Source of the DNA: Mytilinidion resinicola
Lineage: Eukaryota > Ascomycota > Dothideomycetes > Mytilinidiales > Mytilinidiaceae
Assembly (NCBI RefSeq): GCF_010093595.1
Contig: NW_022985476.1
Location: forward strand, 111,076 to 175,075
Direction: 5' to 3'
DNA: 64,000 bases
Shown: positions 1-64,000 of the stretch, in pieces
How positions within the stretch are numbered: position 1 is the first letter of the stretch
Layout of the letters: every line of letters begins with the position of its first letter
Notes under the pieces: model-generated
What the model was told of the DNA's origin: nothing
The model's database searches: none
Seen by the model: only the letters and a program-made list of their open reading frames with translations
Position numbers and translations under genes: made by a program

Positions 1-131
1 GTGGCTATGATGAGTTTGAGGGCCCTCATCTTCCAGAGACTGGGCATGTTGGAGAGGCCTTTCTGAGGAATAATGGGAGCAGGGCGTGTGGAGTTAATGG
101 TATTGGCTTCTTGCTTGGAGAGTACAATCAT
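1..131 (-). CDS. 5' end of an unidentified gene running off the left edge
   Basis: On the minus strand an open frame runs from an ATG at 131 to the window edge (about 43 codons). A second in-frame ATG at 47 is followed by a basic then hydrophobic stretch (MPSLWKMRALKLIIA), which looks like the start of a signal anchor or first membrane segment. Nothing else of the protein is visible, so no function can be given. It would be transcribed leftward, in tandem with the next minus-strand gene. It could be chance. Confidence 0.3.
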   Translation of the reverse strand, partial: MIVLSKQEANTINSTRPAPIIPQKGLSNMPSLWKMRALKLIIA

Positions 132-547
132 ATATATCGCATAAGATGGGCGAAAAAGCGATCAGAGCCTCCTTCAAGTAGCTTGATATTCTCCTTCGAT
201 TCTTATATCCTTCAGCGATTTCGCAGAGTTCATGTTCGTCTACATTAGTGGGGCGACCCGTTAGCAAAGTGGTTCTAGAATTCGAGCTGCTGACCAGAAT
301 ACAATTGCTATGAAGATCAAAAGGCTAGCCTCCCTATAATCTGCTTGTCAGCGCAAACAAGAAAACACATATACACGAACTACTTGAGACCTGAAAATGC
401 TGCTCTAAAATGATCATGAACCCAGCATTCATCAAATCCAGCCCGCCCTGTAGTCCGAGTCGACCATGGTCCTGCTCCACTCTGCTCCAACCCTATAAGC
501 CAATATTTACATTCCGAGCTCTTGATTCACCACCACCCCAAGGCTCC
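132..547. other. intergenic, nothing recognised
   Basis: About 400 nt between the possible gene at the left edge and the stop of the membrane protein gene. Only short shadow frames are present and I see no repeat or RNA gene. Confidence 0.4.
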
Positions 548-1849
548 CTAATCCCTCTTGCCAACCCCATACCCGTACCCGTTGTAACCGCCCCCATTAC
601 TAACCGGCAACCCATACCCTCCCCCACCCCCTCCATACGCCTTATCCCTCGCATACCGCCTCAGCCTCCGCGGCAGCTCCACGCCCCTGAAGTAGGCCAC
701 GCATATCGCTGCGCTCGCGCCCGCACTCAGCAAGCAATACACAATCGTGCTCGTGTATAAGTGCCCGCCCATGCCTCTCCACCCGCTGGGCAAGACGGTG
801 CCGGGGTACCACCGCACGCTGAATTGTAACGTCAATGGGTCCCCAATCGACACCCTCGCCTGCCGCGTGTGCGCAGAGACCGAGTACGCAGCCGCCGCGT
901 CGATTGTGCCTGGTGCTATAGCCTTCGGCGCCGCGTGCACGAGGAGGTTGAGCGCGTTGGAGATGTGGAGGTGGGAGAGCTGGAGCGTGCCCGCGAGGGC
1001 CATGATGAGGGGGGTGTAGAGGGTCGATTGGGTGCCCATGGCGCCTTTTTTCGTGGACTCGTCCGAGACGGTGTATTCGTCCGCGGGAGGAGCGGCGCCA
1101 GTGCCCGTGCCTGAGGAGGAGGGGAGGATGGAGGAGGGCAAAGGCCGTGAGGGGATGCGGCAGGTTAGGGGCGCGTCGTTGTGGACGTAGAATTCGAGGA
1201 GATGGAAGAAGGCGTCGTCTATGAATTCGATTGTGCAGTTGATTTCTGGGGTGGTTGGTTAGTAACTTTACGAGGGGGGATTTGGGGTGTATTGAACCTT
1301 TTTCTATCCCAAAGTGTAGCTCGAGTGGTCGACCGGTTTCGTTGCAAGTTGGGAAGGGGATGTATTCCAGCTGGCCTTGCTCGTCTGTAATCTTGGCACC
1401 CATAATGTTAGCTTCTCTTCTTCATGATGTTCTAGAGCCCTCATTGCGATTTTGTCCCTGGCCCTATCCATCCCATCTTTGCTTCCTATGTCTTTTACAG
1501 CACCTAAAATCTCCAGCAATGTCGTTTGCCCCATATCTTTCTTGTGCAGAGGCCTCCAATCCACGAAGTATAAAAAGGGTCTTACATGTTCACCAGTATC
1601 TCTACACTTCGTTAGCTATTGTCCACGCAAGAGGGTTGACCAGTGTCCAGATCGCGTGCAACACCACCAACCCAAGCTCAAAACATACATAGTCCGATTC
1701 AAACAGCTAACAGAAATCGCTTCGCCAGCCACATAGCTCTTCTCAATCAGCTTCAGCGGCTCCTGGCTCGACACCGCCGCGGCCAGCGCAATGTAGAACG
1801 TGTACACGACGGTGAAGGCCAGCCATGGGGAGTAGGACGAGCGCGACAT
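548..1849 (-). CDS. conserved fungal secretory/membrane protein of unknown function
   Basis: Three exons fit: 1849-1689, about 1419 (or 1416)-1298, and 1245-548, giving about 326 aa. Intron 1 has donor GTATGT. Intron 2 is 51 nt, with branch TACTAAC and acceptor CCCAG. The N-terminus (MSRSSYSPWLAFTVVYTFYIALAAAV) is a signal peptide or anchor, followed by a luminal domain with NRT and N-E-T glycosylation sequons and conserved-looking cysteines (SCLNRT, FPTCNET, INCTIEF, APLTCRIP). A second membrane helix lies near the C-terminus (STIVYCLLSAGASAAICVAY), followed by a short basic and Gly/Tyr-rich cytosolic tail. The arrangement resembles a widespread uncharacterised Pezizomycotina protein. That resemblance is from memory, and no function should be inferred. 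The length of intron 1 (about 265 nt) makes the exon 2 start the least certain part. Confidence 0.7.
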
Positions 1850-2346
1850 CGTGGGCGAGGAGGAGGTTAGGATCGAGGGAAAAAAGAGGGGACTATGGTA
1901 TGAGGGAGCACGCGATTGGGCTCGTAGACCTCATATGAGGAACATTGTTTGTGGTGCTGGTTGGCGGGATGCTAGTAAGCAACAGGTTGGTTTGTAGAGG
2001 CGATCCTTTCACAAGCGTGAAATTTATTCTAGGTTCTATTCTAAGAACAAGGGACTTTTTATATGGAGTTTTTCAGCACCGCTTAATCCTCATAGTAAGG
2101 TAGCAAGTCTAAGTTGAATAGTGAGTTTCGATATTTCCACCGTCTCGTTATATCTCATCGAGTTTGTAACAACGATCGATCTTCACGATCAAAATTCGAG
2201 GACGCCTTGGATTGTACAGCACTGTATTTTACTTATCAATTTCAATCTGAAACTATATACTACCCGTCTAGTGACCCTTCATCATTCCGCACCAGCCCAG
2301 TCGTGACACATTAGGGAAGTCGTTGCCTGATCTCCACACTCTGAAT
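1850..2346. promoter_or_regulatory. intergenic: upstream region of the membrane protein gene
   Basis: About 500 nt between the start of the membrane protein gene and the stop of the GPI gene (both minus strand). It must hold the promoter of the former and the terminator of the latter. No specific motif is convincing. Confidence 0.35.
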
Positions 2347-4237
<1,891 letters not shown>

Positions 4238-5347
4238 TTTGTCGAGTTATAGCCGTTGAGGAAAGGGGAGAAGCTACACTGAAAGCTGGGGCGGTCAACA
4301 ACAGACAAACACAGCAAGTGCGGGGTATCAAAGGCTCACGATGGGTTTCAGCAGCAAATTCTACAAGAGCCGGAGTTTCACAGAGGTCAATTGGCGAGAA
4401 AAGTAAGTATAGTAGAGAGTTCTGCGGTGGGGTGGTCGGAGGTGTCGTGATGTTTTGGGGGAGAAAGTGCCTGGAGAGATGGGTGGAAATGACAACTGTT
4501 GGCGGGGCACCTTTTGTTGGCGAAGTGGAGAGTGTGGGGGGATCCGTTCACAACACTGGTCCTTGAGCACCTACAAAGGTAGGACACTCATATATTTCAA
4601 TTGGGCCTGAACATTACGGCAAGAGTCAGGCCGTTCACTGAATGATTGCATTCATAATGGATTATACCGCAGCAAAGCCCACAAGCTAACTTGATGAATA
4701 ACCTCACTAAGCACTCCTCCAACATCACGTAATGCTGTACACCTCCGAGACACCGAGTGTGCGGAAGAGTTATCCAGAGGATCATCTGCGTCTGAAACTC
4801 ACGACAATGCGCTCTATGTGTGCGCACGGCCAGCTCATGCATCAAGAAAGGGAACCTCCGATACCGCTCGCAGGAAGATGTACTGGCTACGACTTGGATC
4901 TCCGTCCGTTCACACTTGCTCGCCACTATATTGGTTGCTTTAGTAGTTGGGCAAGCCGAAGAAAAGCTATGACAGACCAGCTGCCTGGTCAGGCTACCTC
5001 ACGCTATATCATGGACTGAAGCATGCTCTAAGTATTGTGTTGGATTTGATAGTTACAAGAAAGCAGTGTTCAAGATGCTACCGGCGCCAGAATGCCAAAC
5101 CCAATTCTCGCCATGAACAAGAAGATCTGCCCGCCATTGATCCCGCCCAAAAGAGAAAAGAAAAGAACTGTCCGCAGCTTCAAGTCACGCAGCGGTAGGC
5201 ACACGTGGTGCGCAGCGAGTGATGTGAACATCGTCTTCCCGTACACGACTGCCCAGCAGCGAGCGTGGCTGGTGAATAGTAAACTGCCGCTTCTGCGCCT
5301 CGAATGTCGTCGGAATCGTGATGAATTGCTTGTGCACAATGCCGTGT
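4238..5347. other. intergenic: GPI promoter side and 3' region of the YPK kinase gene
   Basis: About 1.1 kb lacking a credible gene. Short frames on both strands (for example 4732-5019 and 5092-5385) have no family features or intron signals. The right part is the 3' UTR and terminator zone of the kinase gene. The left part must contain the GPI promoter. Confidence 0.5.
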
Positions 5348-7539
5348 CTATCTCTCCGAAACGCCTTCGAACGACGGGTCCTTGACACTCCCGCCGGCAT
5401 CTCCGAGACCGGCGACTGGTCGGTTGTATGACCAGCCCGCGAATTGCTGTTGCATTGTCTGAGACAACATGGGTCCATCCACGTACGAGTCAGTGGGCGC
5501 CTCGGATGTGAATTCTCGATCAAAGTTGGCAGTGTCCCGTTGATCAACCTATGCAGATTAGAAGAGTGTTGAGCATAAGATGAACGAGGTTACTTACCAC
5601 ATTGGGCTTGAAGCTGGGCTCGTATTTGCGCTCCAAGAGCTTCCGCCAGTCAATGCTGTGGAAGAAGTAGTGAGACTTGATCTCCGCGGCACCCTTGGCA
5701 CCCAAACGCTTCTCTGCGTTCCTATCAAGAAGTCGAGTGAGGAGATCGCGTGCAGCAGGCGGCACAATTTCGGGTCCAGGGAAATGTAGGGGTTCTGTGA
5801 GAATCTTCCGGTACATGTCGTTGGTGTTTTCGTCGTAGAAGGGCGGCAGACCTGTCAACATCTCATATAAAAGGACACCAAGCGTCCACCAATCGACAGT
5901 CTTGGTGTATCCAGCACCTGTGAGGAGCTCAGGAGCCAGATATTCTGGGGTCCCACAGAAAGCTATCAATTGTTAGAAGGACCTAGAATGATATATGGAT
6001 TATCCTTACTGTTGGTCCTGTCTTCGTCCTTCATGTCAAGCTTGCAAAGACCGAAGTCACAGAGTGCAATATGCCCCGTGTAATCCAGAAGAATGTTTTC
6101 TGGCTTCAAGTCACGGTAAATGACATTGAATCCGTGCAAACACTCCAAAGCGCATAGTAGTTCTGCGGCATAGAATCGAGCTCGGTTGATGTCGAAGCGC
6201 TGCTCTTTCTGAAGATGGTGGAACAGTTCACCGCCATTGACGAAAGCGAGGACGAGATAGAGCTTCTCGGGTGATTGAAAGGAGAACTTTAGTGGTACGA
6301 TAAACGGGTTGTTGATCTGGGCGAGGACTGATCGCTCCGCAAGAGTGTGTGCGACTTCGGAGCGCGAGATGATATGGGCCTTGCGGATGGTCTTCAGCGC
6401 GTAGATACGATGTGTGTCACGCTTCCTACACCCCTGGTTAGACGTCGGTTCCACGACATCTCAAACTTGCACAACTTACTGGACTTGCATGACCTTGCCG
6501 AAACTGCCCTTCCCCACGACTTTGAGCAACTCGAAATCCTCGATCGTCAGTTTGTCTTGACGGTTCTCGACAAAGTTGACGCCGATCCTCATAGAACCTG
6601 TTCCATATCCAAGACTGACCCAATCAGCACCCGCCTGCGCCTTTCCGCGCTCCGACTCGGCATGAGCCGCCGCCGCCTTTTCCTTATCTTTCTTGCTCAG
6701 CTTTTGGTCCTCCACATACGGCTGTTGCTCCTCGAAGCGGGGGTTGACCTTGCAGGTGCCAATGAAAATATCGTCGTTTCTGCCGGCATTGGGAGCTGCG
6801 GAGGGATTGCGAATATAGAGGGAGATGTTCAGTTCAGTTGTCCGCGAGACATCGAATTTGTACTGTGTGTTTCCCCCTGCCCAGAGCGGGTTTTCTGGGG
6901 TACCTTGCACGGCGTTGATGAAGACCTGCTGCTTATCAAAGTCGACGAGAGCATACGGGAGGTATTTGGAAGAGTAGCGGCCGTGAATTGTAGGCACCGC
7001 GTTGATGCTTCCAGCTGCGGACTGCGGTCGATTGCTGGAATAGGAGCCAACCACACCACCCTGGTTTCGTGATGACGAATTGGGTCTCATGGACCCTGCA
7101 ACCGAGAAACCACCTGTGGAGAGCGAGCCTTGGTGGTGGCCGCTCGTGGTAAAGGCAGCCTCGGAACCCGCAGGGAGGGAGAAGCCTTTGCCCTCGTAGA
7201 GCGTTACTATGAGAATACCTGGCTTCAAGGGGGGCGGAGGAGGGGCAGCATTCGCTTCAGACGCAGCTACGAATGTTAGCACTGTCTCTGGAATCAGATT
7301 GTGCCAGACGTACCGATGCCATTGGGGTCCTTCGGATCGACGAGAGTCGCGCTGCTCGCGGTACTCGAAGGCTTTGGTGTGCTGTCGGCGACTATGGTCG
7401 AGGTGGACGAAGAACGGCTGAAGGTGTTCGCTAATGGGGCCAAATGCGTCTCCTTGAGCTCTGGTGGGAATGAGATAGCGTCTTCTAACAGCGTATCGCC
7501 AGGCGGCCTCTACTTACTCTTGGTGAGTTTCCAGGACAT
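5348..7539 (-). CDS. ypk1: YPK1/SGK-type AGC serine/threonine protein kinase (YpkA orthologue)
   Basis: Kinase downstream of TORC2 and PDK1 controlling sphingolipid and plasma-membrane homeostasis and polar growth. Six exons (7539-7518, 7460-7314, 7266-6480, 6425-6010, 5962-5598, 5548-5348) join in frame to 645 aa. The first exon is only 22 nt (MSWKLTK), a start typical of filamentous-fungal YPKs, and this decides the start codon. After a Ser/Thr-rich leader comes a C2-like region (PGILIVTLYEGKGF to IGTCKVNPRF). The kinase domain has VGKGSFGKV, ALKTIRK, YRDLKPENILL, ALCDFGLCK and TFCGTPEY; the activation-loop Thr codon is split by intron 4. The AGC tail has a turn-motif region (SEAPTDSYV) and the hydrophobic motif FAGWSY. 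All catalytic residues are intact. It is divergent from ADA2 across about 560 nt. Confidence 0.97.
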
Positions 7540-8101
7540 GCTTGCGGTGGTCGCCCGAGGGCCTTCACTCTGGGGTAAGACCGAGCGCGGTGAAGGCGGG
7601 GGAAGTAGAGGAGCAAGACGGCGGGCGGCGATGCCTCAGCGGCTTCTGCGCTGCGACTGAGACTTGTGTCGGGAACGAGCACGGCGGGATCAGTGGTGAT
7701 TCGAGATTGGAGGGTTTGAGGACGCAGAGAGGGGCGAGGCGGCTGGAACAGAGTGTTGATGGCTGAGTGAAGACGGGCTCGCTCGCTGCCCGCCCGCGCC
7801 CAGCGGACTGGACTGCCTGACTGGCAACGGAACGCCGCTCACTTGGCGGTCAGGGTTGCAGGGCTGCCTCAGCCCGACGCTGACCTCCAAGCGCGGGCTG
7901 GCGACGACATGCGCTGCGCCGACCTCGTTGCCACCATAACCTCGAATCTATTCACTGCCTCGCGCCCCCGAGCTCCTCCTTCGCCGGCCACGTCGTGCTG
8001 CCCTTCTCACCGCGCTGAGGGGCGTTGAGGGCGCATCAAGCCAACCCACCGACCACCCCTCGCACACCCCCTCACACCGCCACCACGTCCTGCATGGCAG
8101 C
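7540..8101. promoter_or_regulatory. bidirectional promoter region between ypk1 and ada2
   Basis: 562 nt, GC-rich, between two divergent start codons. It contains the 5' UTRs and promoters of both genes. Shadow frames cross it, but none has gene-like features. No TATA box or named operator can be claimed. Confidence 0.6.
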
Positions 8102-9727
8102 ATGGGGCTCATCAAGAAGAAGACGGCATCGCGGGGCACCGAGGGCGGCGTGAAGTACGTCTGCGACGTGTGCTCCGCCGACATCACCGCAACTGTGAGT
8201 GCCCACGACGCGGACTGCATACTTTCGTCCGACCGCAGAATGCCAAGACTAACCGCCTCCTAGGTCCGGATACGCTGTGCAAACGCCGCCTGCCACGAAT
8301 ACGACCTCTGCGTGCCGTGTTTCGCGGACGGCAAGTTCTCGCGCGACCACGACCCCAAAACCCACTCCTTCCAAGTCATCGAACAGCACTCGATCCCGAT
8401 ATTCACCGAAGACTGGGGCGCCGACGAGGAATTGGCCTTGCTGGAAGGCGCCGAAACGTATGGGCTCGGGTCGTGGGCCGACATAGCAGATCACATTGGC
8501 GGATGTCGGATGAAGGACGAGGTGCGGCAACATTACATCGACACCTATTTGAACAGCTCCAAATTCCCTCTTCCTGAACACGCCAGTCCAAACGACAAAC
8601 GGCTCAGCGATGCTGTCCCCCGCGAGGTCTTCCAGGCTCGCAAGAAGCGGAGGATCGAGGACAGGAAAGAAGATGCCCGGAACGCGCCACCCGCCACGCC
8701 CAAACAGAAGCCCACGGCTAGTGTACCGGCATGTCACGAAGTTCAAGGCTACATGCCCGGTCGGCTGGAGTTTGAGACCGAGTATTTCAACGAAGCCGAG
8801 GAAGCTGTGCAGCATATGCAGTTTGACCCCGGAGATGGCGTCAACCAACGAACGGGGGAAACAGAGCCAGAGATGGAGCTTAAGATGACGGTGATGGACA
8901 TCTACAACTCGCGGTTGGACGCGCGAGTGGAGAGGAAGAAGATTATATTCGAGCACAAACTACTGGAATACAAGAAAAACGCCCTAGCAGACAAGAAGCG
9001 CACGAAAGAGGAACGAGAACTAATGAACAAAGCCAAGCCTTTCGCGCGAATGATGAAGCACGAAGACTTCAAGAGCTTCTGCGAAGGTCTGGAGTACGAA
9101 CACAACCTAAGACAGGCCATCGGCTGTCTGCAAGAATGGAGGCAGTTGCAGATTGGAGATCTGAAGTCGGGCGAGAAATACGAGCAAGAGAAGCAGCTAC
9201 GACAGAGTCGCGGCCCGCCAGTAGGCCAGTTCGATCGATTAGCAGCCAGCCGCATCAGCAAGCCAACCCCGCCGATCGAAACACCATCCGCAACCACCGC
9301 CTTGACATCGCCGGGACTGGCACTGCGCCTGAACAACGGCTTATCAACACCTCCACCAGATAGAGTTCTCCCAAATGGGACCAACGGAGTCAACGGCACC
9401 AACGGCTTGACCAACGGTGTTGGCATGGCGCACGTGAAGCCAAAATTCTCGATCCAAGCCCTCCCTAACACGGTCCCGCTCAAGTTCGGCAAAGAGAACC
9501 AAGCAGACCTGCACCTTCTCACGCCCGAGGAGCAAGAAGTCTGCAGCATGCTGCGCATCATGCCGAAGCCCTACATGGTCATCAAGGAGGCGATGCTCCG
9601 CGAAGCGCTGAAGCAGGGCGGCAGCATGAAGAGGAAGATGGCACGCGAGGTGTGCAAGATCGACGCCAACAAGTGCGGCAAGCTGTTTGACTTTTTTGTT
9701 TACAGCGGCTGGATTTCCAAGGCGTAG
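8102..9727 (+). CDS. ada2: SAGA/ADA complex transcriptional adaptor ADA2
   Basis: Nuclear adaptor that holds and stimulates the Gcn5 histone acetyltransferase in SAGA/ADA. Exons 8102-8194 and 8264-9727 give 518 aa. The 69-nt intron has donor GTGAGT and acceptor CTCCTAG. The start MGLIKKK is followed by a ZZ zinc finger (CDVC...CANAAC...[10 protein letters not shown], about residues 20-65), then a SANT/Myb domain ([20 protein letters not shown], about 85-135), the ADA2 central region with [18 protein letters not shown] and a helical basic stretch, an Asn/Gly-rich linker, and a C-terminal SWIRM domain ([20 protein letters not shown] to WISKA). Length and domain order match fungal ADA2. The second, ATG-rich open frame inside exon 2 is not an independent start. 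Confidence 0.97.
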
Positions 9728-11012
9728 GGGCGCCTGCTTACTCTATCATTGCTCGGAGTACCTACATTTTGGGCGGTCGGGGGCCGATGGCGTTACGCTT
9801 TTGATACCCGGAGCGTGGGCTGGATGTGTTTAGGTATGGGTGGCATGGTATAGGACTGTTCAAGTAGCACTATTCAACTGAAATAGGATGCTTATCCAGT
9901 ACTCCTAGTGCTGCTGTGGCAAAATATTTGGTAACTCTGAATCTTCCTTCTGTGAAAACTTATGATCACTCGTCTGCCGGTGTCTGGGATGGCCCAGCGC
10001 ATCATCAGAAAATCAAGTGAGATCTATACTGCTATACACCGTGAATCAGAGCAGTTCCAAGACCCTGTCCTACAGTCGATTCTGTGCCTTCCTACAACGC
10101 GATGGCGCCTCCGCGTGAGCGGGGCGGAGTATAAACCTCTTCTCAGCAAACTGTTTCGTCATGTCATAAACAATTCACGGATGTCACTACATCACGTGGT
10201 CACTTTAAGCGAAGATCTCGAGCTTTAACACATCGAGGGTATAAGCAATTCACTGATATCATGCTGCGATCACGTGAGCATGAAATTAGTTCAAGGCGTA
10301 GAAGATCGACAATACAAAGGTTAACAACTTAGGCTTCATGAGTCCTCAGGAGGTGACTACGGCAATGACTCGGTTTAGAGAGCTGAGGTTATAGAAGGAG
10401 AGGACGGGCCGCTGGGATCGGTGGGGCTATGAGCACGGCCACGCCAGAGCTGGGTCGATCAAAACGAAATCAAAAAAGGTGGTTTCACGATAGGAGAAGC
10501 TTGCAGATGATAGAAAGACTACGAAGGTTTGAAAAGGTAATTTTTGAGTGCAAGATCAATACAGCGATTTTCTTATCGCCACATCTCTAGTCACAAGTGA
10601 ATGTTAGCACAGATCGAAACATTACTATGTCCTAATGACAATATTAGAGATCTATATGGTGATCTAGTTACGAGTAAGTGTCATTGTGTCAGCAGACTAT
10701 CATTCTACAGTTACTTTAGCAAATGGGAAGGCAGACTCTACGGAAGTCATCTGGGGCTCTAACCGTTCTTTGTTCGAGTATCTCTTTTGATCGATTGTTA
10801 GTCGATTCGCCTTTGTTTTGTGCCTGCCATTTGTCTGATGCCTCATAACTATGGTTAACGTATCTGTATACCATTACAGACATCGACAACGCCATCGAAG
10901 CACGAAAACGCTAAAGATCTATCAGCGAATAGTGCCAGCACGTCCGCAGAAGTGCAAAGATAAACAGACTCACCAGTACTCGAGAGTAAGAAGTAATCGC
11001 CGCGGTGAAAAT
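9728..11012. other. intergenic, left flank of the HEPN gene island
   Basis: About 1.3 kb without a convincing gene, less GC-rich than the ada2 side. It contains a pair of short direct repeats, each ending in CACGTG (10171-10276). An open frame at 9962-10228 has no recognisable feature. An ATG at 10851 is in frame with the downstream gene, but the 54 residues it would add are low-complexity and basic, so I treat them as 5' UTR. Confidence 0.4.
10171..10276 (+). repeat. two imperfect ~30-bp direct repeats ending in CACGTG
   Basis: CAATTCACGGATGTCACTAC followed by ATCACGTG (10171-10198) is echoed by CAATTCACTGATATCATGCT followed by GCGATCACGTG (10246-10276). Both copies carry a CACGTG E-box at the same relative place, upstream of the HEPN genes. 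They could be a duplicated bHLH-factor site or a relic of a repeat. Confidence 0.4.
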
Positions 11013-12107
11013 ATGGCGTCCACAACAGGCCCCAGGCCGAGGTTCGATTCCCCCGGTGCATTTGTCCAGGGGATGATTAACGAGATCGATGAATTGCTAG
11101 AAACGGCAGGGAAGACAGACACCCAACGACTAGTACGAGACCTTCCGCTAGAGCTGGACGCATTCAGGGCGAAATTCGAAGCGGTGAAGAGGAGTGTTCC
11201 TTCGGACTGGGACGCCTTCCTAGAAGATGTGGAGAACACCGACGAAGCGTCTAGAATTCAGGGGGATGTGACGGATTTCCGAGATACAGTAGACGCTTAC
11301 ATGCGGCTGCTAGGCTCAGTGATTACGGCCCAAACACTTAGAACCGCTCCTAGTTCATACCAGATCCGACAAGATAGACTGGCAGCTGAAGCCATGTTAC
11401 CTCGGAACGACTATGGTCTCGCGGGTGCCAGTTCATGGGCAAATGCGGCTCTTAATACGGTCCAAAGCACTGCATTGTCAGTTGCAGCAGGAGATCTTCC
11501 GGTGGACTATGAAACGTGTAACAAAGTATTGTGGACGGCCAAGTATGCTAAAGAGCACGCGGAGAAGATTAAGACGTTTAGCCAAAGGGCAGGGTTCGAC
11601 GAAAAAACGTATACGAATATCGAAGACGAGATAGACAGTGATACAAAGCTTGCCAAGTTAGCGTTGAAAGATGCGATGAATCAACGTTTCATCTGTCTTC
11701 ATAGCACGGTGCAGATTCTGAACGAGACAGTTAAGAACGATTCAGTCAGTCTTAAGAAGGCGTGGATAGAGGATAGAAAGGCACCTTTATTCGTCAACCA
11801 TTGTCTGAATATCGAGTGGAGCATGGGGCCTAGAAGGAACAGACTTGCGCATGCGTATGGTGTGCCAAATATGGTTATTCCGGAAAAGTATCAGGCGTTT
11901 GACCCCAGGGACCACTGGAATCATGTATGGGCCATTTACGAGGATCTTATAAATGCGCTCGATGAGGTCATTGAGACCATAAGACCAATGCACGAGAAGG
12001 CCTTATGGCAAAAGAGGAATGAAGATGGATACTGGGTTGACGGCGAAAATATTGATCCTTGGACTCAGTCTAGAAGTGAAGGCGCTGGATCTCAAAATGC
12101 AAACTAG
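11013..12107 (+). CDS. uncharacterised protein with HepT/HEPN-like C-terminal domain (paralogue 1)
   Basis: Intronless, 364 aa from the ATG at 11013 (MASTTGPRPR); an in-frame ATG at 10851 would add 54 poor-looking residues. The N-terminal half is predicted helical and has no recognised family. The C-terminal part (about residues 195-325) has the HepT-like layout: a helix KDAMNQRFICLHSTVQIL, a helix ending in RNRLAHAY (R275, H280, Y282; the R-x4-H-x-Y pattern of HepT/HEPN RNases), then a closing helix HVWAIYEDLINALDEVI. In known HEPN proteins the Arg and His form the RNA-cleaving site, and in HepT the Tyr is modified by the partner MNT nucleotidyltransferase. No nucleotidyltransferase-like gene is visible nearby. 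The RNase role is inferred from the motif alone. A tandem paralogue follows 501 nt downstream. Confidence 0.7.
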   Translation: MASTTGPRPRFDSPGAFVQGMINEIDELLETAGKTDTQRLVRDLPLELDAFRAKFEAVKRSVPSDWDAFLEDVENTDEASRIQGDVTDFRDTVDAYMRLLGSVITAQTLRTAPSSYQIRQDRLAAEAMLPRNDYGLAGASSWANAALNTVQSTALSVAAGDLPVDYETCNKVLWTAKYAKEHAEKIKTFSQRAGFDEKTYTNIEDEIDSDTKLAKLALKDAMNQRFICLHSTVQILNETVKNDSVSLKKAWIEDRKAPLFVNHCLNIEWSMGPRRNRLAHAYGVPNMVIPEKYQAFDPRDHWNHVWAIYEDLINALDEVIETIRPMHEKALWQKRNEDGYWVDGENIDPWTQSRSEGAGSQNAN

Positions 12108-12608
12108 AATGGAGGTAATGGGGGCAGCTCTCAGATGCAGCTATACATGCTAGTGATAAGTTTGAATAGCTAGTAGTAGAATTTTAATATTTATCCAGTC
12201 AACAGGTTGCGTCCAAAAAGAAATTTGCGTTGATCATGGATCTTAAATTCGGTATGAATGCCTCCAAAATAGTGACCTACTCAAAAGGGTATACTAGCTC
12301 AGTCGTTGGGTCATACTACGGGCTAGGAGTTGATTCGTCGCTCGAGGGGTTCAGCTAAGGCAATGCTTGAGGGATGCTCTTTATTCGCTTGCTCGTCATT
12401 GGTCTTTATTCGGGAATTAGCCTTTGTGCAGCGCTTTGTATTTACATATCACCTAGCCACTCTTTGTGTTATTGTAGACACCAAAAACGTGAGCAAAGTA
12501 CCTGGCAAGCTCTAGAGATTCTTTTCATTGATATTACGAAGATAACTCAGTACCAAATATATATATCACCTCCTTGGCGAAGCCCGAGCATAGATTGATT
12601 TGAGAGAG
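12108..12608. other. intergenic between the two HEPN-like paralogues
   Basis: 501 nt, fairly AT-rich. It must contain the terminator of paralogue 1 and the promoter of paralogue 2. Frames at 12330-12598 are shadows without features. Confidence 0.45.
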
Positions 12609-13967
12609 ATGGCAGATCCGGAGAAGATTTCAGATCAGGTACAGGCGACAAATTGGGACTGGGATCCGGATCAAATAGTGAACTCGGATCACATACAAAC
12701 GATGAAATGGGAAGATCTGACAGTGAACACAGATCAAATTCGAACGACGAATTCGGACGAGGACCAGACGGGAGCTTCGGACAATTACGTTGACGAAATG
12801 GAACCATCCATGGAGGACGAACACATTGACCTGAATATTTCGCCGCCTTATTACGAGGACGAGGATGATGATCCGGAACCTGTCATGTCAGATGAGGACT
12901 TTGCCAGTGTACGGACATCATATCTCGAGATCCGGAACTCACTTCTCCTTGGCCACCTCGACGCTTTCAAGCTTGGTCTCCATATTTTCGATCAAATAAT
13001 CCAATTTCGAGAAAGATTCAAAGCTATACCGCCGGAAGGTGAGTTTCCCAGCAACGCGGCTGACCTGAGCTTATCCGATATGGTATCTGTACAAAAGAAG
13101 GTTAGAGACCTCCATATCGACTTTATAGGGGCCCCCAAGGGCGGTACCGGGTTTCTGAGTAAGCTTGGTTCTGTAGTAGATGTTATGGGGGTTCCAGGAG
13201 GTCCAGGCAGCTACTACACGCCCAACGGAAACCCCGTGACAGTTCCAGGAGGTGAATCAGTTCCAGGAGGTAAACCAATTCCACCCATGGAGAAGGTCGA
13301 GAAGGCAATTGCAGTCGTTCAGTACGCTCAGCAACATATCCATTGGATAAATTCGTATAATGACTTAGGGAACTTTAATCGGGGTGAATTTACCAGGATT
13401 GACCATTTTGTTGTAGGTGATTCCGATATCCAGCAGCTTATGGCTAAAGATGCTATGATTCAACGGTTTGTCTGCTTGAATAGCGCGATGGAAATTATAC
13501 GCCATGTGATTCGTGATACTTCCCTGAACGACGAATTCACTGAGGAGAAAACGCCCTTATATATGGAGGTTGAGGATCTAGGCTATGTGTCGGCTCGTCT
13601 TAGGAACACAGTGGCGCATGGATATGGGGTGCCGGATGGATTTGTAAGCTTTATCAACAAAAATTACTCAAGCTTCAACTCTGGGGAGTGCTTTGACTGG
13701 ATTTTGGATAATCGCAAACTTTTTGAGAAGGCTTTAACGGAGGCAATGGATAAGCTGGAGGAGCTGAAAAGAAAGGGGATCAAAATCGAGGCAGAAGAAA
13801 AGGCCAAAGCTGCCGCTCAAGAAGCGGCCGCTGTAGCTGAAGGAGAAGCTGCCGCTGCTGCTTTTAATGCAGATCTTGAATTAGGAAGCATTCAGGCTCC
13901 GTCAGGGACAAATCCAACAGCTGGGACTTTGAATCCCAACGCAGAAAGTTCCGATACTCCTGCCTAG
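12609..13967 (+). CDS. uncharacterised protein with HepT/HEPN-like C-terminal domain (paralogue 2)
   Basis: Intronless, 452 aa from ATG 12609 (MADPEKISDQ); the frame is open slightly further upstream but has no other ATG. The N-terminus is acidic and made of degenerate short repeats (DPDQIVNSDH, TVNTDQIRTTNSD). A middle segment has a Gly/Pro repeat (VPGGESVPGGKPIPP). The C-terminal domain parallels paralogue 1: AKDAMIQRFVCLNSAMEII aligns with LKDAMNQRFICLHSTVQIL, followed by LRNTVAHGYGVPD (R332, H337, Y339: R-x4-H-x-Y). An Ala/Glu-rich coiled tail ends the protein. The two genes clearly share ancestry over the C-terminal half, while their N-termini have diverged. A function as an HEPN ribonuclease is a hypothesis from the motif. 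Confidence 0.7.
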   Translation: MADPEKISDQVQATNWDWDPDQIVNSDHIQTMKWEDLTVNTDQIRTTNSDEDQTGASDNYVDEMEPSMEDEHIDLNISPPYYEDEDDDPEPVMSDEDFASVRTSYLEIRNSLLLGHLDAFKLGLHIFDQIIQFRERFKAIPPEGEFPSNAADLSLSDMVSVQKKVRDLHIDFIGAPKGGTGFLSKLGSVVDVMGVPGGPGSYYTPNGNPVTVPGGESVPGGKPIPPMEKVEKAIAVVQYAQQHIHWINSYNDLGNFNRGEFTRIDHFVVGDSDIQQLMAKDAMIQRFVCLNSAMEIIRHVIRDTSLNDEFTEEKTPLYMEVEDLGYVSARLRNTVAHGYGVPDGFVSFINKNYSSFNSGECFDWILDNRKLFEKALTEAMDKLEELKRKGIKIEAEEKAKAAAQEAAAVAEGEAAAAAFNADLELGSIQAPSGTNPTAGTLNPNAESSDTPA

Positions 13968-14808
13968 TAATCGTATTCAGATATAAATGTTGGTTTGATC
14001 TAGTATTCGTGATCTTGAAATTCCGAAATCTAATCGAGACCTGCGCACAGAATCGAGGAAGGGGTGTTCCATATTGCAATTGATGAGATTTCGGCAGCGT
14101 GTTATGCTTGTTGCTTGGAACTTATTAGATGTCAAAACTAATGAAGTCGTGGAGCGGATGACATCTGCGGATTTTATGGAGCTTGGCCACCTAGCAGGCT
14201 CATCTTTCCGTGTCTTTCGTTCTAGTGTTTGACTAAGATGTAGGTTGTTGTGGTTGAGGGGGAGAGAAGAGAAGAAGACGGGACGTCGTGGGATTGAATA
14301 TATTAAACGGTTTAGCTAGGCGTCAAAATTTACGGCGGACGACTTGACAGCCTTTTCAGTACAGCTCGGTAGAAATGGTCTAATCATGTCGCGAAATATA
14401 AATAAATTACAGCAACTGAAGCTGCGCCACACTTGAGTGGCGATCGCTCACACGACGTCACCTCATTGGCCTCCCCGCTCTCTTTTCAGCACCACTCTGC
14501 CACTACGAATGCCCGCGTTAGGGGTGGCTGACAAGGCCTACGTACTTCTCGTACTCCGCCTTCCACGTCGTGTTCCTCCCGCGTGCCGACCGTGGCAGCT
14601 GCGCAAGAGCTTCCTCATCTACAGCAACCTGACCCAGGCAGCAGCAATAACTGAAGGTTTGGTAGTCTCCACTATATCCTGAGGTATCGTGGCCTCCTCG
14701 TCAGGTACCAAGGTTCAATTTAAAGCTTGATATCCTTTTCTTTCTCACTTTTCTCTTCCCAATCCTCCCCACCATTCACTTCCATATCCACCAATTCGCA
14801 TCGCAACC
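13968..14808. other. intergenic, right flank of the HEPN gene island
   Basis: About 840 nt. The left part is AT-rich like the island, and the right part (from about 14430) is pyrimidine-rich, typical of a promoter and 5' UTR for the next gene. No gene was recognised. Confidence 0.4.
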
Positions 14809-16359
14809 ATGACCACCATTCCCCGCGGGATGGCCATGCCGCCCCTCACGCCCCAAGACATCACCACCTTCCTCTACACCTACTTCAAAGCCGAATACGC
14901 CCCGATCCGTTCCTTCTTCTCCACCGCCACCGCCATCCCCACCCACCCCGGCCGCTGGGTCGCCATGGGCACCGAGCTGTCCCCCACCGTCTTCCGCCCC
15001 GCCAACGCGCAGGCCCAGAAAGACCTCGCCACCCTTGACGACTACCTCCGCCTGCACGGGCTCGACGCGACCTTTGTCCACGGGCTCATCGTGCGGTATG
15101 CGCGGTTCGACCTGCACGAGCGGCTTGAGAAGAAGCTGTATGAGAGCTGTCGCGAGGATCTGATGGTGCGGAAGGCGCTGAAGGAGAAGACGCTGATGGA
15201 TGCGCTGTGGCCGACCTACGCGAAAAGCCCGGCGGATCTGGTGGAGCAAGGGAGGAAGGTACGCGCGTGGTATGGGGATATGTTTGCGAAGTATTTCCGG
15301 TACTTACACAGTTTGCAAGATTATAAGCTTCGGCTGGAGGTGGAGGAGAGGATGAGGAGGACGCCGCAGCTGAACCTGGTGCCGTTTGTGGAGCATCTTG
15401 TCAACGGGCCTGTGGAGGCGGTCATGCCAGTTGCGGCAACGGGGACGGGCGTCGTGCTGCCTAAGTCGAGTGTCATGGAGGGTGTGAGGCCGGAGGGGAG
15501 GGCGGATAGGTTTGAGATTCGGTTTGATGCGCCGCCGTATCTTTCGGAGACGCAGACGAAGAGTGTGGTACGGACGACAGAATGTTTGAAGTGTGGGACA
15601 AGACGTGAGGTCACAGTTGTTATATCCGTCGATCCGCCGCCTGGGCCCGTGGAAAAGAGGACGCATACGCATAGCCAAAGTATGGGAGTGTTGTCGAATA
15701 CCTCTGCACCGTTGGCGAGGCGGAGTCTGAGTTCGTCAAAGGCGGCGACGAAGTATAGCCCTGGAAACATCGACGACGTCAGCGAAGAAACGAGAGAGAC
15801 ACCGTCACATCAGAAGAAGGTATCAGAAGCGCAAGCGTTTCCGTATAGCGATGCTGTCGTCGAGGACCCAAATGTACCCGCCATATCCTACGAGGAGAAA
15901 AGCGCCGCTCCCATCGCAACATCGAAGGACACAGACACTGCACGCCCATCAAACGCACGAAATAGTCTCTCTCTCAATCTCCTGTACCTCAAGTGGCCTC
16001 GATCGTCCGCTTCAACGCCGTCACAACCCCCAGCGACCGCACCGCCAGCTTCCTCACAACTTTCGAGCCCCCCCTCTCCACCACCCACCTACTCCGAACC
16101 AGCCCTCAACCGCGCTCCCTCTCCAACTATCCTCCCACTCTCTCCACCCCCAACATCCCTCCTCGACTCCGCTGTCCCAATCTCCTCAGAAACAGGTATA
16201 GAAGACGACTCCGCAGCCTATTGGGGCGAGATGGAGTCAGCAAAGGAAGAGGACGACGAGGACGCGGACGAGCGCGAGACGGAAAGAGCAAGAGAGAATG
16301 CTCGCAGTCCAGTGATGCTAGAGCTAGAGGGCGAGAGGAACGTATGGGGTGACGATTGA
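14809..16359 (+). CDS. uncharacterised Pezizomycotina protein with CxxC motif and acidic tail
   Basis: Single exon, 516 aa, starting MTTIPRGMAMPPL just after a C/T-rich leader. The first 220 residues look globular and helical (DITTFLYTYFKAEY, LHERLEKKLYESCREDLMVRKALKEKTLMD). A CxxC pair (ECLKCGTRREV, near residue 260) may bind metal. The second half is Ser/Pro-rich, low complexity and probably disordered (SSQLSSPPSPPPTYSEP), ending in an acidic stretch (KEEDDEDADERE) and WGDD. High GC and codon use match core genes. I recognise no family. It marks the return to core genes after the HEPN island. Confidence 0.75.
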   Translation: MTTIPRGMAMPPLTPQDITTFLYTYFKAEYAPIRSFFSTATAIPTHPGRWVAMGTELSPTVFRPANAQAQKDLATLDDYLRLHGLDATFVHGLIVRYARFDLHERLEKKLYESCREDLMVRKALKEKTLMDALWPTYAKSPADLVEQGRKVRAWYGDMFAKYFRYLHSLQDYKLRLEVEERMRRTPQLNLVPFVEHLVNGPVEAVMPVAATGTGVVLPKSSVMEGVRPEGRADRFEIRFDAPPYLSETQTKSVVRTTECLKCGTRREVTVVISVDPPPGPVEKRTHTHSQSMGVLSNTSAPLARRSLSSSKAATKYSPGNIDDVSEETRETPSHQKKVSEAQAFPYSDAVVEDPNVPAISYEEKSAAPIATSKDTDTARPSNARNSLSLNLLYLKWPRSSASTPSQPPATAPPASSQLSSPPSPPPTYSEPALNRAPSPTILPLSPPPTSLLDSAVPISSETGIEDDSAAYWGEMESAKEEDDEDADERETERARENARSPVMLELEGERNVWGDD

Positions 16360-16996
16360 GCGCCCATCCCATTCGCCCGAAGCAGTGCCAAGAGATAAGC
16401 CCGTTGAGGCAGGAGGAAATTTTTTTAGTGAAAGGGGCCTATGTAAGCGCAGGGACGCGTAGCGCACATGCCGAAACGTTCCCCTTAGGCCGCAGAGACT
16501 CGTCCGGCGAATGACAGGAGAGGGTAGCCGGCCGGGTTGGTGAGCGTGCTGGGGTGGAGTGTTTGCGCGGCTCGGTCGCAAGGGGTGAGCTGATGTAAGG
16601 GCGAGGCTGCATAGAACGGCCAAACGAATGAGTCTCTGAACGGACTTTGGAGATGGTGATGGCTGCTGTGTTAAGGGAGAGGGGATTGGGCGACGAAGCG
16701 TCCATCAGCGACGAAGCATTTCATGATAGCGAATATTAATACGGTAGCGCGGTAAATATTTACATACGATCCATCTCTCGATACAACCATCCTACTATAT
16801 ACAATCCAAATTACCACACCGAATTTTGATCTTCCTGAGAATGAGGAGAACGTGCTAGCTGACCTGGGTGTATCACCGCACCCATCAACTGCCTGGATAT
16901 CATCCGTTGAAGACAATGAAAAAGTCTTTCCCGTCGATCTGGGCGAGGATGCATAGATCCTTCCACCCCATCTAGCTATTTCGTAGACTAGCGCAC
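16360..16996. other. intergenic between convergent genes
   Basis: About 640 nt between two convergent stops, holding 3' UTRs and terminators. Nothing else was recognised. Confidence 0.45.
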
Positions 16997-18175
16997 TTAA
17001 ACTTCGTGCTCCTTGGTAGCCTTCTTGTCGCTGGCACCCTTGATATACCGCGAAAGATCGCCGACTGTGACATATTAGCATCTACATCAAACGAAACGGA
17101 GGAAGAGGTGTACTCACCAGGTAGCTGTATGGGGAAGTCCAAACTCGCCAGCATGATAGCTGCAAAGATCCACCAACCGCATGCACACGTGACAAACGTA
17201 AAGCCGCCGGCAACGACTTGTAGCTTCGACGCAAGGGCCGGGTTTCCGGTGTTCCAGAAAGCGCCCGCGAGACAGCTGAAGGCAACAACGAGCGTCAAGA
17301 AGATGAAGAAAAAGGTAATATTGGTGCGGAGCGAGCAGATTAGGTAGATGAAGCACATCAGGCCCATGGCGAGGAAGAAGAAGGCGAAGGAGGCTTGGAA
17401 GCCAACGGAAGTAATGCCCGTGGCTGGGTTGGTTGGGTCGGTGGCATAGGCGGAGTAGGCGCCAAATTGCACTTGGAGGGTTCCACCCCAGGACATCCAG
17501 AAAGCGCCGAAGGAGGTGAAGACGACGAAGGGAAAGGTGTTGCCGATGACCCACTAATAAGAGTGTTAGTGGTGAGATCAATGGAATAATTGAATGATGG
17601 ATGAAAGGGTGGCTAAGATGAGGCGAGAGAAAGGTTTGAGCAACATACCTCTCCAATTCCACCGAGAATCATCAACAGTCCACCAAAGAAGAAGTAGGTC
17701 GCGATATTAGCAGCACCAGAGCCGCCGGCACCCCTCCAGCCCATGAGATCACAGGACAAAGGAGACAGACTCAGTAGGAAACCAATCAAGGCCCTGATAG
17801 AGTTAGTATGTGAGCTTGGCTATGCTGATATCAACTTACAAGGGAGTAGGGTTGCCAAAGGTTCGTCGTAGGTCGCCATGGATGCGGTTTTGAGGGGAAA
17901 GATATATCTTCTCGAAAAGCTCAGGGGAGATTGAGATGCTGCCTGCGGTTTGAATCCTCCGTAAAGCTTCGTCTGAGCCATGGCTGTTATCGAGATGTTG
18001 GTGGTAGTTTCCTTCTCTCAATTAGCAGGGAGCAAATCGTCGCGTCCAAGACAATTAGCATACCGTTGCTGAAGTCCTTCTCTAGCGGAGCTCCATTGTG
18101 GCCGCCCCGATGAGGAGAAGGCGCAGTTAGGTTGGCATTATTTTGCGTTGTCGAGTAGTTGTCTGGGTGTGACAT
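16997..18175 (-). CDS. GPR1/FUN34/YaaH-family acetate transporter (Ady2/AcpA type)
   Basis: Plasma-membrane carrier of the acetate uptake family, importing acetate for growth on C2 sources. Five exons (18175-18064, 18011-17840, 17793-17649, 17553-17118, 17064-16997) join in frame to 310 aa. After a hydrophilic N-terminus (MSHPDNYSTT) the family motif appears at FGNPTPLALIGFLL, split by intron 2. Six membrane helices follow (such as ATYFFFGGLLMILGGIGEWVIG, FAFFFLAMGLMCFIYLICSL, ITFFFIFLTLVVAFSCLAGAF, GGFTFVTCACGWWIFAAIML). The tail is basic (YIKGASDKKATKEHEV). Family members are typically induced by acetate and repressed by glucose, but no operator was identified here. An upstream in-frame ATG at 18196 is less likely. 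Fungi carry several paralogues, so Ady2 versus AlcS-like assignment is open. Confidence 0.93.
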
Positions 18176-19692
18176 GGTGGCTATCGATGGAGTCAAGGAC
18201 TTGAAGATGAGAAGGCTTGGGTATCAAAGAAGCACTGAAAGCCGATGAGGAGGAAGGTATACACGGCGAGAATAGATGACGGATATCAAAACTCGGCGGG
18301 GGAGCCTGTACTTGAAGTAACAAGAACGCGGAACCTGGGGACTCCACAGTGGAGATCGTCCATGACCATCTCCAGGGAGGTCACGGGAGGATCCACTCGC
18401 TGAAACCTGCTGGATCAAAGGAGCAAATGCGAGTGGATAGGAGGGCGCTCGCCGGGTGCAGAGAGCATTGGCAACTGGCCACTTCGGAGCGTATCAAGCG
18501 AAGCCCTCGCGTCAATTGAAGTGCCGAGAGCGATACCCTTGGTCGACACGGCCCGAATGGTGAAGAGGAAGTTTCACTGGCGTTATTTCCCCGCAAACAG
18601 CCCGCGTGGTCCCCGTGGTGTCAATGGTTCGGCGACCTGGGGAAGGCCCTTCTGTGGCGAGCGGACACAAGGAGTGGTAGAACGACATTCTTTCCACGGC
18701 CCATGGCTTCCCGTCCTGTCTACACAAGAGAAGAATGTCGATTTCGAAGCCGAAAATCGCGTATCTAACCCTGGAACGGCGGTGCGGATGGCTGAGACGG
18801 TACGAGCCCCCGCAGCAGTGGTCTCAGATGTACCCTAGATTTGCTGCAGGACGGGGGTAGGACGTGGCATGGCACCGAGCCTAGGCCCAGAGCCAGAACT
18901 CAGTCGGAGCTAGGGGTGAGTGGATGATCTCCAGCTAATGGGGGCCATGAGTTTGCGGGGAACCTCCGGTCCGGGCCTGGTGCCATCTGGGGTTGAGTGG
19001 GGAGGTGTTCTTATTCCCAGCAGACGTCACCCCACGCCTTTGTTGCGATTGACAGAAGGAGGAAATCGATCAAAGAAATTTCATACGAAGAACGGAGAGC
19101 ACACCGTGGAGGTCATGCTTCGTTTCTTTCTCATCCAGACCTCGTCGTGGCATCTGACTGCTGCTCCGCGGGCGTATTCGACCGTGAGCGATGCCGAGGC
19201 GGCTCCTCTTGCGGTGGTCACTAGTCAGCGCCACCGTTGTGGTCATTTCGGATCAAGGGAGCGTGGTGGTTGGTGATGCGTTAGCGCGTTGTGGTCTGAG
19301 AAACGAAAGATCGAAGCGTCATCCATCGGACCGAAGCGCATCAGCTGAGGCAGTATCGACAACAACGAGCACCGCCTTCAGAAAGGGAAGAAGCGCGAAG
19401 GGAGTACGTCGTTCAAGTAGTCGCTCTGTTCATCTAGGATTACTATATAGTCGGAATTTGATTACTGAGTAGATTGGCCATTCACGTGACTTGTATCATT
19501 TCGCACCAATCAGAATACGGGGAGGCATTTACTGGTGAGAAAAAGGTGAATTCATGCCGAGGAATCTATCGTCTAGCTTCATAATCAAACCGCATCGCTA
19601 CCCCCCGTCTATGCAATCAGGACTCCAGATGCCAAAGGAAACATTGGTATCAAACACGCACGTACAAGAACCGCTCGCTCGCTCGCCATGCC
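18176..19692. promoter_or_regulatory. long intergenic region upstream of the acetate transporter
   Basis: About 1.5 kb without a gene I can support. It includes the promoter of the acetate carrier and the 3' region of the HD-domain gene. Open frames such as 18521-18838 and 18920-19276 are GC-rich shadows with no features. A 15-nt string GTCTCAGATGTACCC at about 18821-18835 recurs at about 27451-27465. A TCACGTGA palindrome lies near 19484. Confidence 0.4.
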
Positions 19693-20668
19693 TCAATAGG
19701 ATATGGGAAGACCGAGGTCCTTCGCCCACTGCAGGAACGGCTCCTTGTGCTTCTTCTCGGGCCAACTTGGTGTTTTTCCAGCCTCCTGCCAGAGAGCGAT
19801 TCTCTCCTCTAGAACTTCCTTCGCCCACTGTCTGATCTCTGGCAGGTGGATCTTGGTCGCAACCCACGCAAACTCCCCGAGATCTGGCTCGCACTCAAAC
19901 TTCCGCTCGTATTCCACCATCTGCAGGAGTAGCTCCATCTTGTCGATGTCATGGACGAATTTCGACTCTTCCGTCTTGCTGTCCTCGTATTCCTGCCAGA
20001 CTGTGCGAATGTCTTGTGCGGAGAGACCACCAAACTTCCCAAGCAGTCGAGTGCAGATATAGTCCATCGTCTCCTCCTCCCGCCGCGACTTTTCTTCCTT
20101 ATCGATTTCGTCGGCAGGCGTGATATCCCCAACAAGCGCCTCGGCCATATCGTGCACTAGGGCCATCTTGGTGCATCTTGGAATGTTGAGCTTGGAGGTG
20201 ACAGATTCAGGCGCCATCATGGTCATGATTGACATCCTGTACATGTGGTCGCTGATCGATTCGCCTTTGATGATGCCCATGCGTTCCCAGCCGGCGCGCT
20301 TAGTTGTCTTTAGGCGCTCGACGAAGTGGAAGAAGGGAACTGGGGATGCAGTCGACTCCTCAGGATGCGGCTGGAGCTTGTTGATTTCTACATAAAGGTG
20401 TCAGTCTAGCCTTGGACTACTATCTGGACATAGTTTGGTGCAGATTTTGCGTACGGATCTGTGCCCGCCCTCAACATACCACTCTCGAGGACCCATAGCG
20501 GCTGATCCTTTTTGGTTGCAGGATCAGTTTCTGTAGCGCATGATCAGTCGTGATTATCTCTAGCAGTCTGTTAAGATAGCATAGCATACCAGCATCACCA
20601 TTACCGCTCACCTTGTTCTCGGGCGTTGGCGGTGGCGGTGGCACAAACTCGGCCCCATGATCGGACAT
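19693..20668 (-). CDS. HD-domain 5'-deoxynucleotidase-like protein (HDDC2/YfbR family)
   Basis: Three exons (20668-20590, 20530-20480, 20387-19693) give 274 aa. The HD metal-binding set is intact: VERLKTTKRAGW, GESISDHMYRMSIM (His), LVHDMAEALVGDITPAD (the HD pair plus E), EEKSRREEETMDYI, and KFVHDIDKMELLLQ (distal Asp). This matches human HDDC2 and yeast YGK1-type proteins, which hydrolyse (deoxy)nucleoside 5'-monophosphates in nucleotide salvage. The start MSDHGAEFVPPPPPTPENK gives a proline-rich leader; a longer in-frame start exists but is less likely. It is divergent from the augmin gene across 286 nt. Substrate preference is not visible. Confidence 0.92.
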
Positions 20669-20954
20669 TTTGACGTCTACCAGCTTGTGAGGAGGAATGG
20701 GAGAGAGGCCGGCGAGCGGCAAACGCCCTTTTTATATAATTGCGGACACTTTGTGTGGGGCCTGGTTTTGTTTGCGCACCGCAAGTTTGGTGTTGAGCTT
20801 CCCTGCGAAACACCGCGCCAAGACATTTCCACTTCTAATGTTTCTGTTTACCGCTCTTCAACACCACGACAATGAATCCCCTACGACACCACCTCACTTC
20901 CGCATTGATACACTGAGTCTTCGCCTCATACATGGACTCAGGAACACCCAGAAC
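20669..20954. promoter_or_regulatory. short bidirectional promoter
   Basis: 286 nt between the divergent start codons of the HD-domain and augmin genes. It contains both promoters and 5' UTRs. The augmin frame is open through much of it, so a longer augmin N-terminus cannot be excluded. Confidence 0.55.
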
Positions 20955-23267
20955 ATGTCTCGCTCAACCTCCGCGTCGAGCGCAGCCCCTTCCACAACCC
21001 TGAATGTCTCCCGCACCATGTCCGTCAAAGCATCATCTGGACCCGCCAAATCCTCAAACACTGCGCTATTCCTCACCAACCTCCGTTTGCTTGACCTAGA
21101 TCTCCGTGACGACTGGCCAGCAATCACCGCGCAAACATTCACCACCCAGAACGCCCAACAGAACCAGAAGAATCGGATTAGATGTGTAGAATGGGCCTTA
21201 TTTCGCCTGTTCGAGTTGTGGGATGCCGAAGAGACGCGGGAGGTAAGAATAGTCTGTACCTTGTAGCACTACATGCTAATAATCATATAGAAACTTCATC
21301 CCTTCTTCCCACCTCTCGAACCTCTTCAATCCCTAAACCTACGCGCCGCCATGTACCGCTCCCTCAACGAGTTGAAGAAGAATGGAGTACTCGGTCGGAC
21401 GTCAGTTCTCCGGAAGACTATGCTAGACGAATGCAAGGACGAGAAGCTCATGGAATTGTTATTGGTGTTTTCGACTGCGGTCCTGAAGAAAAGGATAGCT
21501 TCGACAAGGAAACGTGGCCCCAAGAAGGACACAGTTGCGAAGACTCTGGCTACGGCACCTTTGCTTAATGTCAGTGAACAGAGCTCCTTGCTGCCGTTAG
21601 CAATTGCGCATAAAGCTAGTCTACAGGCGGCACTGGCGAAGAAAGAAGTCCAGAGGAAACGATACGTGGAGTTCTCCGAGTTACTAGACACCAAGGCCGA
21701 TGATATCAACCAGCGTATTGAGAACTGTCGGGAAGAAAAACACTCGGGTCGTAACTTTTCCAAGAACGTCGATACAGCGTCTGTCAAAAGGCAACTCCGC
21801 GAGAACTGGTCTGGGGATGCTAAATGGATAGACGCTATGCTTTATGGGGATGACGAGAAGTCAGACGACGTCTTTCTCCAAAAGCCATTCAAAGATATCT
21901 GGCCCAGAGTCGAAAAAGGTGGCACACTGCAAGGTCAGGGTATGCATGAAGGGTTACTGGAGAGCCTAGAAGCTCGCGTGAAGCAGCAACAGAGCCGGAT
22001 TAGTCGATGGCAGGAGTTTCACGATCAAATCAAATCACACCCGTCATCTGCCAAGGATACGAAGTCGCCTCCTCGCAAAGAGAACGCGGCTCCGATTTGT
22101 GCATTTGATGCCCATGTGGAGTTACAAATAGGCAAATTCAGGGACGAGGTTGCTGCGAATAGCACGCGGGCATCCCAAACATACCAGGATATTATTTCTG
22201 AGATGAATGACGAGCTTTCGAAAGAGTCCAAATTACGCCGAGATCGCGCAGCAATATCACATTCACGTCGCGGCTCTCGGTCTAGATCACCTATCAAAAG
22301 GACAAAATCCCGATCCAATTCTATACCAAAGAAGCCTCTGGAAGTAGCCATTGAAGTCAAGCCAGCTGCGAAGCCAGCTCCGAAACCACCACCGAAGAAA
22401 CAGCCATTCGACAAAGTTCCAGTCCTAGCTCGCAAATACGAACCTTCAAGCACACCTATTGGCTCCGACGCCACTCTCATCGGCAGCGCAATTGAAACAC
22501 TCCCATCTCTTCCAGCCCTCCAGCCGCAGCCAATCCTCCCACCGCGAAATAACGAAAGTGAAGAAGTACCCCGAAAGTTCACTCGGCCCACCTCTCCCCC
22601 GCCTCCTCCTCGCTCGCCAACCCCACCTCCTCCAGAACTCCCAATTAGCAAAGAGGACCTCCTTGCTGAGCAAATCATCTCTTCAATCGGCGACGCTACC
22701 CCTTCACCTGTTAAAAAGCCGCGGCCATCCCTCACGGAACGAGCCCGGATGTCCATGGCACACGCCAGCGCTTTCCAACTTCCCGAGACGATCGAAGAGA
22801 GTCCGCCATCACTACCACCATTGCCCACAATCCCCCAAGAGACCATCCTGAACCGACGGGCAACCTTGGCCGAACGCACACGACAATCCATGGCCCGCGT
22901 CTCGTTAGCCCCGCAGCACAAATCTCGGAAGTCCATGTCGACAAAACGGCAATCGGTCTTCCCAGTCAATCAGTTCGAGACACCGCGGAAATCGATGGCG
23001 ATTGAGGAAGAGCCGAGAGGAGATTCCACGCCGAAAGAGTATCTGTTCAGCGAGAAGGCGGAGTACGAGAATGTGTTTAAGAGTCGGCCGAAGATCGCGG
23101 TAAGCCCCATCCTCTCACCAGAGAACGCGGGTGAGGATGGAGATGAAGAGGACGAGCTGCCGATGGACAGCATCCTCGAAATGGACATGGATGACTCAGG
23201 CCCGGTGGACAATTGGGAAAGTAGCCCGTTGCGGAGGCCGGCGATCATGGAACGGGGTAGAGTATAA
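20955..23267 (+). CDS. HAUS augmin-like complex subunit 6 homologue (AugF-like)
   Basis: Exons 20955-21242 and 21291-23267 give 754 aa; the 48-nt intron has donor GTAAGA and branch GCTAAT. The N-terminal part (NTALFLTNLRLLDLDLRDDWPAITAQTF...LFRLFELWD...KLHPFFPPLEPLQSLNLRAAMYRSLNELKKNGVL) matches the HAUS6 N-terminal family, which in filamentous fungi and animals belongs to augmin and recruits gamma-tubulin for branching microtubule nucleation on spindles. The middle is long and helical/coiled (residues about 180-430). It is followed by an Arg/Ser-rich stretch (RRGSRSRSPIKRTKSRS), Pro-rich segments (PTSPPPPPRSPTPPPP), and two RxTLAERTRQSMA/ERARMSMAHA-like short repeats near residues 560-610. 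The acidic C-terminus is probably disordered. The family call rests on the N-terminus. Confidence 0.82.
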
Positions 23268-23349
23268 GTGTACGGCGCTGGGTAGGATGTGGACACGATA
23301 AATGAGGTCATGCTTTCCGCTTTCTTCATTACACTATGATAGGTCTAAT

Positions 23350-24396
23350 CTACTCCACATTCTCAAACTTCAACCCGCTCTCCTTCCGCACCGCCCCGTA
23401 TATACTCGGTAGATCCCCCTTCGCCCCAAGATGCTCCTTCACCTCCTTCAGATGCTGGTCCGCAACCTCTAACCCGCGCAGCTTTGCTCCCTTTTGCTCT
23501 GCTATCTTGAGCGCGTGGCCCGCGTCTTTTCGCGCTAGATCAACCGCGAAGAGCGGATCCTCGCGCTTGTAGTAGTCACCCGCGAGCATGCGGCTGGAGT
23601 ACGCGGTATACGGACCGGGGAACATGACCGAGATCCACTGGTGCAGGTTATCCGTTCCGAGCCCGGACGACTCGGCGAGGGTGTGGCCTTCAGCGAGGGA
23701 CTCGACCATGTTGATGACGAAGGTGTTGCCGATGATCTTGAGCAGGGTGGCTTGGCCGGGCGCTTGGTCGCTGAAGTCGATGTTGGCGCGGCCCATGACG
23801 TTGGTGGTGTAGGGGAGGACTTTTTGAACGGAGGCCTTGGGGCCGGCGAGCACGCAGATGAGGGAGCCGGCGTCGGCCATGGCGGGGGCGCCGAAGACTG
23901 AACATGTATTCAGTCAGTCCATATGCTGAGATTCGAGATGCTGTTGGAAGGGTGGGACGTACCAGGCATGGCCACGAATTCTCCGCCGGCACCTGAGATC
24001 TTCTTCGCTAGGGCGTTCGATGTCTCTGGGCCGACGGTTGAGCAGTCGACGATTAGTTTTCCGGAAACATCTTGCTCGAGGATCGTGTCGACGGTGGATG
24101 TGACGGTGGCATCGTTGCTTAGGCAGATGAAAATGATGTCGACGTTCTTGACTGCTTTGGTGATGCTCGTAGCAATGGTGGTTTTGCCTTTGGGCAGCTT
24201 GGAGGAGAGGGCTTCGGAGCGGGAGGTGGTGCGGTTGTAGATGATGACGGGGGGGGACTCGGGACCTTTGGTTACGAGGTTAGATACCATGCCCTATGAG
24301 AGGTTAGATGGGGTGTATAGGTGGTAATTCGGTGTTTGGGGTTCGTCTTGCCCTGCCCATGTTTCCGAGGCCAATCCAGGAGAGTTGGGGAGACAT
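23350..24396 (-). CDS. beta-hydroxyacid dehydrogenase (3-hydroxyisobutyrate dehydrogenase-like)
   Basis: NAD(P)-dependent oxidoreductase of the 6-phosphogluconate/3-hydroxyisobutyrate dehydrogenase superfamily. Exons 24396-24352, 24293-23963 and 23897-23350 give 307 aa. The Rossmann motif WIGLGNMGRGM spans intron 1. Then come VIIYNRTTSR, IIFICLSNDATV, the substrate loop VDCSTVGPET, MPVFGAPAMADAG, and the catalytic-lysine helix LLKIIGNTFVINMVESLAEG (K of the LLKIxxN motif). The C-terminal all-helical domain ends LPSIYGAVRKESGLKFENVE. Intron 1 (24294-24351, 58 nt) starts with GC rather than GT; the enclosed sequence offers no GT alternative. Introns 2 and the start MSPQLSW fit family length. 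The exact substrate is unknown. It converges with the augmin gene, with only 82 nt between stops. Confidence 0.92.
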
Positions 24397-24910
24397 TTTG
24401 AGGTGATATTAAGGAATGAAAGGGTTTCGAAGATGAGGTGAGCCTGAAGTATATCGAAAATGAGCTTCAACTTTGTGAGAAGTGGACTGAATTGAAGAAG
24501 TATTTCAACGTCCTTTTGCTTTGAAATTATAAGGAAAGGTGGAACTGTATGTACTACAGCGGAAACCGTCCGTAGTTGATAGATAAAGTCCTCGCTGCTC
24601 GGACTGTTTTAATCGCGGTACCTTACTGCTTATTAACCTTTGCGCGCCTCGGGTCAACAAAGAACATGCACAATTCACCTAAATGCCACGCGTGTATGAC
24701 GCAGATCGAAATGCACGGACCTCAGCACCCGTCCCCTCCCGTCCCTCCCGACATCGGCCGATCTGTTTCTTATCTTATCGTATGCATCGAAACTTTAACT
24801 CCATGTGACTCTTCGGCCCCGCAAGTTGCACCACCATACCCTCACGCTCGAGCCATGTACGTATGTTGATGGCGATTGTGCCGGGGATGCAAGGGGAGGT
24901 AGCATGAAGC
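24397..24910. promoter_or_regulatory. divergent promoter region
   Basis: About 510 nt between the start of the dehydrogenase gene and the proposed first exon of the N-acetylglutamate synthase gene. It contains a C-rich tract (CCCGTCCCCTCCCGTCCCTC, near 24730). No named site can be supported. Confidence 0.5.
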
Positions 24911-27135
24911 ATGAACATTCGCTGCAAAGCCCAATTGCGCGGCTTGGGGACTAGGAAGCTGACGGTAACAGCCTCTCGCTTCGACTCATTTCTAGAATAT
25001 ACCAGCTAATCAATTGAGGATTGTAGACACATTGTAGGACCCCCACACCTACGAGACAGTATCCAAATACATATAGTCGAAGTCTACACTTCTCTTCGAG
25101 TGATGGTGCATCGGTCCCTGCCAGAGACGAAAATGATTCTCTCCTCACACCTCCTACGAAAGTCCTGAAGCCGGCGTTCCAAAGGCGTGCAGACCGCGAT
25201 TGGATGGTCACGCATCTGGAGGAATCGCCGGCGAGGAGGGATAGCCGAAATTATTTGAAGCATTTCAAGCAGAAGAAGGCGGTGTCGAGGACGAGCGACA
25301 GCTTACAAAACACCGCTGGCAACGTGAATCAGGATTCATGGCGGCTGCATAAGACGGGCGTCAATTTGGGGAACCTCTATGCGCCTGCTAAAGCCATTGA
25401 GGAGAGCCCGACCTTTACCAGGGAGGCGCCATCGGAACGAATATCGCAGACTGTGGAGCCGCTGCATATTGCGCTGGTCAAGCTGAGATGGCCGCAGGGG
25501 CTGGATAAAGAGACGCTGGGTGGGATTGCGCTGACGTTGAGCCAATTGGTGAGGTTGGGGCTGAATATTGCGCTCGTGCTTGATTGTGATGGAGAGGAGG
25601 TGGCAGAGGGGCTGGAGTGGGACAAGAGCTGGGCGACGACCGTAACTGAGCAGGCCAACAGGGTGTTGGATGCGTTGCTTGAATTCAATGAGCCGGGCGC
25701 CATGGTTGTTGATCATGCCCTGGGTGTGGAGGATGTCAAGAATGAGGTGCCTACGACGGTGCATGTAAGAGGTGGGATTGAGGTCAAGCATAATAGGCTG
25801 TTGTTGCCATTATTAGAGGATGGGATCATTCCTGTTATCCCGCCGATTGCGTATACCACCGAAAACTTCCGAAAGCAGAGAATTGAGCCAGATGATGTGG
25901 TTCTGGCGTTGACAAGGGAGTTTGCAGGTATCACGGCGAGGAACATGAAAACTTCTGAAATTCATACGATGCCTCTTCATTTGAAGGCTCTTAATGTTCA
26001 AGACCAGCCCCTTCTCGATAGGATCCTCATCTTGGACCCTGTAGGAGGTATTCCATCCAAGGACCGACCGGACAACGCACATGTCTTCATCAATTTGGAA
26101 CAAGAATATCGAGGCGTCAGGAACGAGCTTACGGGAGTACATACTTCACCAAAAAAGACAGGGCCTGCATCGTTGTTCGGAGGAAGCAATCCATTCTCTA
26201 AATTCGTGGAAAGCAACATCAACTTTGCGCAGACTACCCCAAATCGACATACGAAAAACCTCGATGTCGTCCAAAGAGCCCTGAAGCTACTCCCACCCTC
26301 TTCGTCTGCCCTGATAATCACACCACATGCTGCCGCCGTCTCGTCCCGTCCACAGCCAGATGACGAAACTGCCCCTACCGGAGTCCGCACCCGTCGGCCA
26401 AAGAACCCTCTCATTCACAACCTTCTCACCGACAAACCCATGGTCTCTTCTTCTCTCCCTGACGAAACAGTTCCCCACCATCGACCCAGAATAATAACTG
26501 CAAATCCACCAACATTTGTTAAGAAAGGCATTCCCGTGACCATAATCCCTGCAGCTCCTTGGGCACCACGGTCCCCTTCGAACCCATGTATAACCCTCGA
26601 AAACGATCCTCGAATCGACTTTCCGCGTCTTATTGACCTCATCGACGACTCATTCCAGCGAAAACTCGACGTCCATGCCTACCTCGAGCGCATCCGAGGT
26701 CGCGTCGCTGGTGTCATAATAGCAGGCGACTACGAAGGCGGCGCAATCTGCACATGGGAAGATCCACCCTCCTCGTCACCAAATCAACCACCCATCCCCT
26801 ATCTCGACAAATTCGCCGTTCGGACGAAATCACAGGGTTCCGGGGGTGTGGCGGATATCGTCTGGCGCTGCCTTACTCGTCAATGTTTCCCAGACGGCGT
26901 TCTTTGGCGGAGTCGGTCAAATAACCCTGTCAATAAGTGGTATTTCGAGAGGAGTGTGGGCACGTGGAAACTGCCTGGCGGGAATTGGACTATGTTTTGG
27001 ACGACGGAGGGAGTAGTAGAGGAGTGGGCTAAGGAGCAAGAGAGCGGTGAGGCGGGTGGAGGGAAGTGGGATGCGTATGTTAAAGTTTGCGAGGGAGTTG
27101 TGCCTACGTGGGCAGATGGGAAGAGGCCGGATTAG
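24911..27135 (+). CDS. arg2: mitochondrial amino-acid acetyltransferase (N-acetylglutamate synthase)
   Basis: Mitochondrial enzyme making N-acetylglutamate, the first committed step of arginine synthesis. The main exon is 25027-27135. Its first ATG (25204) lies inside a conserved-looking stretch (DRDWMVTHLEESPARRDSRNYLKHF), and the frame is open upstream to 25027 without another ATG. A short first exon 24911-24964 (MNIRCKAQLRGLGTRKLT) joins in phase through a 62-nt intron and supplies an Arg/Lys-rich mitochondrial presequence, giving 720 aa. The body has a degenerate amino-acid-kinase fold (LVKLRWPQGLDKETLGGIAL, LVLDCD), HVFINLEQEYRGVR, and the C-terminal NAGS-type acetyltransferase domain (GGAICTWE, LDKFAV, GVADIVWRCL, RSRSNNPVNKWYFERSVGTW). 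The exon-1 proposal is inference. The product is well supported. Confidence 0.95.
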
Positions 27136-27769
27136 CAATACTTCGATAAGATGTGGAGTTTAGGTCTGATGCATTGGATCGGAATCCTGGAAACAGAGTT
27201 TGAGAAAAATTCTTTAGTACATCTGCACGTACCTTTATATCGGTTCCTGTCAGACCCTTACACACACAAGATGATTCCACTCTCTTAGGTCAAGTGTTAT
27301 ACCATCCCAATGTGCACACCCTCTGACCAACGCTGTTCACGTGACCCTATGCCGCTGTGGCTGAGGTCAGCTCAGGCCCGGCTCAGCTTCAGCTCAGGTC
27401 TGCTCACCCTTTGCTCACCTTGCCTCACCCTTGCTCACCCGCTGCGGCGTAGTCTCAGATGTACCCACTAAAAATTGTCAAGTTTTAGCGAGGGGCCTCA
27501 AATCTGTCCCGGGTCACGAATTTGGGTCCCATACAGTTTGGCTGGGTGTACTGCGTTGCTGTAAGCCAGACTCTCTTACATGGAAATAAAGACGTAGTCA
27601 AAGGGCTAAGGATGCATCTCGCTGGCAAACATTGATGATGGGACGTCCACAGCTCCCGCTTTGGGTCGTTTCTTTTCATATTGAGTGTTTAGGTCTACGC
27701 TATGTCTTGATCCTTCTTTTCCGAGCAGTCCGATTGAAGTACGATAGAAGTCGAATAAAGCTAACATAT
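27136..27769. repeat. intergenic with degenerate repeat sequence
   Basis: About 27295-27470 carries TGTTATACCATCCCAATG then TGCAC, close to the same string in the 47.4-kb repeat. It continues with a GCTCA/CTCACC-rich stretch resembling the middle of that repeat. The 15-mer GTCTCAGATGTACCC shared with about 18.8 kb follows. I read it as an eroded, partial copy of the dispersed repeat. A TTCACGTGACC site lies near 27337. No intact gene. Confidence 0.35.
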
Positions 27770-28278
27770 CTCCTTCAGCCTCGTCCATTCCAACCCAGCT
27801 CTAGTCTCGTATCTTCTTTCGCACGGCGCGGACCTAAACCTCGGCCCTGCTGTCAGTGCAGCAGTCGGGATGCCCGGTACTTCGACTAGTTCCCAACTCT
27901 GGCGCAGGCCTCAATGGCGCAGCAAGATGGGGAAGCATCGAATGCGTAGAACTACTCATCTCTCACGGAGCCATTCTGGGAAATGCTAACCCCGTGCATG
28001 CTTCACTTGAACCAGAGTCAATGGATATGCTTCTGGATGTACTTGGCCTTGGTGCTGATGTGAATGAAATGGATAGCTTTGCTCTCTTTGGGCGCGACTG
28101 CTGCGGCACGCTGTTGATAAGGGCGATCAAGAAAGGAAAGTTGGAAATGGTTAGGGTTTTGCTTGAAAAGGGTGGTAGTAGGACGATTAGAGGATGCCGG
28201 GGCTGCGGCACCCCGCTGGAAATGGTGAAAAAGAGGTGGGTGCGTCCAGATATCAAAGCCATGGTCGAGAATGATTAA
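27770..28278 (+). pseudogene. ankyrin-repeat gene fragment, frameshifted
   Basis: Two adjacent frames encode ankyrin-type sequence. The first is PALVSYLLSHGADLNLGPAV (about 27793-27855). The second, in another frame, runs GLNGAARWGSIECVELLISHGA, then GTLLIRAIKKGKLEMVRVLLEKG, to the stop at 28278. The join near 27880-27895 is too short for an intron, so a frameshift is likely. A 40-nt candidate intron (GTACGA to CTTCAG) precedes the first piece, but no clear start codon was found. It is probably the eroded 3' part of a longer ankyrin protein. Function unknown. Confidence 0.45.
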
Positions 28279-28593
28279 GTGACGCGGAAGCCAAGCTTGA
28301 TGTAAGCTAATGCCGGGAAATGATAAAGGATGGGGGCCATAGAAGGAATAACTCGGGCTTGCTGCTCGCCTGATTGAGACTATCCAGCCACAATTGTGCC
28401 GCAACAGGCAGCAGGTACAACATCAGAGTGTCTCCCATGTCCTCCCATCTTTGAGTTGTTGCATAGGTTTCCATAGAGAACCATTCTAAGTTCTTTGGAA
28501 TTCTTCACAAAGCAGACCCGTCTGAGCCTTGAATATCGATCTACCTCGCAGTCAATATCTCAACCGAAGACCACCCACATACCTTCTCCCAAT
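28279..28593. other. intergenic, nothing recognised
   Basis: About 315 nt including the 5' region of the membrane protein gene. The frame upstream of its ATG is open but has no ATG that improves the N-terminus. Confidence 0.4.
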
Positions 28594-29505
28594 ATGCCAT
28601 TCCGCATCCTTCAAAGACCCCGCGGTCTTCAAGCTCAACTCCCATACAAGACCCACCCCATCTATCAGCTCCGCCGCGCTAGCATCTACGTCGCCATCAT
28701 CGGCGGCATCCTCACCCTCTTAGCATCCACATCCGACTACTACGACCTTAACGAGCAGCCCATTTACGGCTACGCCCTATTCCTCCTCTTCATATCCTTC
28801 CTCTTTTGCCTCCACGATTTGGCAACCTACGCAATCGCAAAGATAACCCAAGCGCCCCTCCAGCCTTCACTTCTCCCGTCAACTCGTACCGAAGCACGAC
28901 ACTCTGACAATGGGGATGACGACGATAACCCGAAACCTAAATGGCCGAGGAAGAGATCCGTGATTACTGATGGCGTTCTTGCGGTCCTTCTTCAAGTGAT
29001 GTTCTGGTTCTTCATGGCGTCCAGGTCGTACCGCTCTACAGCGACCGGGGCGTATGCGGGTTTGGCAATCTTAGTGGCTAGTATACTGCACGGGATGGCT
29101 TTTTGGAGAGGGCTCATGGCGCGGAAACATGCTCAGTGGCGGGCGGAGTTGCAGGCGAAGCCTTGCGCAAGATGCGGGTTCTTTGATTCGGAACATGGAG
29201 ATGAAGGGAGAGCACAAACTTCAGGAGAGTGTCTGCGACAAGACTTACAGGGAGTGCAAATCCCAGGAGATTGGCGAGTTGGTGCAATGGCGGAGCAAAA
29301 TCGAAACGCAGTAGATGTTGATGTTGAGGCTAGAAAAGACGCCGAGCGAGACCTGCTGCTGACGCCGGAAGGTAGCACGTCGTCGAGGAGCCAAGGATAT
29401 GGGATGCTTAAGCGAACTGCAGAACCGATGCCGTCCGTGCAGGAGAAGACTGTGAAGAAGAAGGGGAAGAAAAGAGTCGTGGTCGATGGAAGTGACGCGG
29501 AGTAG
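28594..29505 (+). CDS. four-helix membrane protein of unknown function
   Basis: Intronless, 303 aa from ATG 28594 (MPFRILQRPRGLQAQL). Four membrane segments are evident: about residues 28-45 (IYVAIIGGILTLLAST), 60-82 (ALFLLFISFLFCLHDLATYA), 127-145 (GVLAVLLQVMFWFFMAS) and 153-172 (GAYAGLAILVASILHGMAFW). An acidic loop (DNGDDDDNPK) separates pairs 1-2 and 3-4. The C-terminal tail is cytosolic-looking, with CARCGF and a Lys-rich end (VKKKGKKRVVVDGSDAE). The layout resembles small fungal MARVEL-like or other tetraspanning proteins, but I cannot assign a family. Confidence 0.7.
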   Translation: MPFRILQRPRGLQAQLPYKTHPIYQLRRASIYVAIIGGILTLLASTSDYYDLNEQPIYGYALFLLFISFLFCLHDLATYAIAKITQAPLQPSLLPSTRTEARHSDNGDDDDNPKPKWPRKRSVITDGVLAVLLQVMFWFFMASRSYRSTATGAYAGLAILVASILHGMAFWRGLMARKHAQWRAELQAKPCARCGFFDSEHGDEGRAQTSGECLRQDLQGVQIPGDWRVGAMAEQNRNAVDVDVEARKDAERDLLLTPEGSTSSRSQGYGMLKRTAEPMPSVQEKTVKKKGKKRVVVDGSDAE

Positions 29506-30438
29506 GACGTGAAGGACAGCAAAAAGCGGAAGTTTTGGGAAGTCACGTGGAAGACACACTACAAGAGCAAATTCCGAGCCGGAGCTTTATGATGTCTGTT
29601 TGATAGCTAGGGTCTATTAGGGCGCACTGCGACCTCAACAAAGTTGTCGGTAAGCCAAACATCCATGAAGCTATGAGGGAGTTACGGACTGATTCAGCTT
29701 TGAAAATTCTACGGTCCACGCTGAGTCTCTGAGGAAAGTATTTCCAGCATTTAGAATTCTGTATACAGCTTGATAGCTTTCGAATACCCCACTGAAACAA
29801 GCCTCCCTGCTTATGATGCTGAACTTCTACAATGTTAACCATCAGGTGACACTGGCTTACGTGCTCAGGGCTGAACTCAGGCTTGCTCGTTTTGCACGGC
29901 CACGAAGTCAGGCTTGCTTAGTTATGGCTCAATGTAAAGCCCTTGGATGCTCAGGTTCAAAAGCGGAAATGGACTTTGGTGGGCCCCCGCATCGCTCAAC
30001 TCCCAACTCACCACTCACGACGACGTGGCATCTTCCAGCCTTGGCTTGCTCGCAGCCTCGCCCTTCACAGGAAGGATAGGCTCCCACAAATCTGGCAGCC
30101 ATTAACCTGGCTCCCAAGTCATCCTCAATGCCGCATAGAATCCCCAATTGCCGCCTTCAATCCGACTTCATCAGATGATTGAAGCCGCGACCCGCCGGCA
30201 TGTATCCATGTATGTACCCAAGTCTGTCTGAACCGTCGGAACATACTGACGAACACTCTGCCGCCCTCAGGCTTCCATTGACGTCGTCTACATATTGATC
30301 GCGGCTACATAGCCGATCACACTTCAGCTACGCGCTTTCCGAAGCCCTACCTCTGTGCAATCTATCAGGCCTCTCAAGTTGTCACAGGTCCATGACCGAA
30401 CTCCTTGCCCTCCTACCGCGACGGGTTACCTCTGATAC
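29506..30438. other. intergenic, accessory region boundary
   Basis: About 930 nt with no supported gene. A stretch near 29850-29960 is rich in GCTCAGG/GCTTGCT strings, similar in flavour to the dispersed repeat at 27.3 and 47.4 kb, but not alignable by eye. GTCACGTGG occurs near 29540. Confidence 0.35.
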
Positions 30439-33400
30439 ATGGCCGGAGAACATAATGGACTACTATCGCAGGCGGAAGGACACAAAGATGAGGTGATCGA
30501 GACCTTGGAGAAGAGTATACTTGCTCTTTTCCTGGATGACAGCCTTGTCGTCGATCCTTTGCCTGCCGTCAATGACACAGAATTGACAGAGTTGGATCGT
30601 ACGCTTAGTGTCTCGACCTACTTTACTGCCAGAAGTGTGCGAAGCAAGACTAGCATTGATACGTTTCGAACAACCGTATCAGGATCTCGAGGGCTGAATG
30701 GGAACTCTACAGCTTCGACGTATGTTCATTGCGTGTCCAATATCATCTCGTAGATCAACACTGATAGCCCCCCTAGGACCTCGTGGTACAAGTTCTTGGA
30801 CTCTGAAGAACTGATTCCTGAGCCCTTGCTGGAAAAAGACTGGTCTGGTAGAGGCGAGCACGCTGAATTCGACCCAGATGAGAAACACCACATTGATGCA
30901 ATTCTTAGTGTTGAGAACGTTCTCGGCACATCCGCTACTGCCCTGGTTGAGAGCGTGCGCTGTCGCCGAATTTTGCTAGCACGCAAGACTATCTTCAATC
31001 GCTGCATGAAGCGCACTGAAGCTATTAAAGAAGTCAAGCACTTGAAACGCCTCGAACACTCACACATCCTACGCGTGGTCGGAACGTACATGTTTAAGCA
31101 AAATTTAAGCATACTGTTGTATCCAGCGGCCAATGACAACTTCGAGGGCTTCATGGAGTCAATAATTGCCGAGTTTCCTGGCAAAGAAAGCGTTCCAGAT
31201 CATGACGGGACAGCTCCAAAGCTTCGTGCTCTGACTAAATTCTTCGGTTGTCTTGCACATACAGTAAATTTTCTTCACCAGAACGCCACAAAGCACATGG
31301 ACATAAAGCCCAAGAACCTATTAGTCAAAACGGTACGGGATAGTCGCTCTCCTCCCAGCGAAGTATCGTACAAAGTCTATATCGCTGATTTCGGAATCAC
31401 TCGGGCTTACAAAAACGCCTCGGAAGCCGAGACTGACTCGCGGACCTCATTCACCAGGATGTGTGCTGCGCCTGAAGTTGATCTTAAGAGAGGACTGAAT
31501 GCTGACATCTTCTCTTTGGGATGTGTATTTGTGGAGATGCTGGCAGTGTTGGTTAGCTCCGGACGAGAATCTAAGAAAGAGGACATCATGGCCATTTTAC
31601 AGTCTGATGAAGATCAACCTTGGAATCCTATCAAGCTAACATCGCAGGTGTCGTTCTCTGGCTCCAGGAGGTTATTGATCTCAATACAGCAAACCCCTAT
31701 TTCCTGGAGCTTTACCCCTTTCCAAAGAAGATCATTGAAATCATCGACTTCGATCCCCATCGGCGACCTACTGCTGCAACGGTCGCTTCTTATTTCAACA
31801 CCGCGTCTTCTTGCTGTGTAGCTGGCGCTGGTCCGGTCCCTTTTCAAGTGGATGATGGGCTCTCCAACGACGAACAAGCCCCACAAATCACTATAACAGA
31901 GTCTAAAGATGGACCCCCCTCTGGACCCGATTTCTCGCTCTTCGAAGCCTGCCGAAAATTCCAACTACGCTTCAGTGCTGAAGAACTATTCCACCAATGG
32001 ATGATACACGATGCAACCAAGCTTCTCCATGACTCTGGCAGTGTGAATACGATTGAATTGTTATGGCAATTTCTGAGACGTGGTGTCTCCTTACTACTTC
32101 TCTTCAACATTCCCATTCCACAACCACTCCCTGTCGAAAGCCCTCTCCGATCTCGAGCTGCCACTTCCCACTTTTTGAGTATCTGCGTTCGTTATCTCAA
32201 CATTCCGGCGGCTGATTGTTTCACAATGCAAGATCTATACGATTCGAACATAATGGGCTTCGTGAGGGTAAGTAGTTGTAGATAATTCTGATCTTCCGAT
32301 ATCTACCTCTGCCACCTTGCATTAAGTGGTTTGCTAACTTTGTGAATAGGTCATCAAATTTCTCAATCGTGTCCTTTCCATACTGTACCAAAACGATCAT
32401 GGGAGACCCTCTATTCTGAAAACTCCCCGGGAATTTACTCCAATCGTTACCACAGATGTGCAAAGTCCCCTCAGAACCACGTTAACCAATTTCTTGAAAT
32501 CCGAACGTTCGTACGTCTACGGTCTGGAGAAGCTGCTCGAGATTCAGCGTAATGCAGAATTACTACACTTGATAACGGAAAGCTTCTCTCGGTCACATCT
32601 TATAGAGCTAGATAGGATTTTGGATTTCCAGCAACGTTTTTTGATCCAAGTAAAAGAGCTCTATCATTTCGGGGCGGATGTCAAATCATGGTTTGAGCTT
32701 TTTGTCCGTAACTGGGCGAAGTTCCAAGTTGTTGTTCCGTATATTCGGAGTCTGCCCTCCACGCTTGAACAAACGGTGCAATTTGCCGACAAACTCAACT
32801 TAGTTTTGAGCATTTTTGGGCAACAACAAAGCAACTCTTTTGGGGAATTTTCTAGCCTAAAAGCTCTCATGTTGGCTCCCGCACTTCGTTTGCTCGAGTA
32901 CGAAAAAATTTCCAAGGTAAGACCGTCCTTTCCAATGTGGTAGCGTCTTCTAACTTCACTCAGGATCTTTCTGGAAGGCCAGTTGTATACCGAAAATGGA
33001 CGGATGCGCTTGCGAATATACTACTTCCTTTAGAGAACCCCCTATTCTTGGAGGCTGATGTAGGGTTCATTGATCTGACCTCCATGCCACCATTTCATCG
33101 CCAAGGGCTTACTAGACTGAGTTTGACACCCATGCACTCCCGAAGCGTTTCCGCCATCAAGTCGCAACCGGTGGTATGTCGTCTGCCCAGCAAAAGATGA
33201 AACCACGTGGACCAAAAGTCACTAATATATTTCCGCTAAGTAGTATACCATGTTTCTCAGCAGACATTTGCTCCTGTTTACCGAAAGGCAGCAAAAGCTG
33301 GTTGCAGTTAGCCAGAAACCTCGGCAGGTCTTTCGTATTCAAATGAAGATGCTTTGCGAGCATATTTCAGTCACTAAGCACCCTGACTATGAAATCGCAA

Positions 33401-33658
33401 GTGAGTTGCAATTTCTTACCTTAGTGGTTTTATTTGGTAGGCCTTCGTCTGATATCATTTCGACTAGGTCCAGGAGCTTGGAAACTCGTCTTTCTGGAAC
33501 GTAAAAAGACTTCATCCGGGACCAACCTGGCGTCATTTTCCTTGTGGTTTACGACTAAGGAAATGAGAGACAGTTGGGAGGAGTCTCTTCTGGAGCAAAC
33601 ACAGAGCAGACAAGATAGAGATCACAAGGTCTTCCGCGAAGGAGAAGGGTTGGAATAA
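30439..33658 (+). CDS. protein kinase fused to Cdc24-like CH-DH-PH RhoGEF, one frameshift
   Basis: Exons 30439-30719, 30777-32267, 32350-32916, 32964-33173, 33244-33400 and 33441-33658 sum to one nucleotide short of 975 codons. A kinase domain (about residues 135-430) has a degenerate Gly loop (LGTSATALV), a Lys in LARKTI, HMDIKPKNLL (catalytic Asp, Lys, Asn), IADFGIT and CAAPEV. A CH-like region follows (FSLFEACRKFQLRF, IELLWQFLRRGVSLLLLFN, FTMQDLYDSNIMGFVRVIKFLNRVL), strongly reminiscent of the Cdc24 N-terminus. Then a DH domain (LTNFLKSERSYVYGLEKLL, LMLAPALRLLEYEKI) and a PH-like end (HLLLFTERQQKLVAV, FSLWFTTKEMRDSWEESL). The reading frame shifts near 31615-31680 inside the kinase C-lobe (into SYQANIAGVVLWLQEVI), with no workable intron. 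So the gene is either freshly broken or carries a sequence error. Cdc24-type GEFs activate Cdc42 for polarity; the fused kinase role is unknown. Confidence 0.75.
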
Positions 33659-33929
33659 AGCATGTGTCCCGTCTGCTTGGCACCGTACGACATAGTCATT
33701 ACGAAGGGTCCCCAGCTTGCAGCTGAACGGACTTCAACGCCACACTCAGTTCACGTCAAATTAATCAGAACTTTTTCTCAAATCCTTTTTTGGTTCTTCT
33801 GTCAGTTCTATATTATCATATATGCCTTATCTTATCTTGGATTTTCTAATGTCGCCTTTACTTATAAACTAGTATACTAATATATATAAAATATTTTAAA
33901 TAACTATAAAAGGATAATCACTTAGATAC
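33659..33929. other. short AT-rich spacer, 3' flank of the kinase-GEF gene
   Basis: The 3' UTR region grades into AT-rich sequence (TATATAAAATATTTTAAATA near 33884) flanking repeat copy A. No gene. Confidence 0.4.
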
Positions 33930-34366
33930 TTTACAAAAACAGTATCATACGCCTTCAATTTTTTGGCGACAATACAGCCGCCTTTAGACCTACAGACGGC
34001 GTTGGAATATATCAGCCACTCGTGACTCCATCCTTGCCTGGATAATAAAGTGGAGCAGATCAGCCTTGGGCTATTTTCCATCGGAGAGTAAGTTTACTCG
34101 AGAATTGGGATCCTGAAACTAGAACCTGGCAGGTCACAAGCCCGGAAATGGGTCTTCCAAGGCAGGGCGAAGGTCCCAGTCTTAGCCCTCCCTGTCGAAT
34201 ACAGGGTCCAAAACTGGGTTCCAGCGAGCTGTTCAGTCTTAGCTTAGGATGCGCTCACCCTAGCATAGCCACAGCTTAGGCTGAAGCATGAGCAGCTCAC
34301 TTCCTAAGGGGGAAAGGAAGTTGCTTGGGTGCATATTGGGATGTTGTACTGCCTGTTACACAAGGG
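33930..34366 (-). repeat. dispersed ~430-bp repeat, copy A (inverted relative to copy B)
   Basis: Its reverse complement matches 47425-47845 nearly throughout: TATGCACCCAAGCAAC, CTGGAACCCAGTTTTGG, CCCTGTATTCGACAGGGAG, CCCATTTCCGGGC, TCTCGAGTAAACTTACTCTC, CAAGGCTGATCTG, CACGAGTGGCTGAT. Differences are many but mostly transitions. It lies in an AT-rich pocket just after the kinase-GEF gene. The small frame it contains (MENSPRLIC...) also exists in copy B and is probably fortuitous. It may be a solo LTR or non-autonomous element; no clear ends or target duplication seen. Confidence 0.75.
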
Positions 34367-34589
34367 CGTCCGTGTGCGATCCGGTCAACGGCCTCACTTT
34401 TTTCCGACCTCACCTGGCAACGTTCCAAATCGAGCATAAGTTTATGCTTCTCAGATAACGGAAAATGACACGCTTGAAGATTTTACAAGTACATACAATT
34501 CTCTCATACAATGAACCAATCGCGCCTGTTATCCAGGAAGTCCCAGCGAATAGAAAAGTCGCATAGAATCTTTTTTTGACCGTCTGATC

Positions 34590-35591
34590 TCAATTTCGGG
34601 CTGGTGGCAGCGGCATATTGGGGGAAGGTAGTGGTGGCGGTGGCGGTGTATAGGAGGCAGGGGCCTTGTTGCTTGTAGCCATTTTATATTGATTGGGCCC
34701 AGCCGACTCAATGACTCCGCCCTGTTTCTTGAATACGCTCGATATACCAGCATCAAACAATGCCGAGAACACGAAGACAAGCCACTGCAGAATGCTCAAC
34801 GCTTTCCCAGCGGTGTTCGAATGGTTGACACGGCCTCCGTCTGCGTAAGGAACGCCATTGCGCCTGTGGCCTGGCTGACCGATATTGCTGATGCCAATGC
34901 AAGTCTAACCGATATCCATACTAGGGTAAGTGCATAGCGTCTCAAGGACTCCTTGCGCTTTTCTGCTGTCTCGTTGTCCTTAATAGCGGGTTTCATGTGT
35001 CTTTTCAATAGCAGGACCAGAATTATGCTAATGACAAACAAAATGCCAGCAGCCGCCAGCAGGTAAAGAATGATCTCTGACTAAATCTTGAGTGCGAAGT
35101 AGATTAATTCTGCCGAGCTGGTCGCGCTTGTCCCGTTTTCAGCACTGCTGTCAGAGATTGAGGCGAGCAGTGCGTCAATGGCTTTTCCGGAGCTGGGCTG
35201 GCAAAAGAGTTTCGCCGATTTGTCTACTGTGGAGGCACAGATGCCTACTCAACCATTAGCTTCTCATTCAAGCTAATATTGTATATCTGCAAATTACCAA
35301 AGTAATTCACGCGTACCTACGCCGTGTTGTTCCTCCCTTCGAGTTGCACTGCGAAGACACCGAGAATACCTGGAGAGTTGGAAACACAGGCGGTGAGACA
35401 TATAGCTGATTCCGGGTTAGTAACAGAACTAGCCAAAGTGTTATTATCTACGAGCATTACCATAGAAGACCAGGGCAGGTATAGGTAGGAGGTAAATCCA
35501 CAGACGGTAGGTCGCGTCATCTAGGAGGAAAATTAGGATTATGGAACGAACGGCATGACTAGCACTTACGCAGCCGATCAGAGACACCCAT
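34590..35591 (-). pseudogene. Fig1-family (Ca2+ regulator/membrane fusion) gene with two in-frame TAGs and a frameshift
   Basis: Exons 35591-35570, 35520-35461, 35405-35298 and 35244-34590 have good splice sites and rebuild a Fig1-like membrane protein: an N-terminal helix (WIYLLPIPALVFYAICLTACV), NSPGILGVFAVQL, the family-typical V-R-V-N-Y-F-G-I-C junction, an extracellular loop with SAKLFCQ, a helix (IILYLLAAAGILFVISIILVLLL), SVRLALASAISVSQATGAMAF, GKALSILQWLVFVFSALF, and a proline-rich tail. Fig1 proteins aid mating-type Ca2+ influx and cell fusion. Breaks: TAG at 35317-35319 (just before VRVNYFG), TAG at 35081-35083 (before SEIILYL), and a one-nucleotide loss near 34850. The exons total one nucleotide short of 282 codons. 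Both stops are explained by CAG-to-TAG, the RIP direction. Confidence 0.7.
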
Positions 35592-36071
35592 GATTCACAA
35601 CAAGTTCTGGCGGTTGAGGACGATTTCTGATGTTTCGGGGAGTGAATAGGAGTAATCAAGGGTAATATTTCGATGTTTTGCTGATCTGTGCTGGTCTGAG
35701 CTACTCACGTCGGGGAACCACTGGTCCTAATTATCTTCTGAAGTCGCTGCGCTTTTCCTAGTCTCAGCGACAGTGCGAGTGTGCTTTTATAAGCTTACAA
35801 CGCAAATCCTCAATACAGGCGCGCACCTTCCAAGGTTCTCTCACGGTAGTAGTCTGTTTGCGACAGCCTCAAACACCCCGGGCCAGGAGGAATTTCCCGT
35901 TTCTGAGGCATCCTCCGGGTGGCAATTCTAGCAGACTCGAGCCCGGGCGTTTTGATTCGTCTGAGAAGTGCTTTCCCCTGAGTCCTTTTAGTTACCAACA
36001 GCTCTGTGTTGTTTGAGCCTTTTTTGTCAAGGCGCAGCAGTTCTGAGGTGGACCCACAGCAGGCGTCGCCA
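35592..36071. other. intergenic left of the TIR element
   Basis: About 480 nt upstream of the Fig1-like pseudogene. No gene or repeat was recognised apart from the adjacent inverted-repeat element. Confidence 0.4.
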
Positions 36072-36222
36072 GTGAGCGACAGTCAGAGGGAAAGTGGATC
36101 AAGACAAGGTGTGTAGCCAAAAGCTGTTGTATTGATGATGGTGAGGAAGCTAGCTATTGAGCGGAAGGGAGGAAAGATATACACAAGAAGCTGCTAGGTA
36201 AGCGGCTAGACAGGAAGGGGCC
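36072..36222 (+). repeat. left terminal inverted repeat
   Basis: Inverted match to 37541-37689; the best core is about 110 nt from GTGAGCGACAG through ATATACACAAG, with weaker match continuing to AGGAAGGGGCC. Confidence 0.75.
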
Positions 36223-37232
36223 GACACCAGCAACTGGAATGTCTAGCAAGGGCGCCTTTTATAGTCCGTTACTCTCATTGCTCAATCTTCTAGTGCTAAA
36301 AGGGGAGTCTTCCTTCTGCGCCTCTTCCCGTGTCTTTGATTCATTCAGCAAGCGGCAATGCGAGACATATGGAACTCTTCACTTAACGCTCGTTAACACA
36401 GGCTCTCTTATTGCTCCATGAGCCGCCTCTATCGTTTAGCTGTGTTTCTAGTCTTCCTTCGGTCCAAATAACTCGTCGAGGGAGCCAGCAGCTACGCCGC
36501 AGCCGACCAAATTGATGTCACTGCCAATGAAAGCATCTTTCTTGAAAGACAGTGAAACTCTGGCACATCTCTCCGCGCGCTTCGTAGTTGTTACAAGCTT
36601 TCCTGCAGGTACTATGGCTAAAACATAGCTACGTTACCCACTATTGAGGCGAGTGCCTGAGTGCACGCGCCATTAGTTCTTGAAGTAGAGGTGTTCGCGT
36701 TCGAAACTCGAAGCTAAAAGCTGTGCCACACGCAAGTGTACAACGCTAGACCACCAAAAGCTTCCGAATAGTGGAGAGTGATCTGTTGCTATCCTTGGAC
36801 GACTATTTGGGGCGGTTACTCGCAGGAATGTTCCTCTCGCGAACAAAGTCCAACCGTGCATCATCGTAATGGCGAGACAACAGAGGAGAAGTTGATCCAC
36901 TTTGATGAACTCAGAACCCCTTTGCCGTAGGAGGCGGAGTGGGGGCACAGCAGGTGGGGTTATTCGACACCTTCTCAACCTAGGTTGACAGTCTGGACTA
37001 TGAGATTAGCATGATACATCACATAAATAGTACCTCGGGGTCACTACGTTTTATTCATCCAAACCACTTGAGTTCGTGCTCAGATCATCCAATCTCTACC
37101 CAATTCTAGATTATTCTTCTTCACTTAGCCCATTGCCCAGGCCGTCTGTCAGGGAGTAGCGGTGAGGGCTACGGCAGGAACGAGTTACCTCTTGTATATA
37201 GCCTCACCTTCCGGACCTCCCTCTCTTCCAGC

Positions 37233-37537
37233 GTGGTTAGTAAACCGGCCAATCCTCAATCGGATTGATGGCCGGTTTGTTAATACGTGCTCATAACAAT
37301 CCAATCAATCAATCTAGGCCCTTTCCAATTCTTAATCCGTCTAATAGGTACTAGAAGCCTCCTGCTTAGCCTAAAAAGGACAAGTTTACACTCCTTTTAG
37401 GGTTTTAGTTGAATAAGTGCCAATCCCGCCAATCAATCCACGCTTATAAGCGGCCAGTCCAATCCAATCCCTATTTTTGTCCAGCTAGTCCAGTCCAATC
37501 CAGACCCGAAATTGCAATCGGCCGGTTCACTAACCAC
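37233..37537. mobile_element. nested small hAT-like MITE
   Basis: About 305 nt bounded by 18-nt inverted ends: GTGGTTAGTAAACCGGCC at 37233-37250 and, reversed, GTGGTTAGTGAACCGGCC at 37520-37537 (one mismatch). The right end reads CAGTGGTTAG outward, in keeping with hAT-type CAGNG termini. The interior has repeated CAATCCAATC/CAGTCCAATCC strings. No coding capacity. A clear 8-bp target duplication was not found. Confidence 0.65.
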
Positions 37538-37540
37538 TGT

Positions 37541-37689
37541 TGACCCTTTCCTCTCTAGCAGACTTACTCAGCACCTTGTGTATATCTTTCCTCCTTCCAC
37601 TCAATAGCTAGTTTCCTCACCATCATCAATACAACAGCTTTTGGCTACACACCTTGTCTTGATCCGCTTCCCCTCTAACTGTCGCTCAC
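37541..37689 (-). repeat. right terminal inverted repeat
   Basis: Inverted partner of 36072-36222. It starts directly after the small nested MITE. Confidence 0.75.
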
Positions 37690-38071
37690 CACGCTGCTCT
37701 CTTCTCTATTATCATCATCCAATACATCACGACTCAGGTTGAAAATTGATGTGAACTCTGTCTTATTTCGGGGGCCCGAAGGCCAAACTATATACTACGT
37801 AGGAAGTGACTGTATGCATAGGCAGAAGCACTAATTGGAGGCAGCAGTAGGCAGCATTAGGCAGGGTAGGCCACCGTACCCCAACCCCTCTCTGTAGAAG
37901 TTGTAACTGGCTAGGCATGTAGGCAGCTACTATGCCAGCAACTCCAAGTCTGTACGTAGGTGACCGTGAACCGTATGAGTTGTTGATCCTAGGTTGTAGC
38001 TGTTACAACCCGAGTTCACGTACACGGCCTACAGCTCCTTGTTCCGTGACACCGTCCGTGTCTTGCCTGTC
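37690..38071. other. intergenic, short direct repeats
   Basis: About 380 nt. GGCAGCAGTAGGCAGCATTA near 37840 and neighbouring GTAGGC strings form a small repetitive patch. It includes the 5' region of the next gene. Confidence 0.35.
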
Positions 38072-38887
38072 ATGTCATACCGAACCATCTACCTTCTTGC
38101 GTTTCGCAGACTGTCTAGTCAGCGCGCCCATTTCTCTATATGGGTTCCGTATCAGGAGGGTGGTGAAACGGGCACCGCTATTCATGTCATCGGCACTCCG
38201 ATGAGCGGATACAGTCTGGAATTCAAACGTGCATATAAACCAGAGTATACCGAGGAGCCGAAAGAAATGTTCGCAATCGGGCAGATCAATGCGGAAAACG
38301 TTCATGACTGGCCCGGAACAAGACAAGATGACTCAACGCCGATAGGTAATCTTGAGGTTGTTGCAGCTCAGATACCGCCACCTAGGAAAAGCCAAAACTT
38401 CTTGGCGCCTGTGAATGATGTGAGTAAGGTAGCTTGGTCAGTTTTCGAAAAACTTTAACCTCTCTTCTAGACTACGAACCGTCGATGTCAAGAGTGGACC
38501 ACCGACTTCATTCGCCGCCTCGTTGAAACCCAATACCTCGACAGCTCTGTACTAGATCAAGTCCAAGCGAGGCGAGACCCACCAACCCATGGCGTCTTTA
38601 GCCTGCAAGGAGGGCTGCAGAGAGGAGCTGGACAGCCAGCTCAGGCCCAAGCAGTGGCACAGCAGTCTCAACAAACCCCCGTTCAGCAGCAAGCTCCCCA
38701 AACTCCCGTTCAGCAGCAAGCTCAACAAACTCCCGTTCAGCAGCAAACTCCCGTTCAGCAGCAAGCTCCCATTCAGCAGCAAGCTCCCCAACAGCAAGCA
38801 TCTGGCATTGGCAGCAGCTGGGTTTGGGACACTACCCATCAGAGGAACAGATACTTCAATGGAACGACATGGGTTTGGGACACCTAA
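38072..38887 (+). CDS. unknown fungal protein with Gln/Pro repeat tail and WVWDT motifs
   Basis: Exons 38072-38419 and 38471-38887 join in phase through a 51-nt intron (GTGAGT to TTCTAG) to give 254 aa. The N-terminal domain (MSYRTIYLLAFRRLSSQRAHFSIWVPY, GTAIHVIGTPMSGYSLEFKRAY) resembles a fungal hypothetical family in which a His-x-Ser/Gly-I/L-W-V/I-P pattern opens the fold. After TTNRRCQEWTTDFIRRLVE comes a low-complexity tail built from TPVQQQ/APQ units (38676-38800), and then SSWVWDTTHQRNRYFNGTTWVWDT, two copies of WVWDT flanking an N-R-Y-F-N-G core. No function is known to me. It lies between the TIR element and an APH gene, in accessory context. Confidence 0.7.
38676..38800 (+). repeat. 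in-gene tandem repeat coding Gln/Pro/Thr/Val units
   Basis: Units of about 18-24 nt (CTCCCGTTCAGCAGCAAG) are reiterated about six times in frame, coding TPVQQQ/A. They are likely variable in copy number between strains. Confidence 0.8.
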
Positions 38888-39479
38888 CGCAGTTCGTATT
38901 GTCCTAAATTGGTTGCTAGCGTGATGAAGTTGCTGATGGTAAACAGTCAAGAACGCCCCTTGCATACTCGTACAGTACTAGGTCATAAGTTTGGGCACAC
39001 GGGCATCTCACTGCTCGGGCTCCACTTCTGCTCCTTCAACACCACTGTAAAGAGTGTCACAGCTAGCCTATCTTTGGTCAGTCAAATGGTAGCCCTATTT
39101 TGACTGCGTCAAGTTTCACATCCTACTTGGAGTTCAGAGGACCTATTGAGATACCGATACCCCAAACAGATGAAAGGAGTGCTCAAATTAATGGCCTGGT
39201 ACTGCCCTCCCCCCACCCCGATGACCCGTTGTTTCCTTGAAGTGTGTTGCTGAATTCTACATTGTCGCTCGCTCCTTGCTTTTGTCTCCGTTTTGTGCTG
39301 TTTTCTCGCGAGGAATGCCGGACCAATCTCTTGGTTCATTTTCCACTGTCCAACTCTTGTCTTTCATTTAAGGCGCGGTGTTGGCCGGCTATTCTTTAGT
39401 TAGTTTCATACTAGAATGCATGAAAATCTGCTGTTTTGCTTACAATAATCCCATCGATACCCTATCCCATCACGCCAGC
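38888..39479. other. intergenic between convergent genes
   Basis: About 590 nt without a supported gene. Small frames at 38909-39103 and 39109-39339 are featureless. Confidence 0.4.
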
Positions 39480-40435
39480 TCAACGCCCTATCGCTCCCCT
39501 ATAAAATTCAAACGCTTCTTCAGCAGACGGCTGAGGCGTGAGAATCGAACTAATCCACCCAGCACTGAACCACTCCTCCCAATCGCCTACCGTGTACACC
39601 GTCTTACAGTATTCCCAATAGTCCGGATACCAGCCGGACTGTTCCCAGTCGATGATAGCGACAACCTGGACAGGACTTGTAGCTGACACAATGATGTTGC
39701 TTCGATGGAGATCACCATGCGTGAGTACTACAGGGCTGTTATCGTCCAGTAGTTGTCTCCAGGGATCTGCAATCTCATTCGGTTCCGGGGCGTGGCGACG
39801 CCATAACCATGACAGCCAGTTGTGGAAGCTCGCGACAGATGTCCAAGCTGGCTCGGGGGAAGGTTTGAACTCTAAGATTCGGTCCTTCGATGGGCCTCCC
39901 AAGAATTGGCCTGACGCAAACTCTGTTAGCACAGGTGACCAAACTAAGAAATCTACTAACCAATGAATTCCCTAGACGGATCTTGCTTGATTGAGCGAAG
40001 AGCCTGCAAGATGAAGTGGAGATGGCTGCACACCGATTGTTTATCCTGGTAGTCCATTGTAGGCCACCGTTCTAACAGTGTCGGACCACGAATAAGCTGC
40101 ATGTACAGATAGACGTGATGGCCCTCTACTCTCCACCCATATACTTCTGGGACTGGAACCTGACTGGAAAATAGTCGTTTGACTGTTCTGAGACATATGG
40201 CCTCGGAAACGTGTACGCGATCGCCGAATTTGACAACGAGATCAAGCTCCTCAAACTTAGCGACTTTTTGAAAGCTATGTAGGCCTAAACCGGGGAATAG
40301 AGCCCTGACTTCCCCCGGAGACGGCAGAGAGCGTGTGAGCCCGTGAGTTTTGGCCCACGTGGAGTCTTGGAACGTTATGTGGGTTTGCGAGGCATCTGGT
40401 AGGTCCGCATATAACACCTGCGGGGTCACGGCCAT
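39480..40435 (-). CDS. aminoglycoside phosphotransferase (APH)-family kinase-like protein
   Basis: Exons 40435-39961 and 39910-39480 give 301 aa. Small-molecule kinase fold of the APH/ChoK superfamily: a nucleotide-binding Lys in LDLVVKFGDRV, VPVPEVYGWR and YLYMQLIRGPTLLERW in the N-lobe; the catalytic loop VVLTHGDLHRSNIIV (H-G-D-x-x-x-x-N), and the metal-binding Asp in VVAIIDWEQSGWYPDYWEY. It ends in WFSAGW and a short helical tail. The start MAVTPQVLY is the best ATG; an upstream open frame lacks one. Such genes are very numerous in Pezizomycotina and their substrates are mostly unknown; this is not evidence of antibiotic resistance. Head-to-head with the CBS gene. Confidence 0.9.
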
Positions 40436-40907
40436 TTTACTACGATTAAGACCACTCGGTGGCGGGGATTTTGACAGAATTGCAAAGAGAAGGAAGGTGG
40501 AAGCCGGACATAGCGTGACGGGAGTTTGAAGTGCAAGACTGGCCGCCGTGTTTGTGCGGCTCAGGCGGCGTAGGAGGTGAACGAAGGCTTGGTCCGGTGA
40601 AGGCTGGAGCCCCGTGTCATAAGTCACATAAGCGAGCCAAGCTGGAAGTTACCTTTATAGTCTAACTCTACTCTATATATATGTACAATGGCACCACGTG
40701 CCGGCGGGTAGAAGCGGTTTAGCGGAGAATTCAAAAGGAACGTCAATAGAAATCATCTCGCGTCACCACCACTTTTACGTTTCTTTCACGCCACCAGGAC
40801 TCTCCCATATCAATCCAATTCTCTGCCCTCGACTCTATACACCCCAAAAACCTCAATCCCACCACCTGAAATCTCAAACTGCACCCTCACCCTCCAATCC
40901 TGCAACC
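40436..40907. promoter_or_regulatory. bidirectional promoter, APH-like and CBS genes
   Basis: 472 nt between divergent starts. A TATATATATG stretch near 40673-40682 and a CCACGTGCC E-box-like site near 40692 are present. Cbf1/MetR-type bHLH/bZIP control of sulfur genes uses CACGTG in yeasts, so the site is suggestive only. A C/T-rich leader with CACCACTTTT precedes the CBS start. Confidence 0.5.
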
Positions 40908-42564
40908 ATGGCCTCCAAAACCCGCCCCGCCATCCCACCCGTCGTAATGGACACAATCACCCAAAACATCGGCAACACGCCCCTCGTCCGCCTAAACAAA
41001 ATCCCCCAATCCCTCGGCATTCCCTGCACCGTCTACGCAAAACTCGAAATGTTCAACGCCGGCGGCAGCGTCAAAGACCGCATCGCCCTGCGCATGATCG
41101 AGGAAGCCGAGAAGAGCGGCCGCATAAAACCGGGCGACACCCTCATCGAGCCCACCTCGGGAAACACGGGCATCGGGCTTGCACTGGTAGCGGCCGTCAA
41201 GGGGTATAAGACGATTATTACCCTGCCGGAAAAGATGAGCCCGGAGAAAGTGGCGGTGCTGCGGGCGTTGGGCGCGGAGATCATCAGGACGCCGACGCAG
41301 GCTGCGTGGGATAGTCCCGAGAGTCATATTGGAGTTGCAAGGCGGTTGGAGAAGGAGATTCCGAATGCGCATATTTTGGATCAATACGCCAACCCTGATA
41401 ACCCGCTTGCGCATGAGTATGGCACTGCGGAGGAGATTTGGACGCAGACGGAGGGGAAGATTACGGTGTTGGTGGCAGGCGCGGGGACAGGCGGGACTAT
41501 TACGGGCATCTCGAAAGGTTTGAGGAAGCATAACAAGGCTGTTAAGATTGTTGCGGCGGATCCGTATGGCAGTGTGCTGGCGGTGCCTGAAGCGCTGAAT
41601 CAGGAGCATGCGAATGAGGCATATAAGGTTGAGGGCATTGGGTATGATTTCATTCCAGACGTGCTAGATCGGGAAGCCGTGGATGTGTGGTACAAGACGG
41701 ATGATCGGGCGGCGTTTGGATATGCGAGGAGGTTGATTGCTGAAGAGGGTATTCTGTGCGGAGGGAGCAGTGGGAGTGCAATGGATGCTATGGTGAAGGC
41801 TGTAAAAGACCTCAAGTTGGGAGCGGACGACTTCGTGGTGGTAGTGCTGCCAGATAGCATACGGAGCTATCTGAGCAAGGTATGTTTCCCTCTCTGCTCA
41901 ATTCAACGCTTCAAAATCCCTCAGAGTATACGAAATGATCGATGATATTAATCTGACGCAGTTCGTCGACGATGACTGGCTCGCTGCAAACGACCTCCTT
42001 CCTCCCTCCCTCCCAATCACTCCAGCAACCCTCTCCCGTCGTGCATCTACTTCGAAGAAAGATGACTCTTTCCAGGGCGCAACTATCGCCTCGCTCCGCC
42101 TCAAGCCCGTCACCACCATCTCCGCCGCCTCTCCGTGTGCCGACGCCATAGAGACCATGCGCGAGAAAGGCTTCGATCAGCTGCCCGTCTCTTCAGCACA
42201 TGGCTCCCGTCTCGTCGGCCTCGTCACGCTCGGAAACCTGCTCTCCTACATCAGCTCTGGCCGCGCGGGTCCTAATAGCCCGGTGAAGGACGTCATGTTT
42301 GACTTCAGCAAACTGAGTGAGGTTGTCACTGATGTGCGGGATTTGCATCTTAGTGACCACAAGGAGGAGAAAGATGGGAAGAAACACCGGGAATTCCTAG
42401 AGATCACGCGAGATACCCCTCTAAGCGCGCTCAGTCGATTCTTTGAGTGGAATTCAGCGGCCGTGGTAACGGAGAAGGGGGAGAGCGGCATGAAGGCTGT
42501 AGCGGTCGTGACGAAGGTGGATCTGCTGGGATGGCTGGTTAAGCACCGGAAAGGGGTAGCGTAG
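40908..42564 (+). CDS. cys4: cystathionine beta-synthase
   Basis: PLP enzyme condensing homocysteine with serine to cystathionine in cytosolic transsulfuration. Exons 40908-41879 and 41962-42564 give 524 aa; the start [11 protein letters not shown] was chosen because the open frame upstream has no other credible start. The catalytic domain has [31 protein letters not shown] (PLP Lys at K56), [13 protein letters not shown], the Gly-rich phosphate loop [13 protein letters not shown], and SSGSAMDAM. The C-terminal Bateman module (CBS pair) runs from [23 protein letters not shown] to [14 protein letters not shown]. The N-terminal haem-binding segment of animal CBS is absent, as in yeast Cys4. Possession of CBS domains separates it from cysteine synthase. 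No damage. Confidence 0.96.
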
Positions 42565-43018
42565 GTGAGAGCGTCGGGAGTATGGAGGTCTTGTCTTATT
42601 CAACATGACATGATAAGGAGTCATTTCCCCTGACGCACGACCGTGGTGTAGAATAGGGGTCCGGGATGCATTGCAAAAGGCGTTTGGAAGGTGCATGTGA
42701 TAAGCTGGTGTTCTTCGACGACGGGACGATTAGATGGGGTAGGAATGAAACCATTCTGACATCGACTGTATAGCGACTTCGTCTTATAGTTCTTATACTT
42801 ACTTCCATTGATTGCGAATAAAGGTTTGTACTCAGTTTTGCTTTCTCCCATCTTCAAGGTTGTCAATGAATATGGAACAGTCATTGACGATGGATTTGTC
42901 TGCACTCATTTTCGTCGCAATATATCCTTGAACAGCTTTCAGCGCACCCTTTCATTTTTTCCTCGAACCCCGTCTCAACCAGCCTTCTCGCGTTCTCCAA
43001 AATTATACACGTCCATAA
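42565..43018. other. intergenic between convergent genes
   Basis: About 450 nt with 3' UTRs of CBS and the dehydrogenase. Small frames on both strands are shadows. Confidence 0.45.
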
Positions 43019-43876
43019 TCACGCCAGCTCTCCTCCATCAATCGAATACGCAACCCCTGTGATGAATCGACTCTCATCTCCCAGTAAAAAAGCAGCGAGA
43101 CTTGCTACTTCTTCCGCCTTCCCTATCCTCCCTAATGGGTTCGACGGCACGTAATCCGGGTATATCTCCATGGTTAGGTCAGCCATCGGCGTCTGGATCA
43201 TCGCCCTAAAAACCCATCAGCTCTTGCACCATTCAGCAAACTCCCAACTTCCCATTCGAACGGCAAAATAATTGAAATACAACACATACGGACAGAAACA
43301 GTTAACCCTTACCCCCCTACTCGCAACCGTCGGATCCTTCGCTGCGCTCTTCGTCAGTCCCACAACCCCATGCTTACTCGCTGTATACGCCGCGCCCCCG
43401 GCCGCACCGTGCAGTCCAGCAATGCTCGACGCGTTCACCACACTCCCGCCGTCCTTTATTACTTTCAGCTCCTCCCGCATGCAGTACATTACCCCCGTCA
43501 GATTTACCGCCAGCAAGAAATCCCACTCATCATCATCCACTTCCGTAATCGCTGTGAACCCGCCAGCGTGCGTCTTGTTTAGCACGCCCGCGATATTTGC
43601 CGCGCCGTCTAGGGGGCCGAGCTTCTCAACGGTTCCGGAGATCCAGGCGCGCACTGAGGCGGCGGAGCGGACGTTGACTGCTGTGGTGATCAGCTTTGTT
43701 CCTGGGGCGGCAGCGAGGATGGATGCTGAGGCTGTGGCGAGCGCGGCGTCGTTGATGTCGGCGAGGGAGAGGGTGGCGTCGCGGATAGCGAGATAAGTCG
43801 CGAGCGAGAGACCGATGCCTGAGGCGGCGCCGGTGATGGCGATTACTTTTCCGGCGAAAGGGTGCGGGGAAGCCAT
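43019..43876 (-). CDS. short-chain dehydrogenase/reductase (SDR)
   Basis: NAD(P)-dependent oxidoreductase of the classical SDR type. Exons 43876-43290 and 43205-43019 give 257 aa. The coenzyme motif is TGAASGIGLSLA (TGxxxGIG), with the acidic NAD-type end LADIND. Then come NIAGVLN, VNLTGVMYCM, the catalytic Ser region VVNASSIAGLHGA, the active-site YTASKHG (YxxxK), and VNCFCPAMIQTPM across the intron. The C-terminus is NPLGRIGKAEEVASLAAFLLGDESRFITGVAYSIDGG. The Asp after beta-2 favours NAD(H). The donor is GTATGT, acceptor TTTTAG. Substrate unknown. The start MASPHPFAGK is the family-like ATG. Confidence 0.93.
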
Positions 43877-44981
43877 GGTGCTGAAAATCTGGGGTATGAG
43901 GTATGGGGTTCTGGGGAGGATGGCGTTCTTTATGGTTGGTGAAGAATCCCGGAATCTGCGTCTGACCGGAATCGGAATTGGCGAAGGCGTGTGATTGGAC
44001 TCCGGGCTCGGCTTTTGCGTTAGTGTCTTGGTAAGAGAAAGAGGGTCGGTCACTGAAATTGGAACTGAGGTCGGGGCATAGAGCAAGAGAAGATGGATTC
44101 TCGCATACTGTGGGACGCGATGTGAAAATGGCCGTTACCACGCGTGAGGTTTGGGCCTTCTCCAGTTTTTGATTGAAGGTAAGAAAGGATTCTCTATGTC
44201 AGTGTAATCTCCTTGATCCTGTTCTCACTCTTTGCCATATGAAAATGTCTTTGCCCTAAGATCTGTCGACATCTCGGCACTCGCTTCCCCATCTCTGCGT
44301 CTTCTTCTTCTTCATCATCGTTTCCAGCTTGAACACTTTCATTATTCGTCAATCACCTCCATCTAAGAGAATAAGCGGTTAGCACAGGGTGAAGTGCCAT
44401 GGTGGGACGAAATGCTTATTGAGAGAGTAGTCGTGACTTCGACGAAAGCTTCTATGAGGCGACACTAAAACCTCGTAGAAAAACCAGGTTCGCATTGAAT
44501 CGCTCCTATTGAAGAACAAACCTCGGCGTACTAGTCTCTCATGCAGGCCGTTGTTTCGTCGTTATTATCAACGAGAGCAGAGCTGGCCCTGTGAAGGTTG
44601 AACTTCGCCCCCTGTCTTCTCCCTATTCGTATATCTCCACGTCGCCCCACTCTCGATCTCGCCTGCACCCGTCCGCTTAAAGAAGTCGACTTCAAGAAGA
44701 ATGAAAGAGCTTGGAAGAACTGGCTAAGTTACGTAAATAATAACGGTGACTTTAGGTGAGGGGAATTGATAGGAAGTCACGTGAGAGCGGAGGCGGAAGT
44801 CCGTCACCGCTTCACCACTCGCGATTAGAAGGTAAGCTAGTAAAGAGTGTTGAAGGTTCTGTGAGGGTTGCAAAAGCCGACTGAAAGAGGAAGACATAAA
44901 ATATCGTTGTCTGGGTCTAAGATCTAGATCATTTTCAACCCTAATATCCGCTCTCTTCGTCCGTCTCTGATCTAGAAAATT
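43877..44981. promoter_or_regulatory. divergent intergenic region, SDR and DUF1445 genes
   Basis: About 1.1 kb containing both promoters. A GTCACGTGAG palindrome is near 44778. TCTTCTTCTTCTTC near 44300 is a pyrimidine tract. No further gene is supported. Confidence 0.45.
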
Positions 44982-45899
44982 ATGGCCATATTCTCGGACG
45001 CCAGAGCCGAAGACACTAGACCTATTAAGAGTACGACTGGGGCCGATATTAGTCTTGCCGCGAGAACCAACGCTCTTACCTCCCCAACTTCAGGACTTGC
45101 ACCAACCTTCTTGCAAGCCAACCTGGTCATTCTTCCATCTCGATACGCTTCCGACTTTCGCCTCCTCTGTGCCAGAAACCCAGTACCATGTCCACTGATT
45201 GCCGAGTCAATATCGATCGGCTGCTGGAGCTCTGTGACGTCCTTCATTCCAGGTCTAGAGGGTGCAGCTATCTTGTCCGACTGCGATATCCGCCGCGACG
45301 TATCCAAATACATAGTGTACAAGAACTCGAAAATCATGAAGCAAGGATGCCTAGACATCTTGGACGAATGGACTGACGATTATGTTGCTCTCCTCATCGG
45401 ATGCTCGTTCAGTTTTGAGTCTGCCCTGATCGTGGCTGGTCTTCCTCCCCGACATACAGCTTTGAATCGAAATGTGCCCATATACCGGACGAACATTCCG
45501 CTTTGTCCCGCTGGCGTCTTTACGGGAAGTACATACGTCGTGTCTATGAGATCTTACAAGGCTTCGGAGGTGGAGAAGGTGCGAGAGATAACGAGGCCCT
45601 ACACAGCGACGCATGGAGAACCTATCGCATGGGGCTGGGGTGCGGTCAAGCGATTGGGTATTGAGGATATCGACGCACCGACTTGGGGCGAGCCGCCGTT
45701 AACGCAAGATGGGAGGCCGCTGGGTGAGGTGGAGGGGAAGGATCACGATGTTCCCGTTTTCTGGGGGTGCGGCGTCACTCCGATGGAAGCAGTGGCGAGG
45801 TCTGGATTGGAGGGAGTCGTCATGACACACGATCCTGGTCATATGCTTCTCTTGGACTGTCGCGATTCTGATATAGTGCCGGCTGCTTGTGTTGCATAG
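44982..45899 (+). CDS. DUF1445 / YcsI-family protein (putative hydro-lyase or D-glutamate cyclase-like)
   Basis: Intronless, 305 aa. Strong family features: TSGLAPTFLQANLVILPSRYASDFRLLC, NPVPCPLIAE, DIRRDVSKYIVYKN, VALLIGCSFSFESALIVAGLPPRH, NVPIYRTNIPLCPAGVFTGSTYVVSMRS, HGEPIAWG, VPVFWGCGVTPMEAVA and MTHDPGHMLLLD. The family is mostly bacterial with members across Pezizomycotina. Related mitochondrial proteins in animals are D-glutamate cyclases, which makes a 5-oxoprolinase-like reaction possible but not shown. Lack of introns and bacterial-rich family membership are compatible with old horizontal transfer. TATA-like and C/T-rich leader upstream. Start is the only good ATG. Confidence 0.92.
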   Translation: MAIFSDARAEDTRPIKSTTGADISLAARTNALTSPTSGLAPTFLQANLVILPSRYASDFRLLCARNPVPCPLIAESISIGCWSSVTSFIPGLEGAAILSDCDIRRDVSKYIVYKNSKIMKQGCLDILDEWTDDYVALLIGCSFSFESALIVAGLPPRHTALNRNVPIYRTNIPLCPAGVFTGSTYVVSMRSYKASEVEKVREITRPYTATHGEPIAWGWGAVKRLGIEDIDAPTWGEPPLTQDGRPLGEVEGKDHDVPVFWGCGVTPMEAVARSGLEGVVMTHDPGHMLLLDCRDSDIVPAACVA

Positions 45900-46720
45900 G
45901 GCGGCCATGCAACATCAACGCTGGAAGTAACTGTCACGTGATATGGTATCAACTTCCAGCTCAGTTCAACCACACACATAGTTAGAGCACTCCAAATTAA
46001 GACATAAGTATTCCAACTCTAATACTTCGGTCATTATACGGGTAATAGTGCTGGTCCCAATGTCACCGCGCGACAAACCTTATCGTCAAGGATTTGCTGC
46101 GCCGCCTGTGCCACACCGACATCTCAATTGCTTACCACCTCTACAATGTCGGAGTAAGTTCGAAACGAGCTAGTATCTCATGCTCATGCAGATTGCACAT
46201 TACCGATTCCAGTTTCCAGGGACCTTCTGCGGTGTGGCGACAGTCCAGCGCCAATTGCTGCTAATATCTCGGGGGTTTGACTCGGCCTACTGGAGCTAAA
46301 TTCCTCTATATTGACGGCTATCAACCACTCATGTAGCCTGATATCTTTAGATCCAACACACTAGCGCTTAGAGCTGAATCGTGACTGTAGGTTTAAAGCG
46401 CGGACTGCCCGTCCCCTAGAACTAAAGCCAGGAAACAGGAAGCTGTCAGGAACCGGTAAACTGGAACCTGTAGAATAATATAGGTCCCTACAGCAGTACA
46501 GGAAACGGGAAGTCGTAACGCTCTAATGAGAGCATAAGTATGTTGGAAGTGTCCCTAAGATGGCAGACATCGCAGAAAAACCGACTCGCTATTGCATCAC
46601 CGCACTAAACATCCCGCCTTGTTGATCAAGTCACCTCCTGAAGCACCGCCGCTCTGATAGTGTCACCTTTCACTATAATCGATCTTTTCATATACTCTCT
46701 AAAGCCTACGTTCAAGCAAG
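45900..46720. other. intergenic, accessory
   Basis: About 820 nt with no supported gene. TGTCACGTGATATG lies near 45932. A patch of GGAAACAGGAAGC/GGAAACGGGAAG strings at 46430-46515 is reminiscent of the GGAAGTATGC strings in the retroelement region. The ends (AGAGCACTCC near 45983 and reversed near 46530) are weakly inverted, not enough to call an element. Confidence 0.35.
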
Positions 46721-47242
46721 ATGGCATATTCACAACGTTCAACCCAAGCGCCGTTGACTGAGACAATATTCCCACATCAGAACAACGGTCCTCGTACAAG
46801 TACTTGCCAGCACAAGGTGCCAGCGACCACGGATCATGGCCAGGCCTTACCGGAATCTGAAAGATTCTACCTTTCTCAGCAAATTCGTGCAATCAAGATA
46901 CAAGACTTTCTCGACAAGAGCAAAACCCCTCCGAGTGTTCTGCCCTTCAGTTCAGTGGCGACGTCATCCTTCGAAATCTGCCAAATCTGCAAGCTTCAGG
47001 TCTTGAATCAGGTCTATTCCACTATCGAGATCGTGCGTAATAAAATCAGGGTTATGGCTCTCCATCGACAGCACGTTGACGAAGACGTGGCGTTTCGCTA
47101 CATGGTCAACGTACTTCAATGCCTGTATTTTGAGACGGAATTTGATGCTTGGCAATTAGATATCGGGGAACTTGCAGGGGATGGTTTGAAGAGGTATTTG
47201 GAGGATCGTCTTGTGGAGTTCCAGCACATCTACAACTTTTGA
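46721..47242 (+). CDS. small unknown protein, 173 aa
   Basis: Intronless frame with ATG 46721 (MAYSQRSTQAPLTETIF). The N-terminal half is polar and probably disordered. The C-terminal half is helical: FEICQICKLQVLNQVYSTIEIVRNKIRVMAL, FRYMVNVLQCLYFETEFDAWQLDI, GLKRYLEDRLVEFQHIYNF. A CxxC (CQIC) is present but lone. No family recognised. It lies between ordinary DNA and the repeat that borders the heterochromatic block, so it may be a lineage-specific gene or a chance frame. Confidence 0.5.
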   Translation: MAYSQRSTQAPLTETIFPHQNNGPRTSTCQHKVPATTDHGQALPESERFYLSQQIRAIKIQDFLDKSKTPPSVLPFSSVATSSFEICQICKLQVLNQVYSTIEIVRNKIRVMALHRQHVDEDVAFRYMVNVLQCLYFETEFDAWQLDIGELAGDGLKRYLEDRLVEFQHIYNF

Positions 47243-47424
47243 GAGGTAGTTCTCGGTAGGACTACTGGGTCCGGATGAGATGGATGAGATAAAGGATGTC
47301 GAAGGCTCTCGTTGAAGAGAATGAGGAAGTTGCTGGGACGACAAATGTAAATCAGAAGGATTGAAGGCGGTATTCATGCTCGCAATAGTTGAATATTGGT
47401 GTCTTTTTGGCTTGAACGCGAGCA

Positions 47425-47845
47425 CGAAACAGGTAGTACGATATCCCAATGTGCACCCAAGCAATTTCCTTTCCCGTTCAGGGAACTGAGCTGCTCATGC
47501 TCCAGCCTGAGCTGTGGCTGTGCTGGGGTGAGCGATCCTGAGCCGAGACTGAGCAGCTCGTTGGAACCCAGTTTTGGGCCCTGTATTCGACAGGGAGCAT
47601 TGAGACTGGGGTCCTCACCCTGCTTCGGAAGGCCCATTTCCGGGCCAGGTTCCAGTTTCAGGGCCCCAATTCTCGAGTAAACTTACTCTCCGATGGAAAA
47701 CAGCCCAAGGCTGATCTGCGCCACTTTATCATCCATGCAAGGGCAGAGCCACGAGTGGCTGATAGGTTCCAACGTTGTCGGTCTAGAGGCTATATTGTTG
47801 CCAAATAATCGAAGGCATACTATACTATTCTTACAAATGCTATTA
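47425..47845 (+). repeat. dispersed ~430-bp repeat, copy B
   Basis: Inverted counterpart of copy A at 33930-34366 (shared blocks listed there), 13 kb apart. Copy B is the more GC-rich and less mutated version: where A has TA, B often keeps CA. It sits at the border of the AT-rich block. Confidence 0.75.
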
Positions 47846-48185
47846 AATAAAATCTCCCTAAGTTGCCATAGTGTGTATTGTTACGTGCGTCTTCCGAGTT
47901 GCGCCTGACACTGAGGCCGGCTCGCCCTTGGCTCGACTCAGAGCCTATTGGCCCGAATCAGACCAGCCCAGACCCCGCTAGCCCTCTAGCGTTGGGGCTT
48001 GTGCGCCCGGGGCAGCCATAGGATAAACAGCTGGTTCCCCCCTCTTTTATAAAAGGGTAAGCGGTTCGTTCTTAACTTAGCCTTAGTATATATAGCTTTT
48101 ACCTATTACCTGCCCTTTTTAACTTAATAAATAAACTCCTACCCTAAAAATACTTAAAAGCTATATATACTATAGTATAATAATT
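47846..48185. other. spacer at the edge of the AT-rich block
   Basis: GC-rich at first (GGCTCGCCCTTGGCTCGACT near 47920), turning abruptly AT-rich after about 48060. No gene. The TAAACTCCTACC/TATATA sequence leads into the outer LTR. Confidence 0.4.
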
Positions 48186-48487
48186 TATTTTATCTAATAT
48201 ATATTTAAGTTATAGTAAGGTATTATTATATAAATATATAAACTATAAGAATTTATTTAAAGTATAATATTAATAGTAAAATTAAAAGGTATAAGTAAAG
48301 ATAAAGTTACTTTCTAATAATATAAGTACTAAAAAATCTTAAAATAAATATAAACTATTTAAGGAGGTAAAAACTGTATTTTAAATATAAAACTAGCTTC
48401 TAAGAAATTTGTTAAATTACCTTAGATTACTATAATTTATTATAATTTACCCTTATAAATCGCGTTAGATTATTTTAATTTATTATA
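48186..48487 (-). repeat. outer element LTR (3' LTR in element orientation)
   Basis: 302 nt, matching 63638-63939 with mostly C/T and G/A differences; this copy is the more AT-rich. Confidence 0.8.
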
Positions 48488-49307
48488 TAGCCTTTATCCT
48501 ATAATATTCTTTTTATTAGGCTATATTATTTCTAGAAATTTCTAGTATTTAGATTTACCTAAAATACTTATTTTAGAGGTTTAGTAGTATTTCTTTTTAG
48601 ATTATACCTATAATACTATTTCCCCTATTTAAGCCTATTATTTTAATAGCTACGCCTAAGTAAAATTCCCTTAAATAAATAGCTAGTAATACTCTACTTA
48701 TAGGTTATATATTATTACTATATTATTTTTTTTTTATTATACTAACTAAGGTTAAATAATATTTAATTTTTAGCTTTTATATTACGTTATTAGGAATTTT
48801 TATACCTTTTTATTTCTTTTATTATAAATATAGTTTAAACTATAAGGTGCTTTTAGTAGCTGCGGGCTAATACGAAAAATATATTTATTATAGTCGCGCT
48901 TATTACAATATTAGTAGTATATTTATAGCTAACTATAGGTAATTAAAACTTTATTCCTTTTTTACTATTAATTTTTCTAGTTACTTATATTAATACTGCG
49001 CGTGCAAAGCTTTATATAAATAAGTAGGCTACTTATAAGGCCTATTAGGCGGCTGCCCTTATCTTTATAATATTTAATACTAAACTTAAGCGTTTTAAAA
49101 AGTAGGAGAAGCTTTTAAAATATTATAAAAGTAATATACTTTATTTTAGTTTCTAAACTTTAAAAAAGCTTAAATAAGAAAATTATAAAAAGGTTACCTA
49201 AAAAAAATAAAAACGTGTTAAATAGAAAGTTGCTTTACTATTAAACTTTATGTTTTCTTCTACCTTTATAGTTTTAGGTAATTTTTTTAATTCTTTATAG
49301 TTAATAG

Positions 49308-49312
49308 GAGCG
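49308..49312 (+). repeat. target-site duplication GAGCG (left)
   Basis: GAGCG directly precedes the inner 5' LTR and recurs directly after its 3' LTR at 56483-56487, proving insertion into the outer element. Confidence 0.9.
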
Positions 49313-49511
49313 TGTAATAGCTATATCCTGCGCCCCGCATAGGGCATGCAGGTCGCGCGCCATCACGTGCGCAAAGGTCACGTGACCCTTATAGTCCGTG
49401 CACGCAAGCCGAACTATAACTATAGAGCTGGCGCTGCCGTAGCTCCTTATAGATTCTTCCTAGTTACAATCAACAACCTGTTTCCTACAACACCCTCTTA
49501 GTTCCGTGACA
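49313..49511 (+). repeat. 5' LTR of the inner element
   Basis: 199 nt, TGTAATAGCTATATCC to CCGTGACA. Two CACGTG palindromes at 49364-49369 and 49379-49384 could serve as bHLH-type promoter sites. The same places in the 3' LTR read TACGTG and TATATA. Confidence 0.93.
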
Positions 49512-49549
49512 CTAAGAATCTATCTTCCTTGCTCCAGGAAAGACAGGAG

Positions 49550-49550
<1 letters not shown>

Positions 49551-49603
<53 letters not shown>
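49551..49603 (+). repeat. (ACT)n microsatellite in the element leader
   Basis: About 17 uninterrupted ACT units between the 5' LTR and the gag start. Uninterrupted length suggests recent expansion. It also creates spurious Tyr- or Thr-repeat frames. Confidence 0.95.
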
Positions 49604-49736
49604 CCCTTCGACGCACGACGTCGCCGTCAGCCTGATTCGGAGTGCTTGTACCACTGCCGACAGCCCGACAACTTTTTTCTTTCACTACCTCAACTCCGCC
49701 TAGGTAAAGGCGCTCTTCTCTCTTCTCTATTAAGCC

Positions 49737-50210
49737 ATGGTCACCACTCCAGGTTCCCCACGAGGAGGAGCGAAGAAGATTAAGAAGAAACCAACTATTC
49801 CCCCCGCCGCCGCAGGTGCGTCGTTAACGACGCGCCACGCCCCCCGCCCCAATACAGCTCCAATTCCAGCAGCGGCTTCGCAGGCAGAAACACAAGAGAC
49901 TCTAGGCACTGATTCCCAGATGCGCCAGCGCGGTACTCACGTTGGTTCCAAGCCCGAAGAGTCCGCCGCAATCCTGCAAGCCCGCGCAACACAATGGAAG
50001 GGAGGCAAACTCATTCACCCGGACGATTCAGATGTTGACGACGAAGACGACGATGAGGGCGGCGCCCCTACCGGAACTCAGTCAACCGCCCTGGTACATG
50101 ACGACGGCAAGACAACCGCAGCACTCTCCGCTGCTGAGGACAACGACGTCCTTGCTACTCTTGACGGAGAGATAGCCGCCTATAGTTCGCGACTCTTTAA
50201 GGCCCGTTAA
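49737..50210 (+). pseudogene. gag N-terminal remnant of the inner element
   Basis: 157 codons open from ATG 49737: a basic Pro/Ala-rich start, then an acidic patch (DDSDVDDEDDDEGG), ending at a TAA. Gag-like sequence continues in the same general direction with scattered TAG/TAA (helical coiled coil to about 50780), so the frame is truncated by mutation, not a small gene. The GC-rich state contrasts with the downstream pol region. Confidence 0.8.
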
Positions 50211-50951
50211 GGCCGGCGTTCTACTCTTCTTGTCAAAGAGAACAACAACCTCGTCCTAGGCGTTGGAGCCGACGAGGGCGAGGATAACTGGGTCCGGCAT
50301 AAGATTACAACGACAACTTAACTCCAGGAGTCAGTCCAGGCCTAAGGCGATAAGTGGTTTAACCAGATTCACCACCTGTCTAGCATGCAAGGCATCTATA
50401 ATAAGTATAAGAACACAGCACGCATGCAGGCCGCCGGACTACGTAATAGAGCAGACCATCTTTAGCGAGACTTAGACGCCTCTTCCACAAAGCTATCTAA
50501 GACTAAACGCGAGCTCGAATACTCGCGCCAGGCCAACGTTGATTACCGCGCAGACCTAGCGGACATCAACGTATAGCTGGTCAAGCGCATTAACCGTTGC
50601 AACGAACTCTCTGCTTAACTCTAGGCCTCTGTTATTGCACACCAACGCTCACGTAATAAGGCGATGGACTTCCGCGATGAAGCGGAGCATGTTAACGCCG
50701 AGAACATCGCCCTCTAAGCCGAGAAGGCAGGGCTGGAGGAGAAAATCCGTCGCCTAGAGCAGTCTTAACCCCAGCAACACGCTTAATTTGTCACCCCCAC
50801 CCCTGGCTATGGTTCCGACGACGAAGACTATACTGCCTTCCTTAACAACCTCCGCCAGGCCCGGGGAGCCCCTACATCCACGGCTGCTTCCGCAAAAGCC
50901 CTAGTATATAGAACACCTCCCAATATAAATTGCTCGCGTATAGCTTATAGT

Positions 50952-51170
50952 ATGCAGAATATAGGAAGTATGCGGGATATAGGAAGTATGCATCTAGATA
51001 GACTGTATAATATAGGAAGTATGCATAATACGGATAGACTGCATAGCAAGCCAGACAACTACCGCGATATTACACCTACTCCCTTTACCGGACTCCGCGG
51101 TGGTGCGGACCAGCGCTCGGATACTGGCGAAGAGGAAATCCTTAATAATAAGAAGTTTCCTAATCTTTAG
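50952..51170 (+). pseudogene. gag fragment with tandem I-G-S-M repeats
   Basis: 72 open codons including three copies of ATATAGGAAGTATGC (50959-50973, 50977-50991, 51010-51024), encoding N-I-G-S-M/D-I-G-S-M units, then a normal gag-like stretch (PTPFTGLRGG). The related string TGCAGAACGGGAAGTATGC occurs on the minus strand near 60910 in the (TAA)n-tailed insert. Confidence 0.65.
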
Positions 51171-54100
51171 AACTTCTATAGAGATAAGGATTGCAATAAG
51201 TTTAAGGAATAGCTTATTTACGCCTAGGATAAGGTTAAGAGTAGTATTACCCTGTTCCTAATAGAGAACTCTAAGATTAAGTATATTTATGCCTATCTAA
51301 AGGGCACTGCCTTTTAATCTATTAAGGAGTAAGTAAAGCCGGCCAGCAATAATCTATTCTATACTATTTAAAAGATATTCTAAGAACTAGAAGATAAATT
51401 CGGTAATTATAATATAGAGGTTAAGGCGGGTAATAAGCTATATAGTAAGGATTTTAATATAAAAAAGATAGAATTTTTTAATACCTTCCTTACCCGTATA
51501 AAAACCTACTTTACGCCTTTCTACTACTCTAATATTTAAAAAATTAACTAGATAGAGTATAAAATAATAACCTTCTTCTAAAGCCGCGTTTTTAATAGAA
51601 GTAAGTTTAATTCCTTTTAATAGTTCTATATCTGCGCCTGTATAGCCGTGCGCTCTATTAATAAACTTAATAAGAAGCTTTAAGAAAAGCGGGCCTTTTA
51701 TAACTAACTAGACTGCCCTTATTATTAGGATAAAGGTAATAACTATAACCGCTGCAACGGCTAATAAAATAGTTAACGCGATAACTGCTATAAAAGTTAG
51801 CGCGATAGAGGCCGCCCTGCAGGTGCTTTTAATAAGCCTTTACTCTATCTCCTGCAATATATTACTAAGCTCCTAGTAAAGCAGAACTACTACTTCTACT
51901 ACTTAGACGTAGAACACCGCCTAGGGCCTACTTATCCTATATTTAGTAAGACTACTACCTATAAAAATACTAAGAAAAAGCTCTATAAAATTAGAATTAA
52001 TCTTATATTTCTTAAACAGCTTAAGCAGGAATAGGCCGAGCGTGTTAATAATAAGGTATACCTAGAAGCCGCTGTAGTTAAGGCCTTAGGTAATAAGAAC
52101 TACTCCTTATTAGGGGAAAAGTAGTCCCTGGCAAAAATCGATGCTAGGGATATTTACTATTATAGTAGACGCGTAATATATTTCAGCTCCTTTAGAATAA
52201 GATTAAATAGCTAAAATAACCCCTTGCTAAGCCTAATAGCTCCGCTAATAATATTATTATATTAGCCTTTTTTCTAGATATAACTGCTAGCTTAAAAGGG
52301 GCCTTTAAGTTCTTTACTAAGATTAATACTAAATAGGGCAAATGCTCTGCCAAATTATTAGCTAATATAGGTTGCTTAGGATTCTCCTTTATTAATAGAT
52401 AATACGCTAAAAAGCACGGCCTTATTCTAATTCTACTGGCAAAGCCTTAGGGGCTATATCTAGCTAATAGCAAGGCTGTGCCAGCCCTTACTTATAAAGC
52501 CGAAGTTATACTACTTATTAGCAACTATATTAAAATAATATACTGCTTTATTATAGATCTAGGCGCCTATAATATTATCCTAGGCATGCTATAAATAGAT
52601 CTCCACCTCCCGCGCTTTATTTTTAGCCGGCGTTGCCTTATTCTTAAATCGGACTACTATATAGCAAACTATATATCCGACAACTATATAGTCTATATCT
52701 AGAGCAATAGCCCGGATAAAAAGGATAAAGTAGCTATAAAAGAAGGGAAATAGCTTTTTAAAGCTAAGCTAGCTGCTATTAAAATAAAGTACGCCGTGCT
52801 AGACTTAAAGAAAGTTAGCAGTGCTAAAATAGCCTATAAATTAAATAAATACTATAAAAAAGCTACTAGCAAGATATAGGCTAATAATTTTAACGCTGTA
52901 GTAGCTAACTGTAACGCTAAAGCTAAAGCTATAGAAAAAGGCGTCCTCTATAAGCCTATGCACCGGATATACTTATTAAAAAATATTAACCTTAACGCCT
53001 AGATTAATAATATTATTATTAAGGTAATAAGAAGTTTACAGCCTTTCTAATAAAATACAGTCTATATAAATTTACTATTTTTCTATTCGGCCTCTATAAT
53101 ACGCCTTCTACCTTTTAAGCCTTTATTAATAATATACTGCTAGAATACCTTAACAACTTTACTATAGTATATATAGATAATATCCTTATTTATATAGAAA
53201 AAGATAATAAGGAAGCTTATATAGAATATATATAAAAGGTGCTAGCTAAGCTAGATAAAGCAGGCCTCTTCCTTAATATTAATAAATGCGAATTCTGGGT
53301 TATAGAAGTTAAATACCTTAGAATAATTATTACGGCTAATAGAATTAAAATAGACCTAGATAAAATAAAGACTATACTTAAATAGCCTACTCTGCAGAAG
53401 CTTAAAAACGTGTAAGTGTTCCTAGGATTCTATAACTTCTATAGAAGATTTATAGAACTATTCTCTAATATATCTAGCCTATTAATAACGCTTATATTTT
53501 TTAAAGTTTGTTTTATATTTCTATAGCCTACTAACTCTATATAACAGCAATATTTCTAGGCTATTAAGAACGCCTTTCGCAACACGCCTGTTATTGCTTA
53601 CTTTAATCTAATACTAGAAACCTACGTCCACGCCAACGCTTCTAATAGAGCTACCGGAGCCGTGCTATTATAAATCTAGGCTAACGGCGAACTCCGTCCT
53701 GTGGCCTTTATATTTTATAAAATAACTCTATAGTAAATTAACTATTAGATCTATAATAAAAAGCTTTTAGCAATCGTTTAAGCGTTTAAAAAATAGCAGC
53801 TAGAGCTGCTAGGCCTGCAGGAAGGCTTTAAAGTATTCACCGACTATAAAAACCTGCAGTACTTTATAACTAGTAAGCAACTTAACCGCCGTTAAGCCTG
53901 CTGGGCCGAATTCTTATCTAAATTTAACTTTAAGCTATCCTAGTAGGTAGGAAAGAATAATACTGTTGCCGATAGTTTTACGCGCCGCCTAGGCGATATT
54001 GCAGACAATAAAGCTAATAACCGGATTAAGGTTAACTTCTAAACCGTTCTTAAGTCTAAATACTTAGAGCCTGGCATATACCACGCTATTAACCTTGCTG

Positions 54101-56000
54101 TAATTCTTACTAGCAATAAAGTCGCCTATTCTATAATTAACCTAGCTATTGCCCTCTACGCAATTAGCGAGTTAGAAGATATTAATAAGGTAAAGGGTAC
54201 TTAGCATCCTATAACCACCGAGAATATAGCCGGTAATAACCACGGTTAAAAAGCTAAGCTTACTAAGCCTAACAGCGCTAATAAGGTATTAGGTACTCAG
54301 CGCCAGACGGATTAGGAGGACGGAGGCGAGTTATTAGAGGACCCTCCGGACACGAGCGAAGCTATTCTAGAAGACATCCGAATTAAGCAGTAAATAGATC
54401 TAATTGCTTAAGCTATTATTAATATAAAGGCGAATAGCGTTTAATAATTGCTATGCGCCCTCTATTAAGAATATAAGCTACGCCTAGAGCTAGGTAACTG
54501 CAAGATTATTAGCGGCCTAGTATATATTCGCAGCTGCTTATATATTCTAATAAATAAAATACTGCGTATAAAAGCTATCTAATATATATATAACCTAAAA
54601 CCTATAGGCTATAGAGGTACAACTTCTACCTATACACGCGTTGCCCGCTTCTACTTCTAGCCGGGAATAACTTATAATATTAATTGTTATATCGGCGCTT
54701 ATATAATATACAAGAGAATAAAATATATTTATACGGGTAAATATAGGCTTTTTAAGCCCCTTCCTATTCTAAACCGGTATTAAACGGATATTATAGTTAA
54801 TTTTATTACGCCTCTTCTAGTCTATACGCAATACGGCCGCAACTATAAGTATATTATAGTTATATATAATAGACTGTTAAAGAAAAAGAAATTTATTACT
54901 TTTAATTTAATAGAACTAGCTAATATAGCCTAGGCCTTTATTAAATAGGTCTAGCAGGAGAAGGGTTACCCGCGTAGTATAATAGCTAACCGTGGAACTT
55001 AATAGATATTATACTTCTAGCAGCACCTCTGTAAATAACTTAGAACTACTCTAAAGCTATCTACTTCCTTTTATTCTAAAACTAACGGCCTTACTAAAAG
55101 CGCGAATCTGGCTCTTAAGTAATACTTCCGCGCGTATATTAATTACGAATAAAACAACTAGGCTAACCTGCTTCTAATTGCTAAGTTTAAAGCTAATATA
55201 GATATTAACTCTTTAATAAAGGTTGCCCTATTCCTAGTAACTAAAGAATATATTCTATAGTTAGGTACTAAACTAGCTAAGAACTATAATAGAAGCGGTT
55301 TAATATAATAGCTCTAGGAACAAGCTAATAAACTTATTAATAAACTTAATAGCTTTTATAAATAGTGTTATAAGGAACTATAATAGGCTTAGGCTAAATA
55401 AAAGGAATATACTAATGCTTATTAACAGCCCGCGCCGGAGTTCTAGGTAGGCGATATAGTTATACTAGATTATTGCTTTATTAAAACCTAGCGTTTAAAT
55501 AAATTGCTCGACTATAAGCACCTAGGTCTATATTATATTACTAAGCGTATTAAGAACTATACCTATAAGCTTAAACTTCCTAAGTATATAAAGATTTTTC
55601 TAGTTTTCCACCCTTAGCTGCTCTACTATATTAATAACACCTGTTTTATAGAAGAATAGATTTAGGAGCCGCCAGAACCAACGCTAATTAATAAAGAAGG
55701 CTATAACTAGCATAACGTTGGGCGTATTGTTGTAGTATAACGCGACAGAAGGCAATAAAACTATAAGAACCTAACACGGGCACGCGGCTTCCTCTAATAT
55801 AAAGCGCTGTACCTAGGATACAACGTTTAGAATTAGAACCTACTGTAGCAGGATTAGGATAACTTTAATAAGAGCCCCTATCTAGTGGCTAATTAGCACT
55901 ATAAACACGCAGGCGAACCGCCTTATCTAACTTATATATAACTAGCTAATTAGGAGCCGCTTCTTGCTTTAATAAGACTTTAAAGACGTTGCTAAGCCAC
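51171..56000 (+). pseudogene. pol remnant of the inner Ty3/Gypsy element
   Basis: Heavily mutated continuous homology in mostly one frame: zinc-knuckle area near 51750, RT (FGLYNTPSTF, FTIVYIDNILIYIEK; the catalytic YxDD is YIDN), connection (FLGFYNFYRRFIELFS), RNase H (VFTDYKNLQYF), integrase zinc region (CLYILINK, GYRGTTSTYTRVARFYF, ITYNINCYIG), and a C-terminal segment (LVFHP, LLYYIN). Stops replace Gln/Trp codons as RIP predicts. Not translatable. Confidence 0.85.
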
Positions 56001-56283
56001 GCCTTATACTAAAGCTGTAACCTAGCCGCCGGTAGCTAAGTTATCGATAAAAGGTTCTTCTATTAAGGACTTCTAGCTTAGATAAAGAAAAGGCTCCACC
56101 GTACTCTAAATAGCAAAGGCTGCGCGTAACCTCTGCTAATAAAGGCTGCGTACAACCTTTGCAGTCTTCCTATTTTATCTACAGCCTCTGCAGTTCTTCT
56201 ATTCCCTTTTCGGCCTTTCTATAACAATAATAAAAGGGATATAAATTTAGGACAGTAGGTAGTTTCCTTAAGGAAAGGGGAGG

Positions 56284-56482
56284 TGTAATAGCTATATCCC
56301 GCGCCCCGCATAGGGTATGCAGGTCGCGCGCTATTACGTGCGTAAAGGTTATATAACCCTTATAGTCCGTGCACGCAAGCCGAACTATAACTATAGAGCT
56401 GGCGCTGCCGTAGCTTTTTATAGATTCTTCCTAGTTATAATTAACAACCTGTTTTCTATAATACCCCCTTAGTTCTATAATA
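56284..56482 (+). repeat. 3' LTR of the inner element
   Basis: 199 nt. Compared with the 5' LTR there are roughly twenty differences, nearly all C-to-T or G-to-A in the 3' copy and two in the opposite sense. Confidence 0.93.
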
Positions 56483-56487
56483 GAGCG
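56483..56487 (+). repeat. target-site duplication GAGCG (right)
   Basis: Matches 49308-49312. Confidence 0.9.
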
Positions 56488-59400
56488 CTATTACTATTAT
56501 TTTAGGTTAGTTTAGGTTTTATTAATAAAACCTTAAAAGCAGCTTTTAGCAATTTATTAAATTTATAGCCGGTTTCTATAAATTTTTAAAGGTATAGTAT
56601 TTTTTCTATTTAATTAGGTACTTAGTTTACTAATTCTCTATTTTAAAGCTTAGAATTTCCTCTACTTTATACTTATTATTATTTTCTACCTTAGTGTTCT
56701 TATTTAGCCTAGCGTTTTTAAGTATAGGTTTTAATAAAAATATGTAAAATACTAGGTGTATTTTTATTATTAGCGGTAGTTTTAGCTTATAATTTACTAT
56801 ACTAATAATAGTGTTAATTTTAAATAGTTTAATTTTAATATAGTCTAATTTGCTGCTTAGTTGTTTTATTTTAATGTTTTTTCTAAGTAGATAAACTTTA
56901 TCCCCCCTTTTTAAGGTAGGTGGCACGCTTTTATACTTATTATAGTACTTAGCTAACCTTAGCGCTAAAAATTAAATGTCTATTATTAACTGCTTTTGCA
57001 ATTCCTTAATATTTTTAACTAATAGTATAGCTGTTTAAGCTCTTGCTGTATTTTTTCGCGGTTTTTAATATACTTTTAGCTTAAATTTATAATTTGCGAA
57101 AAATAGTAATACTTTCGTTATTTTTATAGATGCACTATTATAGGTAAACTATACTATTAGGAGTAACCTTACCTAATTATTTTACCTATAGTTAATATAG
57201 TATTATAGGTACTATTTTAAAGTTTAATTTAGTTTTTTTGTCTATTTATCTGTTTGCGGATAGAATACTATAAATAACTTAAACTTAGTGTTTAGTTATG
57301 CTATTAGGGTTTACTAAAATTTTAATATAAATAGCTTGTTATAATTTAAAATAATTTCTTTTAGCAGTTTATAGTTGCTTATAACTATTTTTAAAAAAGT
57401 ATAGGCTAGATTTTTTACTATTAATGCTGTATAGTATAGTATAAAGTATTTGTATTTAGTTAATTTATCTATAATTACTAGTATAGAGTTGTACTTTATT
57501 CCTATTATAGGTTTTATAAATTCTAGTAATTTAATAATAAAATCCCATGCTATTAATTTCCATGCCCTTTCTAGTATTGATAGGTTTTTTATTAATCTAT
57601 ATAGCGCGTGTTTTACTAACTTATTTTTTACGCATTTACATTTTGCAATAATTCTTTCTACTATTTTTCTTATTTCTAGAAAGTAGAAGTTTCTAGTTAG
57701 ACGTTTTAAGGTCTTTTTAGTTTTTTAATGTTTATATACTAGTGCGCTATAGAATTCCTTTATAAGCTTTAATCTTAGCTTTATAAGTATATATACTAAT
57801 CCTCTAAAATAGCATATCCTGTTATAAACTTATATAGTAGCCTAGTTCCTTAAATTCTAGTTTAAAGCTATTGTATTATAATACGCCTTCTTATACTATA
57901 AATTGTCCTTCTGCGCTTTTCTAATTTAATTCTCCTATTTTATGTTTAGAGTAACCCTATATATAGTTGCTGCCTATATATAGTTAAATTTAAGGTATTT
58001 TAGGGTACTTTCTTAAAGTATAGTAGGGGTCTTTTTAAAGCTACCCTTTATATAATTTGGTTTTCTACTTAGAGCGTTAGCTTAGGCATTTTCTATACTA
58101 TTTTTATAGGTTATTCTAAAGTTATAGAACCTTAATTATTTTAACTATTTCGTTTATTAATAATTTAACTCCTTTATAATAGTAAAATACGCTAGATTCT
58201 TATAGTCTGTATACACCTATATTATATATTTTGCTCCTTTAAGGTAAACTTTCTACTACTTAAAAGCCTTTACTATAGCTAGTAGTTTTTTATTACAAAT
58301 GTTATAGTTTAATTCTACTAGACTTAGCTTTCTTAAGTAAAATCCTACTAGATATAGCTTTTCTTTACTATTAGGTTAGTTAATAATAGCGCCTACTGCC
58401 TTATTTAATACGTCTATTTCTATAGTAATAGGCCTCTCTAAGTTAAATATCGCCAATACTAGTTTTAAAGAAAATCTTTCCTTAAAGTTATTAAAAGCCT
58501 TTTAGGTTATTAGTGTCCAAATATATTTTATAGCTTTTCTAGTAAGTTTAGTAAGTAGTTTAGCAATTTTTAAGTAGGCCTTAATAAATTATTAGTAGTA
58601 GTTTGCTAGGCCTAGAAAAAAATTAAAGTTTTTTTACGTTTTTTAGTTCTAGCTATTTAAGTATTAATTCTACCTTGCCTATTTTTATTTTTATTCTTCC
58701 TAAGCTAATTACGTACTCTAAAAATCCAGTTTATTATATTGTAAATTCGCATTTCTCTAGTTTTACCGCAAGTTAATTATTAGCGAGTTTCTATAATACT
58801 TTTTTAATATACTTCTCGTGCTCTTCCAGCGTTTTTAAGTATATAGGAATATTATCTAGATAAGCTACTATAAACTAATTTAAATACTCCTTTAGTATTA
58901 TATTTACTAGCGTTTAAAATATTGCTAGCGCGTTTATAAGTCTAAATAGTATAACTATATACTTATAGTGTCTATATCTTATTTAGAACGCTATCTTCTA
59001 TTCTTTGCCCTCTTTAATTTTTATAAGGTAGTAACTATCTTATAGGTCTAGCTTTATAAAGTATTTTATTTTATATAAGCGGTTCTTTAATTTTAAAATT
59101 AAGGGTAATAAGTATCTGTTTTTTACTGTAATACTGTTAAAATATTAGTAATTTATATAAAGTTATAGCTTCCCGTTCTTTTTTAGTATAAATATAACTA
59201 GGTAACCTATAGGTAATTTGCTTAGCTAAATATATCCCTTTTTTAGGCTTTTTTTTAGGTAATTGTCCAACACTTTTAGTTTTTTTTTTAATAGTAGATA
59301 TATTAGTCCAAACTTAGGTAATATTCCTAGTATTAGGGGTATTTTATAATCCCTAAATTAATATGCTAGTAGTGCTATTTTAATTTTTTCTATAAAAATT

Positions 59401-60332
59401 TCGCGAAATTCTTTATAGGCTTATAGTACTAGAGACTTTTTTTTTTAGCTATTATAATAGTCTAAATTGTTAATTTTTTAGGTTAATACTAATACTAGCT
59501 AATTGCTTATCTATTTTTATAGGTTTTTTTTATGCCTTATTTAGAAATTATACTAACTTTTATATTTTACTTAGAACTTCTATCTAGGTATAGGGTGCCT
59601 TTTAGTTTGCTTTATAACTATATTTATATATAATTAGATTTCTAGTTTATTATTAGGTTGTTCTTCCTTAACTAGGGTATTCCTAAAATTATTTTATATT
59701 AACCTATTATCGTAATATCTTAGCTTATTATTTCCTAATATTTCTTTATATTTAGGGTACTTAGTTTTATTTTTATATATACGGTTTTATTACTAAACTA
59801 TACTAGGTTTTTATCTATTACTATTAACCTATATAGAGTGTTTTTTATTCTTTAAGGAATTTAGTTTTCCTTAATAAATATGTAGAATATTAGGTTTACC
59901 TATACGCTACTATTTAGTAGTGCTTTTACGGCTTTCCTACTATAGGTTACTTATATTATTATATGTTTAGTGTCGATTTAGGGTATAGTATTAAACTTTT
60001 TTACCTTTTTTATTCTTTTTATTAACTTATCTAATACTTATTTAGCTACTAAGGCTTTAAAGGTCGCGCCTTTTATACCTTTTTAACTTTTATCGGGTTT
60101 TGCGCTTTTAGCTACTTTATAGAAACTATTTTTAGGTAGCTCTAGCCTTTCTATTACTAGAGCGCCAACTTATTTTTTTTTTTAGCTTTTAGGGCTAATA
60201 GTTTTTATATTTAGTTTTAGTATGCACTAAATAAGAGTCTTAGTAATAAATTTTCTAGTTTTTCCCTTTCCTATAGTTTATTAGGTACTATAGATCCGGT
60301 ATTAGAGTTACTATTTTATTATTATTATTCTA
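56488..60332 (-). pseudogene. pol remnant of the outer Ty3/Gypsy element
   Basis: Reading leftward on the minus strand: protease-like remnants, RT with FIVAYLDN followed by a region in which TLEEHEK survives (58800-58870), RNase H, integrase, and a 98-codon open piece at 56630-56926 (PTLKRGDKVYLLRKNIK, VNYKLKLPLIIKIHLVFYIFLLKP) typical of the Ty3/Gypsy integrase C-terminal module. The rest is riddled with TAA/TAG. Confidence 0.75.
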
Positions 60333-60345
60333 TATTATTAATATA
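60333..60345 (+). repeat. 13-bp target-site duplication, left copy
   Basis: TATTATTAATATA, repeated exactly at 61787-61799. The sequence is AT-only in an AT-rich context, so chance is possible. Confidence 0.55.
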
Positions 60346-61786
60346 TTATTATTATTATTAAATTCTATTACGCTGGTGTAGCTCCTATTAGGGTCTATGC
60401 AGCTGTTCTATCTAGGCTAGTTTATAAGGAGAAACCGTTTGCTGCTATACAGCGTTCGGATGAAAACCCCGTCCTCTATAGTGTATAGCGCTGAGCGCTC
60501 TTCTTATTATTATATAGCTATTAGGGACACGTAGTAGATCTATTAAGTCCACCACAGAATAAGCTATTATAATGCGTTTTCCTAAATCTGTTCGGGTTTT
60601 GCAGTCCAGGCATATTATATCTAGCTAGCTAAATATATAGCAAGTTGCAAATATAAAGCTACCTGCCTAGCTTCCTTACTATAGTTTTCCACACAGAGTG
60701 CTTCCACGGTGTCCGGCCCAGACTAAACCATCTCCCGCCTGTATATACCTAATTTGCTCCTTAAGCCTATTTTATAGCTTACCTCTGCCTTTTAATAAAC
60801 TAATATACGTATCCGTTTTTTCGGGCTATATAGACAGTGTTACCAGCAAGGTGTTAATCCTTCTTCCTATGCGATAGCCGCTAGTAAAACGGGAAGGCCG
60901 TAAAGAATATGCATACTTCCCGTTCTGCAGAGGTGCTGTATAGGCCTAGCCCGCGCAGCCGTGTAAAACGGGAAGTATGTATATATACTCCCTACTACGT
61001 CCTCGCTATATAAAGGCACTGTATAAGCCGGAGCTTATATAGCCGTGTATAAAAGGACTAAAATAGGAAAAATACATGTATACTCTATATACTTCCTATT
61101 CTACCAGCGCCTATTATAAGTCCACCAGGCATCTGTAAAGGCCTGGAGCTAACTATCGCTGCTATTATATACTACGCCCCACGGCCGCCAGCCCGGGCAC
61201 TGGCAGCCCCTTTGCGTTACCTGTAACATTTTTACAACAATAGGCTAACTGTGTTTTATAGACAAAAGGTTACTATAATAACTTAACGCCGCACAGCTAT
61301 TGCCCTTTATTATCTACTAACTAAACCGCCACTGTTCTTGCTTTTACTTCCCTAGTCCTTCTAGTTCCGGTATTATTAGGTTGCAGATATAAAGGCTTCC
61401 AACGTGGCCGGTATAGAGGTGTCCTATTATTCTATTAGAATAAAGACCTATTACTTTACCAGCAGATGCAGGCACTAGGTGTGGCCCTAGGTTAGTATTC
61501 TAGGTAATAGGATATCGGATAGTTATAGACGACAACCCTCTGTTTATCTTCCTATTGTCTATAGGTATCGAGTTTAGTAGTGGCAAGCCGCTAAAACCCG
61601 TAAAAACTCTGCTATTCTAGCGGCGTTAAGGACGATGTTTCTAAAGACAACCTCTAGCTACAACGCAACGCCGCTGCACTAGTAATAAACGTGATTCTTA
61701 CTCTTGTACGGGCCTTGCGGTTCGAACAAGACGGAAAGGAACGCCCGTACAATAATACGGGTCGAATCACGATTTTAGTGTTCCTT
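60346..61786 (-). mobile_element. (TAA)n-tailed insertion, probable non-LTR retroelement or SINE, minus orientation
   Basis: 1441 nt, distinctly more GC-rich than its host element. The left end is (TTA)n followed by AATTCTATTACGCTGGTGTA; read on the minus strand it ends ...TACACCAGCGTAATAGAATT(TAA)n, a microsatellite tail as in LINE/SINE copies. A 13-bp exact duplication flanks it. No reverse transcriptase was recognised, so it may be non-autonomous. The same left end begins again at about 63946. The interior has GGGAAGTATG/CATACTTCCC strings in both orientations and a long hairpin at its right end. Confidence 0.6.
61691..61770. repeat. 80-nt imperfect palindrome (cruciform-capable)
   Basis: GTGATTC (61691-61697) pairs with GAATCAC (61764-61770) and TTGTACGGGC (61704-61713) with GCCCGTACAA (61743-61752); the loop contains the self-complementary GTTCGAAC. 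It lies at the 5' end (element orientation) of the (TAA)n-tailed insert. GGTTCGAAC and GGGTCGAATC resemble tRNA B boxes, but no cloverleaf was found. Confidence 0.6.
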
Positions 61787-61799
61787 TATTATTAATATA
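61787..61799 (+). repeat. 13-bp target-site duplication, right copy
   Basis: TATTATTAATATA, exact copy of 60333-60345. Confidence 0.55.
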
Positions 61800-63637
61800 T
61801 AGTGCTCTATTTTATAACTTTACACTAGATTATTAATAATATAGTATCTATTTCTATATAGATAACATCTATACTTTACCTTTTTATAGGCGTGTTCTAT
61901 AAATTTATTATATATGTATAATATTTAGAAAATCTGTTTATAAAGCAAATATTTTAAATTAACTTATTTATTTTCGCCTTTATAGGTGCGTTTTTTCTAT
62001 TTAGCGGTTCGTTTAGCAAATATAGTAATAGCTACTACCCTTTTATATAGTTCGAGCTATTTTTAATACACGTTATATTTTAGTTCTTTATTATTTGTCT
62101 ATTTTTTTTCTATATTCTTAATAAGCTGTAGAAGGTATTATAATATAGGCGGCGTTATTACCTTCTTTTTTCGAGCTTCTATTAATAACTAGCTAATTTT
62201 TATTTATTAGGCTTCTTCGTTGTTTATTACATTTTTATTTTTAAATAGTAAGCTTTTTATTTCCTTAATAAGTTTAACTACTCCTATAGTATTATTTATT
62301 AGCTGCTTAATAGCGTTATACTATTTTTCTTTATCTAAAGGTTTTTTAATTTTAGGTAACTCGTATATAAAGTTAGTATTATAATAGTTATTTAGAAGGT
62401 TCTTATTATTTTTACTATTTGCTATAGCAACTGTTCTAGTCTTTCTAGGCCTTTATAGGTAGTATTCTATTACCTGCTTATTTAACTTATAGATTACGTA
62501 GTTATTTTTATAGTATGCCGTTTATAATATAAATATATAACTATCCGTTTTCGCTATTATAGCTATAATGCGTATTTTTTTACCTTTATAATACTTATTT
62601 TTATAGTATTCCTTTTTGCTACAGTTAAAGTATATGCTATTTTCTTAGTAATTTTACTTTATGTTATTATTGCGTGCCTTAGGTTTCTACCTTTATTTAG
62701 TGTGCTTTCTAGCTATATTAATTTCTATAGCTTCCCCTAAGTATTATATTATACTAAGCTCTTGTTTCCGCATAGTTTAGTATAGCTAAAGTACGTACTT
62801 TCTAGTTTTTTCTATTTGTTGCTTATACTATTGGTTATTAATTTTAATAGCTATATTAATTATGCTTTTAAGATTAGAAGGTCTTTTAACTTAGGTAATT
62901 TCATCTTTAATATTATTTTAAGGTCTTTATAGTATTATGCCTTTAGAGTTTCTTCTCCCTATATTAGCTTTAATACTACCTACTAGAACTTAAAGGTGTA
63001 TTAACTAGCAGAGCTTTATTATTTTAAACTCCCTATTTATTATTCCGCAGTTCTAGTTTTATTAATATTTCTAAACGTGTTCTAAAGCGCTTTTTTAAAG
63101 TTTCTATAGTTACTAAATAGGGTATTTATTTCTAGCTTTCTATTAGCGGGATTACTTTTACTACGCTAATTTTCTAGTATTAGGTTAAACTAGTTAAAGG
63201 CGGCATCTTTTAAAAAGGTTGCAGTTATATAGACCTTATCTACTTTAAACGGGACCTTATTAGCTTATAAATATAACTTTATTTAGGTTATAAAGGCTTT
63301 TAGGGTTTTATATTCTTCTTTAAACTTCTCTAGTTTATTTATTTTAAATATACTAGTATAGGATGTCGCTTCTTCTATAGTAGTTTAGAGGTTTCCTTAA
63401 ATAGCTTTAACGTTTTTATTCTTTATCTATAGCTATTACTAAAAAGCCGCTATATTATTATTTTTAGTTTTTCCTATTAATTCTAGTATTTAGACCTAAT
63501 TTAATAGTAGCTATATTCTACTTATAATATTATTTATTATAATAGTTAGGCCTAAGAATATACTTACTAAAGGTATTGCTAGTACTATATTAACTATATA
63601 CTTAACTTATTAGAGTAGTGTTTATAGTATAATATTT
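61800..63637 (-). pseudogene. gag region of the outer element, eroded
   Basis: About 1.8 kb of very AT-rich sequence between the (TAA)n-tailed insert and the 5' LTR of the outer element (minus strand). By position it is leader and gag. No open frame above about 60 codons remains. I infer it from layout, not from recognisable protein. Confidence 0.5.
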
Positions 63638-63939
63638 TGTCCTATCTAATATATATCTAAGTTATAGTTAGGTATTATTATATAAATATATAAACTATAA
63701 GGATTTATCTAAAGTATAATATTAATAGTAAAGTTAAAAGGTATAAATAAAAACGAAGTTACTTTTTAATAGTATAAGTACTAAAGAATTTTAAGATAAA
63801 TACGAACTATTTAAGAAGGTAAAAACTGTGTCTTAAATATAAAACTGGCTTCTAAGAAATTTATTAGATTACCTTAAATTACTATAATTTATTATAATCC
63901 ACCCTTATAGATCGCGTTAAATTATCTTAATTTATTATA
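63638..63939 (-). repeat. outer element LTR (5' LTR in element orientation)
   Basis: 302 nt, starting TGTCCTATCTAATATATATC on the plus strand; partner of 48186-48487 and the less mutated of the two. Confidence 0.8.
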
Positions 63940-63945
63940 ATCCAC

Positions 63946-64000
63946 CCTTATTATTATTATTATTAAATTCTATTACGCTGGTGTAGCTCCCGTTAGGGTC
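63946..64000 (-). mobile_element. second (TAA)n-tailed element, running off the right edge
   Basis: (TTA)n then AATTCTATTACGCTGGTGTA, GCTCCCGTTAGGGTC: same as 60349-60400 apart from two C/T-G/A differences. It abuts the outer LTR, so it inserted next to or near the LTR end. Confidence 0.7.

What the first reader, a model, noticed from the sequence alone, without database searches (positions are those of the whole stretch)
11013..13967. Tandem fungal genes with a HepT-like R-x4-H-x-Y (HEPN RNase) signature
Seen: two adjacent intronless paralogues, aligned over their C-terminal halves (KDAM-x-QRF-x-CL), each with R-N-x3-H-x-Y (RNRLAHAY, RNTVAHGY) between two helices. Known: in bacterial HepT toxins and the wider HEPN superfamily this motif is the RNA-cleaving site, and the Tyr is the target of MNT nucleotidyltransferase. 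Inference: these could be eukaryotic HEPN ribonucleases in RNA-based defence, self/non-self recognition or intragenomic conflict. They form a private island between core genes ada2 and the gene at 14809, with divergent N-termini (a recognition part?). No partner nucleotidyltransferase is seen within the window. I cannot test novelty.
Basis: partly seen in the sequence, partly recalled or inferred. Interest (0 to 1): 0.82.

Follow-up and report, generated by a model that had tools for sequence, protein, structure and literature searches.

The report
Fungal relatives of bacterial RNase toxins
Two neighbouring genes in a fungus seem to encode RNA-cutting proteins distantly related to a bacterial toxin family, which would add an unusual type of RNase to the eukaryotic repertoire, but the activity is untested and a role in defence is a guess.

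The parts
11013..12107 (+). gene 1, 364 aa, intronless; orthologue in Lophium mytilinum (P0002)
   Evidence: open frame; P0002 69% identical over 96%, E 1.5e-156
11013..11480 (+). gene 1 N-terminal helical region (residues 1-156), function unknown
   Evidence: helices in a low-confidence model; identity to Lophium 79% (1-61), 72% (62-108), 60% (109-156)
11481..12047 (+). gene 1 predicted HEPN-M-like domain (residues 157-345; limits are mine)
11670..11690 (+). gene 1 DAMNQRF, signature that aligns with D-A-x-I-Q-R-F of PF08780 proteins
11835..11858 (+). gene 1 RNRLAHAY, predicted RNase site Rx4H plus Tyr
12108..12608 (.). 501-base stretch between the two genes, GC 0.415
12609..13967 (+). gene 2, 452 aa, intronless paralogue; no protein scored E <= 1 in the collection searched
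   Evidence: open frame
12609..12893 (+). gene 2 acidic N-terminal extension (residues 1-95; 29 D/E, 3 K/R), mostly absent from gene 1
13239..13802 (+). gene 2 predicted HEPN-M-like domain (residues 211-398; limits are mine), four helices
   Evidence: AlphaFold pLDDT 70.4, pTM 0.69; Foldseek 7ae6 prob 0.84 but E 0.62, rank 5; VIA-align 10 of 50 listed entries HEPN
13449..13469 (+). gene 2 DAMIQRF signature
13602..13625 (+). gene 2 RNTVAHGY, predicted RNase site

Best explanation
The two genes encode HEPN-superfamily proteins whose C-terminal domain lies near the HEPN-M group (PF08780 NTase_sub_bind / PF01934 HepT). Most likely mechanism, inferred: the domain dimerises so that two Rx4H sites line one cleft, where His (with Arg and the following Asn) promotes metal-independent RNA cleavage; the products may pair with themselves or with each other. 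Control by MNT AMPylation has been lost or never existed here; the conserved N-terminal helical region and, in gene 2, the acidic extension are the likeliest places for regulation or partner binding. Shown here: open genes, paralogy, an orthologue, conserved R/N/H, HEPN-M-like profile match, four-helix model. Inferred: dimer, RNase activity, regulation, biological role.
For: Three-protein profile against 25 PF08780 domains (chosen by the Pfam model, not by the motif): hhalign prob 68%, P 4.7e-5, score 34.6, one alignment over 85 columns holding DAM-x-QRF and RN-x3-H-x-Y in register; reversed 11.7, best of 200 column shuffles 24.5. Against 78 HepT: 29.3, P 3.7e-4, best of 300 shuffles 24.4, reversed 15.5. 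Combined HepT+PF08780 set: 33.0, best of 200 shuffles 23.3. Other four-helix sets: Hpt 12.5, Ferritin 14.4; other HEPN sets: PF05168 11.8, DUF4145 10.4, which HepT itself does not match either (12.6, 12.1). Reverse search of 3178 bacterial frames (91 HEPN-M): top 4 all HEPN-M, 13 of top 20 (two of them the same frame in overlapping loci; 0.6 expected), reversed profile 1 of 20. The best hit, E 0.0012, is a PF08780 protein of Desulforamulus putei next to a nucleotidyltransferase gene and was not in my PF08780 set. Fold: 3 of 50 VIA rows for gene 1 (ranks 1, 5, 9) and 10 of 50 for the gene 2 domain are HEPN. R, N, H kept in 3 of 3 although the paralogues are 25% identical. Y104 substitution did not affect HepT toxicity (PMC7641770, passage), so Phe is compatible with an active enzyme.
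Against: Pfam lists neither PF08780 nor PF01934 at E <= 10 (HMMER's filters drop most matches above about 0.1), and neither rings in the genome. With my first set of only 5 PF08780 domains the score was just 20.2 over 23 columns. The 78 HepT were picked by a DNA pattern of their own motif, which inflates that score. Masking R, H, Y lowers HepT to 15.1 (background), PF08780 to 21.3 and the combined set to 16.7; in the reverse search it leaves 9 of 20, and masking both motifs 4 of 20. Gene 1 plus Lophium, and gene 2 alone, give only P 0.012-0.017 against each set and 0.006-0.007 against the combined set, and in the reverse search put a non-HEPN frame on top, 6 of 20 HEPN-M each. Plain HMM searches give E 0.04-4.4, some noise frames ranking above one of the three. 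HEPN structure rows are tied with designed and unrelated bundles; no HEPN entry is in the 50 Foldseek rows shown for gene 1; models are low to middling in confidence.
Confidence: 0.6

Rival explanations
1. HEPN fold, but no longer a nuclease: an RNA-binding or scaffolding domain, as proposed for some eukaryotic HEPN proteins.
For: The 2013 survey proposes inactive eukaryotic HEPN domains: Swt1, with the motif lost, and several nematode versions that might not be active (PMC3710099, section 9). Both fungal proteins are acidic overall (pI 5.0 and 4.4).
Against: R, N and H are retained in 3 of 3 proteins at 25% overall paralogue identity.
Confidence: 0.22
2. Not HEPN: an unrelated helical bundle in which the short motif arose by chance or for other reasons.
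For: Signal is motif-heavy, direct HMM scores are weak, structural matches are tied with unrelated bundles.
Against: Two separate motifs match PF08780 in order and in one alignment; the reverse search puts HEPN-M first; shuffles, reversals and two other helical families do not reproduce it.
Confidence: 0.15
3. Role (if HEPN): an RNase pair acting in defence, self/non-self recognition or intragenomic conflict.
For: HEPN domains are often used this way (PMC3710099); tandem paralogues; one orthologue found; the best bacterial hit is part of a PF08780/nucleotidyltransferase gene pair.
Against: Only two copies listed in the genome; the N-terminal part is not fast-changing between the two orthologues; no partner recognised beside them (only ten window frames were scanned with Pfam).
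Confidence: 0.17
4. Role (if HEPN): a domesticated housekeeping or stress RNase in RNA processing or decay, working like Las1 or Ire1 without being their relative within the superfamily.
For: Two copies only, no expansion; N-terminal region conserved with Lophium.
Against: Very narrow distribution in the collection searched, though that search reaches only relatives sharing exact words.
Confidence: 0.3

Closest known systems
PF08780 NTase_sub_bind (HEPN-M), e.g. Desulforamulus putei L096:2807-3199
   Same: D-A-x-x-Q-R-F and, further on, RN-x3-H-x-Y, in one alignment
   Different: the bacterial protein is 130 aa, stand-alone and encoded next to a nucleotidyltransferase gene; the fungal proteins have long N-terminal regions, extra residues between motif and last helix, and no such neighbour found
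PF01934 HepT of HepT/MntA toxin-antitoxin modules
   Same: Rx4HxY, a W shortly before it in gene 1, four-helix bundle; HepT-type crystal structures among the structural matches
   Different: no Pfam match, Tyr is Phe in Lophium, no MntA gene found beside it
Eukaryotic HEPN proteins: Las1, Ire1/RNase L KEN domain, Swt1, C6orf70
   Same: superfamily level only (Rx4-6H nuclease site; PMC3710099)
   Different: Pfam lists no family of these for the fungal proteins, nor a kinase or PIN domain; no membrane-like stretch

Membership tests
HEPN superfamily | Rx4-6H motif with a polar residue (N, D or H) after Arg | tested here: met
   RNRLAH, RNRIAH, RNTVAH in 3 of 3 proteins; rule from PMC3710099 (passage)
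HEPN superfamily | four-helix bundle fold | tested here: inconclusive
HEPN superfamily | metal-independent RNase activity | not testable with these tools
   needs biochemistry
HEPN-M (PF08780/PF01934) | match to the curated Pfam model over its cut-off | tested here: not met
   not listed at E <= 10 for gene 1, gene 2 or P0002; no match in the genome
HEPN-M (PF08780/PF01934) | profile-profile similarity above shuffled and unrelated controls | tested here: met
   34.6 (25 PF08780) and 29.3 (78 HepT) against best shuffles 24.5 and 24.4; other helical and HEPN sets 10.4-14.4; but 20.2 with 5 PF08780, and single-gene profiles weak
HepT/MntA toxin-antitoxin module | Tyr of Rx4HxY as AMPylation site | tested here: not met
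   Tyr in gene 1 and gene 2, Phe in the Lophium orthologue
HepT/MntA toxin-antitoxin module | adjacent MNT nucleotidyltransferase gene | tested here: not met
   the 5 PF01909 matches and one sub-threshold PF18765 match lie on other contigs; exon-wise six-frame search, so a gene broken by introns could be missed
Lineage-expanded eukaryotic defence HEPN family | multiple diverged copies in one genome | tested here: not met
   two copies listed (best candidates only are scored)

The most novel reading that the evidence does not exclude
A fungal lineage has kept a HEPN-M toxin-type RNase, a group listed in the 2013 superfamily survey for bacteria and archaea only, and turned it into a tandem two-protein RNase system freed from its nucleotidyltransferase antitoxin, with control moved into the N-terminal region or into pairing between the two paralogues, and used it in RNA-level defence or self/non-self recognition.
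Probability: 0.15. Interest if true: 0.8.

Novelty: new variant of a known kind. Interest (0 to 1): 0.5.

Why it matters
If right, a branch of HEPN that the 2013 survey lists for bacteria and archaea (PMC3710099, Table 1, passage) also exists in a fungus, without its MNT regulator and with the AMPylation Tyr replaced in an orthologue. That makes it testable how a toxin-type RNase is held in check in a eukaryotic cell. My searches of a held open-access library showed no paper on such fungal proteins in the listings (one search listed 20 of 3,270 papers and 8 of 967); subscription journals are largely not held.

Tried and rejected
Curated libraries: Pfam, NCBIfam, PHROGs, PADLOC gave only weak unrelated rows (best E 0.038) or nothing (P0002 was scanned with Pfam only). 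PDB by sequence: nothing for gene 1 alone; one unrelated row at E 0.28 for the profile. Protein collection: gene 1 finds itself and P0002; gene 2 nothing at E <= 1; the three-sequence alignment nothing more. In some searches only the roughly 8000 candidates sharing most words were scored, so narrow distribution is provisional. Prokaryote and virus contigs with the fungal alignment: no relative by tblastn among 212 and 110 pattern matches. Viral structure library: no match at E <= 0.001. Two HepT patterns in viral contigs: none.

Considered and rejected: a full HepT/MntA pair (no MNT neighbour found, Tyr not conserved); recent transfer from bacteria (no close prokaryotic relative found); gene 2 as antitoxin of gene 1 (both carry the intact site). 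A Mann-Whitney comparison was discarded because the reversed profile also gave a tiny P value. A first domain extraction took wrong strands for some loci and was redone with the stated strands. Of 27 PF08780 loci named, 2 were skipped because their flanks are cut at contig ends, leaving 25; weaker or partial PF08780 matches were not used.

Full report
What is there. Two open frames on the + strand, 11013-12107 (364 aa) and 12609-13967 (452 aa), lie 501 bases apart. Gene 1 has an orthologue in Lophium mytilinum, 69% identical over 96%, that begins at the same Met and runs colinear, so the frame is real and intronless. Gene 2 had no relative at E <= 1 in the protein collection, but its C-terminal half is a paralogue of gene 1, 25% identity over 199 aa, E 3e-19. 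RN-x3-H-x-Y occurs twice in 23,237 residues of window frames of 100 aa or more, once in each gene at the aligned place. Six-frame searches of the 47 Mb assembly list only these two copies. The pair has lower third-position GC (0.51, 0.47) than the ada2 frame (0.70) and the gene at 14809 (0.69). Upstream is ada2 (TADA2A-like, SWIRM, Myb); the gene at 14809 has no Pfam match at E <= 0.001.

Is it HEPN? No curated model recognises gene 1 or gene 2, nor, in Pfam, the Lophium orthologue. I therefore built comparison sets: 78 HepT proteins from loci found by a DNA pattern of their motif, 25 PF08780 domains found by the Pfam model, and PF05168, DUF4145, Hpt and Ferritin sets. The three-protein fungal profile scored 29.3 (P 3.7e-4, prob 36%) against HepT, 34.6 (P 4.7e-5, prob 68%) against PF08780 and 33.0 (P 4.4e-5, prob 69%) against both together. 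Reversed: 15.5, 11.7 and 12.0. Best shuffles: 24.4 of 300, 24.5 of 200, 23.3 of 200. Hpt 12.5, Ferritin 14.4, PF05168 11.8, DUF4145 10.4; HepT itself scores only 12.6 and 12.1 against the last two, so those families would not be expected to show. HepT against a set of 5 PF08780 domains scored 47.2, in line with their known kinship. The PF08780 alignment runs over 85 columns and holds both KDAMNQRF and RN-x3-H-x-Y in register.

Weak points of the sequence evidence. With only 5 PF08780 domains the score was 20.2 over 23 columns. The HepT set was chosen by its motif, which favours a motif match. Masking Arg, His and Tyr brings HepT to background (15.1), PF08780 to 21.3 and the combined set to 16.7. 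Gene 1 with Lophium, and gene 2 alone, reach only P 0.012-0.017 against each set and 0.006-0.007 against the combined set. Plain HMM searches of 141 sequences (140 window frames plus Lophium) rank the three fungal proteins first to third with the PF08780 model, but at E 0.17-0.24; with the HepT model they rank 1, 2 and 5, with the combined model 1, 2 and 4.

Reverse test. The fungal profile was run against 3178 frames of 120 aa or more from the fetched bacterial and archaeal loci, 91 of them HEPN-M by my own HMMs. The top four hits were HEPN-M, and 13 of the top 20 (two are the same frame in overlapping loci); 0.6 are expected. Reversed profile: 1 of 20. R/H/Y masked: 9. Both motifs masked: 4. 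Gene 1 with Lophium: 6, gene 2 alone: 6, each with a non-HEPN frame on top. The best hit of the full profile, E 0.0012, is a Desulforamulus putei protein that was not in my PF08780 set; Pfam calls it PF08780 (6.3e-34), and the gene before it is a Polbeta-type nucleotidyltransferase (4.7e-13). The frame set is enriched in HEPN-M by design and includes nonsense frames, so ranks matter more than E-values.

Mechanism. In HEPN RNases the His and, where tested, the Arg of Rx4-6H and the polar residue after Arg matter for cleavage, which appears metal-independent (PMC3710099, passages). All three are kept in all three fungal proteins. In HepT the Tyr receives AMP from MntA, and its replacement did not affect toxicity (PMC7641770, passages). 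The Lophium orthologue has Phe there, so activity could persist while MntA-type control could not. I infer a dimeric endoRNase regulated otherwise. Candidates are the N-terminal region, 79% identical between orthologues in residues 1-61, and the acidic N-terminal extension of gene 2 (29 D/E, 3 K/R).

Role. Nothing here shows defence or conflict: two copies only, an N-terminus that is not fast-changing between two orthologues, no partner recognised. Narrow distribution rests on word-based protein searches and cannot be taken as absence elsewhere.

Known and new. The 2013 survey gives HEPN-M (PF08780/PF01934) the distribution Bacteria, Archaea (Table 1 passage), and describes eukaryotic HEPN families Las1, KEN, C6orf70, Swt1 and some acquisitions in animals, amoebae and nematodes (section 9, read). 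Searches of the held library showed no paper on fungal HepT- or HEPN-M-like proteins in their listings; I also saw the HEPN passages of PMC4102429, which lists the Pfam HEPN domain among domains of some fungal proteomes without detail, and of PMC8195603. I rate it a new variant of a known kind, subject to confirmation of the fold.

Noticed in passing
L096:2397-5894: Desulforamulus putei carries a PF08780 gene after a Polbeta-type nucleotidyltransferase gene and, within 3.5 kb, a HepT gene (PF01934) after a frame (4981-5553) that looks like a second nucleotidyltransferase; frames between them look like IS200/IS605-type transposase genes. The second nucleotidyltransferase and the transposases are my reading, not searched.
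   Followed up: partly
window 48001-64000: The last 16 kb of the window, also the end of contig C40, is AT-rich (GC 0.24-0.43 per 2 kb), as in repeat-induced-point-mutation territory (not tested there); no telomere-like array in the last 600 bases.
   Followed up: no
window 13240-13283: An 18-base tandem repeat (2.4 copies) encodes a V-P-G-G linker just before the first helix of the gene 2 domain.
   Followed up: no
window 12609-12893: The gene 2 N-terminal extension is strongly acidic with loosely repeated D-Q-I segments; it could act as a nucleic-acid mimic or autoinhibitor (guess).
   Followed up: no
window 20697-23267, 25204-27135, 30796-31821, 40698-41945, 44982-45899: Other genes by Pfam: HAUS6 N-terminus over two frames, N-acetylglutamate synthase NAT domain, protein kinase, PALP enzyme, D-glutamate cyclase.
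   Followed up: no
G000:C3:1423589-1423867: A PF01909 nucleotidyltransferase match (E 7.4e-7) in a 244-aa open frame on another contig; whether it is MNT-like is unknown because its sequence could not be fetched.
   Followed up: partly
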